Assembly: GCF_963576615.1 (NCBI RefSeq)
Contig: NC_088708.1
Location: forward strand, 68,654,672-68,718,671
Length of the DNA: 64,000 nucleotides
Origin: Watersipora subatra
Taxonomy: Eukaryota > Bryozoa > Gymnolaemata > Cheilostomatida > Watersiporidae
Reading direction: 5' to 3'
Numbering within the stretch: the first letter of the stretch is position 1; each line of letters starts with the position of its first letter. The notes under the pieces are model-generated. The model did no database searches. It worked only from the letters and a program-made list of their open reading frames with translations, and had not been told where the DNA came from. This document shows positions 1-64,000 of this stretch, piece by piece. The position numbers and the translations under genes were made by a program.

Positions 1-3000
1 TGGATGCTACTCAAGTTTCCAAATGTACTTGCTGAGAACATAATTTGGCAAATCATATTTTAAGTTGTCTAATGTCTTGCAAGTAATATTTCTGTGGTAT
101 TTTTTATACAATTTATACAATTGGGCTATTAAAGTGTTTGTTTATTAGCAATACGATACAAAAACTGTTTCAAATGACACAAGTGGTACAATTACTGTTG
201 TCTAAAGATTTCCTTGACAGCATTTTAAAAATTGTTACAATATTATCATGATATTTCGTTTTCATTCATAATTTTCATGTTAAATGAACAAAACACCAGT
301 TTTTGACTGTCATATTTATACGCCCACATTATTTGTTGAATGGTGGTTATAGAATTGCACTAGTGGGCTTGTACTCATCATCTTGTGGAGTGCACTAGCA
401 AAAAATTATTCCTTTAATCAATGTGAAACTTAACAATAAATCTTCGATAAAAATTAGCTTTTCCTAGAGGTTGGCTTTTTAAAACCCATTAACTCGTGCT
501 CTACTTTCATGAATAAGGAATTTTAGCCGACAATTTTTAAATTATCCAGTTTAAAAAATAAGTGATTTTACTATTGTATACCATCAAAACTGTTGCCAAT
601 GGATATTTTGCAAAGATTATGAATCTTGTCCATTTTCGTAACTTGAAAATTTTGGTAAAATTTGGTTGAACTTGTCAAAAATATAATTTAACTGCAGTCT
701 GTAATGTTCTCTGTTACTGTTAACACAATATTATTTGGTGTCAGATAACCTTTACGGTTAATGAGATGTTTTTGGTGCATCCTTTTTTGAAAAGCTGCAG
801 CAGGATATATGGAAAAAGTAAAATTGTCCTTGTTGCTTTTGCACAGGACTCTACCTCACCAATGGCTAATAGGCTGGTTTCAATTTAAGTATGTTGCAAA
901 GTTGTGTTGCATGTCCCAAATGCTATATTATTGGCTTGATCAGTGAATTAGTGTGAAGTTTTAAGTTGAATGCTTATAACTAGCATTGAAAAACTGCTAA
1001 TTCGGTTATCAACCTGATATGTTTAATGTCGAGGTCTCGTTTTAGCAATGCAGTGTAACTTAACATACAAAAATTGCAATCTCTTGTTTTGGTGTACCAA
1101 GCACAAAAAATTTGGTTTGGTTCAATCCAGTAGACTGTATGGTAACATCCTAATACATACACGCAGCATATTAAGTAATCTTCATTCTATTATCCAACTA
1201 AGTACTGAACATTTCTTTTTTGTTTATTATCATTTTCTCTTGGTGTAGAGTTGGTGATTATGGTGATCTATTATCATATCTTTACAAAAATATAGATTTA
1301 CCCTCGTAAGAGCGGTGTTTGTCAGTCTATTTGTTTTTCCAAATCCAGGGTTGGAACAAAATATTGATTTTATTGAGACTCCAATTTGTTACATTCAGAT
1401 TGGTAGACTGACACTCCTGCACCAATCAACTGTCTTTAAAGGTTGACTTGCAACAAAATTGATATTACAGTTATTTGGTATCCAAAGGTTCACCATGTCT
1501 TACTCTGCAGTTTTGTAAGTTCAAAATATGTGGAAATGTGATTACAAGCTCTTAAAAGCTCAAAAACGAGCAGTTGACAAAACCGCTGTAGGTTGAAATA
1601 CCTTTATGTTGTTGGCGTACTCAATTCGATGTGGTTATTGTTTTGACATGTGATCGCATCACGTGAAATTGAAGGCTCAATATAAAACTTCTCGTAGCAC
1701 TAGTTTTATGACGAGCACTTAGGTTCTACGGGAAACCCCCCATCAAATATAGATGCTCGCTACTTTACAGTTTCGTTTCAGTCTGATCTAATCATCTAGT
1801 CGTAATATGATGATGTGACCCATACTTTCTGCCAAGTGGTGTGAACAATTTCTGCAGCATTTTTGACCATCACAGGTGACCTACAGGCTCGGTATTGTTA
1901 TCAGAGAATGATATGCACCCCCACGAGTTAAGGTTAAAAAAACTAAACAACTGTTTTCAGGCTAGGTTTTGAGATATCAATGCTCAAAGTGACAGCATTA
2001 CAGTGATAATGAAATAGAGGCGTAAGGACAATAGACATGGTTTTATTGAATGTGTGAAGTTAATTTGTGAAAATATTTCAACGAATGAGGTTGCATGAAA
2101 GTGTAAACCGAAGTATGTCGTGTTCAACTGCGTCACATTTGAGCCCTATTGATGGGGATTCCAGCCTACGGTCAATTCAACTGTTCAGTCTTTTTAGCTT
2201 TTACGAGCTTGTAATCACATTTCCACATATTTTGAATCTACAACACAGCAGAGTAAGACATTGTGTGATCTTTTGATACCAAATAACTGTGATGTGAATT
2301 TTGTTGCAAGTCAATCTTTAAGCATTTTTTTGACTAGTTAGGCATAATAATAATTGGGCTGAGTATTCATTGCTTTATCAGTACCCCTGATGACATCTCC
2401 CAGCACTCCAGGCTGCTAGGCTACTAGTCTATATAACAGAAATATGCTGCTTTCTCTCCCAGGTGAAAAATGAAATTTAAAAAAAATTGTAATTTCAAGG
2501 ATAAGTATTGGACTCTTGTCATTCAGATTGATGTTGAGAACTTGCACCGACTTGGCGCTCTACATTATATGGAATTTCTTGCGTTATATGAAGCAAAACC
2601 TTTACATAGAATCCTTACGGTTTGTGGAATTAACATTATGGGACGTTTATGTATAAGTACGCCTACTGCACTGCAGATATTACACATAGAAATGACATTA
2701 TAGAGAGTTGGAAAAAATAGCCGATTACAAGAGGTTTTTATTGTTACTTTAGTGACGCAACAATGAAGGTGCTGTCTCGGTCATACAGTTTTGGAGATGG
2801 TTGTAGAGATTACATAGATATTTATTGGTTTTATTCTAATTTAAAGTGAAGTTTAAACAAACTTGACTTAAATGTAGTATTGTTTTTATATGCTTTGTAA
2901 TTTCTACTTTTAGTGTTTCAAGCTCACTTCCAACGGCGATGTTTGGAAAAACTTGTAACATTATCTGTTGAATAAGTAAATCTGTAATAAAATAAGTAAA

Positions 3001-3588
3001 CCTGTTCAAGTAAATAATTTACTGCGATTTTAGGCAGTTAATTGCAAAATTTGTATGACAAGACAATTTGCAGAGAATATTTGGCATTGCTGCTACATGC
3101 ACTAACAGAATGTTGGTCTTATTTCCATTTGTTTAGGGATGTTATTCTTTAAAAAATTGGTTGTGTTATGAAATACGCTTTACATCTTTTAGTAGTAATA
3201 GTTAGCCAACTTACACGTACCCACACAGTCACAAATATTCTTTGAACATTATTGCAACTATAAATGTGCATCAGCACCATTCAAAAAGTTCTACTTTGAA
3301 TTGTGTAGAAATCATCACAAAGCTTGCTGTCAACAGGCAAAATTAGGCCCCGCGTCTAAGGGTTAACAATACGTGATAGACGAGAGTAGCAATTTTTGTT
3401 TCACGAGTTTCCTATTAACCAGTTTCCTATCCTGCAGAAATTTGTCATGTTGACCTTTTATATAGTGAGATCTCATCTGACAATGTTTAAACATTTGTGA
3501 AGAAATTATTTACTTGCTTGCACACTTACAGGTATAAAACTGATAAATATGTATTTGTTTTACGGAATTTATTTGATTGTGATTTTAG
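1..3588 (+). other. RPL17 intron (partial), non-coding apart from one repeat element
   Basis: This stretch precedes the RPL17 terminal exon and shows no open frame that resembles a known protein. I looked for the preceding RPL17 exon (the segment ending just before NPYM) and did not find it, so the intron probably extends beyond the window. The only structured feature I see is the inverted-repeat element at 1440-2317. Short open frames at 1048-1248 and 2470-2703 look random. Confidence 0.6.
1440..2317. mobile_element. TTAA-flanked inverted-repeat element, copy A (878 bp)
   Basis: Both ends carry a long inverted repeat of roughly 150 bp beginning AGGTTGACTTGCAAC. The copy is flanked on each side by TTAA (1436-1439 and 2318-2321). 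Related copies lie at 11559-12158 and 36148-37023. There is no long ORF, so it is a non-autonomous DNA element (MITE-like). TTAA target duplication is typical of the piggyBac superfamily, but the terminal bases do not start with the usual CCC, so the family assignment is inference. Its interior runs in the opposite direction to copy C. Confidence 0.8.
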
Positions 3589-3731
3589 CATACATGAGCA
3601 GCCCTTGTCACATCGAGGTTATCTTAAGCGAACGTGAGGATGTTGTTGCTAAACCAGATGATGAAGAACCAGCCAAGAAAAAAGAGAGCAAGAAGAAACT
3701 CAAACGTCAAATGAGACAACAGAGAGACTAA
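3589..3731 (+). CDS. RPL17: Ribosomal protein L17 (uL22), 3'-terminal coding exon
   Basis: The exon encodes the C-terminus of the 60S subunit protein L17/uL22, which lines the nascent-peptide exit tunnel. After a TTTTAG acceptor the frame reads [17 protein letters not shown]. This matches the conserved (N)[10 protein letters not shown] segment of animal RPL17. A lysine-rich tail follows (about [13 protein letters not shown]) and a TAA stop at 3729-3731. The exon starts with the last two bases of a codon (CA), consistent with a split CCA proline. All earlier exons are missing from the window. A weak poly(A) signal, AATACA, lies at 3762-3767. The 40-odd residues before the acceptor in the same frame are intronic and not part of the protein. 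Confidence 0.9.
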
Positions 3732-4374
3732 CGTGTTATATTTATTATCTATCTCTCTTTAAATACAGAACATCCAACACATGAAATTTCTTGTTCATTT
3801 TTGTGATATTTAAAATGTATATTTCTTGTAAGATTAAGAATTAATTAGTATATCGAGCAAGTAATATCAATAATGACCAAGATAATAGCTCCCGCTTGTT
3901 TTCCACTTTAAAAAAATATTTTTTGATATTATTTAGGTAATCTCGTAAATCTTACCATAAACATTACACGGCTAGTTTAAATGTGGTGATAAAAATTTAG
4001 CATTTGCAATTATTTTGCTAAAAGAATAGGTTAACATTAGGAAACACATGGACGTGCTCACTAACAATATGGTACGTCAAAATGTTCATAAAAACAACAG
4101 GTTCGTTCTTCAAGCGTTCCGTTGTTTTCCATGACCGCGTAGCACTAAATAGCGGAGTTGTCCTTTGCCGATAAGCCGTCCTAGTCCAACCGGAAACAGC
4201 AGTATGAAATACCTAGTCCGAATATCCCGCAGGCAGTACTGGCTAGTAGTTGAAATGAGCGAACCTTCGTAGAAAATATTCCTGGACTACTCGACGAACT
4301 GTATCTGGAGCACTTGCTTTTGAGATTAAGCGATTAAACTAGTGCCCATTAGGGCTGGTGAACTAGTACTTGGT
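3732..4374 (+). other. Intergenic: RPL17 3' end and G-alpha promoter/5' leader
   Basis: These 640 bp separate two genes on the same strand. The stretch from about 4100 is noticeably richer in G+C and CpG than its surroundings, as expected for a 5' leader or promoter-proximal DNA. I see no clear TATA box. An in-frame TAA at 4327-4329 closes the G-alpha frame upstream, which fixes ATG 4375 as its first in-frame start. Confidence 0.5.
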
Positions 4375-4830
4375 ATGGATAAAATGTTTTTATGCTGTTT
4401 GTCACCGGAATCTCGAGAAGCTCTTCTTAAGAGTAAACACATAGACAATCTAATATCCAAAGAAAAACAGCTGTATAAGCGAACGCAGAAGATTTTGCTA
4501 CTTGGTTCAGGAGAGAGTGGCAAGAGCACGTTCTTAAAACAAATGAAAATCATTCATGGGGATGGATTTAATACAGATCTTCTGTTGGAATATCAGCAAA
4601 CAATTTATATAAATGTAGTTAAAGGCATGAAAGTTTTGGTTGATGCTGGATCGAAACTGAGAATTCCATTCTCCGAAAAGCAAAGTCAACAGAATGCCAA
4701 ACTTGTTTACGGTTTCACCGCTAGGGAAATGGATGAAGTAACATTTTTGGAGTATGCCGATGCAGTTGAGCAATTATGGACAGACAAAGGAATTCAAACT
4801 GCGTTTGAGAGACGTAGCGAATATCAGCTG
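4375..4830 (+). CDS. GNA12/13-like: G-alpha 12/13 exon 1 (residues 1-152)
   Basis: This exon encodes the N-terminal helix, the P-loop [10 protein letters not shown] and most of the helical domain, ending ...RRSEYQL. The donor is CTG|GTAAAT at 4831. The open frame runs on to a stop near 4965, but that part is intronic because homology stops at the donor. ATG 4375 is preferred over ATG 4384 because it is the first in frame; the extra residues are not diagnostic. Confidence 0.95.
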
Positions 4831-7800
4831 GTAAATTTGCCTTCTTGTTTTCAAATCCATGTAGTAGGACAGATCTTTCGTCTTGATAGTAAAATGAAGT
4901 GTGTTGTGTTACCTGGATTAACCGGTGTGTGTATATACCTGGGAACTTCATGTTACTTAGTTTGATTGCATCGAATTGACGTTTTTGTTTGAAACTACTG
5001 TGATAGTGGGTCGTGTACTCCCTTATACTACATTCTCGCGGAACAGAGCATTCATTGTCGAAATTTTGTAAACAAAAACGTCTACAAACTCGATTATAGC
5101 ATTCAATCTTTTGCTTTATCATATTTACCGTGACAGCTCGCAGCCCACTGTATTCATCTTAGGCTTTACTATTGCTCTGTAGTGAGAATGATGATGAACG
5201 CCGTTGTGGGCAAGAATTTGTGTTCTCATTTCTCGTGGAAAAATAACGTTACTTTTTTAAAGATGCATGCGCTGCTATGTTGTCGCCTATCAACTAACTT
5301 TGTTTTCTTTTTATTTTGTGACACCAAACCAACATTACTTAGCATCCAGATGAGACAAGGTAAAATTGTACCACAGAATTCCTGACTAGGTCTGTTTCGT
5401 GTTGTTAATCTACTAGTCAACACTTCATCTGTTGTTTATCAAAATTGCTGGGAAACCAATCATTTTGCAATCCATATTCTAGGTGATTGTAACATGAGCT
5501 GACCAGTTTCTTCATTACTTGTGTTGACTATTTATATATATTATGCAATGGCCATGTTTATGTATACAGCAAGTTGCTAGAATAGTCCACAAATACTATT
5601 TATCTTTAATCTTATTGAATACGTAGTATTGAATACGCTTACGTAGGGTATTTGCTACAATGGTAAATGCATAATCAACTTTCGTGCATCGATCCGACAC
5701 TATCTTCTATTGTTTCTGCCATGTGATTGGTGAGTCGATGTACAAAGGCAAATGGAGAAGGTTGCAAAGGCTTCTGACTTCTAATGAGACACCTTGTTGA
5801 AAGGCTATATTCTCACAAACAGATACCAAGCCATGTTTCGTTGTTCCGCAGTTTAGCAAATATCAAATTGCTAGCGGTTATTTAGTGTTAATACACTGCC
5901 GGCTCAGGTACAAAACAGATGGTGCGAGCCGTTGATTGTCTAAGAAAAAGAAAAGATTTGTCTGGAATTCTTGGTGCGTCTCTACCATCCTGCTCATAAT
6001 CATGATAAAAAAAATTTTTCAATAGCCAAAAGAAATAGTAAAATAACAAAGCTAGTAGGATAGAAACTATGTGAAAGCATAACTACTGGTATCGCCTAAC
6101 ATTTATTATTGGAATAGCCCAAGTCGTTTGTATGACTTTCTTAATATTAATAGTGGCATGAGAAAAGTTTTTCTTAGTAGTCACAACCATGGATTTACTA
6201 ATAGACTTGACTCTAATCGTGCTGGTGTTTACTTGCTGTCGTTAAAAAGCACACTCTGCCGGCCGCTCTATTTACGCAATCTTTGCTCATAACGCCAATT
6301 ATCAAACTTATGTCTTTGCTTTTTAACAACAGTAAGTAATTATTGGGTATGCTTAGGGTCAACAACTAGCACATCCCTAGTTGTGCTACTTATTTGGAAA
6401 ATCTTTCATGCCACGAGCCACTATTCATTCTGATTGTGTAAATGACCTAAAGCTAACATAAATGTTAGGCGTTGCTAGTGGACACGCCTTACCTAGTTTC
6501 TATAGGCCTAGCTTAGCTACCTTCACTCTTTTTTTTCAGCCAGTAGAAATTTATTTTTCTGATCATGATTACAAAAATAGATGGCAAGCTTGAGGGTGAG
6601 CCAGACGTCTGACCAAAATCAAGTTGTAAGGTTGATGTGATTTGTTTTGGCATACTATGCTGGGCTGTCTCTGAATTTGTACACTCTAATTCTATAATTA
6701 GTTCTTTACCTTGAAGCACTGACTAGCAATTCTAGTGACATGAAAGCTAAGTGATCTGTGTGGAAGAAAGAGCTATTCATGCTGGTTGTTATGATAAACA
6801 TACCATAGTCGTGTCATATCATAAACATTTTTATCATGAACATGATTTTTATCATAAACATGGTAGTTTCCCTTGTTTGTTGCTTTTGACTGCTGAATAT
6901 CAAACTAGGCAAAATTGTTAGTAATCTTGAGTATTTTCAAATTTTCCCAAATGATTTCAAGTTGGAATAAAAAAGTGAAAAACTTAGAAAAATATCTTCA
7001 TAGCTGAATAAGCAAAAGTCAGACATAAATTTAACTGTCATACCTAGTATAAAATATTAACATTTGAATCAATTTGTGAGTCTTCGTGGTTGCGCAGTGT
7101 CTTACTAATAGAAATAACGGAATTGTAATTGCGCATAGAAAGCAATCTAAAGTGCATGGACCTGCAACAGACATCATTTATGATGTGAGTAGCTTTATTG
7201 GTAATTGTATAGATAGTTGCTGTTGTTCACGTATGGATACGAACCCCCACGCCAATCCATGCAACAATAGTAAAAGTTTTGGGCAGCTGTTGCATACGCG
7301 CGAGAGGTTAGTTTACTAGATATTTGCTAATTATTCTCCTTCTGAGCTCTTGCGTGCTGGCATATCCTATCATAAAAGCTCAAATCTGAATTTGCTGTTA
7401 TCTGAGCAGGTTCGAATATTCCACTTGAGACACCCAGGACCCATATTAGCACATATTTACAGGAAATTATATCTCATCTTTGTTTCGTGTCTAGCGTAAT
7501 GAGAATTATTCAATAGGATGTGAAGACAGCGGCATCTCATTGCATGCATTAATTTTTATGACTAAATCAGTGCTAGTTCTTCTCTCGGATCAAACCGGGC
7601 TAGTGGGATTCATTGAGTATGGCAAAAGAGTCGAAAATTATCTGGAGTATTCTTGGAGCCAGTTAGCCATCTAGATCTGTCCGAACAGGTGCTTCATTAG
7701 TATCTGCATCTGAGTTTAAGATTATAAGACTTTAGACAATGACGTCCTAGCTGGTTAACCGTGGCATGCCGCGCCTCTAATTTATAACATATTACTGAGA

Positions 7801-10800
7801 CACTAAATTTTTGTCTGCTTTTTGTCACTAATAATTTTGTCTAATTATATAATATGTATAATTGTAAATCTGTCAAAAGGCTGTTAATTAATTTATTGCA
7901 ACATGTAGGCTATTTATTATTGTTACTATTATTACTTATTTATTACATGTAGGCAATATTACTAGTGATTTATGTTGACAGTGATAATTTGCACATTACA
8001 ATAAAGTAGTTTGGTTATATCATTGCTATAATTTGATGAACTTTCTTCCAAGTCCTATTTTATGCTCCTTGTAGAATATCTTCGGAAGGATGCTGTAAAT
8101 TCTCATTCACAATTTTTTTTTTAAATCCATAACCATCAGTTTCCAGAAAATATATTCAGCGTTGTACTCACTGGTGTTAATTGCTCATCTATGAGGTGCA
8201 AGGATTGTCATAGAGTTGGATTCAACACAAGATTTGACGCTGTGTGGCAACAGTTTAGGCAAAACTTAACGCTCAACTAGGAATTAAAGTGTGAATTCTA
8301 GTTATAGATAAGCTAGCTTAAATATCATATTTTATGTATGAGAACACGCGTCTCAAACTTTAAGAACATCTTTTTATAAGGTTCTATAGTTGTTTTTGGC
8401 AGGCTGTTGGCTTCCTAAGTCTACTATCAATTGCTTGCGCAAAACCTTTGTAAAGGGCTGTTTTAGTGGATAGGAGCTGAGCGCATTATCTATGTCAAAC
8501 GAAGCTGCAATATGAAAACTGCTAACCTGTTATTTAACAAAAATATAGCTTAGGAGTAGCAAACAGTATTGATTATCTTACCATTTGCAAAAATCAACTA
8601 TAGCCTATGGCCCCCTGGTAGGCCATTGTACATTTTTAGCTATCTTGGGTACGGTAAAAGGTTAACTAAAGCCAGGGTTGGGAAAAACCACGGTTTTTAT
8701 GAAAAAACCGAAAAAACAGGTTTTTTTTGGTTTAAACCGGTTTTTATGGTTTAAACTGGTTTTTATGGTTTAAATCGGTTTTTATGGGTTAAACCGGTTT
8801 TTATGGTTTAAACCGGTTTTTATGGTTTTTGTAATTTTACCAAGGTTTTTACAATTTTAAGTCTAATTAACATCACTTACTATAGTTGCATGATTGAGTA
8901 TTGAACATACATATGTGGAATCATCTGTTAAAGAAGGTACTGTGGGAGTTGTTATGGGAAAAAAGAGAGAAAACATATGGAAATTTCAAAATGAGTCTTA
9001 AAATCAAACATGATCGATGAAATACAGAGCAGAAATCTTATCACATAAAGTGAATATTTTACATACAGCTCCATGTATAAGTAGAAACTTTAATCCCAGT
9101 GATTAGTCGTGTGGTACTGTAGAGCAGAGCATAATGCAGATGCATTGCTAGTTTTTGGAGCTGTGGCAGATGACTCAACTTCTATCACCTGAATACTAGC
9201 ATCACTGTCTAAATTGGTGTTTTCAGCTTGACATTTTACTACTTGAGCTTTAAGCCTATCTGCGTGACCTTGCTTTACGACAGCACACCTATTACGTTTT
9301 GCCTTAAAACCTTTGCCTTTCAAAACACAACAAAATTGATAAACTGAATTCTAACAATCCAACTACTTTGGCTTGTACCCAATAAATAAAATATTAGTTT
9401 GCAAATTTGAAGCTTTTGCCCAAAAGGATTTTATTGTTTTAATTTCTAATTATAAGTAATCCTTTCTCACTGGCCAGACTTGAGAAAATATTTATTCATT
9501 ATTAGAGACGATGATTGGATTAGTATATTTCACATGGTTTTTATATTTCATCAGTAAAGAGATCATCATATCACTTGATAAAACCAATTGAAAATGAAAT
9601 TCACTAATTAATTGTTGTGCTAGGATTTCATGTAGTTTCAACTTGAACTCTGCCATCAATTTATTACTGTATCCTAAATAAACTTCAACAGCTGATAATT
9701 ACATATAATTGCATTTCTACCGCACATGAAATACTAGGAGCTTAAAATATTATGTTTTTCACAAAAAAATAATGAAAAACCATAAAAACTGTTTTTTTCG
9801 GGCTGGTTCAAACCGAGTTTAAACCACTCGGTTTAAACCGAGCCAACCCTGACTAAAGCTAGGACGAAATGACAATAAAATGACAAGAGAATTATTCTTT
9901 GTTGATTACTTTTTTATTGAGTTTTTTTTAAACATTTAATTGAACTTTTTAAATCAAACTTTTTAACGTTGTTTTACATGATGCTGTTGCTTTAATGCTA
10001 TATATAATCACCACAAGTATTTATTGGTTACTTTTGATTTCTTATGTGTACCCTAAAGGCATATGTATGATGAATTATAAAAGAAATCCATTATAGAACA
10101 GGGTATAAGGTAAGCATTCTTTAATTTTTCGTGTTGGAGTTATCTTCTGCATGCTGCTTCCGATAGTACGGTGAACCCTCGCCCTATGCTTTTAATTCAT
10201 TCAACTGTTGGCATCGTATGGCGAAAATGCCTTATAGAGGGTTATAGAAACCAATAGTAATTGTCTAATGCAAACACCACTGGTGAAAATATCAAAACTT
10301 TATATATGTACGTACTGCGCATATTAAAATTTAGTAGCCAAATAGTATATTAACCTTAGTAACTATAGTTACCTACAATAGCTCTAGTGTATTTAGTAGT
10401 TATGATCTGCAAAAGAAATCTGCAATAAAATGTAACATTACAATGTACCTACTATGTGCAGTATGTACCGTAGGAGTTATTACTTTTGAGGCAGATGTAT
10501 AACATAAACATTGAGTTTAGCTCTAATGAATTTAGCTTACTAAACATACATAAAGCTAAGTTTTAGGATGTATTTACCAACCTTCAACTTTATCATCGTC
10601 TAAAGTTTTATCACCTATCTGTTTTCGGTTTGGTTTTCACTTTAACTTCGTGTTCCACGTCGTAAGGCGAAAACCGTATAACAGGGTAACCATAACCTAG
10701 GTGTGGACTGTTATATATGACTGACACAGTCACTACTCTATTAATTCATCATGAACGACTCCAATAAACAGTTTTTAGCATACACTGAACAAGTTTGCTA

Positions 10801-13800
10801 CTAAGCCAGCGTTCAATTACTCTAGCCTTGAAATATTAAATTATAAAAATCTCCATCCACGGCTATTAATGCTGCATTTCCACCCATGCGGTTATTGACT
10901 GCCAATATGCTCTTCCTGACTCAGTTATCGTGTAAATTTGTGTACCTAATCAAAGCAAACACCTCTGTGATTCTCCTATAATTCCCAGGATTACTTGATT
11001 GAATTCCAATGCCACTTGAGTACCCCTATAGCAAATATCTTATGCGTAGCATGTCTTAAGTGCCGTTGGTTTAGAGATATAATAGAACCAGTTATATATG
11101 ACAACGTAGGATAATTTCATCATGTGCATGTGATGCGTTGTGTAGAGCTGACCAACGTTGTATTTTGAGGTTTGATTCAACATGCCTCAATTGTAGCATC
11201 CAAAACATGTCCTTCATCGAATTGAATTTGTATGTAGAGGTGTGCCTACGCATGCTTTGGTGTATGAGATGCTGTGAAGTACCACCACACCAGGTGCCCT
11301 TGACTCACATGAAATGCAGCTGTTATCTTATGGTCGATGATTATTTACAGATGTGTTTGGGTAACAAGTGTTCAAGTTTTTAACTTCGTACATTGCAGTT
11401 GAAAAATGGAGCAATTGCTTCACTCGCAAAAGTTAACTACAGTCAAACTCCGATAACTCGCCCTCGAATAGCTCGAACACATGACTTGAATGGATTTGTT
11501 TGGTCCGTTCCCACGCAATGATAATTTGCTTTATACAACTCAACTTCAACATCATTAAAGGTTGACTTGCAACAAAATTCACATTACAATTATTTGGTAT
11601 CAAAAGATTCACCATGTCTTACTTTGTTGTGTTGTAGGTGCAAATATGTGAAAATGTGATTACAAGCTCTTAAAAGCTTAAAAACGAAAAGCCGCCTTAG
11701 ATTGGAATCAGTTTATTTCTCTGAAAATGCTGCAGAAATTATTCGCGCTGTTTGGCAGGAAGTATGGGTCACATAATCAGATTATGACTAGATGATTAGA
11801 CCAAGCCGAAACAAAACTGTAAAATGGCTAGCATATATATTTGATAAGGGCTCTTCGGTAAAACCCAAAGTGTTTGTCATGTACTAGTGCTACGAGAAGT
11901 TTTATATTGAGCCTTTTATTAGCCTTTCAATTTATGTGATAAGATCATGTGACAAAACAATAATCAAATGTAATGACAACGTCAGAGAAATAAACTGATT
12001 CCAATCTACGGCGGCTTTTTGTTTTTGAGCTTTTAAGAGCTTCTAAGAGCTTCTAATCACATTCCCACATATTTTGCGCCTACAACACAGCCGAGTAAGA
12101 CATGGTAAATCTTTTCATATCAAATAACTGTAATGTGAATTTTGTTGCAAATCAACCTTTAATTCGAACAGTTTTTTATCCAACGGCTACCGAGACGGTT
12201 GTTATCGCTTTAGAATATCACTTTATTGCGAGCCATAGAGATAAACATCAACTTTTAGTAGTTCCTAGGCGTCGTTATTACTATCATCGGCAAAATATTT
12301 TCGTTAACGTCTTTTCTTACTGTTTGCAAAAAATCAAATTTTACCAAACATCCGCTTTGCGATGGCCCTTCGAAAGCAAGGAAAAGGGAGGTAACCTCCA
12401 AATAAACTTAAAGTAAAATCAGCAAAATTGATCTCGGTTAGAGCGTTCAAGAGATAAAGATGTCTTTTTTCTGAGCGTTTTAACCGCGATCAAGTTTTGC
12501 CAATTTTAATCTGAGAACGTCCTGGCAGTCACATCACCTAAAACAACAAACAAGTCTCAAGTGATAAAAAAATATTTATACTTCCTGATAAAAAATTTAA
12601 AAACTTTACATGAGAGGCTCTTTAACTTGCAACAAACAATCTATGGTTTTGATTTATATATAGTTTGTATATGTACATGTATCTACCGATAAATACATGG
12701 ACGTGTGACAGTGCTCTGATAACTTGAACGCTCTGATAACTCGAACACTGTCGCTCGTTCCCGTGAAGTTTGAGTTATCCGAGTTTCACTGTATATTTAA
12801 TTGGTCAGTTAAAAAGCGTTTGTATAGTTGCCGCGACAGGAAACAGCTCTGTGAGTCGGGCTCTTTCCAATTTTGTTGGTGAAAAACAAAGTCTAACTTG
12901 TTGATGGTGTGTTGTCAATATGATACGATGCCAAAGATTTTGTGGTAAATGCTGTCTTTCAAGCCACGTGATCCCAAGTTTGTCAATTTGATATTAAATT
13001 GGCCCTCTTACACTATGTTTCCATGATGCGCAGTGCTTCGGAGTTGCGCTATCTCCGAATCATGGAAACGGCGTCTTCGCACTGAAATCACTGCGCACTG
13101 ATCAGTGCGAAGCCAGTGCAAATTCGCAGCAAAGAAACAGCGACTGCGCAGTGGCTGCGCATAGCTCTCATGCCGTGGATACGGATTCTTCGAAGGCCAT
13201 ACACTAGTACAAATGTTGTCCTGCTAATCTTGTTTTTTTATTCTTCCGATCTTCTTTCACCTAAATTTAATTATGGTCTGCATTCACGAGGATGATGAGG
13301 TGATTACTTTCCTGGACTTTGTTATCGATGCCAACACATTTCGAAAAATAGGTGGCAAGTCCTAAATTAACGTATAAATAATATATTACTTAAAAATACT
13401 TATTAAAAATATATTACTTTGTAAAAAGTGTGCTAAGGTTTGTAAAACCTTGTGAATGTGTATTGTAAATAAAAGTATAATGACGACAGAATCATAAAAA
13501 GACCGTTTATGACGTTCGGTATCCGCGATCGATTCTATTTCTCCATCAGGCGATTCGATTTATACAATTTCTCTTCTCTGGCTAATTTGCTGAAATTCTG
13601 AAAACCACTGCGCAGCATGGAAACGTACAATTCCCTCGACTTCGGAGGGGGGCTGCTTCGCAGTACTGCGCACCATGGAAACATAGTGTTAGTTGCTAGT
13701 GATGGGGCACCGGCCATGCTTGTCACTTGAACACTCATGGCCAGTCTGACACCTCATAGGATTATGATACCAAGCCTTACGGTTGACGGTTGACGCTCAC

Positions 13801-16800
13801 ACTGCAGCTTTATGTCGTCAACCAACATAGTTTTATTACACTGTTCACGGCAACTGATGATCGACAAACACAATTAATGGTCTCTACTGGTTTCTCCACA
13901 CCGCAAATGCATTTTTTGCATGCTTTGCATGACCTATTTATCACATTTAATGGCCTTTTATTATATTTTACAGACTGACTCAGTGAGGTATTTCTTCAAC
14001 AATATTCGGAGAATAAAGCAAAAGGTAGGAACTTCCTTGTTTCAATTCGTTGACGTATGCTTATTTATGGAAATTATTAGTATTAATCAATACCTACTTG
14101 GCTTTATAATCCGTGAATAGTTATTAAGTTACATTTATGCTGTTCGAATACACGAATACACTGTGTGGTTAGTTGGCTCATGAATGATTATCATAGTGTG
14201 GCTTTACTATGCCTTGTCATAACGAGTGTACTTCATTTTATGACTCTTCAAAGGTTTGCTAGACTTGCTTCATGTGTGACTCACTATCAATTCGCCAAAT
14301 ATCCAAACAGTTAAGTGAAAATATGATTTGACAAAGGTAATTTTGCTTATCATAGGAGTAGGTGTGCAACTATTGTCTGGCATTCATTTGTATAACGAAA
14401 ATATGCAATCTGTTGATTGTTTAAAACATTTTGGCAGAAAAGCGGTAATTTTGTCGTTTTACACAATGATCCATACTTTTTACTCTGGTTGCCTGCCAAG
14501 TATTACCTTATGTTTAAACGTTTTGAGTGATAAACAATAGTTCCGTTGGGAATGTGCCATTTGATCATGAGGCTTTCCTTAACTCTGAAGCTATTTATAG
14601 TGTTTTGTCATCTTATCTTTGACAGTCATCAAGTTTCACTGCTGACTTGCACAAGATTTCATACTAGTAGTTAGTAGGAAAACGACACACTGGTTGGCAA
14701 TCCTTGTGAAATCCACTCCGTAACATTACTCGATAGCATATTTGTAGATGACAACTGGTTTAGTGCTTAGCTGTGGTTTCTATGTAATTATTTATTCTAA
14801 GCACTTCCTGGGTTGAATGACTAAGCTGAATGTACCGTGCGCTGAGAATCTTCAAATTCTAAGGATGCTGTAGTTTGTTACCAGTGTTGTTACTACAAGT
14901 GCAACATGTATCATCAGCGCCTTAACTAAGGTCACACACTCGTGTTATTCGGCATCACAGGTTGCTAGCCTTATCAACTATGTGAGCAAAAGTCTGGTAG
15001 TTTTTTTTGCGATTGAATTTATGTACTTCATCGTGTAATAGTTGCATATAGAAATTTCTCTGTCCACATCGATCTCTCAAACGTCGTCATAAAGTTAAGT
15101 AAATTTTGATAATTTGACTGCCAAGCCTGCGGTGAGTTAGCATTTGGGTGACAGTCCTTTTGTGCTGTGTTGTCATCTTGACATTCTGGAAATTCCAGTC
15201 TAGTTACAGCCCAAGCGAATGCAATTGCAGCTTTGAAGTGTTATAAATCCTGTTAAACTGATGATGTCTTTGATAATTTTTCAAACAAAGTTAATACCGT
15301 AAACCCTCTACAGTCATACTTCGACTTACAAGCTTAATGCGTTCCGAGACTGAGCTCGTATGTTAATTTGCTCGCATGTTGGTGCAATTTATTTATATAT
15401 AGAACAATTAAATATATATTGATTGGTTTCCATACTCTAAAAAATGCAAATAAAACACTCAAAACAAGATATTGTAACAGAAAGAACATGTTGGTTATTG
15501 TCCTAACTTACCACATGCTTTCAAAAAGCAACAAATAAAAAATAATGCAAGGAAATATGATTAATTAAAATGTAAAATTAAATACATACAATAGAAGCTA
15601 ACGCTAGCATTTGCCAGGGAGGGAGATATAAGTTATCCTTCATTACGACAGTTGACTTTGATAAATCTGGATTTTATCAATGTCTTAGAAGACAAACTTA
15701 GAAGCAAACCTAAAAGCAAACTTTCATTTTCAACTTAACGTAATTAAAATTTCTTTGGCGTTCATAGTTTGAAGTTTCTTGCTGGTTAGCTAATTCTTCC
15801 TTTGTTTCGCTTTCACGACCAGCCGGCCGTTTTAAGATAAACCTATCTAAGGACGTTTGCCTTTGTCGCCCTTTCAACATGTTGCAATTAGGACGAACAC
15901 AGGTGTCGTCACAAATGGTTAATGCACGACCACTAGCCAGCTTGTCCGAATGTCTATTAAACAGTTTGGAAAGATAGCGCCGGTCTTTTCACATAGCATT
16001 GTTTCAGTTACGCTGTCACCGGCCAATTGTTTGTCCAATGCCACCAGCGATCGTGAAGATCGCTGCACCGCTTAGAAACTATGGTTAGTCCTTTTGCGAA
16101 CTAAATGCCCTGAATATAATCCTTCTGTTTGATAATTATGAATGTATTTCTGTCATATTGCTGAGCTAGCTTAATCACGCATACACATTTCGCATATTTT
16201 TCAATAATTTTCCGTTTAATATCAACTGTTATCATTCGCTTTTTCTTTGCACTATCTTTCATTTTACTGGCAAACTTTCGGTCAACGCACAGTACTTTTA
16301 ATTCACATAATTCTGCACTGAAAATCGCGCACGAAAACATGGTACAAAAGTATAACCTGAGCAGTTGAAAAATACAGAGTGATGCTGTTCTCATAAAACA
16401 CCTCCAGCATACTTGGCAACTGACTCACGTGCTCGTATCTCAAACATGGCTTGTATGTTAGTGCTAACACGTGCTTGAAAGCTGGCTCATATCTCAAGTT
16501 TCTCGTACGTTGGAGCACTCGTAAGTTGAAGTATTACTGTATTTGAACGCCATGGTGCTGTTTTTCAACCCTTCCCCTAGATTGGCATTTTATTAGAGTT
16601 GATAGTTTAAATAGAGGGTGGCGTGGTATTCTTTGACTAGTTCGATGGAAATTTGGGAAAATAAATTTAACCCTTTTACGGGCGAAGCAATGCTAATGTC
16701 GCCTATATTTTGCACTTTTCTTCAAGCGGAGTGACATTTATGCCGCCGTCTTCAGCATTTTTGCTAAATCGTTTTTCACATGTGTCGAAGTATCAGACCA

Positions 16801-19800
16801 AGTTAATCAAGGATTACTTTGAGTAATGAATATTAGCCCGATACAGTCATTAATTATTTCGATAGTGTCGCTTTCAAAGTTTTAAAGAAAAAACCCATAA
16901 AGCTTTGGAGTTACAAAGCGTCAGATTGTGAACCTTATGATGGACGAGTCTGACGACAATAAATCAGATTTAGACCTTGGTGATTTCTTCTCAGGTACAC
17001 TGTCACTAAAATCATGGCAACCACTACAGCTACAACAAAAGAATTAATTGTTATTGATGTAACCGAGTCATTATTAGTACTATTTTGTGAACACTTCTAC
17101 TGATCACTTTCTATTATGGGTTTGTAAACATCAAAGAATGTCAGAGTGGTGGTCAAATAGAGGTGATGTTCAATTAAAGGGTGATGCTGTATTTTTCTGC
17201 CCTTCTCCTATACAGTGCGCTGCCAGGTTACGATGCCCCTGTTATACAACTTTTTTCGTTTTACGATGTGGTGCTCGACGTTTTTTTGTCCTCGCCGCAC
17301 AACATTTTTTTCGCTATACGATACCAACAAAATTTCTTTGGAAATTAATATTTGGCAGTCGGTGTGCTGAATACGTCAAAATAATGAAGATGCCAATTTG
17401 CTTTTCGCCGAAATTCTTCTCACAAGATTTAAAAGAGATACACTGCTTGTTCTCACTCAGTTCCGCGCGATTCATAAGTTATAGTGAAAACCAAACCGGA
17501 AACGAATCAGTGATAAAACTTTAGCCAATGACAGAGTTGAAGTTTGGTTAAATACATACTAAAACTAAGCTCTATGTATGCTTACTAAGCTAAATTCAGT
17601 AAAGTTAAATTCAACATTTATGTTATACGCCTGTCTCAAAAGTAAGAACTCCCACGGTATGTACTGCACGTAGTACAGTGTAATGTTACATTTCTTTTGC
17701 AAACCATAATCACTAAATACACGAAATACTTTAACTGAAGTTACTGTAGGTAACTATAGTTATTAGGGTTAGCGTACTATTTTGTTACTAATTTTTAATA
17801 TGTACATCAAATTTTGATGATTTTTACCAGAGTGTTTGCATTAGATAATCACATAGCACATTTTTGTCTTGTGATGCCAACATTGGAAGGAATTACAACT
17901 ATATGGCGAGGGTCCATTGTAGTGGAGTGCTATTAGATATGGCGTTCAAATAAAGGAAACGTTCAAATAAAGGAAACGTTCAAATAAAGGAAACGTTCAA
18001 ATAAAGGAAACGTTCAAATAAAGGTTTTTGGGTATATTAGCTCTTATTTGTGATGTGGAATGTTTGGTTACCACACGTGGTTAAGTCACTTTTCTGGGTC
18101 GATGCTACATTCTTACTGGTTCTTGGATTTTTGTTTATTATTTTGTTTTGTTCATTGAAAATTACTTGCAGAAAGTTGTTAGAAAACTGAAATAATTCTC
18201 ATCTCTTCTGATAATCACGTTAGGTATGTGTCCAAGATTTTTGTAATGTTTGTATTGTAGGCTACATTAATTGAGTACTTTGCCCGAAGCAAATGTATTT
18301 GATATATGCTAGAAATGTTAATGTCGGATTCATTCGAGAGTCTTCGATAATTACTGTGCTGGTCACATCTCGTTGAAAGCGGCATATAGAGGATAACTCC
18401 AAGTTTATGAATACATGTAGGACTAAACAAATGCTTATAACGTACCCCATTCAGCAGTAGATATTTTTCGATATTTTGTCATGCGAACCTTTTGGTTGAA
18501 TCTGTAGGTTATATATTTGACAGCGTCTTAAGTCGTGACCTTATAGCTTCTTGAAACGAACTTTTGTTAGGCTTTGAGAACTGACTACTCGCCTTATATT
18601 AGACATGTTGGGTGACTACTCGCCTTATATTAGACATGTTGGGTGAATACAGCCTTATATTAGACATGTTGGGTGACTACTCGCCTTATATTAGACATGT
18701 TGGGGGAATACAGCCTTATATTAGACATGTTGGGTGAATACAGCCTTATATTAGACATGTTGGGTGAATACAGCCTTATATTAGACATGTTGGGTGAATA
18801 CAAAAAAACTTGCGAGTTTGTGAAAATCAATAGAGTAATTACTACCATTGACGTATCATTATTGTGGCATTTAGAAGATAATTCCAAGATTTGTTGATAG
18901 AAGCAGAAGTATACTGTAGAAGCAGTTGATGGAAGCGTTTATAATAGTAGTGTTCATAGTGATTGCTCTACTAGCAAGAATCACCAATATTCACTCTGTA
19001 CAAATATGTTAGGTTTGAACATTACTGGGTAATATGAAAACTGGCTTAATGACTTGCGTACCTGTTTAAGCCAAACACAAATTTCCTAGATTTGATGGTA
19101 CCTGCATGCTAAAAAATTATGAAAAATTGGCATATTTTTGTGTGACCTAATACATTAGGCTATTAATTATTTTTAGACTGTTATAAAGGAATTTTAGAAA
19201 GATTAAATGCATTACAGATCTAAAAAAAACATTAGTTTTGAACTTGGTCGACTTGTTTGATGTGGTCAGGACATCTACAAGCTGCACAGCTTGCAATGAG
19301 TGTGTGGAAGTTACAACAGCTGATCAAAAACTGGCTGAATATTTGGTGGACATGTGAATTGCCTTTGCATAATTTTGGTTGATTACTACATTGAGATAAC
19401 CAATTGAGGTAGCCTCCAGCATTTAGCGTGTGGCTTTAGTTTACGACGACTTTATATATTTTTGGCAGTATCATTTTTTCCTGGAAATTTAAGTAGAAAA
19501 TATTGCAGTTCATTATATTTCTGTTATTATAAGTAGCAATAAGTATAAGTAACTAATCCAATTTTGAACACTTGTTAAATACTTCAGCTACCCCTGGTCT
19601 TCTACAATGTTTTTAATACAATCACAATATTTAGCAGACCGCTGTCAATGCACTAACCTTTACAGGAAGTTGTAATGCACTAACGTTTACAGGAAGTTGT
19701 TTCAGTCTAACCATTGATTAGTTATCTAAGCAATGCGACTAAAAGTAGTTGTTGCTATATTTCTGTATTGAGGCAGCTTTTATGTTCAACTCTTTCGCTA

Positions 19801-21835
19801 CTGTAAGCCGATGTATCGACTTTCGCGTTAATAGAAGCATAGACTGTAAGCCGATGTATCGGCTTATCAATAGGGTTCCATTTTTCTTTTTATTACGAAG
19901 CCTACACATTAGCTAGACCAATCAAATTTTGGCTCCAACGAAACAACCATGTTGCCAATCACATGCACCCAATCGAAAATCTTTTTGCTAAGCAATTCCA
20001 TTTCTTATCATTTTTCAAAACGGAAAAACCAAATCGTTATCGTCATGACAATAATAAACTCACCGCCGTTCTTTTAATGCAAAGGAAGCGCCAGAGATTT
20101 TGCAAGAGTGGGATTCACTAAAATATTTTGTATTAATCTTGTAGAGAATTTTGTTCTGAATGAGTTGCATTTTACAGTAAAACGATATTTGCATTGATTC
20201 TTGAGATATTACGTAAATGCTAAGCGTTATATCAATTTTTAAAAAATTCGGTCCGAATAATCATTTGGTCAGAATTTATTGCGGTAGTGAAAGAGTTAAG
20301 CAATCACACAATAAGTATAAAAAACAGAGGTATACCAAATTTGAATATTTCTGATTTATCAAGATATTTTTGTTAACTTTTAAACAGTTTTGACTGCGAC
20401 AACTTCCAAAAACTATGAATAATTTATAACTGGACAATATGAACATTTTTAAGCAGATATTTATGCAAAAGTTTATGATTGGATAAATTCATAGCAGTAG
20501 GCCTAACTATCATTTAAAAGTCTGGTTTCTTGAACGGTCGGAAGACCTTGGCGATAATTATGAGCTGCAAAACATGTGTTGCAGCGTGAGACTCTGGCGG
20601 CTTGTGTTAGCATATACTGCATTGCTGGTGATTGTGGCTTATACAGGAATCGGTTTTAGAGGGGTTCATTGTGCCATTACAGCAACAACGTATTGTCAGA
20701 CAACCACTGTTATTTTAACCAGCACTTATAACCAAGAACAATCATGGAAAAATCAATGCTAGAAAAGCATATCGTCTGTATTCTAATAGGTTAAACTGAT
20801 TGCTTGTATCGCTAATTGGTTGGCTCGGAATTCAGCTAAAATATGCTGGCAGATTATTGGCTAATGTGCATGTAGATGTCATAATAAAATCCCTTGAGAG
20901 TAAAAATAACAGAGGGTTAGCAGGAGTCTGACCAGTTGCTTCGTTCAATTATACTGGTTTGTGTAGACATTCGATGATAAAAAAACATTCTTAATTACTA
21001 TTGTTTAATATTGCTCAAGGGTGGCAAAACAAACTAAACATGGCCTTATAATCACTGCACAGCCTTTTATGGCAGATTGGCAAATTTAGACAAAGCTTTG
21101 AATTAATGCTAGAGTTGCATGAGACAGAATTTTCAAATTTTTCTATAGATAGAAATGTCTAGGGAGAAAGAAAGGCTACATAATTATGCTCCATGATTGT
21201 TTACTGACTGTGGGATCTTTGTGTCAGCCCTGGTTTCACTGCCGTTATATTCATTACAGGGATACATGCCAACGAAACAAGACATTCTACACGCTAGGAA
21301 GGCTACCAAGGGAATAGTGGAGTATGACACTATGATACAGAAAATACCATTTAAATTTGTGGATGTGGGCGGACAGCGGTCCCAGCGGACTAAGTGGTTC
21401 CAGTGCTTTGACAGCGTGACAGCAATATTATTTCTCGTGTCTTCGAGTGAGTATGACCAGGTACTCATGGAGGACCGACAAACGAATAGACTCGTCGAAT
21501 CTGTGCGGATTTTCGAGACCATTGTCCAAAACAAAAACTTTCTCAATGTTGCCATTATTCTGTTTCTTAACAAAACTGACTTGTTGGAGGAAAAAGTAGA
21601 GAAGGTCTCCATTGCGGATTATTTTCACGAATTTGAAGGCGATCCCAATGACTTGTTCACTGTACAAAAGTTTATACTCGGAATGTTTGATGATAAATGT
21701 CACCAAAGCGAACGAACGAAGCCTCTTTTTCATCACTTCACTACTGCTATTGATACAGAGAACATCCGATTTGTGTTCCAGGCGGCAAAAGACACTATCC
21801 TACAGGACAATTTGCGGAGTATAATGATGCAATAA
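4375..21835 (+). CDS. GNA12/13-like: G-protein alpha subunit, G12/13 class (3 exons, 360 aa)
   Basis: This is a heterotrimeric G-protein alpha subunit at the inner plasma membrane. It binds and hydrolyses GTP and, in this class, couples receptors to RhoGEF/RhoA signalling. The coding exons are 4375-4830, 13974-14024 and 21260-21835, all joined in phase 0. The assembled protein shows the P-loop GSGESGKST at residues 44-52, switch [10 protein letters not shown] with catalytic Arg182 and Mg-binding Thr185, and switch II DVGGQR with Gln208. It also has NKTD at 273-276 and TTAIDT at 330-335. The C-terminus [11 protein letters not shown] is typical of G12/13 rather than Gs, Gi or Gq. Cys7 and Cys8 are likely palmitoylation sites, and there is no Gly2 for myristoylation. 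At 360 residues it is close to human GNA12 and GNA13 (about 380). Whether it is orthologous to GNA12 or GNA13 cannot be said; many invertebrates have a single gene. The introns are 9.1 kb and 7.2 kb. Confidence 0.95.
8665..9859. mobile_element. hAT-like non-autonomous transposon with 8-bp target duplication
   Basis: The element (8673-9851, 1179 bp) begins CAGGGTTGG and ends CCAACCCTG. It is flanked on both sides by the identical 8-mer ACTAAAGC (8665-8672 and 9852-9859). An 8-bp duplication plus short terminal inverted repeats is the signature of the hAT superfamily. The subterminal part at about 8690-8830 is a run of GGTTTTTATGGTTTAAACC units, and related bases occur near the other end. The minus-strand frame at 9090-9323 is short and not recognisably a transposase. 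Confidence 0.88.
10170..10705 (+). repeat. Dispersed repeat family D, copy 1
   Basis: The internal sequence around 10420-10570 (AATGTAACATTACAATGTAC..., then the CTTACTAAACATACATAAAG region) reappears as its reverse complement around 17560-17700. The ends ACCCTCGCCCTAT (about 10176) and AACCGTATAACAGGGTAACC (about 10675) reappear, inverted, near 17905 and 17215. It is a mobile-element copy with no coding capacity that I can see. Boundaries are approximate. Confidence 0.6.
11440..12791. mobile_element. TA-flanked Tc1/mariner-type element (host of a nested insertion)
   Basis: The left end CAGTCAAACTCCGATAACTC and the right end (reverse complement CAGTGAAACTCGGATAACTC) match at 18 of 20 positions. 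Both sides abut TA (11438-11439 and 12792-12793), as for Tc1/mariner/pogo-like transposons. A 600-bp TTAA-flanked element sits inside at 11559-12158. The open frame at 12102-12416 starts in that insertion and runs into this element; I do not recognise it. Confidence 0.75.
11559..12158. mobile_element. TTAA-flanked inverted-repeat element, copy B (600 bp, nested)
   Basis: Same family as 1440-2317: ends AGGTTGACTTGC...CAACCT between TTAA at 11555-11558 and 12159-12162. It is shorter than copies A and C, so it has an internal deletion. Removing it plus one TTAA rejoins the surrounding TA-flanked transposon, so it inserted later than its host. Confidence 0.8.
13008..13691. mobile_element. PIF/Harbinger-like element with TTA target duplication
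   Basis: The element (13011-13688, 678 bp) starts CACTATGTTTCCATG and ends CATGGAAACATAGTG, an exact 15-bp inverted repeat. TTA lies on both sides (13008-13010 and 13689-13691). A 3-bp TWA duplication is characteristic of PIF/Harbinger. Subterminal CTGCGCAGT motifs recur at both ends. A short plus frame from ATG 13274 could be a transposase remnant, but I cannot assign it. Confidence 0.75.
13974..14024 (+). CDS. GNA12/13-like: G-alpha 12/13 exon 2, 51-nt small exon (residues 153-169)
   Basis: Between TTTTACAG and GTAGGA the frame reads [17 protein letters not shown]. This aligns with the human GNA13 segment between EFQL and the YIP residues (pattern xSVKYFLDNLxxL) with no length difference. 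Both junctions are phase 0, so exons 1, 2 and 3 join in frame. It completes the end of the helical domain before switch I. Confidence 0.93.
15311..16539 (-). mobile_element. Tigger/pogo-like transposon, nested, with transposase remnant
   Basis: The ends are CAGTCATACTTCGACTTAC and (reverse complement) CAGTAATACTTCAACTTAC. They abut TA on both sides (15309-15310 and 16540-16541). On the minus strand at about 16257-16101 the frame reads [20 protein letters not shown]...[11 protein letters not shown]. This resembles the CENP-B/psq helix-turn-helix at the N-terminus of Tigger/pogo transposases. The rest of the transposase is not open, so the copy is dead. Confidence 0.75.
17215..17920 (-). repeat. 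Dispersed repeat family D, copy 2 (inverted)
   Basis: Reverse-complement relative of 10170-10705. Shared blocks include GTACATTGTAATGTTACATT-type sequence and the outer ACCCTCGCCATAT end. It lies inside family E copy 1. The open frame at 17087-17524 crosses its border and has no recognisable homology. Confidence 0.55.
17945..18028 (+). repeat. 17-bp minisatellite inside a transposon terminus
   Basis: The unit GTTCAAATAAAGGAAAC is repeated about five times. It appears to be an expansion of the GGCGTTCAAATAAAGG subterminal sequence of the enclosing family E element. Confidence 0.85.
18583..18802 (+). repeat. 30/31-bp minisatellite, 7 copies
   Basis: Seven copies of CTTATATTAGACATGTTGGG joined by GTGACTACTCGC (31-bp unit) or GTGAATACAGC (30-bp unit). 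The first units are the 31-bp type and the last the 30-bp type, with mixing between. Open frames across it on both strands are by-products of the repeat. Confidence 0.9.
19790..20295. mobile_element. piggyBac-like MITE (506 bp)
   Basis: The ends CTCTTTCGCTAC and GGTAGTGAAAGAG form an inverted repeat. The right side is flanked by TTAA (20296-20299) and the left by TCAA (19786-19789), read as a mutated TTAA. Two direct copies of CTGTAAGCCGATGTATCG lie just inside the left end. Confidence 0.65.
21260..21835 (+). CDS. GNA12/13-like: G-alpha 12/13 exon 3 (residues 170-360)
   Basis: The exon begins after TTCATTACAG with [19 protein letters not shown]. It carries switch I, switch II ([13 protein letters not shown]), NKTD, the TTAIDT guanine-binding loop and the C-terminal receptor-contact helix ending in IMMQ, then TAA at 21833-21835. 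The frame upstream of 21260 is intronic. Human genes of this class have extra introns here, so the single large exon is simplified. Confidence 0.95.
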
Positions 21836-24250
21836 CCAGTTTAGTTGTTGGTCTTATTTTCATTCAAGGGCTTGACATAACTTGACATGGTGCGTTGTAG
21901 CACTTGTTAGTCACTGCAACTGTAGCCTTGACCAAGCGCTAGCAATCGCTCCTAATATTGCAATTGGCTGCCGAGACTTATGAGGCTATGTGATTAGCCA
22001 CTGCAACTAAGATTTGTATGTTAGCTTCTAGTCCTACTTTCCCTCTTACTTAGTTACCATAGTTGATAGTTTCTAGTCTTCAGTCGGCAAGTGAAACACA
22101 AACTGTTGCTATGATTTGAGAGCTATATTTTTATGAAGTGAGTCGATGAGTGAAACCTCCGAATGCTTGCTTAAGCATTGCAAAGTTGCTTTAGCGCACC
22201 AGTGTGTGTACAGTTTCTACTTTTGTCTAGTATCGAATTTACTGTTGACAGCCTTTATCTATGCATAAAATGTTTTGTTTATATAATTGTGTTTACTTGA
22301 TTGATGAAGTAAGAAGCTTGTTTTATATACAAATGACTGCAAACTAATTTTAGCTAATCCGCTCAATGCTAGTTGAATGGGCTGCCTCGAAATTCCAATA
22401 CTCTCAAACTAAAAACCCACGCAGATCTGTCATCTGCTACATCATACTGACCAATATGTAGTTTGATTATTACTACATGCATAATTCTTTACACTTTTAT
22501 TATTTTAAGGTCTTGCCAAAAATATTTTATAAAATATATGTATTACCGTGTGACAATTCTTTACAATCTCTAAATAATATACAACAATAACAAAGCTGTT
22601 ATGATAATTTATGTATTGACAGAAATGGTTTTGCTACCTCGGTGTTGATTATAGACATTCATGTGCCTCCTGTCATGGTATTTTATTGAGTGTTAACACC
22701 AGGTCTTTGACCTGACTTGCTATTATTTGACAGGCCATTCAAAATTCTCTCTTGGTTTCTTCGTGATAGACAAGTACATGTACATAGTGAGATAAGTGGG
22801 AGATTGGGTGACTGGTTTCTCCATGCTAACTAGGCTTAGGGTTACCCAGCAACTGTTGGTGAAACTACGTAATATGCCAACTGGGTCTTTGACTGCACGC
22901 AGTGCAGGATCATGAAATCCTGCAAACTCTTTCAGTTCACTGAAATAGTTTGAAGAGGACTGATATACATACTTGTATCTTTAAATGTCGAAGAGATCCT
23001 GCCAAAACATTAAAAGTGTAGGAGAATGTTTTTCCTATATAAACTGATGAATCACTCTTGCTTAGTTGTAGCGGCAAGCTATCTTAAACACGTATTAAGT
23101 ATGAGCCATTGTTTTGCACTCATACTATTAAAGTGCTTTTTCATGTATAATTATTATTTATTTATTAAGTTTAATATAAGTGGCCAATGAAAAATGAGCA
23201 ATTTTCAGATAAATTTATGGCGATTCTGCATAGATTTCTAAATAAATAAATGGGCACATATGTCTATTTGTGGTCTCGATTCAATTAACAGCTGCTCCAA
23301 TGATTGGCAGCCAGTTTGCCTTCAGGCAGTAAGAATGTAGGTGTTATAATATAACTGTTGTCACTATTCCAGCAAAAGGGCTGGCTGCACACTTGCGCCA
23401 TCTAGATATAGGTTTTTAGAATGGAAAGGAGTGTCAAAATTCAGGCTTACAGTTAAAGAACTTTCCTTTGATGTCGGTGACAACGGCTAGAGGGTGTTGT
23501 AGTGATCCAATTACGCCTGCGTGGGTGAGAAGCATTGTTCAAAGCTGCAGTTCAAGTTTGGTGGGTGGTGCAGGTAATTGGGACTGAACATTGATTGATG
23601 TGTAATTCATACCTTTGGTGCATTGGTAAAAAAGGTCATGACATGCTGTGGTATGAAGAGTACAAAAGCAATACATATTTATTGAAACTAACTGTTCAGG
23701 CACAACCACAAAGTATGAAAATAATTACAATTTTAAAATCACCTACAGAAGAATTAGTAAGGAAAATACGAATCACAATAATGCCAGATTCAATGGATAA
23801 CTGATGAAGTAACTATGAAAGCTGGCATGGTGCTCATAGCTTCAAAGCTTTCAATATGATGGTAAATGTTGTCTTACCACCTTGGATACATATATCGCAT
23901 ATGTATACATGCAGACGCAATGAATATAGAGCTTGCAGTAAAATATTGGGTCAAAAAGTGTTAAAATAAAATTTCAACAATATAGATTGTCAGAAAATTG
24001 GTTAAAACAAAGCTAACAGAAAAGTTGTAAATTACAAATAAAACTTGTCAAGTTTATTAAAACTGGGTAAGGCCTTGTAAAAGCTACAAAAAGGACCATT
24101 ATCATCATTCAAATAGTAACAAATAAAATATAACACTCATAGAGCGAAAGTACATAGGAAAAGACAATAATAAAATGATGAACAACATACAAATATAAAG
24201 CCAGCTTTTGCATAGGAAAATTCAAAAACAATTAGATATAAGCATAATGA
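21836..24250. other. Convergent intergenic region with both 3' ends
   Basis: Tail-to-tail spacer between the G-alpha gene (plus) and the phosphatase gene (minus). Possible plus-strand poly(A) signals are ATTAAA near 23125 and AATAAA near 23240. On the minus strand an AATAAA (plus TTTATT) near 24053 lies about 200 bp past the phosphatase stop. I see no coding region; the frame at 23595-23804 is unrecognised. Confidence 0.5.
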
Positions 24251-24294
24251 TCAACTGATTATCTCTTCATAGTCAGGGGCATGCTTCTCTCTCC
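24251..24294 (-). CDS. PTPN12-like: Phosphatase exon 15 (terminal, YEEI motif)
   Basis: After CTCTGCAG the frame reads (G)[13 protein letters not shown] then TGA at 24253-24251. It fits phase 1 from exon 14. YEEI is the classical Src-family SH2 ligand. There is no homology support, only splice sites, phase and a downstream AATAAA, so this is a candidate. Confidence 0.5.
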
Positions 24295-27200
24295 CTGCAG
24301 AGGTTTTATCTTGTGAGGATATGCTAAGGGAAAATCACAGAAAGAATATAAAATGGTCAACAGACGCAATTGAACATCTAATAGCCCAATGGTCACACAC
24401 AATTTATGCCGGAAATAAGCCCGTCTTCACTAAAAACATACAGTGGCAAAGTTTCTAACTGATATGCAGAGCATACGATGTATATGACCAAACCCTTACC
24501 CATACATGTATATCTCTGATAATAATGGTAGCATCTAAAGTACTTTGATACTCTGTAAACAGCCACCAGTAAAAGGCTTTATATATGCAGCAATATCTCA
24601 CTATTATTTAATCAGGACCTGCCACATATGCTATTGATAGAAACAACTAAATTTAAAAAAAAAATTTTCCATTTATGTAAAATACCAGAAATGGCCATAA
24701 CAGAATTGCAGCATTGTTCTTAAAGTTGAAACCTACTCAAGACAAAAGCCGTGGCACTGCAAGTTCATGATATCGACACCCCTGGCTATAAATAAACAGA
24801 GTACATTAACTTATGGGCTAAATACTTGAATAAATACGTGTTTAATAATATTGTTCAAATAAATGAGTGCTTATAAATGTAATTACCAAATTAATCAAAG
24901 CGTAGCGACAAAGGAAAGTACCCAACCAAGCTTGCAATTTTTCGCAGCAAGTTTGTTTGACCATTTTTGACTATTTTTTATTTTGTTCAAGTGTTGATCA
25001 CTGCCACATGTCTATTTCACTCTATTTTCACTTCATCTGAGCTTAGACAGTCAGACCTGTTTCAAAGCTGAAAATGACTCTGACTGATAATGATGACCTC
25101 ATAGGTTCTTTTTGGCTGGTCAGTTGGAGCTTCACCATCGTTTAACCATAACATGAATTCATTGTTGAATTCTAGCAGACAACCAAAGCCGGGAGTAGCC
25201 GTAAATACCAACTGAGACTCTATAAAGATCTGCCATCCCTTTGTCTTCTCTAGACATTAATTTTGTGGAATTTTGTGGTATTCGATTCAGTCATGAATCT
25301 ATTTTCAAATCATTAAATGAAATGGAGTGTTGCAGGTCTTACCCATATTCATTCCTCTGTACATGATTTCCACCGGCGATGCCAAAGAGCTGTTACCTGC
25401 AGCTAACGTCAAAGATTTCTTGTTGTTAGGTTTCTGCAAGGAATAGGAAGTAGGCAATGAAGTAAACAAGGATTGGTTGAGCATGCTATTTCCTGTATAT
25501 AGTTGCCACTGCTTATGATAAAATCAGCAGTGACTCAGTGCGGGTAAAACAAGGGAGCTAGCAGCAGCACACATACTACACTATAGGTTAGTCCTCCAGG
25601 CTCATAGCAATCATCTACAGCTTGTGAATGGTTGTTACGCTCTTACGGTTTCACATTCACCAGATATCAACTCCCTACACCAGCCCTGCTCTAACCATTG
25701 GAAATAAACGGTTAATCAATAGTTCAACATAACTGGGAAAATTAACACTGCAATGGGCTCAAAGATGTTGTTTCTCAAACAGAATTGTATGGTCTCTGAG
25801 ACCGTAATGTATAGTCTCTGAGACAGCAATGTATTGTCTCTGAGCCAGCAATGTATTGTCTCTGAGACAGCAATGTATGGTCTCTGAGACAGCAATGTAT
25901 GGTCTCTGAGCCAGCAATGTATGGTCTCTGAGACAGCAATGTATTGTCTCTGAGACAGCAATGTATGGTCTCTGAGACAGCAATGTATAGTCTCTGATAC
26001 AGCAATGTATTGTCTCTGAGCCAGCAATGTATGGTCTCTGAGACAGCAATGTATTGTCTCTGAGACAGCAATGTATGGTCTCTGTGACAGCAATGTATAG
26101 TCTCTGATACAGCAATGTATTGTCTCTGAGCCAGCAATGTATGGTCTCTGAGACAGCAATGTATTGTCTCTGAGACAGCAATGTATTGTCTCTGAGACAT
26201 CAATGTATGGTCTCTGAGACAGCAATGTATAGTCTCTGAGACCGTACTGAGACAGTAATGTATAGTCTCACGTTGAATAAGCATGTTGATGCTTGTTCAG
26301 GATGTTTTTTACTGCTCCATCACATTGGCTAATTTTGTTGTCAAGGAGCCACTTTTTCACCCGAGGCTACTAAAAACTATGAGCCTGCCATAGCGATAAT
26401 TATTTTTGGGAGTCATAAAATAGAACATGAAAGTTAAAAACAGACTTGAACAGGTTATTCATTGGCTAATTATACACCACTAGCGCTAGTATAAATGGAA
26501 AATAAGAAGTGAGGATAAAAGAAAACATAAACTTGCCCGATTGTCCTAGATTGTCACTCACTAAACATCGATGTCTGACAGAGAAACGTGAAACCACAGT
26601 TTCACAATAGAGTTATTTGCTCATGGTATACAAAACATGATTGGGTGAGATGGACTACCTAAACAAAAATTTCCTAAAAAATCTGTTGCTGAAAGTCTTC
26701 AAGTGCCGTGGGGTTTGTGCTTTCTGAAGATAAGCGAGGAAGACAAACGCAGAGTTTTTATAAGAGTTTTAAACAAAGCCTCTTTACAACAATTGGTAGG
26801 AACAAAACAGATTGGCCATGCTCCCATCCAAATGTTCGAGTCAATTGAGGCAGCTTGTTATCACATGTTAACTCAAACAAGTTTTCATTGCTGCCTTAAC
26901 GACCTTAAATTACTACCTCAAAGATGAACTAACACAAAATTTTAGATTTTTTCAGAATGTATCGGGTCCTGCTCGGCCATTTGCGGTTGTTTTTGATGTT
27001 TGAGGTGATCTAACTGCCAGGATGTTTCAAGATTAAAATGACAAAACTTGATTGCGGCTAAAACACTCGGAAGAAAAATACATTTGAATTGATGTCACTA
27101 CTTGCTATCCTTGCTATAGTTGATATCCTTGCTATAGTTGCTATCCTTGCTATAGTTGATATCCTTGCTATAGTTGATATCCTTGCTATAGTTGATATCC

Positions 27201-30200
27201 TTGCTATAGTTGATATCCTTGCTATAGTTGATATCCTTGCTATAGTTGATATCGGCTAAAGCGTTCAAGTAGCAGCATTACGTGTCTCTATTCAGTTGGT
27301 CTCTTTGTAACTGTAGACGTCACAATCGCAGTTTACCCTAATCGACACTATTAACCGCGATCAAGTTTTGTCAAGCTTAATCTTGAAACATCCTGGCAGT
27401 CAGATTACCGCAAATATCAAAAATGTTTTCCTCGCAAATACCGTACTTTTCGAACTATATACCGCACCCCTATATAAGCCGCATCTGCTTTATTTTTTAA
27501 AAGACGATAATAAAACAAAACATGCCGCACCTTTGTATAGGCCGCAAAACTCAGGACGTTGCTTTTTAACACGGCAGCAACTTTGCTGTTTAAAACGGAA
27601 CAGTGCCTAACAGCACTGTTTCGTATTAACCGACGCTTTTTAACCTAGTGCCTAACGGAACAGTACTGTTATGCATTGTTTCGTATTTTCTTTCACCGCT
27701 AGAGGTACACTAACCGGAGATTCTGGTTAATGCGCCCTAGCGATCAAAGAAAAAGCCACAGAGTAGCCGCACCCTTACGTACGCTGCATGGCTCAAATCA
27801 TCAAAAAAAAAGTAGCGGCTAATAGTCCGAAAAGTACGGAAATAGAAAAATACCTTCAGATGAAACCTACTGAAATTTTGTTTGAGCTCATCTTTAAAGA
27901 CCATACAATGCTGTCTCAAAATGAGAACAGCATTCAACCTGTTTACCAGGATTAAAATACAACAGTCAAACTTCAATATAGACATGACTCGATCAATGTC
28001 CGGCGCTGCACCAGTAATAAAAAGTTTTTCTACAGAAAATTTACATTTAAACAACATATTCAACATTTACCATTCTAACTTTTAAATGAAGGTGTATGTT
28101 TATTTCTGTGTACTGTGCTATTTCTGTTTACTGTGTTTATTTCTGTGTAATTCATACTATACCGGCTGCAGTACCTCTACAGCCCTATACTGATTGCAAT
28201 AGTCTTGTTGGTTATGTGTGAGTTTTTCTTCACCTATGGGCATGCATTTTTCTTCTGGTAAGGCTTCACGGATTTTTCTTCATGTATGGCTTTACGCATA
28301 TCGCTAGCTGCAGTGTTCAACATGAAGCCATGAAAGGCCGGCATGTATTCCAAGTACGGGCTAAATTTATTCCATGGTACAGCCAGTTGGACAATGTAGT
28401 GTGTTGGATAAATGGATGTCCACAGAACTGGAGGTTGTGAGTTTAAATCCAGTTCGCAGCGGATATGTCGTTCTTAAAACTTTGTCGCTATAGTTGGACA
28501 GACGGATGTACAGAGGTACAGACGGACAAACATTGAGATTTATATATATACTATATATAGGATTAACATTTGCATGTATATATATATATTTTTCAAAGTC
28601 CGTCTGTGGATCAGTCTGTTGGTTTTCTGGCTATTGCTATTATTAGAACAGCTGAGCTGGACAACAATGCAGACTCAAAGTCATGGCTTACCGTCATTAG
28701 AAGCCTAACCTTATTAACTAGCTTTGTGGAATTTTCTATTGGCAATATGCCAGGCTACTAGCTTGAAAGGTACAGTTGTTTGACAAAGTTTTAAAACCTT
28801 TACAGTTGTTTTTATTTTTTTCATGATATGTAGTTTGAAAGTTAGAATGGCAAATGTTGTTATATATTAAATACAAATCAATTATCTGTCCAAATATTCT
28901 TCTATTACACGGGCAACGTCAGGTGGTACAGCTATTATATATATATATACATATATATATGTTAATCCTTGTTGGTATTTTCTTCATATTTCTATTCATA
29001 TTTTTGTTTATTATAAAATACATTTTATTTGGTTCAATTTATTAGACAGCCCAATGAACAATGAAAAATAATTCAATTATGTATAGCCATAAAACAAATT
29101 AATTGTATTAAACTATGTGCAAAACAAACATGAAAACCTACACTATTTGTAAACAACTAAATTAATAGAGTAATAATCAGTAGAGTGAGTTTTTAATATC
29201 GCTTTATCTTCGATTTTAATATAAAGTTACAGACTGTCAACCCATTTCAACTTAACGTTTTATGAACAGATTGCATACAACATCTAACAATTATTTTAAA
29301 AATACAATTTTTAGCTGCTTTAACAATCTTCCACCTAATATCCATTATTTTAGCAAAGAAAGGCATTTTAAACACTGTATGTCAAACAATTTATTTGATT
29401 TTCTCGGTTAACTGTTGCCCTATTTTTCTTTACTTTGTTTTATTATTGTTGTATGGCATAAATTTAAAAATATTTCTATTTAAAATGAAATTATTGCCAA
29501 TAAAGTAATATATACATGTATATGTATATATATATTTACGTGAACGCAAGTCTGAGTTCAGCAATGCATAGGTTCGGTGAGAGAGCATCTGATAGAATTA
29601 CACTTTGTAACCTACTTTAATTTACATTAGATATAGGCTACATTTAATTAATTTGATTTAAATATTCTCTACTATTATGACATCTTATTTATAATTGTTA
29701 TTAGTTTTTCACCTTCATTTATAAAACCCTGTAATGTTTCATTCGCTTATGTCAACACGATATTTGCTCAAGCTTAACGTCATTTGTCGAAAAATGCATA
29801 CCGTGATTATAAGTCAGGGTTTGACATTTTGCTTCATCTGGATACACTATGAATTATTATCTATGAATTACCCTGACCAATAATCTATAAATTTTAATAG
29901 AATATTATAAAAAAGGCCAATGTAAGACTAGTATTTAGATCGGGTTTGAAGATAATAAATACAACTTAAAACTGACTGCCTTCCTAGCACCTAGCATAGC
30001 TTATTGTGAATATGTAGCCTGTACTATGTACTTCAACTAGATTAAAACATGCTCAAGTATTTCCATGTCCAAACATTAAAACAAATAACTTATCATTTCT
30101 CAACACCGACAATACCATAATTACAATTGAATATGGACAATAAAAAGTTTATATTTACAGTTCTCAAAATTTGATTGACAAGGCAATAGTTTTAAATGAT

Positions 30201-33200
30201 ATTTGACTTTACCCAATACAGCAATCCCTCATTTGTCAAAGATAATCAGCCCCTTGAAAAGTAAAAATCCACGAAATGGAAACTGATGAACTTATATCTG
30301 AAAAAGTCACTTTCTAATTAATCGTAAGCGTTTTTCAAGATCATTAGACAATTTTGAGGATTCAAGGCTATTAGGAGTCATGATGAAGGTTTTCCCAAGC
30401 ATTTTTACACTTCCCAAAACATAACAGAAAAATGGTGAACCATGATGATTGCTATCACAATGATGCTTGCGGAGAGACCTCTTTGGGTCAAGTATGAGAG
30501 AGATACACAGATTTTATGTATTTTTGTTTTGTTATTTTTGATTTTTACCTATTTTCTTTGATTTTTGATGTATTTTTCACACCTCGATGTACTGAAGCCG
30601 TGAAAGCTGAACAGCCAAGTTGCTAGGGACTACTGTAATAAACAGAAAAACTAGTGAATATTTGTAAAAGCTGCCTTCCATTAATGTATTCAGAGTTGAG
30701 GAAATTAAAAACTTATGTTGCAAAAAGACAAGGTGTGAAGGTACCCAGCAAGAATATTTAACACTACTGTCACCTGAGAACAAAGACAACAGAAAATTGA
30801 AAATGCAAGCGGAGAATGTTGGAATTTAACAGGGATCATCTCGCAAGGAAGTAGCACCTACCATTAAAGTTGCCTAAAATCATAGAGTACGCATATAAAC
30901 ATGAATCAAGTTTAATTTAGTTTATGCATTTCACTAATACATGTACTGCATAGAATATAGTAGGCGCTCCTTTCCCATTTCTGTGAGCGAATTCTAGTGT
31001 GTGCCTTCAGAAGAATGTAAACATGCATAGGAGTTGTGCTATCCAAATGAAGCCTTGATAAAAGACGATTCTCACTGAAAACAGGGAGTTGTGACCTCTC
31101 TACATCACATCGCACCTGTGTTTGATTTCATGATAGCAATGCAGATAGATCTGAAGATGAATGCAGGATACAGTGTGAATAATCCAGTATTTACATGGTT
31201 ACTACTATTAATAGACTGGTAGTCTATTTTGGTAAAATCTGTTTAGAAAGTATATGCATTTATACGGATGAAAATATTGGAGTGCTCTGATGACAATGCT
31301 CGAAATGAGCTTATAGTGAACTGATAGTGAGCTTATAGTGAGCTTATAGTGAGCCTATAGTGAGCTTATAGTGAGCTGATAGTGAGCCTATAGTGAACTG
31401 ATAGTGAACTGATAGTGAGCTTATAGTGAACTGATAGTGAGCTGATAGTGAGCTCATAGTGAACTGATAGTGAGCTCATAGTGAGCTCATAGTGAACTGA
31501 TAGTGAGCTTATAGTGAACTGATAGTGAGCTGATAGTGAGCTCATAGTGAACTGATAGTGAGCTGATAGTGAGCTCATAGTGAACTGATAGTGAGCTTAT
31601 AGTGAACTGATAGTGAGCTCATAGTGAGCTGATAGTGAGCTGATAGTGAACTGATATTGAGCTTATAGTGAGCTCATAGTAAACTTATAGTGAGAAGAGA
31701 GTGAGCTTATAGTGAGCTTATAGTGAGCTTATAACTACCAATCTAACTAACAGACTAACTAACTAGCCTTTGATAGGTATATAAAATCAAGCTGTTCCCA
31801 ACCATTCTGAACAGGTTGACCTTTGTTTAACAAAACTATACATATTTGGTAAAATTACTATATATGCATCCCCAACAATTAGGAAGGAACATGAGGTTTT
31901 GTGAGAAAAAGAAAAAATAAATATTAGCTTACTAAAGATGAAAGCTTGAAAAGACCTTGTTTGGAGTTTAGCAAGGTGCTAGGCTTCGGGATAGAAAACT
32001 GGTTCCCACTGTTAGTGCTCTCTTGGGTGTCTGTAACAAAAATCAGCAATAGCAAATTGTGTCCATATCAGTGACGGTTTGCGAGCTTTGGCTATACTGT
32101 ACAGTTGCATTTATGTACCCATCACTTAAATAAACTGTATCCCAAAATGAAGCATTTGGCGCAACCATAAATAATTTGGAAGAGCAGACCAGCAGCAAGA
32201 GGTGTTTGGGATACGTATGTCATTAAATTCTTTTTAGAAGATAAAAATGGATGAGAAGACAAATGAGCAAAGTAAAATGCAACAAAAATTTGTTGCTTAC
32301 TCTAATGCACTAAACTCTGATTATGACTACATATAACGATGAAACGGACAATATTTGTATTGCGTACAAGCAGCATCACTTACATTCAACTAAGCTATAG
32401 CTGTCTGCATCATCTGAAATGAATGCATCTCCAGTTTTCTCTGGAAGAGGTGGCGGTTCTGCCAACGAGTATTCACTGGGCTCTAAATAAAGTATGATAA
32501 AGTCCACAATCTAAATTACAGAAAGTATGATGTAGTTTACAGTCTAAATTTCATAGAGTATGATGTAGTCCACAGTCTAAATTACATAAAGTATGATATA
32601 GCCCAGTTTAAACTACATAAAGTATTATATAGCCCACAGTCTAAATTACATAGAGTATGATGTAGCCCACAGTCTAAATTACATAGAGTATGATGTAGCC
32701 CACAGTCTAAATTACATAGAGTATGATGTAGCCCACAGTCTAAATAATATAGAGTATGATATAGCCCACAGTCTAAATTAAATAGAGTATGGTATAGCCC
32801 ACAGTCTAAATTACATAGAGTATGATGTAGCCCACAGTCTAAATTACATAGAATATGATGTAACCCACAGTCTAAATAACATAAAGTATGATGTAGTCCA
32901 CAGTCTAAATTACATAGAGTATGATGTAGCCTACAGTCTAAATAACCAGCAATGAACAATATATGAGGAGGCTAAATACAGAATATACCCGTTTATAGAC
33001 GGCACCCGATTGTCTATAAAAAGCTAAAAAAATGGAATGATTTCCATAAAATAATGTTCAAGATGCAGCAGAACTTCAAGCATGAAAAAGCTGCATGTTC
33101 ACAATTTCATTTGTGTCCTTTTGCATCTATCAGATAATATAAGTCACAAAAACTCTTATCATTCGTTACTCAAAATCAAAGACAGACGAAGATGAGTTTT

Positions 33201-36200
33201 AGATGCAGAATTTTCTTCAGTAGAAATTCAGCATAGATTTGTTTAATCAATTATATAAATATAATTGAAAATATAAATATATGAGACCATGACTTAGGCC
33301 CAACCTGAGTTCAGAGAGCCTGAGTCAATCACGGGAGAATGGCTCACAGGAAGGGCACTTTGCTTTTGTAATTGCTTTCGATTGCGACAAAATTTACGGT
33401 CTCCAATATCGGCATACGAATATTCTTCCTCGGCTTTTGCAGCTACCCGCGTGTCACTTCCTTTACACCCTGCAAATGATTTACAATGAGATTTAAGAGT
33501 ACTAAAGCAGTAGCTAGTAGTTACCTACCAAACAGTCGATCAATTCTACTTACCACTTACAAGAACGATTTCATATAAGCCAGAAATTACAAAAGTATGT
33601 ATCTACGTTTACCCTGGCTATCGGCTGTGTTGTGGCTTATCTCCTCCGCTAATTGATATTCAGTTTGACCTACAGTTTTACCAGTCGCAATTTCTCCTGC
33701 TAGACAATATTGGTTTAACGCATTGTTTGTTTCCTTGCTGCCTTTATCATCCGCTGCCGCATTCGCTGATGGAATCTCTCCAGCTAAACTGTATTGGGTA
33801 AGTACTGGTGTTGGAACTGAATTTGATGTTTGATTTGTGCTGTCCCCTAAAAGATCTATCTCTGTATACTGGTGAGAATACTTAGGTCGAACACGCTTAA
33901 CCGGTGACATTGGCTGACAGTCCTTAGGTTGTACAACTGTAGACTTATTGGGTGTGATAGGCTCAGGAAGAAACTGGCTGTTCGCTGTGTGAGATTTATC
34001 TAAACTTTGAGAACCTGGAAGAGGTGGCTTAACTTTTGGCCTATCTGAACGTGGCTGAATTGGAGGCTTTGTTGGAGAGAGAGTTTCTGAAGCGCCTTCT
34101 GAAAATGCATCACCACCTTTCACTGAGATAGTCGCTGATATAGTCCCGTTTTTGGGAGGTGTCGTCACTGAAGCATATGTCAAGTTGACGAGGCCTTCAC
34201 CAGTTGTACTGACACATTCTACCATATTGCTCTGAATGTCATTTTTTGTTGACTTTGTCAATGTTGCCAACTTTGGACGAGTCGGTTTTTTAGGAGGTGT
34301 AGCTTTCCTGGCTGTGTTTAGGATCTCTGGAGCCTCAGAACCTGTCGAGTCTACTCCAGCTCTATTATCTTGAGAGAGAGAGCTGAGACAGTCATGAGCA
34401 ATGGCCGAACTTTCTCTAAGAGACTAAAATTGAAGCAAAAACAGTGCCATGTAATCGACATGCCTATGTCAGAAAATTCTTTGACCATAGCCGCACTACT
34501 GAAAAGCTGGTCGAAAAAAGGAAATGTAGGTATATGTCAATAATTGGACGAATACTAATAGAGACAATACCCACCCTATGCATCGGTATAAAGGTCATTA
34601 TTTACTTCACACACTGCTTTGTAAGCTATTCTCCAACCCAGATTATGTAGGTCATTATAAACTCTGCACTGCTATTTAGGTCACTATAGACTCTATGCAC
34701 TGCAACTCTATGCACTGCTATGTAGGTCATTATAAACTCTATGCACTGCTATGTAGGTCAATACAAACTCTATGCATTGCTACGTACGTCATCATTCACC
34801 CTACGCAGTGCTTAACAATGCTATGTAGGTCGGTGTCTTCTCTATGCACTGCCATTTATGTTATTGTTCACTTTATACTCTGCCATGTAGGTCATTATCA
34901 GCTCTCTGCTATACTATCTAGACTATTATCAGCTCTCTGCTCTGTAGACTATTATCAACTATATATATATACCGCTTCATCAAGAATAACATAAATTAAA
35001 CATAAAAGCTTGCATATAACAAACGAGCTATTTACAATATTCACTGAATTGCATTAAAATGAGATTGAATGAAAGATCTCACCTTTTGGGTACGCTGTTT
35101 GCTGAAGTTGCTTGTGGAATGCTCAAAGTTTTCATATAAATGGTTTGAATGCGTGTGGAGCTTCTGCTGGAAGAGTTCCATTATAGCTTGATAGACTGTC
35201 TTATACTGCTCCTACATGAAACAGGAACCTAGGCTATACAATTACAACTTGATAGTAAGACAAAAACTGCTCCTACATGAAACAGGAGCCCAGGCTATAC
35301 AATTACAACTTGATAGACCGTCTTACGCTGCTCCTAAATAAAACAGGAATCCAAGCTATACAATTGCAACTTGATGGACAGTCACGATAAGAGGTCTGAG
35401 GCTACACAATCTAAGTTTTGATAATTTTAAGCTAGGTAGTCCAAAAACCTTACATATCACCTAACACGTATCACCCTATATGTAAAGCAATCACTTGAAA
35501 GTTTCCCTATGACAAAAAATTAATATGACTGAGATGCATGTTGTAATCTTTTGGATCAATAATACACCTGAACGTGTGGTGTTTGTATGTATGTATGTAT
35601 GTATGTATGTATGTATGTATGTATGTATGTATGTATGTATGTATGTATGTACAATTGATGTTCTAATCTAAATAGGATTGACTTTATAAGTTACATTAGA
35701 GCAGACACTCTTATGGTAACAACAACTATATCACTGCGCAGGTGACTGGCTCTTGCATATATGGGGTCGTGTATGAAACAGTATTATGATACAGATACAA
35801 GTAACAGTGGGTTTATGTTACTAGAGCTAATGGCAGCTAATAACTACTCACAGGGGTTTGTATAAGAGACTGCCTTTGTCTCCTCATTTCAAGTAAAATG
35901 TCAAAGACGCTCAGCTTCTCTGTGATTCTGCCCTCTTTAAGCAAATTCTTCACAAAGTCAATTGCCAATAGTGTACCTGTCCGGCCACAGCCAGCACTGC
36001 AAGTGCGAAAAACATGCGAATAACAGATGTCGATGGTTTTTGTATCCCATCTTTCACCAACTGAGCTTATTGTTATGACCCACTTCCTGCGGGAGTATAA
36101 TTTACAACTTCTGCAACTCTGCTAAAATAGAATACGTATTTCTTTAAAGGTTGACTTGCAACAAAATTCACATTACCGGTATTTGATATGAAAAGATTCA

Positions 36201-39200
36201 CCATGTCTTACTCTGTTGTGTTGTAGGTGCAAAATATGTGGAAAGGTGATTACAAGCTCTTAAAAGCTCAAAAGCGAACAGAAAATCGCAGCCACACGAG
36301 ACCGCCGTAGTTTGGATTAACTTTCCGAAACGGCTCAAATGTGATGTAGTTGTGAGAGATGGTTTTTGTTTACACTTTCTTGCAACCTTATTCGTTGAAA
36401 TTTTTTCACAAATATACTTCACGCATTCAATAAAACTATGTCTATTGTTCTTACGCGTCTGTTTTATCGTCATCGTAATGCTGTCACTTTTAGCAGTGAT
36501 ATCTTATAACTTACCGTAAAAATTCGTTTAATTTTTTAGCCTTAGCTTGAAGGAGTACATATCATTGTCTGATAACCATGACGAGCCTGTTGGTCACTTG
36601 TGATAATCGAAAAGTGCTGCAGAAATTATTTGCGAAGTATTGGGTCACATGATCAGATTACGACTTGCCGATTAAACCAGGCCGAAACAAAACTGTAAAG
36701 TAGCGAGCATCTATATTTGATACGGGGTCTTCGATAAAACCCGAAGTGTTTGTCATAAACTAGTACTACGATAAGTTTTATATTGAGCTTTGTATTGGCC
36801 TTTCAATTCATGTGAGAACATACGTGACAAGACGATAACCAAATTTCGTGGTTACGTCATAGAAATAAAGAGATTCCAATCTACGGCGGCTTTTCGTTTT
36901 TGAGCTTTTAAGAGCTTGTAATCACATTTCCACATATTTGGCACTTACAACACAACGGAGTAAGACATGGTGAATCTTTTGATACCAAATAACTGCAATG
37001 TGAATTTTGTTGCAAGTCAACCTTTAAGAAGCATTTTTCGGTACAAATAAATATCATATACGGTAAATACCGCATGAATAAGCTTATAACAAGCATAAGT
37101 GCTTCCAGATGTATTTATAAACCCATAAAATATTGAAAGTGGCACCGCAATCACGTAGTCTGTGAAACTCACCTACAATGCACAACTATGGGAGGCTCAT
37201 CTCCAGGCTGGTATGTTCGGGCACTGCTGAGCATGTCAAGAATAGGAGCCATGTTTTGAGGAATGCCATGGTCAGGCCAAGCTGTATAGTGGTATTGCAT
37301 GATTGTACGCCGGATTCCGTCACACTCGGCTTGCAGTCGCCTCACCAACAACTCCCCATCATCTCTCTTATCCAACGATGACTTTGCACAAATATGACAT
37401 TGCATGACATATTCTATGCATTAGATAGGTAATGGTGGATAGCTAGCATTAGATAGGTAATCTATGGCATTTACTACACGTCATATAAGGTGTAATAGAT
37501 GCCATAGCGATGCCCCTATACAAGTAAATCTGAACAGACACAAAACAAACTCTATGCATGAATATACGTAGCTGATCAACAACTATAACTGTATTATATG
37601 TATTACTAAACTAGCTGTTAACAACTATAACTGTATTATATGTACTACTAAACTAACTGATCAACAACTACAACTGTATTATATGTATTACTAAACTAAC
37701 TGATTAACAACTATAACTGTATTATATGTACTTCTAAACTAGCTGTTAACAACTATAACTGTATTATATGTATTACTAAACTAACTGATCAACGACTATA
37801 ACTGTATTATATGTACTACTAAACTAACTGATCAACAACTATAACTGTATTATATGTACTACTAAACTAACTGATTAACAACTATAACTGTATTATATGT
37901 ATTACTAAACTACATGTAGCTGTTAACAACTATAACTGTACATGTAGCAGCTTCACAATTTCTAAGTTTCTCTCACCAAGATGGAATATAGACATAGAGG
38001 CGATGTATTATAGGTAAGATGTACGACATCTCACCTCAAGATATATGATATCTCACCTAGATCATATTATATATAATAATATCCCATGTTCGTATTATAT
38101 TATCATATATAAGCATGCTAGATGATGCTGTGGCAGGCATGCCTTGTAACAACCCTAAGTATATAATTGTAAAAGCTGAAACACAGGCCAGCAACATGTA
38201 GCATTCTTACTTATTGCTAGAAAGAATACTGTCTGTGTAAACCTATAACTACCGTAAAATCTCTAATTTAACGCCGCCTTTATTTGACCGTCACTTTGAC
38301 ATTATTTGATCTTTATGAGCCCATAATATCAACTAATCAGGAGAAAAGTGTCAACAAAATCGTATCAATAATAAGTCGTTTATATCAATAACAATTAATT
38401 CTCTCGTTGTCCAATTCCAAAGCTTTTCATCTTTTTCGTTAAAACTTTAAAATCAACACCATAGAAATAATCAATGACTGTCTCAGGCTAGTAGTAGTAG
38501 TAGTTCTCCGTTTACATGCAGTCTTTCTACTTCGAAGTAGCCTACATACATAAAAAACCGGCTTCATTTTATGATGGTAAATGAACTTTCAAAGCAACGC
38601 CATAGAAATAATTACTGTCTCAAGTAGTTCCTCGTTTACTGCGGTCCTATTGCTTCGAAGGACATGCATAAAAAAACCGGTTTGCAAGTTTGGACGAAAG
38701 GTTACGTTTACGAGCATACTTTTACGTGTTGCATTGGTGCGACACACAGCGCTTGAAAGTTTTACACCGCCAAAAAATGTTGGACGCTAATATCAACTAT
38801 TTCAGCGATGCAGAAGAAGAATTGAGGCCAAAAGATATTGTGGAAGGTGTTGGACAACTAGTAAATGTTCGTTCTATCGAAAGCACAATCAGAACCCAGC
38901 TATCCGAGCAAACGATGGAAATATTTTTGTTTTAAAAACGTTAATTTTTGTTTCTGCATGTAATGTAAGTATGATTCGTTTATGTCACTTGTTCATGAAT
39001 ATATATTTGTATTATTTGATAGATTATTATTGTGCAGACTTATAAATATGCAGATTTATAGCATGTTATTTAATAGCATACTTGCGGCTATCTTAACACG
39101 GCTCACAATGGATCAATGCTCATAACTCCACTTCTCTTGCACATAAAAAGCTAGTTGTAGCTTTGGCTGCAAACTGTAGCAAACATATCAGTGAATGCAG

Positions 39201-42200
39201 TGAGCTTTTATTCAACAATGTTAAATATAGATATAAAAAAAAAATATGTCTTCAAATTCAGAACGAAATAAAAATTGAAAATGCCAACAAATTGCAAAGA
39301 AGGACACGTTTTATTATATCATCGCAGGTCAATTGCAAGCAATAGATATCAACTGGTAGAGATACTCCTCAATTATATTAAGTTTCTCGATGCTCATTTA
39401 TTAAAAGATCTTTGACAAGTTAGAGGTAAGTTGGCAGATTTATTGCATCCAAAAAATATTCGCTTGACCGGAAAAAGAGAGCAAAATGAAGGCGACATTC
39501 GCTTCGCCTTTAATGGGGCTAAATTTATCTTCCGAAAATTCTGACGAGCCATTTGAAAAATACACCGCCAGCCTCTATTTGAATGCCGCCTTCAATTGAC
39601 CGCCACTCTAGAGGAAGGGCTGAAAAATAGAGTGCCATAGCGTTCAATTAGAGGTTTTACGGTATGTGTGTACATATTCAGCATACCGTGTGTCATAAAA
39701 CACTCACCAAGGTTACAGTAATGTTGCCGAATGTACGATCACTTTCTGTGAGGCCAGGCCAATATCTCGTGCACTTTAGCTGTGTGATAGAGAATACATA
39801 AGCTTGATACAAACATTTAAAGCTATGAATGTCACTGATAACTGATGGTTGTCCACCAGCCTTTTAGATAAACCTTACAACTCTTCGTGACAGTATCTAC
39901 TGTTGTCTAGTTATGAGCATTTACGAAATATCTCTGTGAATTCAAGGCTGTACAAAGAACGTCTTATGTGCAAGTAAACAATATTAATCGATCAGCTTTT
40001 GTAACAAAATGTTTCTACCTACTACAAATATCCCGAAATATTTTGAAAGATTAGTAAATAAAAGCAAATATTGAGAGTTGTTCACACATTGACACTCATC
40101 GTTTAATCAGGACGGTAAGATATGAAACGTTAATATTAGTTTATATTATGTTTAGGGTAAGGAGACAGTAATAAATGAATGATAAGGCATAAGTGTTTGG
40201 GCAGAATCAGGAAACACTCCTAGTTGAAGTCATATTGTAAACCCGTGCCAATATTTCAAAGCCCCGTCTCAAGAGAGACAGTAAGGAACACTCCACCAGT
40301 TAAATACCAATATGACAATCAGTGTATACGCTTTTGTTGACATAGGAGGCAATATTGTGGTGGATGGCGTCCCCTTGCATTTAGCCAAACCAAGCCGATG
40401 CACAGCCTAGCCATCCCGAGTCAAGCCAAGCCACAGCCAAGCCAGAGCCGTACCGACTCAAGACCGAGCTGAGCCGGACCGAGCCGTGCCGGGTTTAACC
40501 AAACAGAACAAGGGCGGGGTTTAGCAGCTATATAAGCCCGAACAATTGCATGGCAGAGCAGAGCTGTTCTGGGCCTGTTCATTGCCTGTTACTTGATTCT
40601 TTCTTGTACACCTTGATGAACTAAGCAGAAATATATGTATTGTATTCATGCACGAGTCTTGTACTAGTGGAGGAAAGTGAAGGTCGCACAAAACCTTTAC
40701 AATATTATAATCATCACATGCAAATTAAGTTAGTGGCATACACTACCTACCTTGTTAGCCTCAAATTCATTGCAAGCCATTAGAATGACCCGCACATCAA
40801 CTTCCCATATCATCCGCCAAAAATCATTGACAGTGTTAGATAGGGGCGCCTGGGAGGCAATATATGCATTGCTACCATATATTCCCTGCAAGAAAATACA
40901 ACAATCATAAATTCCGGCATACGAGTCGACCCGGTGCATAAGTCAAGGTCTAAAGTTTGGTGTAAAAATCCTAGTTTTGACATGTATCTGCCGTATAAGT
41001 CGACCCCTTTCTCTGGCTCAAATCGTTTGATCACCAATAGTTCTGTTGGCATCAGAGGCAGGCGACGCATAGCTGAAGAAATGCCATTCAGAAATGCCAT
41101 CAGCAAAAGTGCCCATGTTTTTTGTGGCACTGGCAATATATACAACAATTAACAAAAGAACAAAAAACCAAAGTTCTAGTGAAGACAACAAGGCATAAAA
41201 AACAATATTATGAATTGTGTGGGTTTGTAGGCAGATACTATAAAAAAAAAGCATTAAATTTGAAAAAGAAAATTGTTTATCCAGAAGACAATCCTCGCGA
41301 TGACAATTTGAATGGTGAGGAGTGGGACTTGGTGTTTGATCCATCTCATGTTAAATATGATTACTAGTATTCCCACGACCAAACACGAGCGAAGCAAGTG
41401 TTTGGGAGCTTTATGATAAATGCATATGTGCACACAACTCCCGAAAACTATCCGTCAACGGCCGTAACCAAACCCTTGTACCGAAATCCCATCAAAAAAT
41501 TTAACCATTTTTGTGTAGAGTCGTTTAAGTATAATAATGATACAAAACACATATAAACCTATTTAAATATGTTACCAAGTCTTTGAAAAGTTGAGACAAT
41601 ATCCTAAAACTTACCCATTTGATCGGATAATGCATAACTAGACAGATTAATTTGGACTAAAATCACCATTAAAACCTGACAAGTCTGTTTTAATCAAAAT
41701 TAAGACCGGCAAATAAAACGCCAATAAATCCGTGTGACAGATAGTAGAACTATTAAGCTGTGAGCATTTCACGAGAAAAACGTGCACATTTCACCAGTCT
41801 ATGGCATTGTCCAATTGCCGAAGGTTTCTGTAATTAACGTAGAAGTACTGAAAGGTAATTGTTTCTTTTTTGCCGATTTTATTATTCAATTTGATTATTC
41901 AATTTTATAAGATTTAATTATAAGATCGAAGTATATAGTGACCGATGGTGTGCAATATATTAGTGTTATCATTTTTCTACAGATTTTGTTGATGATATTA
42001 CGGCTGTACCCAATATCGCGGTACTGCCAAGCCGTTTTTAATATCTACAAAATTAAGTAATAGGCCTACATTTTCTTATTGATATACAGCTATTTCTATG
42101 ACAACCAACTAAAATCTGTTTAGATTTTTAAATTCAGCATAATTCTTTGGATATAAATTCAGAAATCTAAATATCACAACTTTTTGATATTGGTTGCTAT

Positions 42201-45200
42201 GACATTTTGAAATGTAAACAAAATTGTTTACATTTCATTGGTTTTCATTTCTCAAACTTTAACACCAGTTTTTTCAGAACTATGTTTTCGCACTAACGGT
42301 AAACATGCATTCAGTTTATTGACCATAAAATCTGCTGTGATTAAGCTGGAATCAAATTTTTTTTTGCAAAATAACTGAGAATTTTCTCCTTCTGCTAGTG
42401 TAGATAACTCTAAATCTCACACACCCGACTTAAACCATGGTTTCTGTGATCATGACCCAGTTCTTCATTTTGCTATAGTTTGCAAAAAACTTCCAGACAC
42501 ACGTGAATGCTAATGTTTGCTTTCTGTTACAGATCGCTTTTAAAACCATTCTACATTCAACACAACCAACTTTCAAACTGTATATTACACAGCAGCTTGC
42601 CATTTTACTTCTAACATTGCATTTCTCCTATTGCAGGGGAGAGATAAACATATAATCTTTTCCTTTCATTATTGCTGTTTGTTGTACATAATAACACCCA
42701 CACCCAGTACATTACAGCTACCATTGCAGCTGACATTGCAGTTATCCTATTGCACTGCAGTGCCATTTGACTGCTAATATTGCATTTCTCAACCAGCAGT
42801 ACCCTTTCTTTTTTCCAATATCACTTTGGTCGTGGGCTGTATGACAGGGGAATTTTTAGTGTACAAGTTTATAAATAAATCCTTATATATCATATCATGT
42901 AATTTTGATTTGCGATGGTTTATGAAGTTGAATTTTATTAGAATTCGTGTCCTGAAAAATATGACCACTGTATAAGTTGAGGATGGATTTTAAGCTTGAA
43001 ATTTGGTGTCAAAATATCGACTTAAACACCAGAATTTATGGTAATATAAACATTGCTATTGTATATTCCCTGTGAAAACGGACAATACATATAAGCATTG
43101 CTACCATATCTTCCCTGTAAGACAATTCATATAGGCCATAAGCATTGGATAGAAATTGATCAATTGATTACTTTAAGTAAATGCATGTATAGTTGGAATA
43201 TTTTATGCAAAGAATTTGTGCTGTCAATACCGTGAAACCTCTACTGATACTGCTTCGACTTACAAAAGATGCTTTTAGATATGGGAGACTGAAAATGCTT
43301 TTATAGTTGGGCTCATAGTTGGGCTAGTTTGTTTAAAAAGCAGAACAAACAAACAAAAGAATAAAAAAATTTCCATTTCACTTTGTTGTGTTTATTATGA
43401 ATTTAATGAGTGTGTTTATTTTCGTACATTACATTTTCTCTCAGGTGTCAACTGTTGGGCGGCCTCGAACTGTTGCATAATTAGGAGTTATCATATACCA
43501 CATACACACAGAGACAACTTCGGTTTCTAGCAATTCAAATTCTGTGTTTTCTGTATGTTGCACAATTTTTTAGTTCGTGCTACTGTAAATATATCTTTCC
43601 ACGTATGTTCTAAACAAGTATTTATTCTGAGCAAAACATTACCGAGACAACAATCTAACACCCAACTCTTTTGACCTCCTACTTCCCGTGGTCTTTTCAG
43701 CCTCATTTAGACGGCCAATGCCAAAGGTAAACAAACAACAAGCATACCATTTGTAGTTTTTATTCGTTATTTCTCAGTTTTTCTTCTCATGTGTCCATTT
43801 CCATTGATTATCGAGTAATATAATTCCAACATGTATTTGTTACAGACTTTAACTATTAAATTAAATCTATATACATGTATATAAATCTTAACGTTTGTTA
43901 GCCTGTCATCCCTGTGTACGGTTATAACGATTAAACTAATCGGGTCTAATCTAGCAATGAAAAATCCACTTCACATAAGATTTGATCTCCGAACCTGCAG
44001 GCCTGAAGACTAACAAACTAAACCACTACACTACAATGTCTAACTGACCATGGTGATGAACGATTGTGACGACATTCATTACATCGGTTAAAATACTCGC
44101 GGTTAAAACGCTTGGGGTTATTAACTAGCACAGTTGATCGTTACGTGTAACGTAGCGATCAACTGTGATTTTTACGGTAACGTAAAAATCATTAAGCCAG
44201 TTTCAAACATGGCTTTTGTTTAGTAAAGATTTAGACTACCAGCTTACGAGGTCAGTTACTCAACATCATTGGATAATTACTTTATCTCCCGGGTAACATC
44301 GGGCAATCGCCTCATCTTTACTATAATAAGAGCCATGTCCGTCTATCCGTCTGGACGTTAAAAAGAGATTCGGCTAGTATATTTATAATTTTGACAAGTA
44401 TTATGTCCGAGTTTCTTAGGGGAATAAAACCGATTAGGACATTTATATGGTAGAATGCATTTCTAGTTACAAAACCTTTTACCTATAAGATGGATTATTC
44501 CGGAATGAATTAATTCCGCAAGTAGAGGTTCCCATGTAATCAACAATGAGTAACTGTGGCGTGATGCTAGCTGACCAAATGCGTCACACCTATTATTGCA
44601 CTGAAGAAAGGGTGTATACCTCGCAATGAGTAAGTGCCTTATCCTGTTAGGTATGCTAAGATGATCAGTGAGAGATATGAGGTAATGCGTCATTACAGTA
44701 TCAGGAGAACAATACGAATTACAGCATGATGCTGGAGATTACACTAGATTGCTAGTGTAATCTTATGCTCTCTGACCTGAACATAGTTAGCATTTATGTA
44801 GTCCGAGTTGGTCTTTTCAGCTAGTTGGCTTAGCTTGACTCTCGTTGCATCAACTGAAAAATATTTGTGAGAAAATGACACCGATAAGCGTGTGTCCAGA
44901 CAACATACAAAATTGGTGGTGACTTGAGCTCAGGTAACACGAATTTAGAAAGTTGCAACCATTTATTATGGCAAAAAAAAGTGGTATGGCATATAAAACT
45001 GGGACCTGGTTCACACTGGAACGTTGGCATAGCAAATGTATGTATTTTTTTTGCATTACACATGGAAAGATGATGATCAGTTAAATTTTGCAACAATGTT
45101 GAGCCAAAAAAACATTGGCTGCATCAAACGCAACATTTGTGGGCATAGTTACAGCATACTTGCTAATAAGCAATAATTCTCAAACATTTGATGTATTTCT

Positions 45201-48200
45201 ATAAAACAATTATCAATGTTTTAATAATTAAAGTTTGCTGTCTTTCGCAGTTTAAATGCCGAAAGGGACTTGAGTATAAACGAGTTCACCTGACATGAAA
45301 CATTCATAGAGATATCACAAATGTACTAGATTAACTAGAGCAATTAAAAGTATATTTACTAACATTACCCTGTTCAGCCACAAAGGTCGTACCAACCATG
45401 GATACAATGTCAATGTAAGTTCGGGCTGCACACATAAATAATTATTTATAAAAATTGAGTAACTGTGACAAACTTGGTCCACACAAACTTTAAACTGAGT
45501 CCATTGTAGACATGTTTATACTGAAGAGGTGCAAAAGGACTCGTGAGAAAGACCAGCTATGCTATGCGGCAGATTAACATGATTCTCTAACGACAGCAAC
45601 ATAATTTGAACACCCACTGTGATCAAGAGCCCACCTTTATTGCAACACAATGGCTTGCTCGCACAATCGATGCACAATTTAAATGCTGTGCATCTGACAC
45701 TGGTGTATTGAATTGACATCTTCACAATACAAATCAGTGAGTCAAAGGTCATAAGAAAGTCATAAGGACAAAGTTAGACTCCAGACGGACAAAGGACAGA
45801 CAATTACACACGGCAACTGTAGGCTGAACACCAAAGTGAAACACTATAACAATGTTTACAACAACTTGCCAATTCTTTAAAAGTGTGAAATAAAGGATGA
45901 CTAGACGGCGATGAACAAGAACATTGAGAGAAAGGAGTCTGTTAGAGTGCTTAGCAAGTAGGAGAATGGCTCAGGACTTCCTCAATGAAGCATTGTGAAC
46001 GGCCACAGCCAGTTGTATTGTTGACTTTGCGAAGGCATTTACACACTTCTACTTTCAGCTTATCAGGATGAATTCCTCCTCCTAATCTGCTATTTATAGC
46101 TGTTGATAACGGAGAGTTGGTAACGCTGTTGGTAACGAGGAGACCCGCTCACAGCCCCAATAGAGAGCGATTAAAAACTGAAAGCTCCATGGCTACCCTT
46201 TTAATTCCAGCAATAATATTATGATGCAACAGCCTCCATTGCTCCATAAGCAGCTCCATTGCTGACTCGAAGTAACCTCTAACCTCGGGATGAGCGATGC
46301 CTGCGTGATGACGCAAAACTATGCCATGAAAATGCACACGTCTGCTAGACACACCTTTGTTAATTCACGTAGTACATAAGATGGCTATAAACAAGAAGAT
46401 TAGATATTAGGGTTCTTTAATTCTTCTAATCGAATGCTTTACTTTTAGGTTAAAGAGTATCCATTGCTATATGGACACTTGCCACAATCTAAGGTGGTCT
46501 CCACCACAACAGTATCTCTAGCTAGTGCTTACTAGCATTATCATACATACTTAGCATATCTAGCTAGCATTACCTATTTATAATAGTAGCTATCTAACAT
46601 TAACTATCTAAAAATTGCCTACATATAATACTAGCTATCTAGCATTACATACAATGTAGCTAATGCTAGTTTTTTAACATAAACTATCTAATGCTAGCTA
46701 TCTGACATTACATATCCAATGGTAGCTATCTAACATTAGGTATCTAATGTTAGCTGTCACTTGTTTGAGCTACATGTATTTTATACGCTCTGCTAAAGCT
46801 ACAATTCCACATTAGGCAATCGAACTGCAAGAGAGAGAGAGAGAGGTTTGAGATATGTATTGTTACGTACAAGGGACGATGTCCCGGTATCTGTTTTTAG
46901 CTCGATTCTCTGCAATACTTCCAGCTGATCGGCTATACTCCGTCTCATTCTCAACTATTTGCTTTCCCTTCTCTCGAAGTTGCTATAAAAGATTATATAC
47001 TTAAAACAAGCTGCACTGGGCACATGTAATGACTACGCTGGGCACATGTAATGGCTACACGGGGCACATGCAGTAACTACACCGGGCACATGCAATAACT
47101 ACACTGGGCACATGCAGTGACTACACAAGGCACATGCAATGACTACACCGGGTACATGCAGGGACTACACCGGGTACATGCAATGACTACACCGGGTACA
47201 TACAGTGACTAAATGGGAGCGGAATTACTTCTGCACTAACTGATAAGAGAAAACACATGGTGAAATGGTTGTAGGCCAGGTAGCTTTATTTTAATCTGAA
47301 GTAATTTTTTAGTAAAACAACCTGTAATCCATCGATTGGTTTGTTTTCATATAACCAGTAGCACAGGTCGTTGACAAATGTGATATGTGATTTATCGCTG
47401 TTGTAGCTAAGTAGCAAACTATCCGCTTAAATAACTATAAGACTTCATGTTCTGGGCATTCTATTATCACCGCATTATTTTTGTCATGCAAGGCTTTTGT
47501 AAAGATCTGTTTAACATAGCCTCACATCCATTGTGAACACGAATCCTACTGCTGATAGAGTTATCAAACCCAATCTTTCGGGTATGCAATGCTAAAGAAT
47601 TCAGGTCTATTATGCGCCATTGCTATTGTAATGCTTTGAAAATCAAAAACCTTCATTACAACTCGATCGTTAGTTTGTTGTTTATCAAATAAGCGACAAA
47701 CTTTATTAGCTTGTCAAATAGGCTATATATAAAACCAAGGGTTTGTCTGTCTATCGCCATTCGTATTTCCAGTTAATAGCGATTGCTTAAAATACGTATG
47801 CTTGCATGCTTCCGTAATCTAGTGCGCCGTGAAAAATCATGTGTAATGATTATATGCACAATTATTCCCAAGTATGGCAAGGTAGCTGCATGGTAGCAGA
47901 TGCTAGTGCGCTTGGCTTTACATCCGTGCATCCCTGTGAGGTGCAATATTTTTTCCTAACGGTCTTAGCTGTCTTTTGGAAAACATGGCTCTTATTATAG
48001 TAAAAATTACTATGGTGAGTTACTTAAGTTTATTGGGTAAAAAAACTTAGTCAATAGCAGCTACATTACCTGTTACTGTTTATAAGTGGCTTCAGATCTT
48101 GAGTGAGCATATAGCAAAAGTAAAAAAAATTTTTAATAATCTGTTTTAGCAATGCTGCGAGCTTTTGAATATTTGAATTCTGCACTATGCGGACACACAC

Positions 48201-51200
48201 ACAGAAATAAACAAATACCTTCAATTAAGTCAAAATGGTAAATATTGTATATGTTGATTATAAATAAAAGCTAGTATGTATATAAATTAATGTAGATTAC
48301 TAAAACAGCACATGTGAAACCCAACTGTTAGCAGCTCTAAAGATATAAAAACAGTCCATTTTACCAATTTTTTTGACAGAAACACTGATATAAAGTCTTA
48401 CGTAGGAAGCAGACGGAATGCGTAATCAGCAGCCTTTAAACACACTAACGCGAAAAAAACCAGGCGAGGGAGGGATGCATTCTAAATTTAGTAATGATCA
48501 AAATATGAAAATGCTATTATTTTTTATCGAGCTTGTGAAATGCTTGTGTCAACCTTCAAATATGAGCCTGTTTGACTATCAAAACCCCAATACAGATGCG
48601 AGCTAGTGTAAACCAGCAAATACACGAGACTAGAGACTAGCGATAAATGATGGGCTAGGGAGTGTAAGTTGAAGGCTGAAGCAGGTACTTCCTTGTTTGG
48701 CCACAATGTTGACACTATACCAATTGGTAAACACTAGTGACTCTGAAGTAACAGTAGCTACTGTAGCATGAGGTCTCTAGGATATAACTCTACTTTGTCG
48801 CCTGCATGAGGAGCATCACCCAATCTACTAGGAAAAATTCCTGAAGGATCAAGGAAAGATCAACAGCAATTCAGCGAAGCATCACTCTGTTTCAGTAGCT
48901 ATAAAGGACTTTTTTACAGTTTACTGTGAACCAATTTCTTTTTTTCCTTTTGACTCTTTTTAACTAACTAATGCAGTTTGTTAGACAGAATGCTCAGGGT
49001 GCTATGACTAGCAGTTCTTTGTTTGTGCTATTAACTATAAAATGCATAACATGAGCCACTAGGAAATTCGAAGCGAGTTGTATAAATGTCACAGAGATAT
49101 TCCTACTACATGTATAGAGGTTACTCATTGCAGGTGCACATGGCCTAGTTTGTTCTCTAAAGCAACGACACACTGTTCTTTTTTTTAGTACCGTATATGT
49201 TTTTTTAAACATGATTATGAAATAAAATTGTGTGCAGTTATTGACAAAACAGTCTTATAATCTAAACAGCTAGTACATGCACCACTCTTCTTTTTACATA
49301 CAGAACTCACTAGTCATACATCTGCTCTGGTGTAAGGAACAGCTGCTATTGGTGGTTCGCACCAATAGTGTTCCAGAGAAACTGCCTTCTCACAGAACAT
49401 GCTCAAAGGAACCGATACAATGATGTGATTGAGAAGACAGGGAAAATAAATTTCATTTGGATGTTGAAGTTATGGCACAAATGTTGAGGATGGAGCTTGT
49501 AATACAGCTGAAGGACCCGGTAGTAGTTGCACGCGCACACGTACGGAGTTACAGCGATAACGCCTCAGCGCACCCTAAAGGATTGGCGATACACAATGAC
49601 AGAACTAGATTACGGATGGATACCTAGTGTAAATATATGCTGTGACTACGCACAACAATGCTATAAAGCAATGCTTGGGTCGACAAATTGGTGTCAGTCG
49701 TATGAAGGCCATGACATTAGAGAAATGTTGAGTATTGCCAGCATATTTATTATCTAATGTCGATCATCGACAATTTGTGATAGAAATAATGCTGTGCAGC
49801 TATTTGCATCGCTATATTTTATATAAGGAAAGAATGCTACAAATTAGCAAAACAAAAAGCCAAATACAAAAAACTACTAGGTTCATGACAAATCAAATTA
49901 TAGAATAAAGGGATTCAATTGCTGAAAGAATTACTTGAAATGTTTTATAAACAGTTCCAATTTGTACTAGTGAGCTTCATATAGCTATTATAAGTAGGAA
50001 TACCTTTGTTTCTATATAAATAGTTGCTTGCGCAAAGCCCTGTTGTCATCGACATTGAAAGGTGAGTCGTAGATAGAACTACCTAGCTTGCATTGGAAAT
50101 TAATAAAAGAGAATCGAAATAATTAGTGTTAGAATCAAATATTTCAGCCAATCACAGATGTGTCAGCTCTAACTCAAAGTAAGTACACCGACTTGTTTGT
50201 TTCAAAATGACAAATCGACAATGCTTCACCGAGACATCACCAACGCATTAGCTACGCAATATGATAGGTTAGAACAAATGCAATGTCTCAATATGGGTGC
50301 GTTAACTTTGTGTCAAAGAGCATTCGCTATGTTCCTGTTCCTGTTGCCTGTTCTTATGTATGTCATAAAACACTGCATGCATAGATTTTATGAATATGAA
50401 GTCATTTAAAAGCCAGCCCAGCATACACAAGTTTGGTCAATTTAATCTAACCCGTGATGAGTATGCATACAATGCCTCATACAACATACTGTAAGATACA
50501 TGAGATTCAGCACAAATGCTACGTCTCATGCGCCCCTTAAAATTCATGAAATTAAGTATATGAAATCAGTAAAACTGGTAATTTCTTGCCTTTTTAGAAA
50601 CAGATTTTGTGTGTATGTTCTATGAGGGTGATTATGTATTGATTACATTGGATATGACAAAGCTTTGGGAGGGAGAACAAGTCAGTTAAAACGGCATGAA
50701 AAAAACAATTGTTCTATTGCTCTAGGCAAGCACTCGTATGTGTGAGCAAAGGTTGACTCCCCCAGTAAAAAAAAGTGGTCCACGTCTTTGCTCTTTAGGA
50801 TATAAGGTAGTTTTGTCAACGTCTACAATTCATCTTTCAAAATCCTCACTGAAAGAGCAGGTTTCTGGTCACCAAGAGAAATAGTAACAGTAATTATGAT
50901 ACTCTATTGTGCTGGGAAACGATGACCACTATGAAACTATGATACTCTATAGTTTGCTGACCTATTGATTTCACGGCTGGAGAACTGTTCTACACGGTCT
51001 GTGTTATATCCAAAAAATAAGTATACAAAAATGAAATACACTACATGTAGTTCATATGGGGTACTTCTATAGAATATTAGAATATAGAACATAGAACGCA
51101 CATAGAATATTCTGGAGGTAGTTCATATAGGATGTATCTATGAGTCGCACATAGAATATTCTGGGGGTAATTAATATAGGATGTATCAATGAGTCGCGCA

Positions 51201-54200
51201 TACAGTTTTCTGTAGGTGTGCATATAGGACACCTCTACGGGCCATACATACAGTATACACAATATAGTTTATATAGGATATGTTTATGAGTAACACATAC
51301 AATATAGTTTATTTTAGGATAGCCTACACCTATGGGCCATACCTTCAAGTATAGTTTATATAGGAAACATCTATGGATCATCTATACAATATAGTTTATA
51401 TAGGGTATAAATATGGCCATACATACAATATACACAATATAGTTTATACAGAATACAGCTCTGAGTCATACATACAATATGGTTTGTATAAAATACATTT
51501 ATGGGTTGTACATACAATATGGTTTATGCACGATATATCTATGGGTCAAACATACAATATAATTGATATAGGATACATCTATGGGTCATACATACAATAT
51601 AGTTTATATAGGAAACATCTATGGATCATCTATACAATATAGTTTATATAGGGTATAAATATGGCCATACATACAATATACACAATATAGTTTATACAGA
51701 ATACAGCTCTGAGTCATACATACAATATGGTTTGTATAAAATACATTTATGGGTTGTACATACAATATGGTTTATGCACGATATATCTATGGGTCAAACA
51801 TACAATATAATTGATATAGGATACATCTATGGGTCATACATACAATATAGTTTATATAGGATACATCTACGGGTCATACATACAATATATTTTATATAGG
51901 ATACATCTATGGGTCATGCATACAATATGGTTTATATAGGATACATCTATGATACCTTATGTGGAAAGCATAGCGACTGCGGCTGATCATAGAGATAGCC
52001 AATTTGCATCCACTGCCAACTATTTGCTAGCAGCTGTCAGATATGTACTGCTTGGACTGCTCACACTACACAGTGATAACAGGAATGTTTGCCTAATGAA
52101 AGCAGTAATTAGCATAGTTGACATGTAGAGGTGGAACGAGACACGAGACGTCTCGTGTATCGACCTGTCTCGTATCGGTCTCGTCTCGACTTAACTATTG
52201 CCAAACTCGAGACAGGAAATAGAACTAAAGCGCCTGCGCACGGTTGTTAAAACATGGCTTCTCGCGGTAACAACAATTCTATATATTGTAATGGATTGCG
52301 GGCAACTGCCTTTAAAGTTATACCCGGTCCGTTACTACGTGTTGTTATTGATTATGTTGGCCACCGAGTCTAATCATGTAGTCCGGACAACAGCCCTGCT
52401 AACATATTGTAGTCCGGTTATATGTCCTTAAACAGATACCGGGTCGTATCGAATTACCCTCCGGATAATCCGATTTAACAAATAGACTTGCGGGTAAAAT
52501 GTCTGTATTTTATCGTATCGTGTTCAAACACCAACTAACCTTCAAAAAATTTGGACATCTTTTATATACTACCAATTGCGGGTAAAACTCGTCCGGACAC
52601 GGAGAAACGAACTAAAGGCCGTGTCAACCAAAGTACGTGTTCAAGTAACAATGACATCATTAGTTCAATATAAGAATATATATGGTAATTCATATAATTT
52701 CATGAGTACAATTTAAATATAATTCACATACTACAGTTAAAACACAAACAAAACTTAACATAAATGAAACAATAAAAATGAAAGTGTTACCGTGTGTTCT
52801 TTTAGTTGCGGTACTTCTTTGTAGATCGACGGCTCTCGGTTTCATTACACATTTCATTACATTAAAAAGTAGATCTAGTCAATAGATGGTAAAAATATAC
52901 ATGTACAAAGCAATATGTTTATAATAATTATTATCAATCAAGCTCAAAATTCTTAGAAATATATAACTTCGCTATTTTAGAGCTGTTTGTGTCACTTGTT
53001 TACAAAAAATGACAAAAATACATGCATATCGCTATTAAAATGCTGTATTTAAATCGTTTATACCAGGTGAAAATTAAATTAAAAAAGATTTTTATCATTT
53101 TTATATATCAAGTACACTAGTGCTAGTGTAGTGCAATCATCCCCAAATGCTCATTATTTTACTGTCTCAGGTCTCGAATTTTTACAAGACAGTGTCTCGA
53201 GTCTCGTCTCGAACTTTAAAAACCTGTCTCGTTCCACCTCTATTGACACGGAGAATGTGTTGGCACTTCAATAGAAAAAAAGCTTTGCAACAAAAACACT
53301 GATGCCTTGAATCAGACTGGAGACAAAAGTATTACATCACCACATGAGATATTGCCAGCAATATATCATTCCTCAAACCATTGTATGCACGCTGTGGTCT
53401 TGGAAAAGCCAGTTTTACGACAGCCAACAGTTGATGATTCAGCCCACCGAGCATGTTGCAAGAATAAATTCTATTTTGATGCAGGAAGTGCTGTTTTCAG
53501 AAAATGCGATAATCTTTAGTAAAGATGCGCATTATGGTCTCATGCTGTACAAAAATAGCTACCCACCGCACTCACTAGATCTTATTAGATTAACAGAAGC
53601 AAATGGCAGATAGAACTGTTTAGATAATTCAGAAATCATTAGAGACATTTCTGTGCGATAGTTTGGTTAAAAACTTAGTACACAGACAAGTTTTCTGACG
53701 TCTGACATGCAAAACTGCAGCCATAAGTGGCAAGACTCAAGCTTTTTAAAGTAAGATGTGATATTAACAGAGCAAATTTGATTAGCGAAGATAGACCTGT
53801 GAAATATTAGGTAAACCGCATGCCTACGATAGTAAATATATATCATAACTTTGCTCATCGCAAAACATAAGATAAAAACACAATAGGTGATTTGGTGAGA
53901 GAAAGAACAGTGGTAACAGCAGCTATTAATGCAAGACTAACAGCAAATATATCATTGAACACATCCCTAGCAACAGTACTAACATCTATAGAAATAGCAC
54001 TACGATCTATGTGCTTTATTTACAGTAGCAATACTAGTACTGTAAGCTAACAAGCTACCAACAGCTACTGCAGTGGTAGTACTAACAAATGACCTACTAG
54101 TATTAAAAGTTCTATTGATAGTGCAAACAGCTATGGCAGTAAAATACCAACCTCGATAATAGTACTAACGTGATTCGTGTTAGTATTACTGGTTATAATA

Positions 54201-54524
54201 ACAGTACTAAGTAGCCAACCGTAAATGGTGCATACGAGATGCGATAATTGATAAGTTTTAGTCATAAGAGTAACAGTACGTACAGTAACAATATGAATTT
54301 CACAGTACTTATAAAAATAATATTGACAGCAATAATAGTAGCGCAGGGAGTATGGTACTGAAAGTCATAGTACTGACAGTCTTAGTAATGACAATAACGG
54401 AAAAGACCGTAATGATAACTAAAGAACTCACCTTGTATTCCTTAAATAAGGTTTCGGCATCATCGTGCAAGAGATAAGAATATCGATCAACGTGCTGCTG
54501 AAGACAGTCGAGCTGAGAGTCCAT
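24251..54524 (-). CDS. PTPN12-like: PEST-type non-receptor protein tyrosine phosphatase (PTPN12/18/22-like), 15 exons, 787 aa
   Basis: A cytosolic protein tyrosine phosphatase, assembled from 15 minus-strand exons whose phases all agree (2364 nt including stop). The catalytic domain (about residues 25-310) has NRYRDIVPF, the DYINANY substrate-recognition loop, IASQAPL, and FWRMIWE. The WPD loop is TAWPDHGIP with acid Asp200. The P-loop is [12 protein letters not shown] with nucleophile Cys232, and the Q-loop region is QTPEQY. These positions match PTPN12 (Asp199 and Cys231) almost exactly, and 787 residues is close to PTPN12 and PTPN22. The tail (325-787) is proline-rich ([25 protein letters not shown]), as expected for SH3 partners, and rich in tyrosine motifs. 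I do not see the C-terminal homology box of vertebrate PEST phosphatases. Exons 1-9 are secure; exons 12-15 are inferred from splice phase alone. Confidence 0.85.
25136..25219 (-). CDS. PTPN12-like: Phosphatase exon 14 (candidate)
   Basis: Acceptor TTTATAG, donor G|GTGAAG. It encodes (E)[17 protein letters not shown]...LWLND, phase 1 to phase 1. The frame would stay open past the donor for about 20 codons to a TGA, so an alternative ending is possible. I recognise no domain. Confidence 0.5.
25343..25433 (-). CDS. PTPN12-like: Phosphatase exon 13 (candidate)
   Basis: Acceptor CCTTGCAG, donor G|GTAAGA. It encodes [16 protein letters not shown]...EIMYRGMNM, phase 0 in and phase 1 out. It joins exon 14 through a split GAG codon. 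It could instead belong to a separate small minus-strand gene, because 5.9 kb of repeats separates it from exon 12. Confidence 0.5.
25786..26270 (+). repeat. 22-bp minisatellite, about 21 copies
   Basis: Unit GACAGCAATGTATGGTCTCT plus GA, with TGG/TTG/TAG and GACAGC/GAGCCAGC variants. Because 22 is not a multiple of 3 and the unit lacks minus-strand stops, all three minus frames stay open for 140-169 codons. These are not genes. Confidence 0.93.
27112..27255 (+). repeat. 18-bp minisatellite, about 8 copies
   Basis: Unit TATAGTTGATATCCTTGC, almost perfect, with one GTTGCTATCC variant near the start. Confidence 0.93.
27436..27844. mobile_element. Short inverted-repeat DNA element with 5-bp flanking duplication
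   Basis: The left end CCGTACTTTTCGAACTAT and the right end (reverse complement CCGTACTTTTCGGACTAT) are inverted repeats differing at one position. AAATA lies on both sides (27436-27440 and 27840-27844). The inside is only 399 bp and has no coding capacity. Palindromic CCGCAC/GCGGC motifs sit just inside the ends. The superfamily is uncertain. Confidence 0.75.
28375..28560 (+). mobile_element. tRNA-like SINE copy
   Basis: CAGTTGGACAATGTAGTGTG...GGTTGTGAGTTTAAATCC resembles a decayed tRNA A box/B box pair. It aligns with a minus-strand copy at 43975-44052. A CAGACGG-containing tail follows, and the sequence ends in TA repeats. Confidence 0.5.
31304..31735 (+). repeat. 11-bp minisatellite, about 39 copies
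   Basis: Unit GATAGTGAGCT with TTATAGTGAGC and CATAGTGAGC/GAACT variants in intermingled order. It lies in the phosphatase intron between exons 12 and 13. Confidence 0.93.
31933..32030 (-). CDS. PTPN12-like: Phosphatase exon 12 (tail)
   Basis: Acceptor GTTACAG. It encodes (Y)[17 protein letters not shown]...FKLSSL and joins exon 11 through a split TAC. The donor TTA|GTAAGC is a good match. If it is not used, the frame stops two codons later at 31924-31926 and this becomes the last exon, giving a protein about 72 residues shorter. Confidence 0.6.
32384..32482 (-). CDS. PTPN12-like: Phosphatase exon 11 (tail)
   Basis: Acceptor TTATTTAG, donor GAAT|GTAAGT (strong). It encodes (E)[20 protein letters not shown]...DSYSLVE. 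It is phase 1 at both ends and carries the YSLA repeat seen in exon 9, which supports it as part of this gene. Confidence 0.75.
32492..32948 (-). repeat. 32/33-bp minisatellite, about 13 copies
   Basis: Unit near CACAGTCTAAATTACATAGAGTATGATGTAGCC. It begins within 10-20 bp of the acceptor of exon 11 and lies wholly in the intron. The open minus frame across it ([10 protein letters not shown] repeats) is a by-product. Confidence 0.93.
33305..33469 (-). CDS. PTPN12-like: Phosphatase exon 10 (tail)
   Basis: Acceptor TTTGCAG. It encodes (G)[26 protein letters not shown]...SGSLNS. The proposed donor TCAG|GTTGGG is weak. Read-through would give GWA then TAA, ending the protein here. Phase 1 agreement with exon 11 and the shared EYS motif favour splicing. 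Confidence 0.7.
33613..34423 (-). CDS. PTPN12-like: Phosphatase exon 9 (large tail exon)
   Basis: An 811-nt exon after CAATTTTAG encoding residues 325-594 plus one base; donor G|GTAAAC. It carries the proline-rich stretch [10 protein letters not shown], an ITIM-like LTYASV (Tyr407), [30 protein letters not shown], and the repeats [18 protein letters not shown] and EYQLAEEI. The first 51 codons use no ATG, so the frame continues from exon 8. Confidence 0.85.
34640..34970 (+). repeat. Degenerate about 31-bp tandem repeat
   Basis: Imperfect copies of CACTGCTATGTAGGTCATTA and neighbours, most regular at 34680-34780 and drifting after 34850. It is intronic, and the plus-strand open frame over it is a by-product. 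Confidence 0.8.
35083..35211 (-). CDS. PTPN12-like: Phosphatase exon 8 (end of catalytic domain)
   Basis: Acceptor CATGTAG, donor AAAG|GTGAGA. It encodes [18 protein letters not shown]...SKQRTQK, the last catalytic-domain helix (PTPN12: EQYELVHRAIAQLF). Phase 0 at both ends. Its first 25 bp are part of a 61-bp tandem repeat that extends into the upstream intron. Confidence 0.9.
35187..35391. repeat. 61-bp tandem repeat spanning a splice acceptor
   Basis: Three copies (35187-35247, 35248-35308, 35309-35369) plus a partial fourth. Copy 1 includes the exon 8 acceptor and its first 25 coding bases. Copies 2 and 3 each keep an AG|GAGCAG acceptor-like site in the intron. Confidence 0.92.
35585..35651 (+). 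repeat. (GTAT)n microsatellite
   Basis: About 16 perfect GTAT units in the intron between phosphatase exons 7 and 8. Confidence 0.97.
35852..35996 (-). CDS. PTPN12-like: Phosphatase exon 7 (P-loop Arg)
   Basis: Acceptor CTTGCAG, donor CCT|GTGAGT. It completes the split Ser and encodes [17 protein letters not shown]...[13 protein letters not shown]. It supplies the P-loop arginine and the Q-loop region of the catalytic domain. Confidence 0.95.
36148..37023. mobile_element. TTAA-flanked inverted-repeat element, copy C (876 bp)
   Basis: Third copy of the family at 1440 and 11559, flanked by TTAA at 36144-36147 and 37024-37027. It lies in the phosphatase intron between exons 6 and 7. It is nearly the same length as copy A, so both look full length. 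Both terminal repeats are about 150 bp. Confidence 0.85.
37173..37381 (-). CDS. PTPN12-like: Phosphatase exon 6 (WPD loop and catalytic Cys)
   Basis: It encodes [16 protein letters not shown]...[12 protein letters not shown]...PIVVHC plus AG of the next Ser. The acceptor is an unusual GTGCAAAG; the donor is AG|GTGAGT. It contains Asp200 and Cys232 by the assembled numbering. The intron interrupts the active-site signature right after the cysteine. Confidence 0.95.
37556..37945 (+). repeat. About 41-bp minisatellite, 9 copies
   Basis: Unit near CAACTATAACTGTATTATATGTACTACTAAACTAACTGAT. Two subtypes alternate: GATCAA/GATTAA and GCTGTTAA. Confidence 0.93.
38252..39662. mobile_element. TA-flanked transposon family E, copy 2 (1411 bp)
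   Basis: The ends CCGTAAAATCTCTAATTTAACGC and (reverse complement) CCGTAAAACCTCTAATTGAACGC match, with TA on both sides (38250-38251 and 39663-39664). A broken plus-strand frame ([20 protein letters not shown] region, 38780-38930) may be transposase debris. It is related to 15297-18032 in inverted orientation. Confidence 0.75.
39708..39779 (-). CDS. PTPN12-like: Phosphatase exon 5
   Basis: A 72-nt exon after TCACACAG and before GTGAGT, encoding [19 protein letters not shown]. It matches the conserved KCxRYWP segment of phosphatase catalytic domains. Phase 0 at both ends. Confidence 0.93.
40352..40705 (+). mobile_element. Solo LTR (Gypsy-like), 346 bp
   Basis: The LTR proper runs 40356-40701, beginning TGTGGTGG and ending CTTTACA, flanked by ATAT on both sides (40352-40355 and 40702-40705). 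It holds a GC-rich AGCCAAGCC tract, a GC-box-like GGGCGGGG and a TATA box. No internal retrotransposon sequence adjoins it. It ends about 50 bp downstream of the donor of phosphatase exon 4. Confidence 0.65.
40529..40535 (+). promoter_or_regulatory. TATA box of the solo LTR
   Basis: TATATAA lies 10-15 bp after the GC-box-like motif inside the LTR, oriented opposite to the phosphatase gene. Initiation about 30 bp downstream would be expected; activity is unknown. Confidence 0.5.
40751..40885 (-). CDS. PTPN12-like: Phosphatase exon 4
   Basis: It encodes [15 protein letters not shown]...[26 protein letters not shown], the classic phosphatase core motifs. Acceptor TTCTTGCAG, donor AAG|GTAGGT. 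Phase 0 at both ends. Confidence 0.96.
40910..43036. mobile_element. TA-flanked DNA transposon (2127 bp), decayed
   Basis: The ends AATTCCGGCATACGAGTCGA and (reverse complement) AATTCTGGTGTTTAAGTCGA match at most positions, with TA on both sides (40908-40909 and 43037-43038). This fits a Tc1/mariner/pogo-like element. Open frames inside (for example 41122-41367 plus) are broken and unrecognised. It ends 24 bp upstream of the acceptor of phosphatase exon 4. Confidence 0.7.
43039..43130 (-). repeat. Decayed duplicates of the exon 4 acceptor junction
   Basis: Two minus-strand copies, near 43130-43085 and 43084-43041, repeat the AG|GGAATATATGGTAGCAATGC start of exon 4 with changes (GGAAGATATGGTAGCAATGC and GGAATATACAATAGCAATGT). 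They sit on the far side of the transposon at 40910-43036. Confidence 0.8.
43238..43340 (+). mobile_element. Fragment: family E end joined to a Tigger-like end
   Basis: TACCGTGAAACCTCTA is followed directly by CTGATACTGCTTCGACTTACAA. It is the same join as at 15297-15330, with weaker similarity continuing to about 43340. The far end is not found. Confidence 0.5.
43975..44052 (-). mobile_element. tRNA-like SINE copy (minus)
   Basis: On the minus strand TAGTGTAGTGGTTTAG and, about 30 bp on, GGTTCGGAGATCAAATC resemble pol III A and B boxes. It aligns with 28375-28460. The match to a functional tRNA fold is poor, so it is a SINE relic and not a tRNA gene. Confidence 0.55.
44129..44189. repeat. 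Two adjacent hairpins
   Basis: CACAGTTGATCG (44129-44140) pairs with CGATCAACTGTG (44156-44167). ATTTTTACG (44168-44176) pairs with CGTAAAAAT (44181-44189). There is no gap between the two structures. Confidence 0.9.
44777..44853 (-). CDS. PTPN12-like: Phosphatase exon 3
   Basis: Acceptor TTTTCAG, donor CAG|GTCAGA. It encodes (F)[25 protein letters not shown], with the DYINANY recognition loop. It starts with two bases that complete a TTT Phe with exon 2. Confidence 0.95.
46540..46760 (+). repeat. Degenerate short tandem repeat
   Basis: Imperfect AGCTATCTAACATTA-type units of about 20-24 bp, mixed in order, in the phosphatase intron between exons 2 and 3. Confidence 0.75.
46871..46982 (-). 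CDS. PTPN12-like: Phosphatase exon 2
   Basis: Acceptor TTTATAG, donor T|GTACGT. It encodes [20 protein letters not shown], then [17 protein letters not shown]. The NRYRDIVPF motif marks the start of the phosphatase fold. Phase 0 in, phase 1 out. Confidence 0.95.
47027..47215 (+). repeat. 22-bp minisatellite, about 8 copies
   Basis: Unit GACTACACCGGGCACATGCAAT with GGTACATG and TGGGCACATG variants. It lies about 50 bp upstream of phosphatase exon 2 in the intron. Confidence 0.92.
51060..51955 (+). repeat. About 38-bp satellite with a 248-bp higher-order duplication
   Basis: Repeated units near CATCTATGGGTCATACATACAATATAGTTTATATAGGATA, degenerate before 51360. From about 51360 a 248-bp block is repeated with essentially no change (51373 onward equals 51621 onward). 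The plus-strand open frames [13 protein letters not shown]... are by-products. Confidence 0.93.
52118..53250. mobile_element. hAT-like element, TAGAGGTGG ends (1117 bp)
   Basis: The element 52126-53242 has a 17-bp perfect inverted repeat TAGAGGTGGAACGAGAC. The flanking 8-mers are TTGACATG and TTGACACG (one mismatch), consistent with the 8-bp duplication of hAT transposons. Subterminal GAGAC/GTCTC motifs are dense at both ends, including the perfect 18-bp palindrome at 52141-52158. There is no transposase frame. Confidence 0.8.
54432..54524 (-). CDS. PTPN12-like: Phosphatase exon 1 (start)
   Basis: The ATG at 54524-54522 is the only in-frame ATG. The exon encodes [20 protein letters not shown]...FKEYK, and the donor AAG|GTGAGT is strong. 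Phase 0 joins exon 2. It resembles the short N-terminal helix of PEST phosphatases. The frame upstream lacks another ATG. Confidence 0.85.
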
Positions 54525-57500
54525 TGCTGTAGTGACACAAGAGTGATAAGATAAGAATAAGAAGAGAGATGCTCCTACTAGACTTGGCAATGACTAGCTT
54601 GAGTCATGATTCGCTGTACTCATTGCGCAAACAGCCTTGTCATAACATCTGTCATCTTAGTCAGAATACGAGTCGAGTTGGCACAACCACAAGAGATGCA
54701 GCAGTCAATATGTACAACACTAACTGCCAAGCTGCTTGGGAACGATAAGAAGAAACTTCAGTTTTTATACAAACCTGATGCTATTGTGCCTCTTTAACCT
54801 CATTGCCTCGTAGATGTTCCATTGCAAACCTAAAATGTAAACCACTTATTTGAGAAAAGTTTTTGTTCAGCATTTGTGCCGGCTGCTTGCATTAGAGGAA
54901 GACCGGCTGAAGAACTGCCATCAGTAGAGATATAACAGAGAGCAGGAACTAGCTGAAGTGATTTATGGCTACATTGCTCAGACAGACAATAGGACGGTGT
55001 ATATGGACTCTTTGGTGAAATATGACAATAGCATTTTGAAATGGCTCGATCAAGTGTTTGCTATGCATTCAAAAGTACCGACATAAAACTGTTTCAGAGC
55101 CTGACTATAAAAAAGTAAGATGACTATTCCCATTGAAAGTCGATCAGTCACCCCGTGAGCCAAATGCTAGATCTTTCTAACCTATATTTACTGCTGCCGA
55201 AGACTCCCGAAACAGTAAGCAAATACCCAACATAGCTAAAATGTAATACCATTCCACTTTAAAATTGAGGCACTCTAGCATGTATTTGTTTAGCCTGTTA
55301 TCCATAGAATAACAGCTGGCAGATTACCCTACAATTTTTGTTAGAGTTTTACAAACATATCCTTAAACTTGAGTATGCTCCTCAGATGTTGGCATGTTTT
55401 TTAAATAAGCATAAATATTTTAAAATATTCATTCCATAGCAGCCATAAAAACAGTTTAAAAGTTCGCATGCAAAACAAGCTAGCCAAATACTGGCAAATA
55501 GAGAGCTCAATAGATATGCATGATTATGATAGTGAAAAATACCAACGTTCCAAGGAAGCATTGAAACAAAATATTTAAATGGTTTTGAGTTTACACACAA
55601 ACTCAAATTTTTTTGTTTTATTGAAAATTTTACCAACAATGTAATTTTATGCCAAAGTATTGCAGTCACAAGATTATTGTTACTTTTTGCAAAAACCTAT
55701 GAGAAAATGGCATAGTAGGTATAACAAGGCTCTCTGCAGCACTGCTACTAGTAAGTGGTGTGGCAAGTGTTTGCTAAATAACTAGACTTTAAATGGTAAC
55801 CAATCATTGTACGAAGAGCCATACAACGTTTCAGCAAAGACCATTGTCAGCTATGCATAGTTACACGTACATAAGTAAGATATATAGTGCATATTATGCA
55901 ATATATATATATAGAATATACATAAAAAGTGTGAAAGTTTGATAAAACTGTATTACTCAAAGTTTCATGTAAAAACAATCTTCAGATACAGTATTAATAC
56001 TGTATCTGAAGATTGTCTTTACATGAAACTTTGAGTAATACAGTTTTATCAAACTTTCACACTTTTTATATCTATTTTAGATCAGCTCAGAAAACTTAGA
56101 CCACTTTTATAGACAACGTGACCATAAATACAATTCTTTTGTGCATATATATACATATATATATATTATATATACATATATATATATATAATGTATATTT
56201 ACTACGCATAGCAGAAATGGAGATTGTATTTACTGCATAAAGTGCACACATATACAGATTGTCAGTGGGCATACGTATGCGATAACAGAATATATCTTCA
56301 AGCTGACCATCTGATCCATACCAAAATTAGGGAGCCGTGAGTAGCTGGCTTCATGTAACAATAAGCAGTGTGTCTTATTACTCTTTAAGCTAGGTGCGTT
56401 TATCGACGATTACATGCAATGTTTAGTCACTGTAAAAATGGTGGCACTACATTGTTGCAAGCAAAAGCAGATAAACCTTTAATGCTTACTCATTGCTTAC
56501 CTTTACAGTAAGAATCGATCTATCATTCACAAAACTCACTTGAAGTCATTTCAAGTTCAGAATATGGAACGTTTCATGTATACAGTAAATGACTCATAGC
56601 AGCAATATACTTTTTGAATATACAATGTATATTAATTACTGGTGCTACGCGCGTTGTGAAAGGCACCTTTAGCAACGCACGTAGTATCCGTGATACTAAT
56701 ACATATATTGACAAGAAACTATCAAAAATGTAAGACCAATGATATACAGCCTTTACAGGGAGCTGTATATCATTGGTAAGACCGATCACCAGGAAGCTTG
56801 CGAAACATGGGTTGCCAACTATAAGCCATAAAAACTTCGTAAACACTGAATATCAAACATTACAAAAAACACCCATAAATAATTCACGCAAATCAGTAAT
56901 AAAAATATATAAACATGAATGTATAAAGAAAATTTACCGGTGATTACTTTAAAATAATGTAAACAGTTGCAATCACGAGCTCCTCCTTTAAGGGGCGAGG
57001 CTTGAGATGCGTGATAGCCAGAGTTTATAATTTTGTTTGGTTTAGCATATCGTATCAAAATTTGAAATTTAGGCAAATATCTTGTGCCCATTTTAACGCT
57101 TTGAAATTATTGCGATGAGTGTTTGAGCGAACGGCCGAGGTAAATGAGTGACTGAACGTCAGTGTTCCTCATCACACGCATAATACGCTCAATACGGAAT
57201 GAATTCAATAATTCGCAGAGCGTTCGCCTTTACGCTTATTTACTGGTCCAAGAGTACCGATATGTCTAAGTGTACTACCGGAATTCATATCGACTAATCA
57301 ACTTTAGCTAAGACCGAAACGGCTTATGAGAGGGCTGATTAAAATAGATACAGTACGTACAAAGACTTGAAGATCGCCCAAATAAGCTCACATGCATATG
57401 TTCCGATATTACTGACGATCTTCTTGACAATCTGTTGGCGCTAATTCTCGTAGACATTCCATATTGTTTGTACGCAATTTGTTGCGCACAAATCCCGAAA

Positions 57501-57686
57501 TACAAAATGGACTATATACAATCCGTAACTGACGTTCAAACAAGGTTTGAGCAAAACAAAACTCTGCCTAGTTTAATGCTTCAAAGATTGAAGGAACGAA
57601 AGGCAAAAATTCGTAAATTTATGCTATATGTAAATGGAATGTTAAATGGTGAGGCCTCATTTTAAAAAATATTGATTTGATTCTTT
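54525..57686. other. Upstream of the phosphatase; no gene seen
   Basis: Presumed 5' flank of the phosphatase gene, with no clear TATA box near the start. It holds the long palindrome at 55922 and a smaller inverted repeat at 56736-56776 (CCAATGATATACAGC, 11-bp loop). The open frame 57435-57665 is not recognised. Confidence 0.5.
55922..56069. repeat. 148-bp near-perfect palindrome (74-bp arms, no spacer)
   Basis: The arms differ at one position only: TGTAAAAACAATC on the left against GATTGTCTTTACA on the right. The centre is GTATTAATAC. The outer ends AAAAGTGTG...CACACTTTT are flanked by TA, so a fold-back DNA element is possible. It has no coding capacity. Confidence 0.95.
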
Positions 57687-58011
57687 GATGATGATGATGA
57701 ACTCTTTATTGATAAAATCAAATATGATATACAACAATTAAACAAAAGTCTCTTTTTGCAGGCAAAGATGAAATGAAATTGTATCATCCGATTATAGTAC
57801 ATATTAACCTGAATAGATTGTAATATATTATATAGCCAAAGATAGATAATATTATATACAATTAAAATGGACGTGTTTATTTTGATTGTTCATGTTTGGT
57901 AATGTTGACAGTTTGGCAAAATTTTCCACAATCAAGATTGTATTGAATGATAATTTGATATTTGATATACAATTAATATTAATTGTTAATTATTAATTGT
58001 TAATTAAAATA

Positions 58012-58052
58012 ATACTGTTAACCCAAGCGTCAGACGCTTGGGTTAACAGTAT
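58012..58052. repeat. Perfect 20-bp inverted repeat with 1-nt spacer
   Basis: ATACTGTTAACCCAAGCGTC, one A, then its exact reverse complement. A third partial copy (CTGACCCAAGCATCAGACGG) follows at 58053. Confidence 0.95.
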
Positions 58053-58870
58053 CTGACCCAAGCATCAGACGGCCCTAGACGCCGTAAAGTGTTAGTGTTA
58101 TTCGAGTTAACGCCTGACCAGGGCTATAATATTATCATCTGTTGTCGTGTGAACATGAGACGATGTGTGACTTGCAGGAAGTCTATTATGGAGTTCCAAC
58201 TATTTTCTGTTGGCTGTGTGTGTAATCTAGCATCTTTGTAATCCGCACATAGGCTACATGTATATGGAAGTAATGGTGAGCGGATTTGTCTTCTTTTAAA
58301 CAAGTGAAAGTTAGACTGTAACTCAATCCTGATCTGAATTGGAATAATTGGCGTCTGCTTTGGCCAATTAACAGGTCACATAGAGCTCCCAAGATGTTCT
58401 CTTTCGGTGTTCAGTTTTATTGTTTGTTTGAAGACATGATCTGGGTGTAGATTTGAAAGAAGGCCGTATGGGCATGTTCCATCTCTGATTAGTGCTGTCC
58501 ATTGTCGTTTCCATTTTTTCTACACAATTGTTGACTTTTATTATCGATATATCATTTTGGGATGTCTTTGAGTGACACAGAACAGTAAATTAGTTTTCCG
58601 ATGTCTGTTATAATAGCTACTGTTATTGGGCTTTTTTGGGAGCTGGTGAGCTCATCCAATTGGTTAGGATTCACCAATCCTCTCACAATCATCATTCTTT
58701 CTTTCATGTATAATAGTTTAATTGGAGAGATGTTAATCAGTAGGTGTAGGGAGTAGCTAGGCGGGTTGTAATGGGCTCCTGAAAGTAGTTTGATGTATGG
58801 GTAGAGCGAGATTTTGGGGTTGATGTCCCAGAGTGAGGCCCCATATGCTTAAATGCTATGGGGTTAAATG

Positions 58871-59546
58871 CTATATGCTAATATCCATAAATGCTTTTGG
58901 CAATGTAACTTGAGTAAATATTTTCCTGGCAGTTTTACAGTTGAGGCCAGCGTAGATGAATGGTTTTATCATATTGAATTGCTGTGTTAGACTTTTTATG
59001 CTGGAGCAGTGCTGTTTTACAAAGGAGAGTTGATGGTCAACGGTAATGCCTAAAACTTTTGATGTGGGAGACAACCGGATAGAGTTCAAGCTCATGGTGG
59101 GGGCGAGATGGTCCCATTAAACACCACAATTTCTGTTTTCTGGTAATTGGCTTGCAGTCTCCATTTTGCCATCCATGTTTCTATAATTTGGCAGTTTGTT
59201 TTGCAGCATTCCTTGTAGTTCAGAGTCATCCCTTGCAGACATCAGCACAGTGCAGTCGTCTGCATACTGGAGAGATGTTCCTTCAACTTCAGATAGCATG
59301 TCTCTTACATGTATAATGAATAATAGGGGAGATAAGACACTTCCTTGTGGTAGGCCTATATTGCAAGGCTGTGCTGGGTCGATGTAGTTGTTTATTTGGC
59401 GGCCCGTAAGGAAGGAGTTGGCTAAACCAAGGAAATTCGTGAATTCCAAACTCTTGTAATCTGTATAGCATCCCCTGATGTGAAACTGTGTCAATTGCTT
59501 TCTGGAGGTCTACGAAAAGAGCTGCACATCTTAATTTCTGTTTCAC
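58871..59546 (-). pseudogene. LINE reverse transcriptase fragments
   Basis: The frames include GLPQGSVLSPLLF, the catalytic LQYADDCTVL (YADD) and, further on, KVLGITVDHQLSF, the usual order in LINE reverse transcriptases. The domain is split among frames (59546-59289, 59494-59117, 59095-58871), so it is inactive. Confidence 0.85.
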
Positions 59547-60446
59547 GCTATGTGTAGCTTTGGTGAGCAGGTTGAGGAGGTAAGACTGTGTACCTCTACC
59601 CTGCCTGAATCCATGTTGAGTATTTGGAATGAGAGACCAATATTCAATTAACGAGCGTAATCTCCGTTCCAGAATTCTTTCGAGCGTCTTACCAACATAA
59701 GAGCTGATAGTAATAGGACGATATGAACCTGTCTCTCTGTAATCCTTTTTCCTGGTTTTGGAGAAAGATGACTAGATTACAGTTGTTCCATGCTGTTTGT
59801 GAGATTCTATGACCTTGTTGAAGAGACAGTTTAGCGCTATTAAGAAAAAGGTTTGTTTCTTGTTTGAGCATTATTGATGGATACCATCATAGTCCGAACT
59901 TTTCCTTGACGGCTTAAGCTTCTGGATAGTCTGTTCGATTTCATCTATGAAAATGGTGTTATTGAGCTGACTCCATATGTTCATTTTATGTAGCATCTTG
60001 AGAGTTGACTGGTTCATGTGGATCGTTGTAGGTTAGAGTGCCACATCCACCAAATATAGTATGGAACAGGTGTTCTGCTTTGGATTTGTCATCCCTGAGT
60101 ACTTCATCTTGCGACCCAAGAATATCCCCAACATTGTGTTCATTTTTCTTCTAAAATGTAGATTTGAAATCCTTCCAGAAACTTTCAGAACTGTGATCAT
60201 TAAGTCTGCTAGCTTTGCATTCTAGGTGTTTTTGTTGTGCACTTGATAGTTCACTTTTAAACAGTTGTTTAATTCGATCCAGCTCGTTGCCATTTTCATA
60301 AGAGGAATGATATTTGTACCGTGATCTAGCTTGTCGAAGTTGGGAAGACAGCTTGGCGAGTTCTTCATTCCATTATCATGTTTGTTTGTTTTTGCCGATG
60401 GGACATGTAACTTTTTAGATTCAGGCAAAATTTTCTTTAGGACTTC

Positions 60447-61295
60447 CTACATGACAGTTGCATCAGACATTGTGGATAAGTCAGTAATGTGCTGCTCACA
60501 CATTGTTTTTAGGGTGTGACTGAAGGAATACCAATCGGTGTTGTTCCAGTTGTATATGGTCTTTTTCTTGGTCGATGGTAAGCATATATCGAGCTCTGTT
60601 ATGACCGGTGTGTGACCCTTATGTTGGGCACCGGTAAAAAGTTCAACAGTATTATCAGCATATTGATTCTTGACAAAGCGAAGGATGTCTGTAGAAGTGA
60701 CGAACAAATCAATGAAGCTTGAGCTATTGTCACTTGAAAATGTTTGGTTGTCATGTTTGTAGATGACCTCTAGTCCCACTCTGTGAGAACTCAAAAAGGG
60801 TGACACTCAAAAGGGTGATGAATTCTGACCATGATCGCTCCAAGTCTCATGGCGAGCATTAAGATCACCAATCAAAAGGATTCCATCAACTTTAAGTGTT
60901 GCCATTTTGTTTTTCAAGTTTGCCGTAGCTTGAAGAATTTCCTCTAATTTAGTGCTTTCTCTGGGTGGTGAGTATACTGAACAAATATCGAGTCGATGTG
61001 TGCCCACTTTTGCTACAGTGACTAGCGTGTCTGCTGAATGCGGCTCAAGGTCAGGGTATCTGGTGAGTTGTATGTTGTCTTTGATTAATAGCGCCACCCC
61101 TCTTTGATAAGGGTTGATCGGATTTGGCTTGATGATGCTTCTAATATTTGAGAATACACCGATGGGGAGCTCACTCAATTTTGTTTCTGATAGACACACA
61201 ATATCAATGCTTTCACTCCACACATACTGTTCCAGAGTTTTTATGGTGTTTTGGGACATACCATTGATGTTTATTTGACATATTTTATCTGCCAT
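60447..61295 (-). pseudogene. LINE APE-type endonuclease, frameshifted
   Basis: ATG at 61295 opens MADKICQININGM, with IVCLSETKL and GDLNARHETW (the AP-endonuclease GDxN region) up to 60807. The continuation, with SFIDLFVTS and HTPVI, lies in another frame from 60806. A single frameshift near 60807 separates the two. Confidence 0.85.
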
Positions 61296-61439
61296 TTTGA
61301 AGTTCGTTAGGACATTGGGTGATCTGATTTAGACATTTTTTGTAGTCGTTACATTTGTTGTGTTGGTTGGAATTGTGTTTGCCATTGCGATTTCTGCATT
61401 TGAGGTTTTCAGCACAGATTATGTGCGAGCCTTCATCAA

Positions 61440-61525
61440 TGTCCATGCCGTAATGGGGGCATGTTTTTGCACTGTCACATCGGTTTTGAGAGTGCCCGAG
61501 TCTCCAGCAGTTTGTACAGTGTCTA
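61440..61525 (-). pseudogene. LINE ORF1 zinc-knuckle remnant
   Basis: The minus frame reads CTNCWRLGHSQNRC (CX2CX4HX4C), followed by CPHYGMDIDEGSHIIC, a pair of nucleic-acid-binding knuckles as in Jockey/I-type ORF1. The frame is not continuous with the coiled-coil ORF upstream. Confidence 0.75.
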
Positions 61526-62200
61526 ATGTGTGGGCTCCACTCCAGTTGTTCTACTCTGACATATTGGTTTTGGCTTCTCAGTTTTAAGCCATCATGTATG
61601 GCTTTTTTTAAGTCCTCTGACGTTTTGAAATATATTTTAAGTTCTTAGTTTTTGTTTCAGATGGCCTTTGGTCATTCTATAAAATCATGTGCCCTCAAAT
61701 GATTGGTCTAGGTCATTCTGGAGGTTAGTGTCCTCCATGACAATAGGTACACCTTTGGCAACACTTATTGTGTTAGTTTGTTTTTTAGGCGCCTCTCTTG
61801 CTTTTGATACTCAAAAAGCACGTTTTTTGGCCATTGGGTAATCAAATTGTTTTTCATCTCTTCTGTAGCTAGTTGAATTAATAGCTTACTTTTGTTGTGG
61901 GGATAGTGGGTAATACGGTCGATTATAATTTTGCTGTCAAAATGCTTGCAGATTTCTCTTCTGATCTTATGATCAGAAGTGTTTCTGCTGGTGTCTTCAT
62001 GTCTTCGATGACCACTACTTTGTAGAGTATTCTCCCTGGTTTGTTTGGTGTATGTGGTGGGTTTTGTGTGGTTGTGGGTTGTGTCATATTTCTGCCCTTT
62101 CTTTTGTTACTTGATGTTATTCATTGTCCGACTCATGATGAAATTCCTTTGGTGTTGAGGAGGATTCTGAATTGATATATTCTGTAGTGGTGGTGGACCC

Positions 62201-62380
62201 CTAATGACACAGTTGCTGTATGTTTTCCATTAGGTAACTGATATTTGGTCCAAGAGGGGCCTTCAGCTCTTTGTTTTCTTTTTCCAGGGACTCGATGCGT
62301 TTGGACATTATTTCTGTATGTTTCTGGTGTTCAAGATTCATTAACTCCAATTTTTCTTCCAGACGCTGTATTAGGGACAT
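62201..62380 (-). pseudogene. LINE ORF1 coiled-coil remnant
   Basis: The frame MSLIQRLEEKLELMNLEHQK, then HTEIMSKRIESLEKENKELK, shows heptad spacing of Leu/Ile/Met, ending at TAG 62203-62201. It is probably the N-terminal oligomerisation part of ORF1. Confidence 0.6.
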
Positions 62381-62649
62381 GGCGGTGAAATGGATGGTTG
62401 AGTGATATTGTTGGCGTTTTCAGTGGTGAGATTGCTGGATGTCACATTGTTTTTCAGTTGCTTTGTAAGATGGTTTTTATTGGGGTACTTGACTATAGAA
62501 TTTGGCCTGATGGATTTGTTGGACTTGTCTAATATCATTTAGGGGTCGAACTGTTTTTACGCATCAATTGGGAAGTGTTTGACAGCTTCTTTAAAAGGAG
62601 TTGACCTGCGGTTTAGCTGACTTGGAGTGAGTAAGAGAGAAATCATTCT

Positions 62650-63123
62650 TTATAAATTCTCAAGTGAATATGACATGGCCATATTTCCTTGAATGAATAC
62701 TGTCTCACTGCTATATACATTGATGTATAAGGACTTTTTGGGGTCCCCAAACTGTGTCCCATTATGGATATCACCTGGATAGGTTTTCCATTCTCTTTGT
62801 AGCAAGTCTTTCCAACTTGAAAGATATTCTGAGTGACAGTAGGCAGCCACACTTTCATGGTGTTGACACGTTATAATTTCCATGGCATTATACGTATATA
62901 TCTTGGAATTTTGGACCACAGTACAAATATTTTTATCATCTTTGTAGTAGCTACTTTTTATTTCACAGAAAGCCTTGTTGAGTGCAACCATTATTGTTGT
63001 GCACACTTCTGTACAATCTATTGGGTTTCTATCAGGATGGTATCGTTGGGATAATGGTAAAAAATGTTTCTTCACCAGTACAAGGCAGTTGTCATGAATC
63101 TTTGGGGTCTGTGAGATAAGCAA
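62650..63123 (-). CDS. J-domain-like open frame (partial exon?)
   Basis: An intact frame of about 150 codons ending TAA at 62652-62650. Near its start it reads LVKKHFLPLSQRYHPDRNP, then CTEVCTTIMVALNKAFCEIK. This resembles helix II, the HPD loop and helix III of a DnaJ domain; helix I is missing. No ATG begins the frame, but TTATCTCACAG|ACC at 63109 is a good splice acceptor, so it may be a 3' exon of a gene starting upstream. The remaining 100 residues match nothing I know. It lies directly 5' of the dead LINE, whose frames are broken while this one is not. Confidence 0.5.
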   Translation of the reverse strand: MLISQTPKIHDNCLVLVKKHFLPLSQRYHPDRNPIDCTEVCTTIMVALNKAFCEIKSSYYKDDKNICTVVQNSKIYTYNAMEIITCQHHESVAAYCHSEYLSSWKDLLQREWKTYPGDIHNGTQFGDPKKSLYINVYSSETVFIQGNMAMSYSLENL

Positions 63124-64000
63124 GATGTGTTTTCAGGTGGTGCAAACATGATGTTTGTGATATTAACATGAATATTTATTTATTTATGTTAAATAAGATT
63201 TAATTATGCAAGCTCTGATGCCTCACCATACGACATCGACTGTGGGGTTCACAGCAATGTAAAGGGAACCGAAATGTAAGTTGGATATCTAACCCAGCTG
63301 CACATGCACTCACAGGCACTCACATGCACTCTAGCCACGTTGGGCTCGTTAGGATTCACACCAGCGATTGCTAAAAATAAAGTCTTTCCAAATCCGAAAT
63401 CTAGGAAATTCTCTAATAATGTGTTACTATTTTGCTGTATGCGCAATCTCAGTAATATTCATTCTTAATTTTTGCTAAAAATGAGAGGTGTTGTGTACCT
63501 AGTACGTGTAAGGAGTCAATTTCTGTTCAAATTTCTTGAGCAGATTTTGCAGCGTCTATTCGCGATCTTGACCTTTACATTTGACTTTTTTGGGAGATGA
63601 ATTTCATTTCTTACAAATTTGTTAATCAAAAAGTTGTCTTTTGTGATTCTAACCTGTAATAAAAGGTCAGATTGTTACCACTCCTTCTTTACCATAATTA
63701 TAATCAGCAGCTCTGAACAAATTGCCTTGTATTTTCCCACCAATTCACATCCACCACAACTATTTGGTGAGATGGCTGTTACACGCATTGCTTGCAATGA
63801 CTTGATGAAAATTTATCATAATTTGTACTCAATGTTTTTTATCAATTGCGTTATTTTTTCTTCTTGCATTCAAACCTAGTTTTATGTTGTAATCCTATGG
63901 AGCACCCCTTACTATGTTTCAATGCTCTACCACGAATGCTGTCAACTCTCATACGTATCACTTGCGTTACCTTACTAGATTCAAAATACATTGCGTATAA
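63124..64000. other. No gene identified
   Basis: Only short unrecognised frames (63249-63446 minus, 63619-63879 plus). A first J-domain exon could lie here or beyond the window, but I did not find a helix-I-like sequence. Confidence 0.4.

Follow-up and report, generated by a model that had tools for sequence, protein, structure and literature searches.

Known PEST phosphatases and their tails

The described phosphatases closest to the gene reported here are PTPN12 (PTP-PEST), PTPN22 (LYP, PEP) and PTPN18 (BDP1, PTP-HSCF). PTPN12 has a PxxP motif early in its tail as well as an NPLH motif, and the vertebrate PEST phosphatases have in common an end segment, the CTH, that binds PSTPIP1. The proline motif P1 is known from vertebrate immune signalling and is altered by the human R620W autoimmunity variant.

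Two papers describe P1 as a binding site for the Csk SH3 domain in PEP/LYP, and report the same for PTP-PEST (PMC3554717, PMC9792154). According to the same papers, LYP is phosphorylated on tyrosine, chiefly by LCK, and its binding is reduced when the SH2 domain of Csk is mutated (PMC3554717), while PTP-HSCF binds the Csk SH2 domain (PMC9792154). The initial annotation of this DNA had called it unusual for a phosphatase tail to dock SH2 proteins and to be a substrate itself, but LYP and PTP-HSCF provide the precedent. In PMC3554717, the main LCK sites of LYP (Y526 and Y536) play no part in the binding of Csk and the reporter used did not respond when they were mutated, disrupted LYP/Csk binding left both proteins able to regulate T-cell signalling, and PTP-PEST without its Csk-binding motif had no consequence in B cells. 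An invertebrate member, PTPN-22 of C. elegans, also has proline-rich segments; however, it has only 469 aa, its conservation is mainly catalytic, and the excerpt describing it mentions no tyrosine repeat (PMC11373843).

A PEST-type phosphatase gene in Watersipora subatra

The window that we analysed is a stretch of 64,000 nt of Watersipora subatra (GCF_963576615.1, NC_088708.1, 68,654,672-68,718,671), and all coordinates below are window positions. It contains a minus-strand phosphatase gene with the following exons:

46871-46982, minus strand: exon e1, the first part found; ends NRYRDIVP; acceptor score -3.7
44777-44853, minus strand: exon e2, catalytic region
40751-40885, minus strand: exon e3, catalytic region; ends FEANK
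39708-39779, minus strand: exon e4, catalytic region
37173-37381, minus strand: exon e5, AWPDHGIP...IVVHC; acceptor score -6.7
35852-35996, minus strand: exon e6, the P-loop, SAGCGRTG...LIQTP
35083-35211, minus strand: exon e7, in which the catalytic domain ends
33613-34423, minus strand: exon e8, opening the tail and 811 nt long (270 codons plus one base); holds LTYASV, YTEI and three YxLA
33305-33469, minus strand: exon e9, phase 1-1; unusual donor CAG/GTTGGG; if unspliced, ends GWA-stop
32384-32482, minus strand: exon e10, the fourth YxLA copy next to the P1-like motif; if unspliced, ends ECK-stop

Among the matches listed, the catalytic exons score highest as a single domain with PTPN12 (280 bits), closely followed by PTPN22 (275) and PTPN18, which is less similar at 232 bits; the next single-stretch chain among the best 60 matches reaches 193 bits. 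The two-domain receptor phosphatases total at most 340 bits, and the two listed have 185 and 184 bits in their best stretch. On these match scores, rather than on a tree, the gene is assigned to the PEST (NT4) phosphatases, PTPN12/18/22, in agreement with the initial annotation. The catalytic loop is intact across the joined e5 and e6, and the P-loop exon e6 scores 94 bits, as against 32 bits for the second-best match in the genome. A search for coding exons ahead of e1, including the coding start, found none. The resulting partial model has 293 aa of catalytic region and a tail of 358 aa (e8-e10), as compared with the 780 residues of PTPN12. Since e9 is in phase 1-1 it could be skipped.

The tail and its tyrosine repeat

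The tail is rich in Pro, Ser and Thr and has several PxxP motifs, one of them early in the tail as in PTPN12, but it lacks NPLH. Its short motifs are:

34277-34294, minus strand: PKKPTR, class II PxxP of the early tail, by pattern only
34016-34036, minus strand: KVKPPLP, class I PxxP, by pattern only
33770-33796, minus strand: YxLA copy 1, QYSLAGEIP; first base of Tyr codon 33793
33686-33712, minus strand: YxLA copy 2, QYCLAGEIA; first base of Tyr codon 33709
33638-33661, minus strand: YxLA copy 3, EYQLAEEI; first base of Tyr codon 33658
in e10, minus strand: YxLA copy 4, EYSLAEPPP; first base of Tyr codon 32471
in e10, minus strand: SYSLVE; first base of Tyr codon 32399
in e8, minus strand: LTYASV; first base of Tyr codon 34177
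in e8, minus strand: YTEI; first base of Tyr codon 33868
in e9, minus strand: YADI; first base of Tyr codon 33416
32418-32456, minus strand: P1-like motif, the likely counterpart of the Csk-SH3-binding P1; match to 1jeg_B, E 0.18

The repeated Y-x-L-A motif seen by the initial annotation is real and beyond chance. When all six frames of the window (127,996 codons) were scanned for [QE]YxLA[GE], all four copies found lay in the 358-residue tail; the plain YxLA occurs 25 times in the six frames, including these four, and is absent from the 293 aa of the catalytic exons. Among 20,000 shuffles of the tail, YxLA was missing from 18,869, occurred once in 1,106 and twice in 25, and no shuffle had more than two, as against the observed four; at least one [QE]YxLA[GE] appeared in 13 of the 20,000. 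Similarly, the best set of four Tyr-centred 8-mers scores 83, whereas 400 shuffles averaged 9 and never exceeded 54. The remaining tyrosine sites of that annotation (SYSLVE, LTYASV, YTEI and YADI) were also recovered on the minus strand, within 34423-32384.

Copies 1 to 3 lie within e8, 28 and 17 codons apart. Over eight aligned codons any two copies have 2-4 synonymous differences, 1-5 replacements and 1-3 identical codons, and only one repeat family covers them, 19 nt long and 79% alike in copies 1 and 2. Because the copies differ at synonymous sites, a fresh DNA duplication was ruled out as their origin. The Y, L and A are nevertheless invariant in all four, with a variable residue at +1. 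By the usual definitions of SH2 ligand patterns, YxLA, with its Ala at +3, matches no ITIM, YxxM, YxN, YxxP or Yxx-hydrophobic pattern, and therefore an SH2 reader of the repeat is a conjecture. The ITIM pattern [SIVL]xYxx[IVL] picks out a single tail site, LTYASV, and none of the four YxLA copies. A narrow literature search found no description of the YxLA repeat, and searches for YASV with the Csk SH2 domain and for Y354/Y381 of PTPN18 gave nothing relevant.

A likely counterpart of P1

Copy 4 directly precedes the P1-like motif of e10. Searched against the PDB with a cut-off of E <= 10, this exon has a single match, the PEP peptide 1jeg_B, which holds the Csk-SH3-binding P1 motif (E 0.18); here PPPLPERTPESFI of PEP aligns with the e10 motif. 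A longer query (e9-e10, 77 aa) gave four unrelated PDB matches, the best with E 0.58, and PEP was not among them. We consider the e10 motif a likely P1 counterpart, judging from this similarity. The initial annotation had described vertebrate PEST tails as unlike this one, yet e10 matches PEP and the tail has PxxP motifs. For the CTH end of LYP, as for that of PTPN12, no convincing counterpart was found here, and the excerpt on LYP makes no mention of a YxLA repeat (PMC3554717).

With our own epestfind-like script (threshold of 5) one tail segment, residues 608-633 of the partial model, scores 10.28 and spans the P1-proximal YxLA copy; the remaining five in the tail stay below the threshold, at -5.1 to 3.3. 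The tail matched no family in Pfam or NCBIfam.

What the tail may do

The best reading of these similarities is a multivalent docking tail of a known kind that carries a YxLA repeat. We think it somewhat probable that the gene encodes a cytoplasmic PEST-subfamily phosphatase whose long, domain-free tail docks partners through its P1-like motif, its PxxP motifs and the four YxLA acting as a multivalent site. In such a protein P1 would hold Csk or another SH3 protein, and Src-family kinases or Csk would phosphorylate the tail tyrosines. The phosphotyrosines of LTYASV, YTEI, YADI and SYSLV, and perhaps those of the YxLA array, might then recruit SH2 or PTB proteins, and either the enzyme itself or its neighbours could take the phosphates off; kinase and phosphatase would thereby work as a pair, an arrangement proposed for the vertebrate family. 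The repeat would be a multivalent form of a single docking site, and the array would have grown either outwards from the P1-proximal copy or in its direction.

Alternatively, YxLA could be a short linear motif that works independently of phosphorylation and is repeated for avidity, for example by offering its Tyr, Leu and Ala to one folded partner. The constant Ala at +3, outside all the SH2 patterns tested, and the invariance of Leu and Ala beside a variable +1 residue are in keeping with this idea, but the Tyr is equally invariant and one family member is known to be tyrosine-phosphorylated (PMC3554717); we regard it as the less likely course, though one worth weighing. Somewhat more doubtful is that the repeat is drift, that is, old short duplications under relaxed selection that have no reader. 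Disordered tails tolerate duplications, Pfam finds no domain here, and three of the copies share one exon, at spacings of 28 and 17 codons; against this, all four keep the same Y, L and A although their codons have diverged, and copy 4 sits in a separate exon.

Returning to the docking tail, we would venture only as a speculation, and an improbable one, that this lineage gained its four YxLA, one of them fused to P1, as a multivalent phospho-switch read by an SH2, PTB or other domain of unusual specificity (Leu at +2, Ala at +3), so that tail phosphorylation would grade the recruitment of a Csk-like kinase. The comparison points to a counterpart of the PEST phosphatases' Csk-docking P1 motif in an animal with an otherwise different-looking tail, and would thus offer a way into the question of which docking sites are ancestral. 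As for the YxLA array, it is a candidate repeated phosphotyrosine or short-linear-motif site and is amenable to work with peptides; if it has no reader, it is mere tail variation.

The end of the protein

The initial annotation proposed that the tail ends in YEEI, a Src-family SH2 ligand, encoded by one further exon:

24251-24294, minus strand: proposed YEEI exon, unsupported; 24323 is a better acceptor, in a different frame

YEEI requires an acceptor at 24294 (score -4.6) or 24309 (-3.0), and 24294 ranks only 253rd of 628 nearby AGs, so this terminus is unsupported. By comparison, the acceptor at 24323 (tctttctgtgattttcccttag), 29 bases upstream, scores +4.9 and ranks 7th, in a different frame that does not include YEEI. 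On the other hand, the splice phase of the YEEI exon fits, an AATAAA lies 193 bases downstream of it at 24058, the catalytic-region exons e1 and e5 have low-scoring acceptors too, and in a small codon model its 14-codon frame averages 0.28 bits per codon, equal to the real exons. However, the 24323 frame scores 4.4 bits (20 codons) against 3.9 for YEEI (14 codons), the preceding intron would be some 8.1 kb long, and other candidates lie closer, 32030 among them. We have rejected YEEI as an established C-terminus on the acceptor scores; the protein probably lacks the motif, and a tail ending in this ligand is very unlikely.

In a codon-usage ranking of candidate last exons the best minus-strand scores were 20.6 (a minisatellite frame), 14.3 (26723), 12.0, 9.4 and 9.4 (24323), and the best on the plus strand over about the same stretch was 7.3; the ranking does not settle the end, since it gives the genuine exons e3 and e4 values near 0, 24294 was excluded by the acceptor cut-off, and the coordinates given for its control are mirrored.

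A CTH pattern had no match in the tail. Ungapped scans of the minus strand from 32384 to 18001, with two CTH peptides, gave a best score of 13 for that of PTPN12, reached by 22 of 40 shuffles, and 25, at 18506, for a PTPN18-like one (0 of 40 shuffles, maximum 24). The match at 18506 is taken as chance because it has no proline core, is in a short frame and lies beyond a G-alpha exon.

Relatives of exon e8

The large tail exon e8 gave no PDB match at E <= 1, and no relatives in IMG/VR (6 pattern stretches) or in GTDB genomes (40 pattern stretches). A search of the genome itself found no second copy of e8; a pair of weak matches, at E 0.006 and E 9.9 and with one stop each, was dropped. The first of these two, to judge by eye, resembles a mobile-element integrase.

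A PEST-type phosphatase gene

The minus strand carries a tyrosine phosphatase gene, which spans about 46982 to 32384 or further. Ten exons were reconstructed by phase and splice signals, seven of them catalytic (e1-e7) and three encoding the tail:

34423-33613, minus strand, exon e8 (phase and splice signals)
33469-33305, minus strand, exon e9 (phase and splice signals)
32482-32384, minus strand, exon e10 (phase and splice signals)

No coding start 5' of e1 was found in the window or in the 30 kb fetched past it. The joined-exon translation carries a 10-residue catalytic loop sequence, and Pfam Y_phosphatase spans the catalytic domain with its full profile (260 bits). Exon e9 (165 nt) is phase-symmetric with an unusual donor (CAG/GTTGGG) and may therefore be alternatively spliced; a transcript without it would lack YSYADI and stay in frame.

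The catalytic exons match 263 distinct PDB sequences at E <= 0.001. The leading single-stretch scores were those of PTPN12 (280), PTPN22 (275) and PTPN18 (232), the next, among the best 60 of 263 listed, being receptor-type mu (193). Receptor phosphatases with two domains have summed scores as high as 340 bits, but the best single stretch of the two whose alignments were listed gives 185 and 184. These PDB scores, rather than a tree, assign the gene to the PEST (NT4) subfamily, with PTPN12, PTPN22 and PTPN18 above the other listed phosphatases on single stretches. Against its own genome (784 Mb, 239 contigs) the P-loop exon e6 scores 94 bits with itself and 32 bits with the next of 54 matches, and no second copy of e8 was found there; there is thus apparently a single PEST gene in this genome, and apparently no further e8 from which the splicing could be read. 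Among the Pfam matches of the genome (at least 156), tyrosine-phosphatase exons, some with in-frame stops, are densely clustered on contigs C1 (60-65 Mb), C7 (7-25 Mb) and C9 (4-10 Mb), apparently a large phosphatase expansion.

The YxLA repeat

The three tail exons encode 358 residues with 10 tyrosines, four of which lie in the pattern [QE]YxLA[GE]. The repeat, already pointed out in the initial annotation, is real and non-random, in a tail otherwise recognisable as that of a PEST phosphatase. Among 20,000 tail shuffles, a test that is post hoc for a motif noticed beforehand, YxLA was absent from 18,869, single in 1,106, double in 25 and never more frequent. A second test, which presupposes tyrosine but not the motif, gave 83 for the best quartet of tyrosine-centred 8-mers; 400 shuffles averaged 9 and never exceeded 54. 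The window translated in all six frames, 127,996 codons in total, contains 25 YxLA and four [QE]YxLA[GE], all four in this tail. Over eight aligned codons, any two copies share 1-3 codons exactly and differ by 2-4 synonymous and 1-5 replacement changes; the DNA has diverged and the motif residues are retained, which argues for an old repeat under constraint, as judged from few sites without a formal rate test. A search of open-access papers gave no description of the motif and, as far as that search shows, it is what is new in a tail of known family kind; the finding deserves modest weight until homologues or transcripts are seen.

A P1-like proline motif

Overlooked in the initial annotation, a 13-residue stretch of e10 directly adjoins the fourth YxLA copy. 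As a 34-residue query against the PDB (177,635 distinct sequences, E <= 10), e10 has a single match, 1jeg chain B (E 0.18), a PEP phosphatase peptide containing PPPLPERTPESFI; 1jeg is the complex of this peptide with the Csk SH3 domain. The shortness of the peptide explains the weak E value; the match is absent with a 77-residue query also containing e10. Chance nevertheless seems unlikely, since the sole match falls in the same phosphatase subfamily, and the match lends further support to e10 as a real exon. The stretch resembles P1, the Csk-SH3 site of LYP/PEP in the available text of PMC3554717. Pattern search gave two other PxxP motifs, PKKPTR in the early tail and KVKPPLP in the mid-tail. 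The C. elegans PEST member is described as having 469 residues and proline-rich segments (PMC11373843).

Possible readers of the tail tyrosines

A pattern scan confirmed LTYASV as an ITIM pattern and matched YASV, YTEI, YADI and YSLV to Yxx-hydrophobic; YxxM, YxN, YxxP and NPxY match no tyrosine of e8-e10, and the four YxLA copies match none of the six. A putative phosphotyrosine docking array is the most likely reading of the repeat. The initial annotation considered an SH2-docking, substrate tail unusual; in this family it is ordinary. In the accessible portions of the papers, LYP is tyrosine-phosphorylated, chiefly by LCK at Y526 and Y536, and binds less to a Csk SH2 mutant (PMC3554717); PTP-HSCF binds the Csk SH2 domain (cited in PMC3554717; stated in PMC9792154); and the proline-rich region of PEP and PTP-PEST binds the Csk SH3 domain (PMC9792154). 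The LYP phosphorylation and Csk SH2 reports make a role as kinase substrate and SH2 partner already known. The same portions of PMC3554717 also count against simple docking: Y526 and Y536 have no part in Csk binding, and mutating them left an IL-2 promoter assay unchanged; LYP and Csk still regulate T-cell signalling after their binding is broken; and PTP-PEST without its Csk-binding motif is cited as having no consequence in B cells. Next after a docking array comes a putative phosphorylation-independent motif; drift, set beside the retained motif residues, ranks third.

The end of the tail

Downstream, convergent with the phosphatase gene, is an open frame resembling a G-protein alpha subunit of 12/13 type:

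21261-21836, plus strand, open frame resembling a G-protein alpha subunit C-terminus (by reading)

The proposed last exon encoding a terminal YEEI (24251-24294, minus strand) is unsupported: of the 628 minus-strand AGs from e10 to 22000, its acceptor at 24294 ranks 253 by a simple weight matrix, whereas the AG at 24323 ranks 7 and reads the same bases as a different 25-residue sequence. The acceptor at 24309, in the YEEI frame, scores -3.0. Since the acceptors of catalytic exons e1 and e5 score as low as that at 24294, and the codon score of the frame is not poor, the YEEI frame is weakened, not killed. A nearer candidate last exon begins at 32030, and the tail may end unspliced in e9 (GWA-stop) or e10 (ECK-stop).

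Vertebrate PEST phosphatases have a common C-terminal homology segment (CTH) that binds PSTPIP1, according to the accessible text of PMC8840930. No pattern match to it occurs within the window. In an ungapped scan of minus-strand 32384-18001 with two CTH peptides, the PTPN12 form scored at best 13, reached by 22 of 40 shuffles, and the PTPN18-like form 25 at 18506, reached by none of 40 (maximum 24). This 20-residue match is probably chance, since it is without the KPKGPR-PP core, in a short frame and beyond the G-alpha exon. Loss of the CTH and an unrecognised last exon are both possible.

A 33-nt minisatellite (13.9 copies, 32487-32943) extends almost to e10, only a few bases away. Judged by eye, its units look like the minus-strand acceptor region (ATTTAGA), as though the array had grown out of the splice site. 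The stretch from e10 to the proposed YEEI exon contains three further arrays (25779-26242, 27102-27253 and 31306-31733; 22-, 18- and 11-nt units). Elsewhere in the window are frames resembling endonuclease and reverse transcriptase of a non-LTR retrotransposon:

59000-62500, minus strand, non-LTR retrotransposon-like open frames in several frames (by reading)
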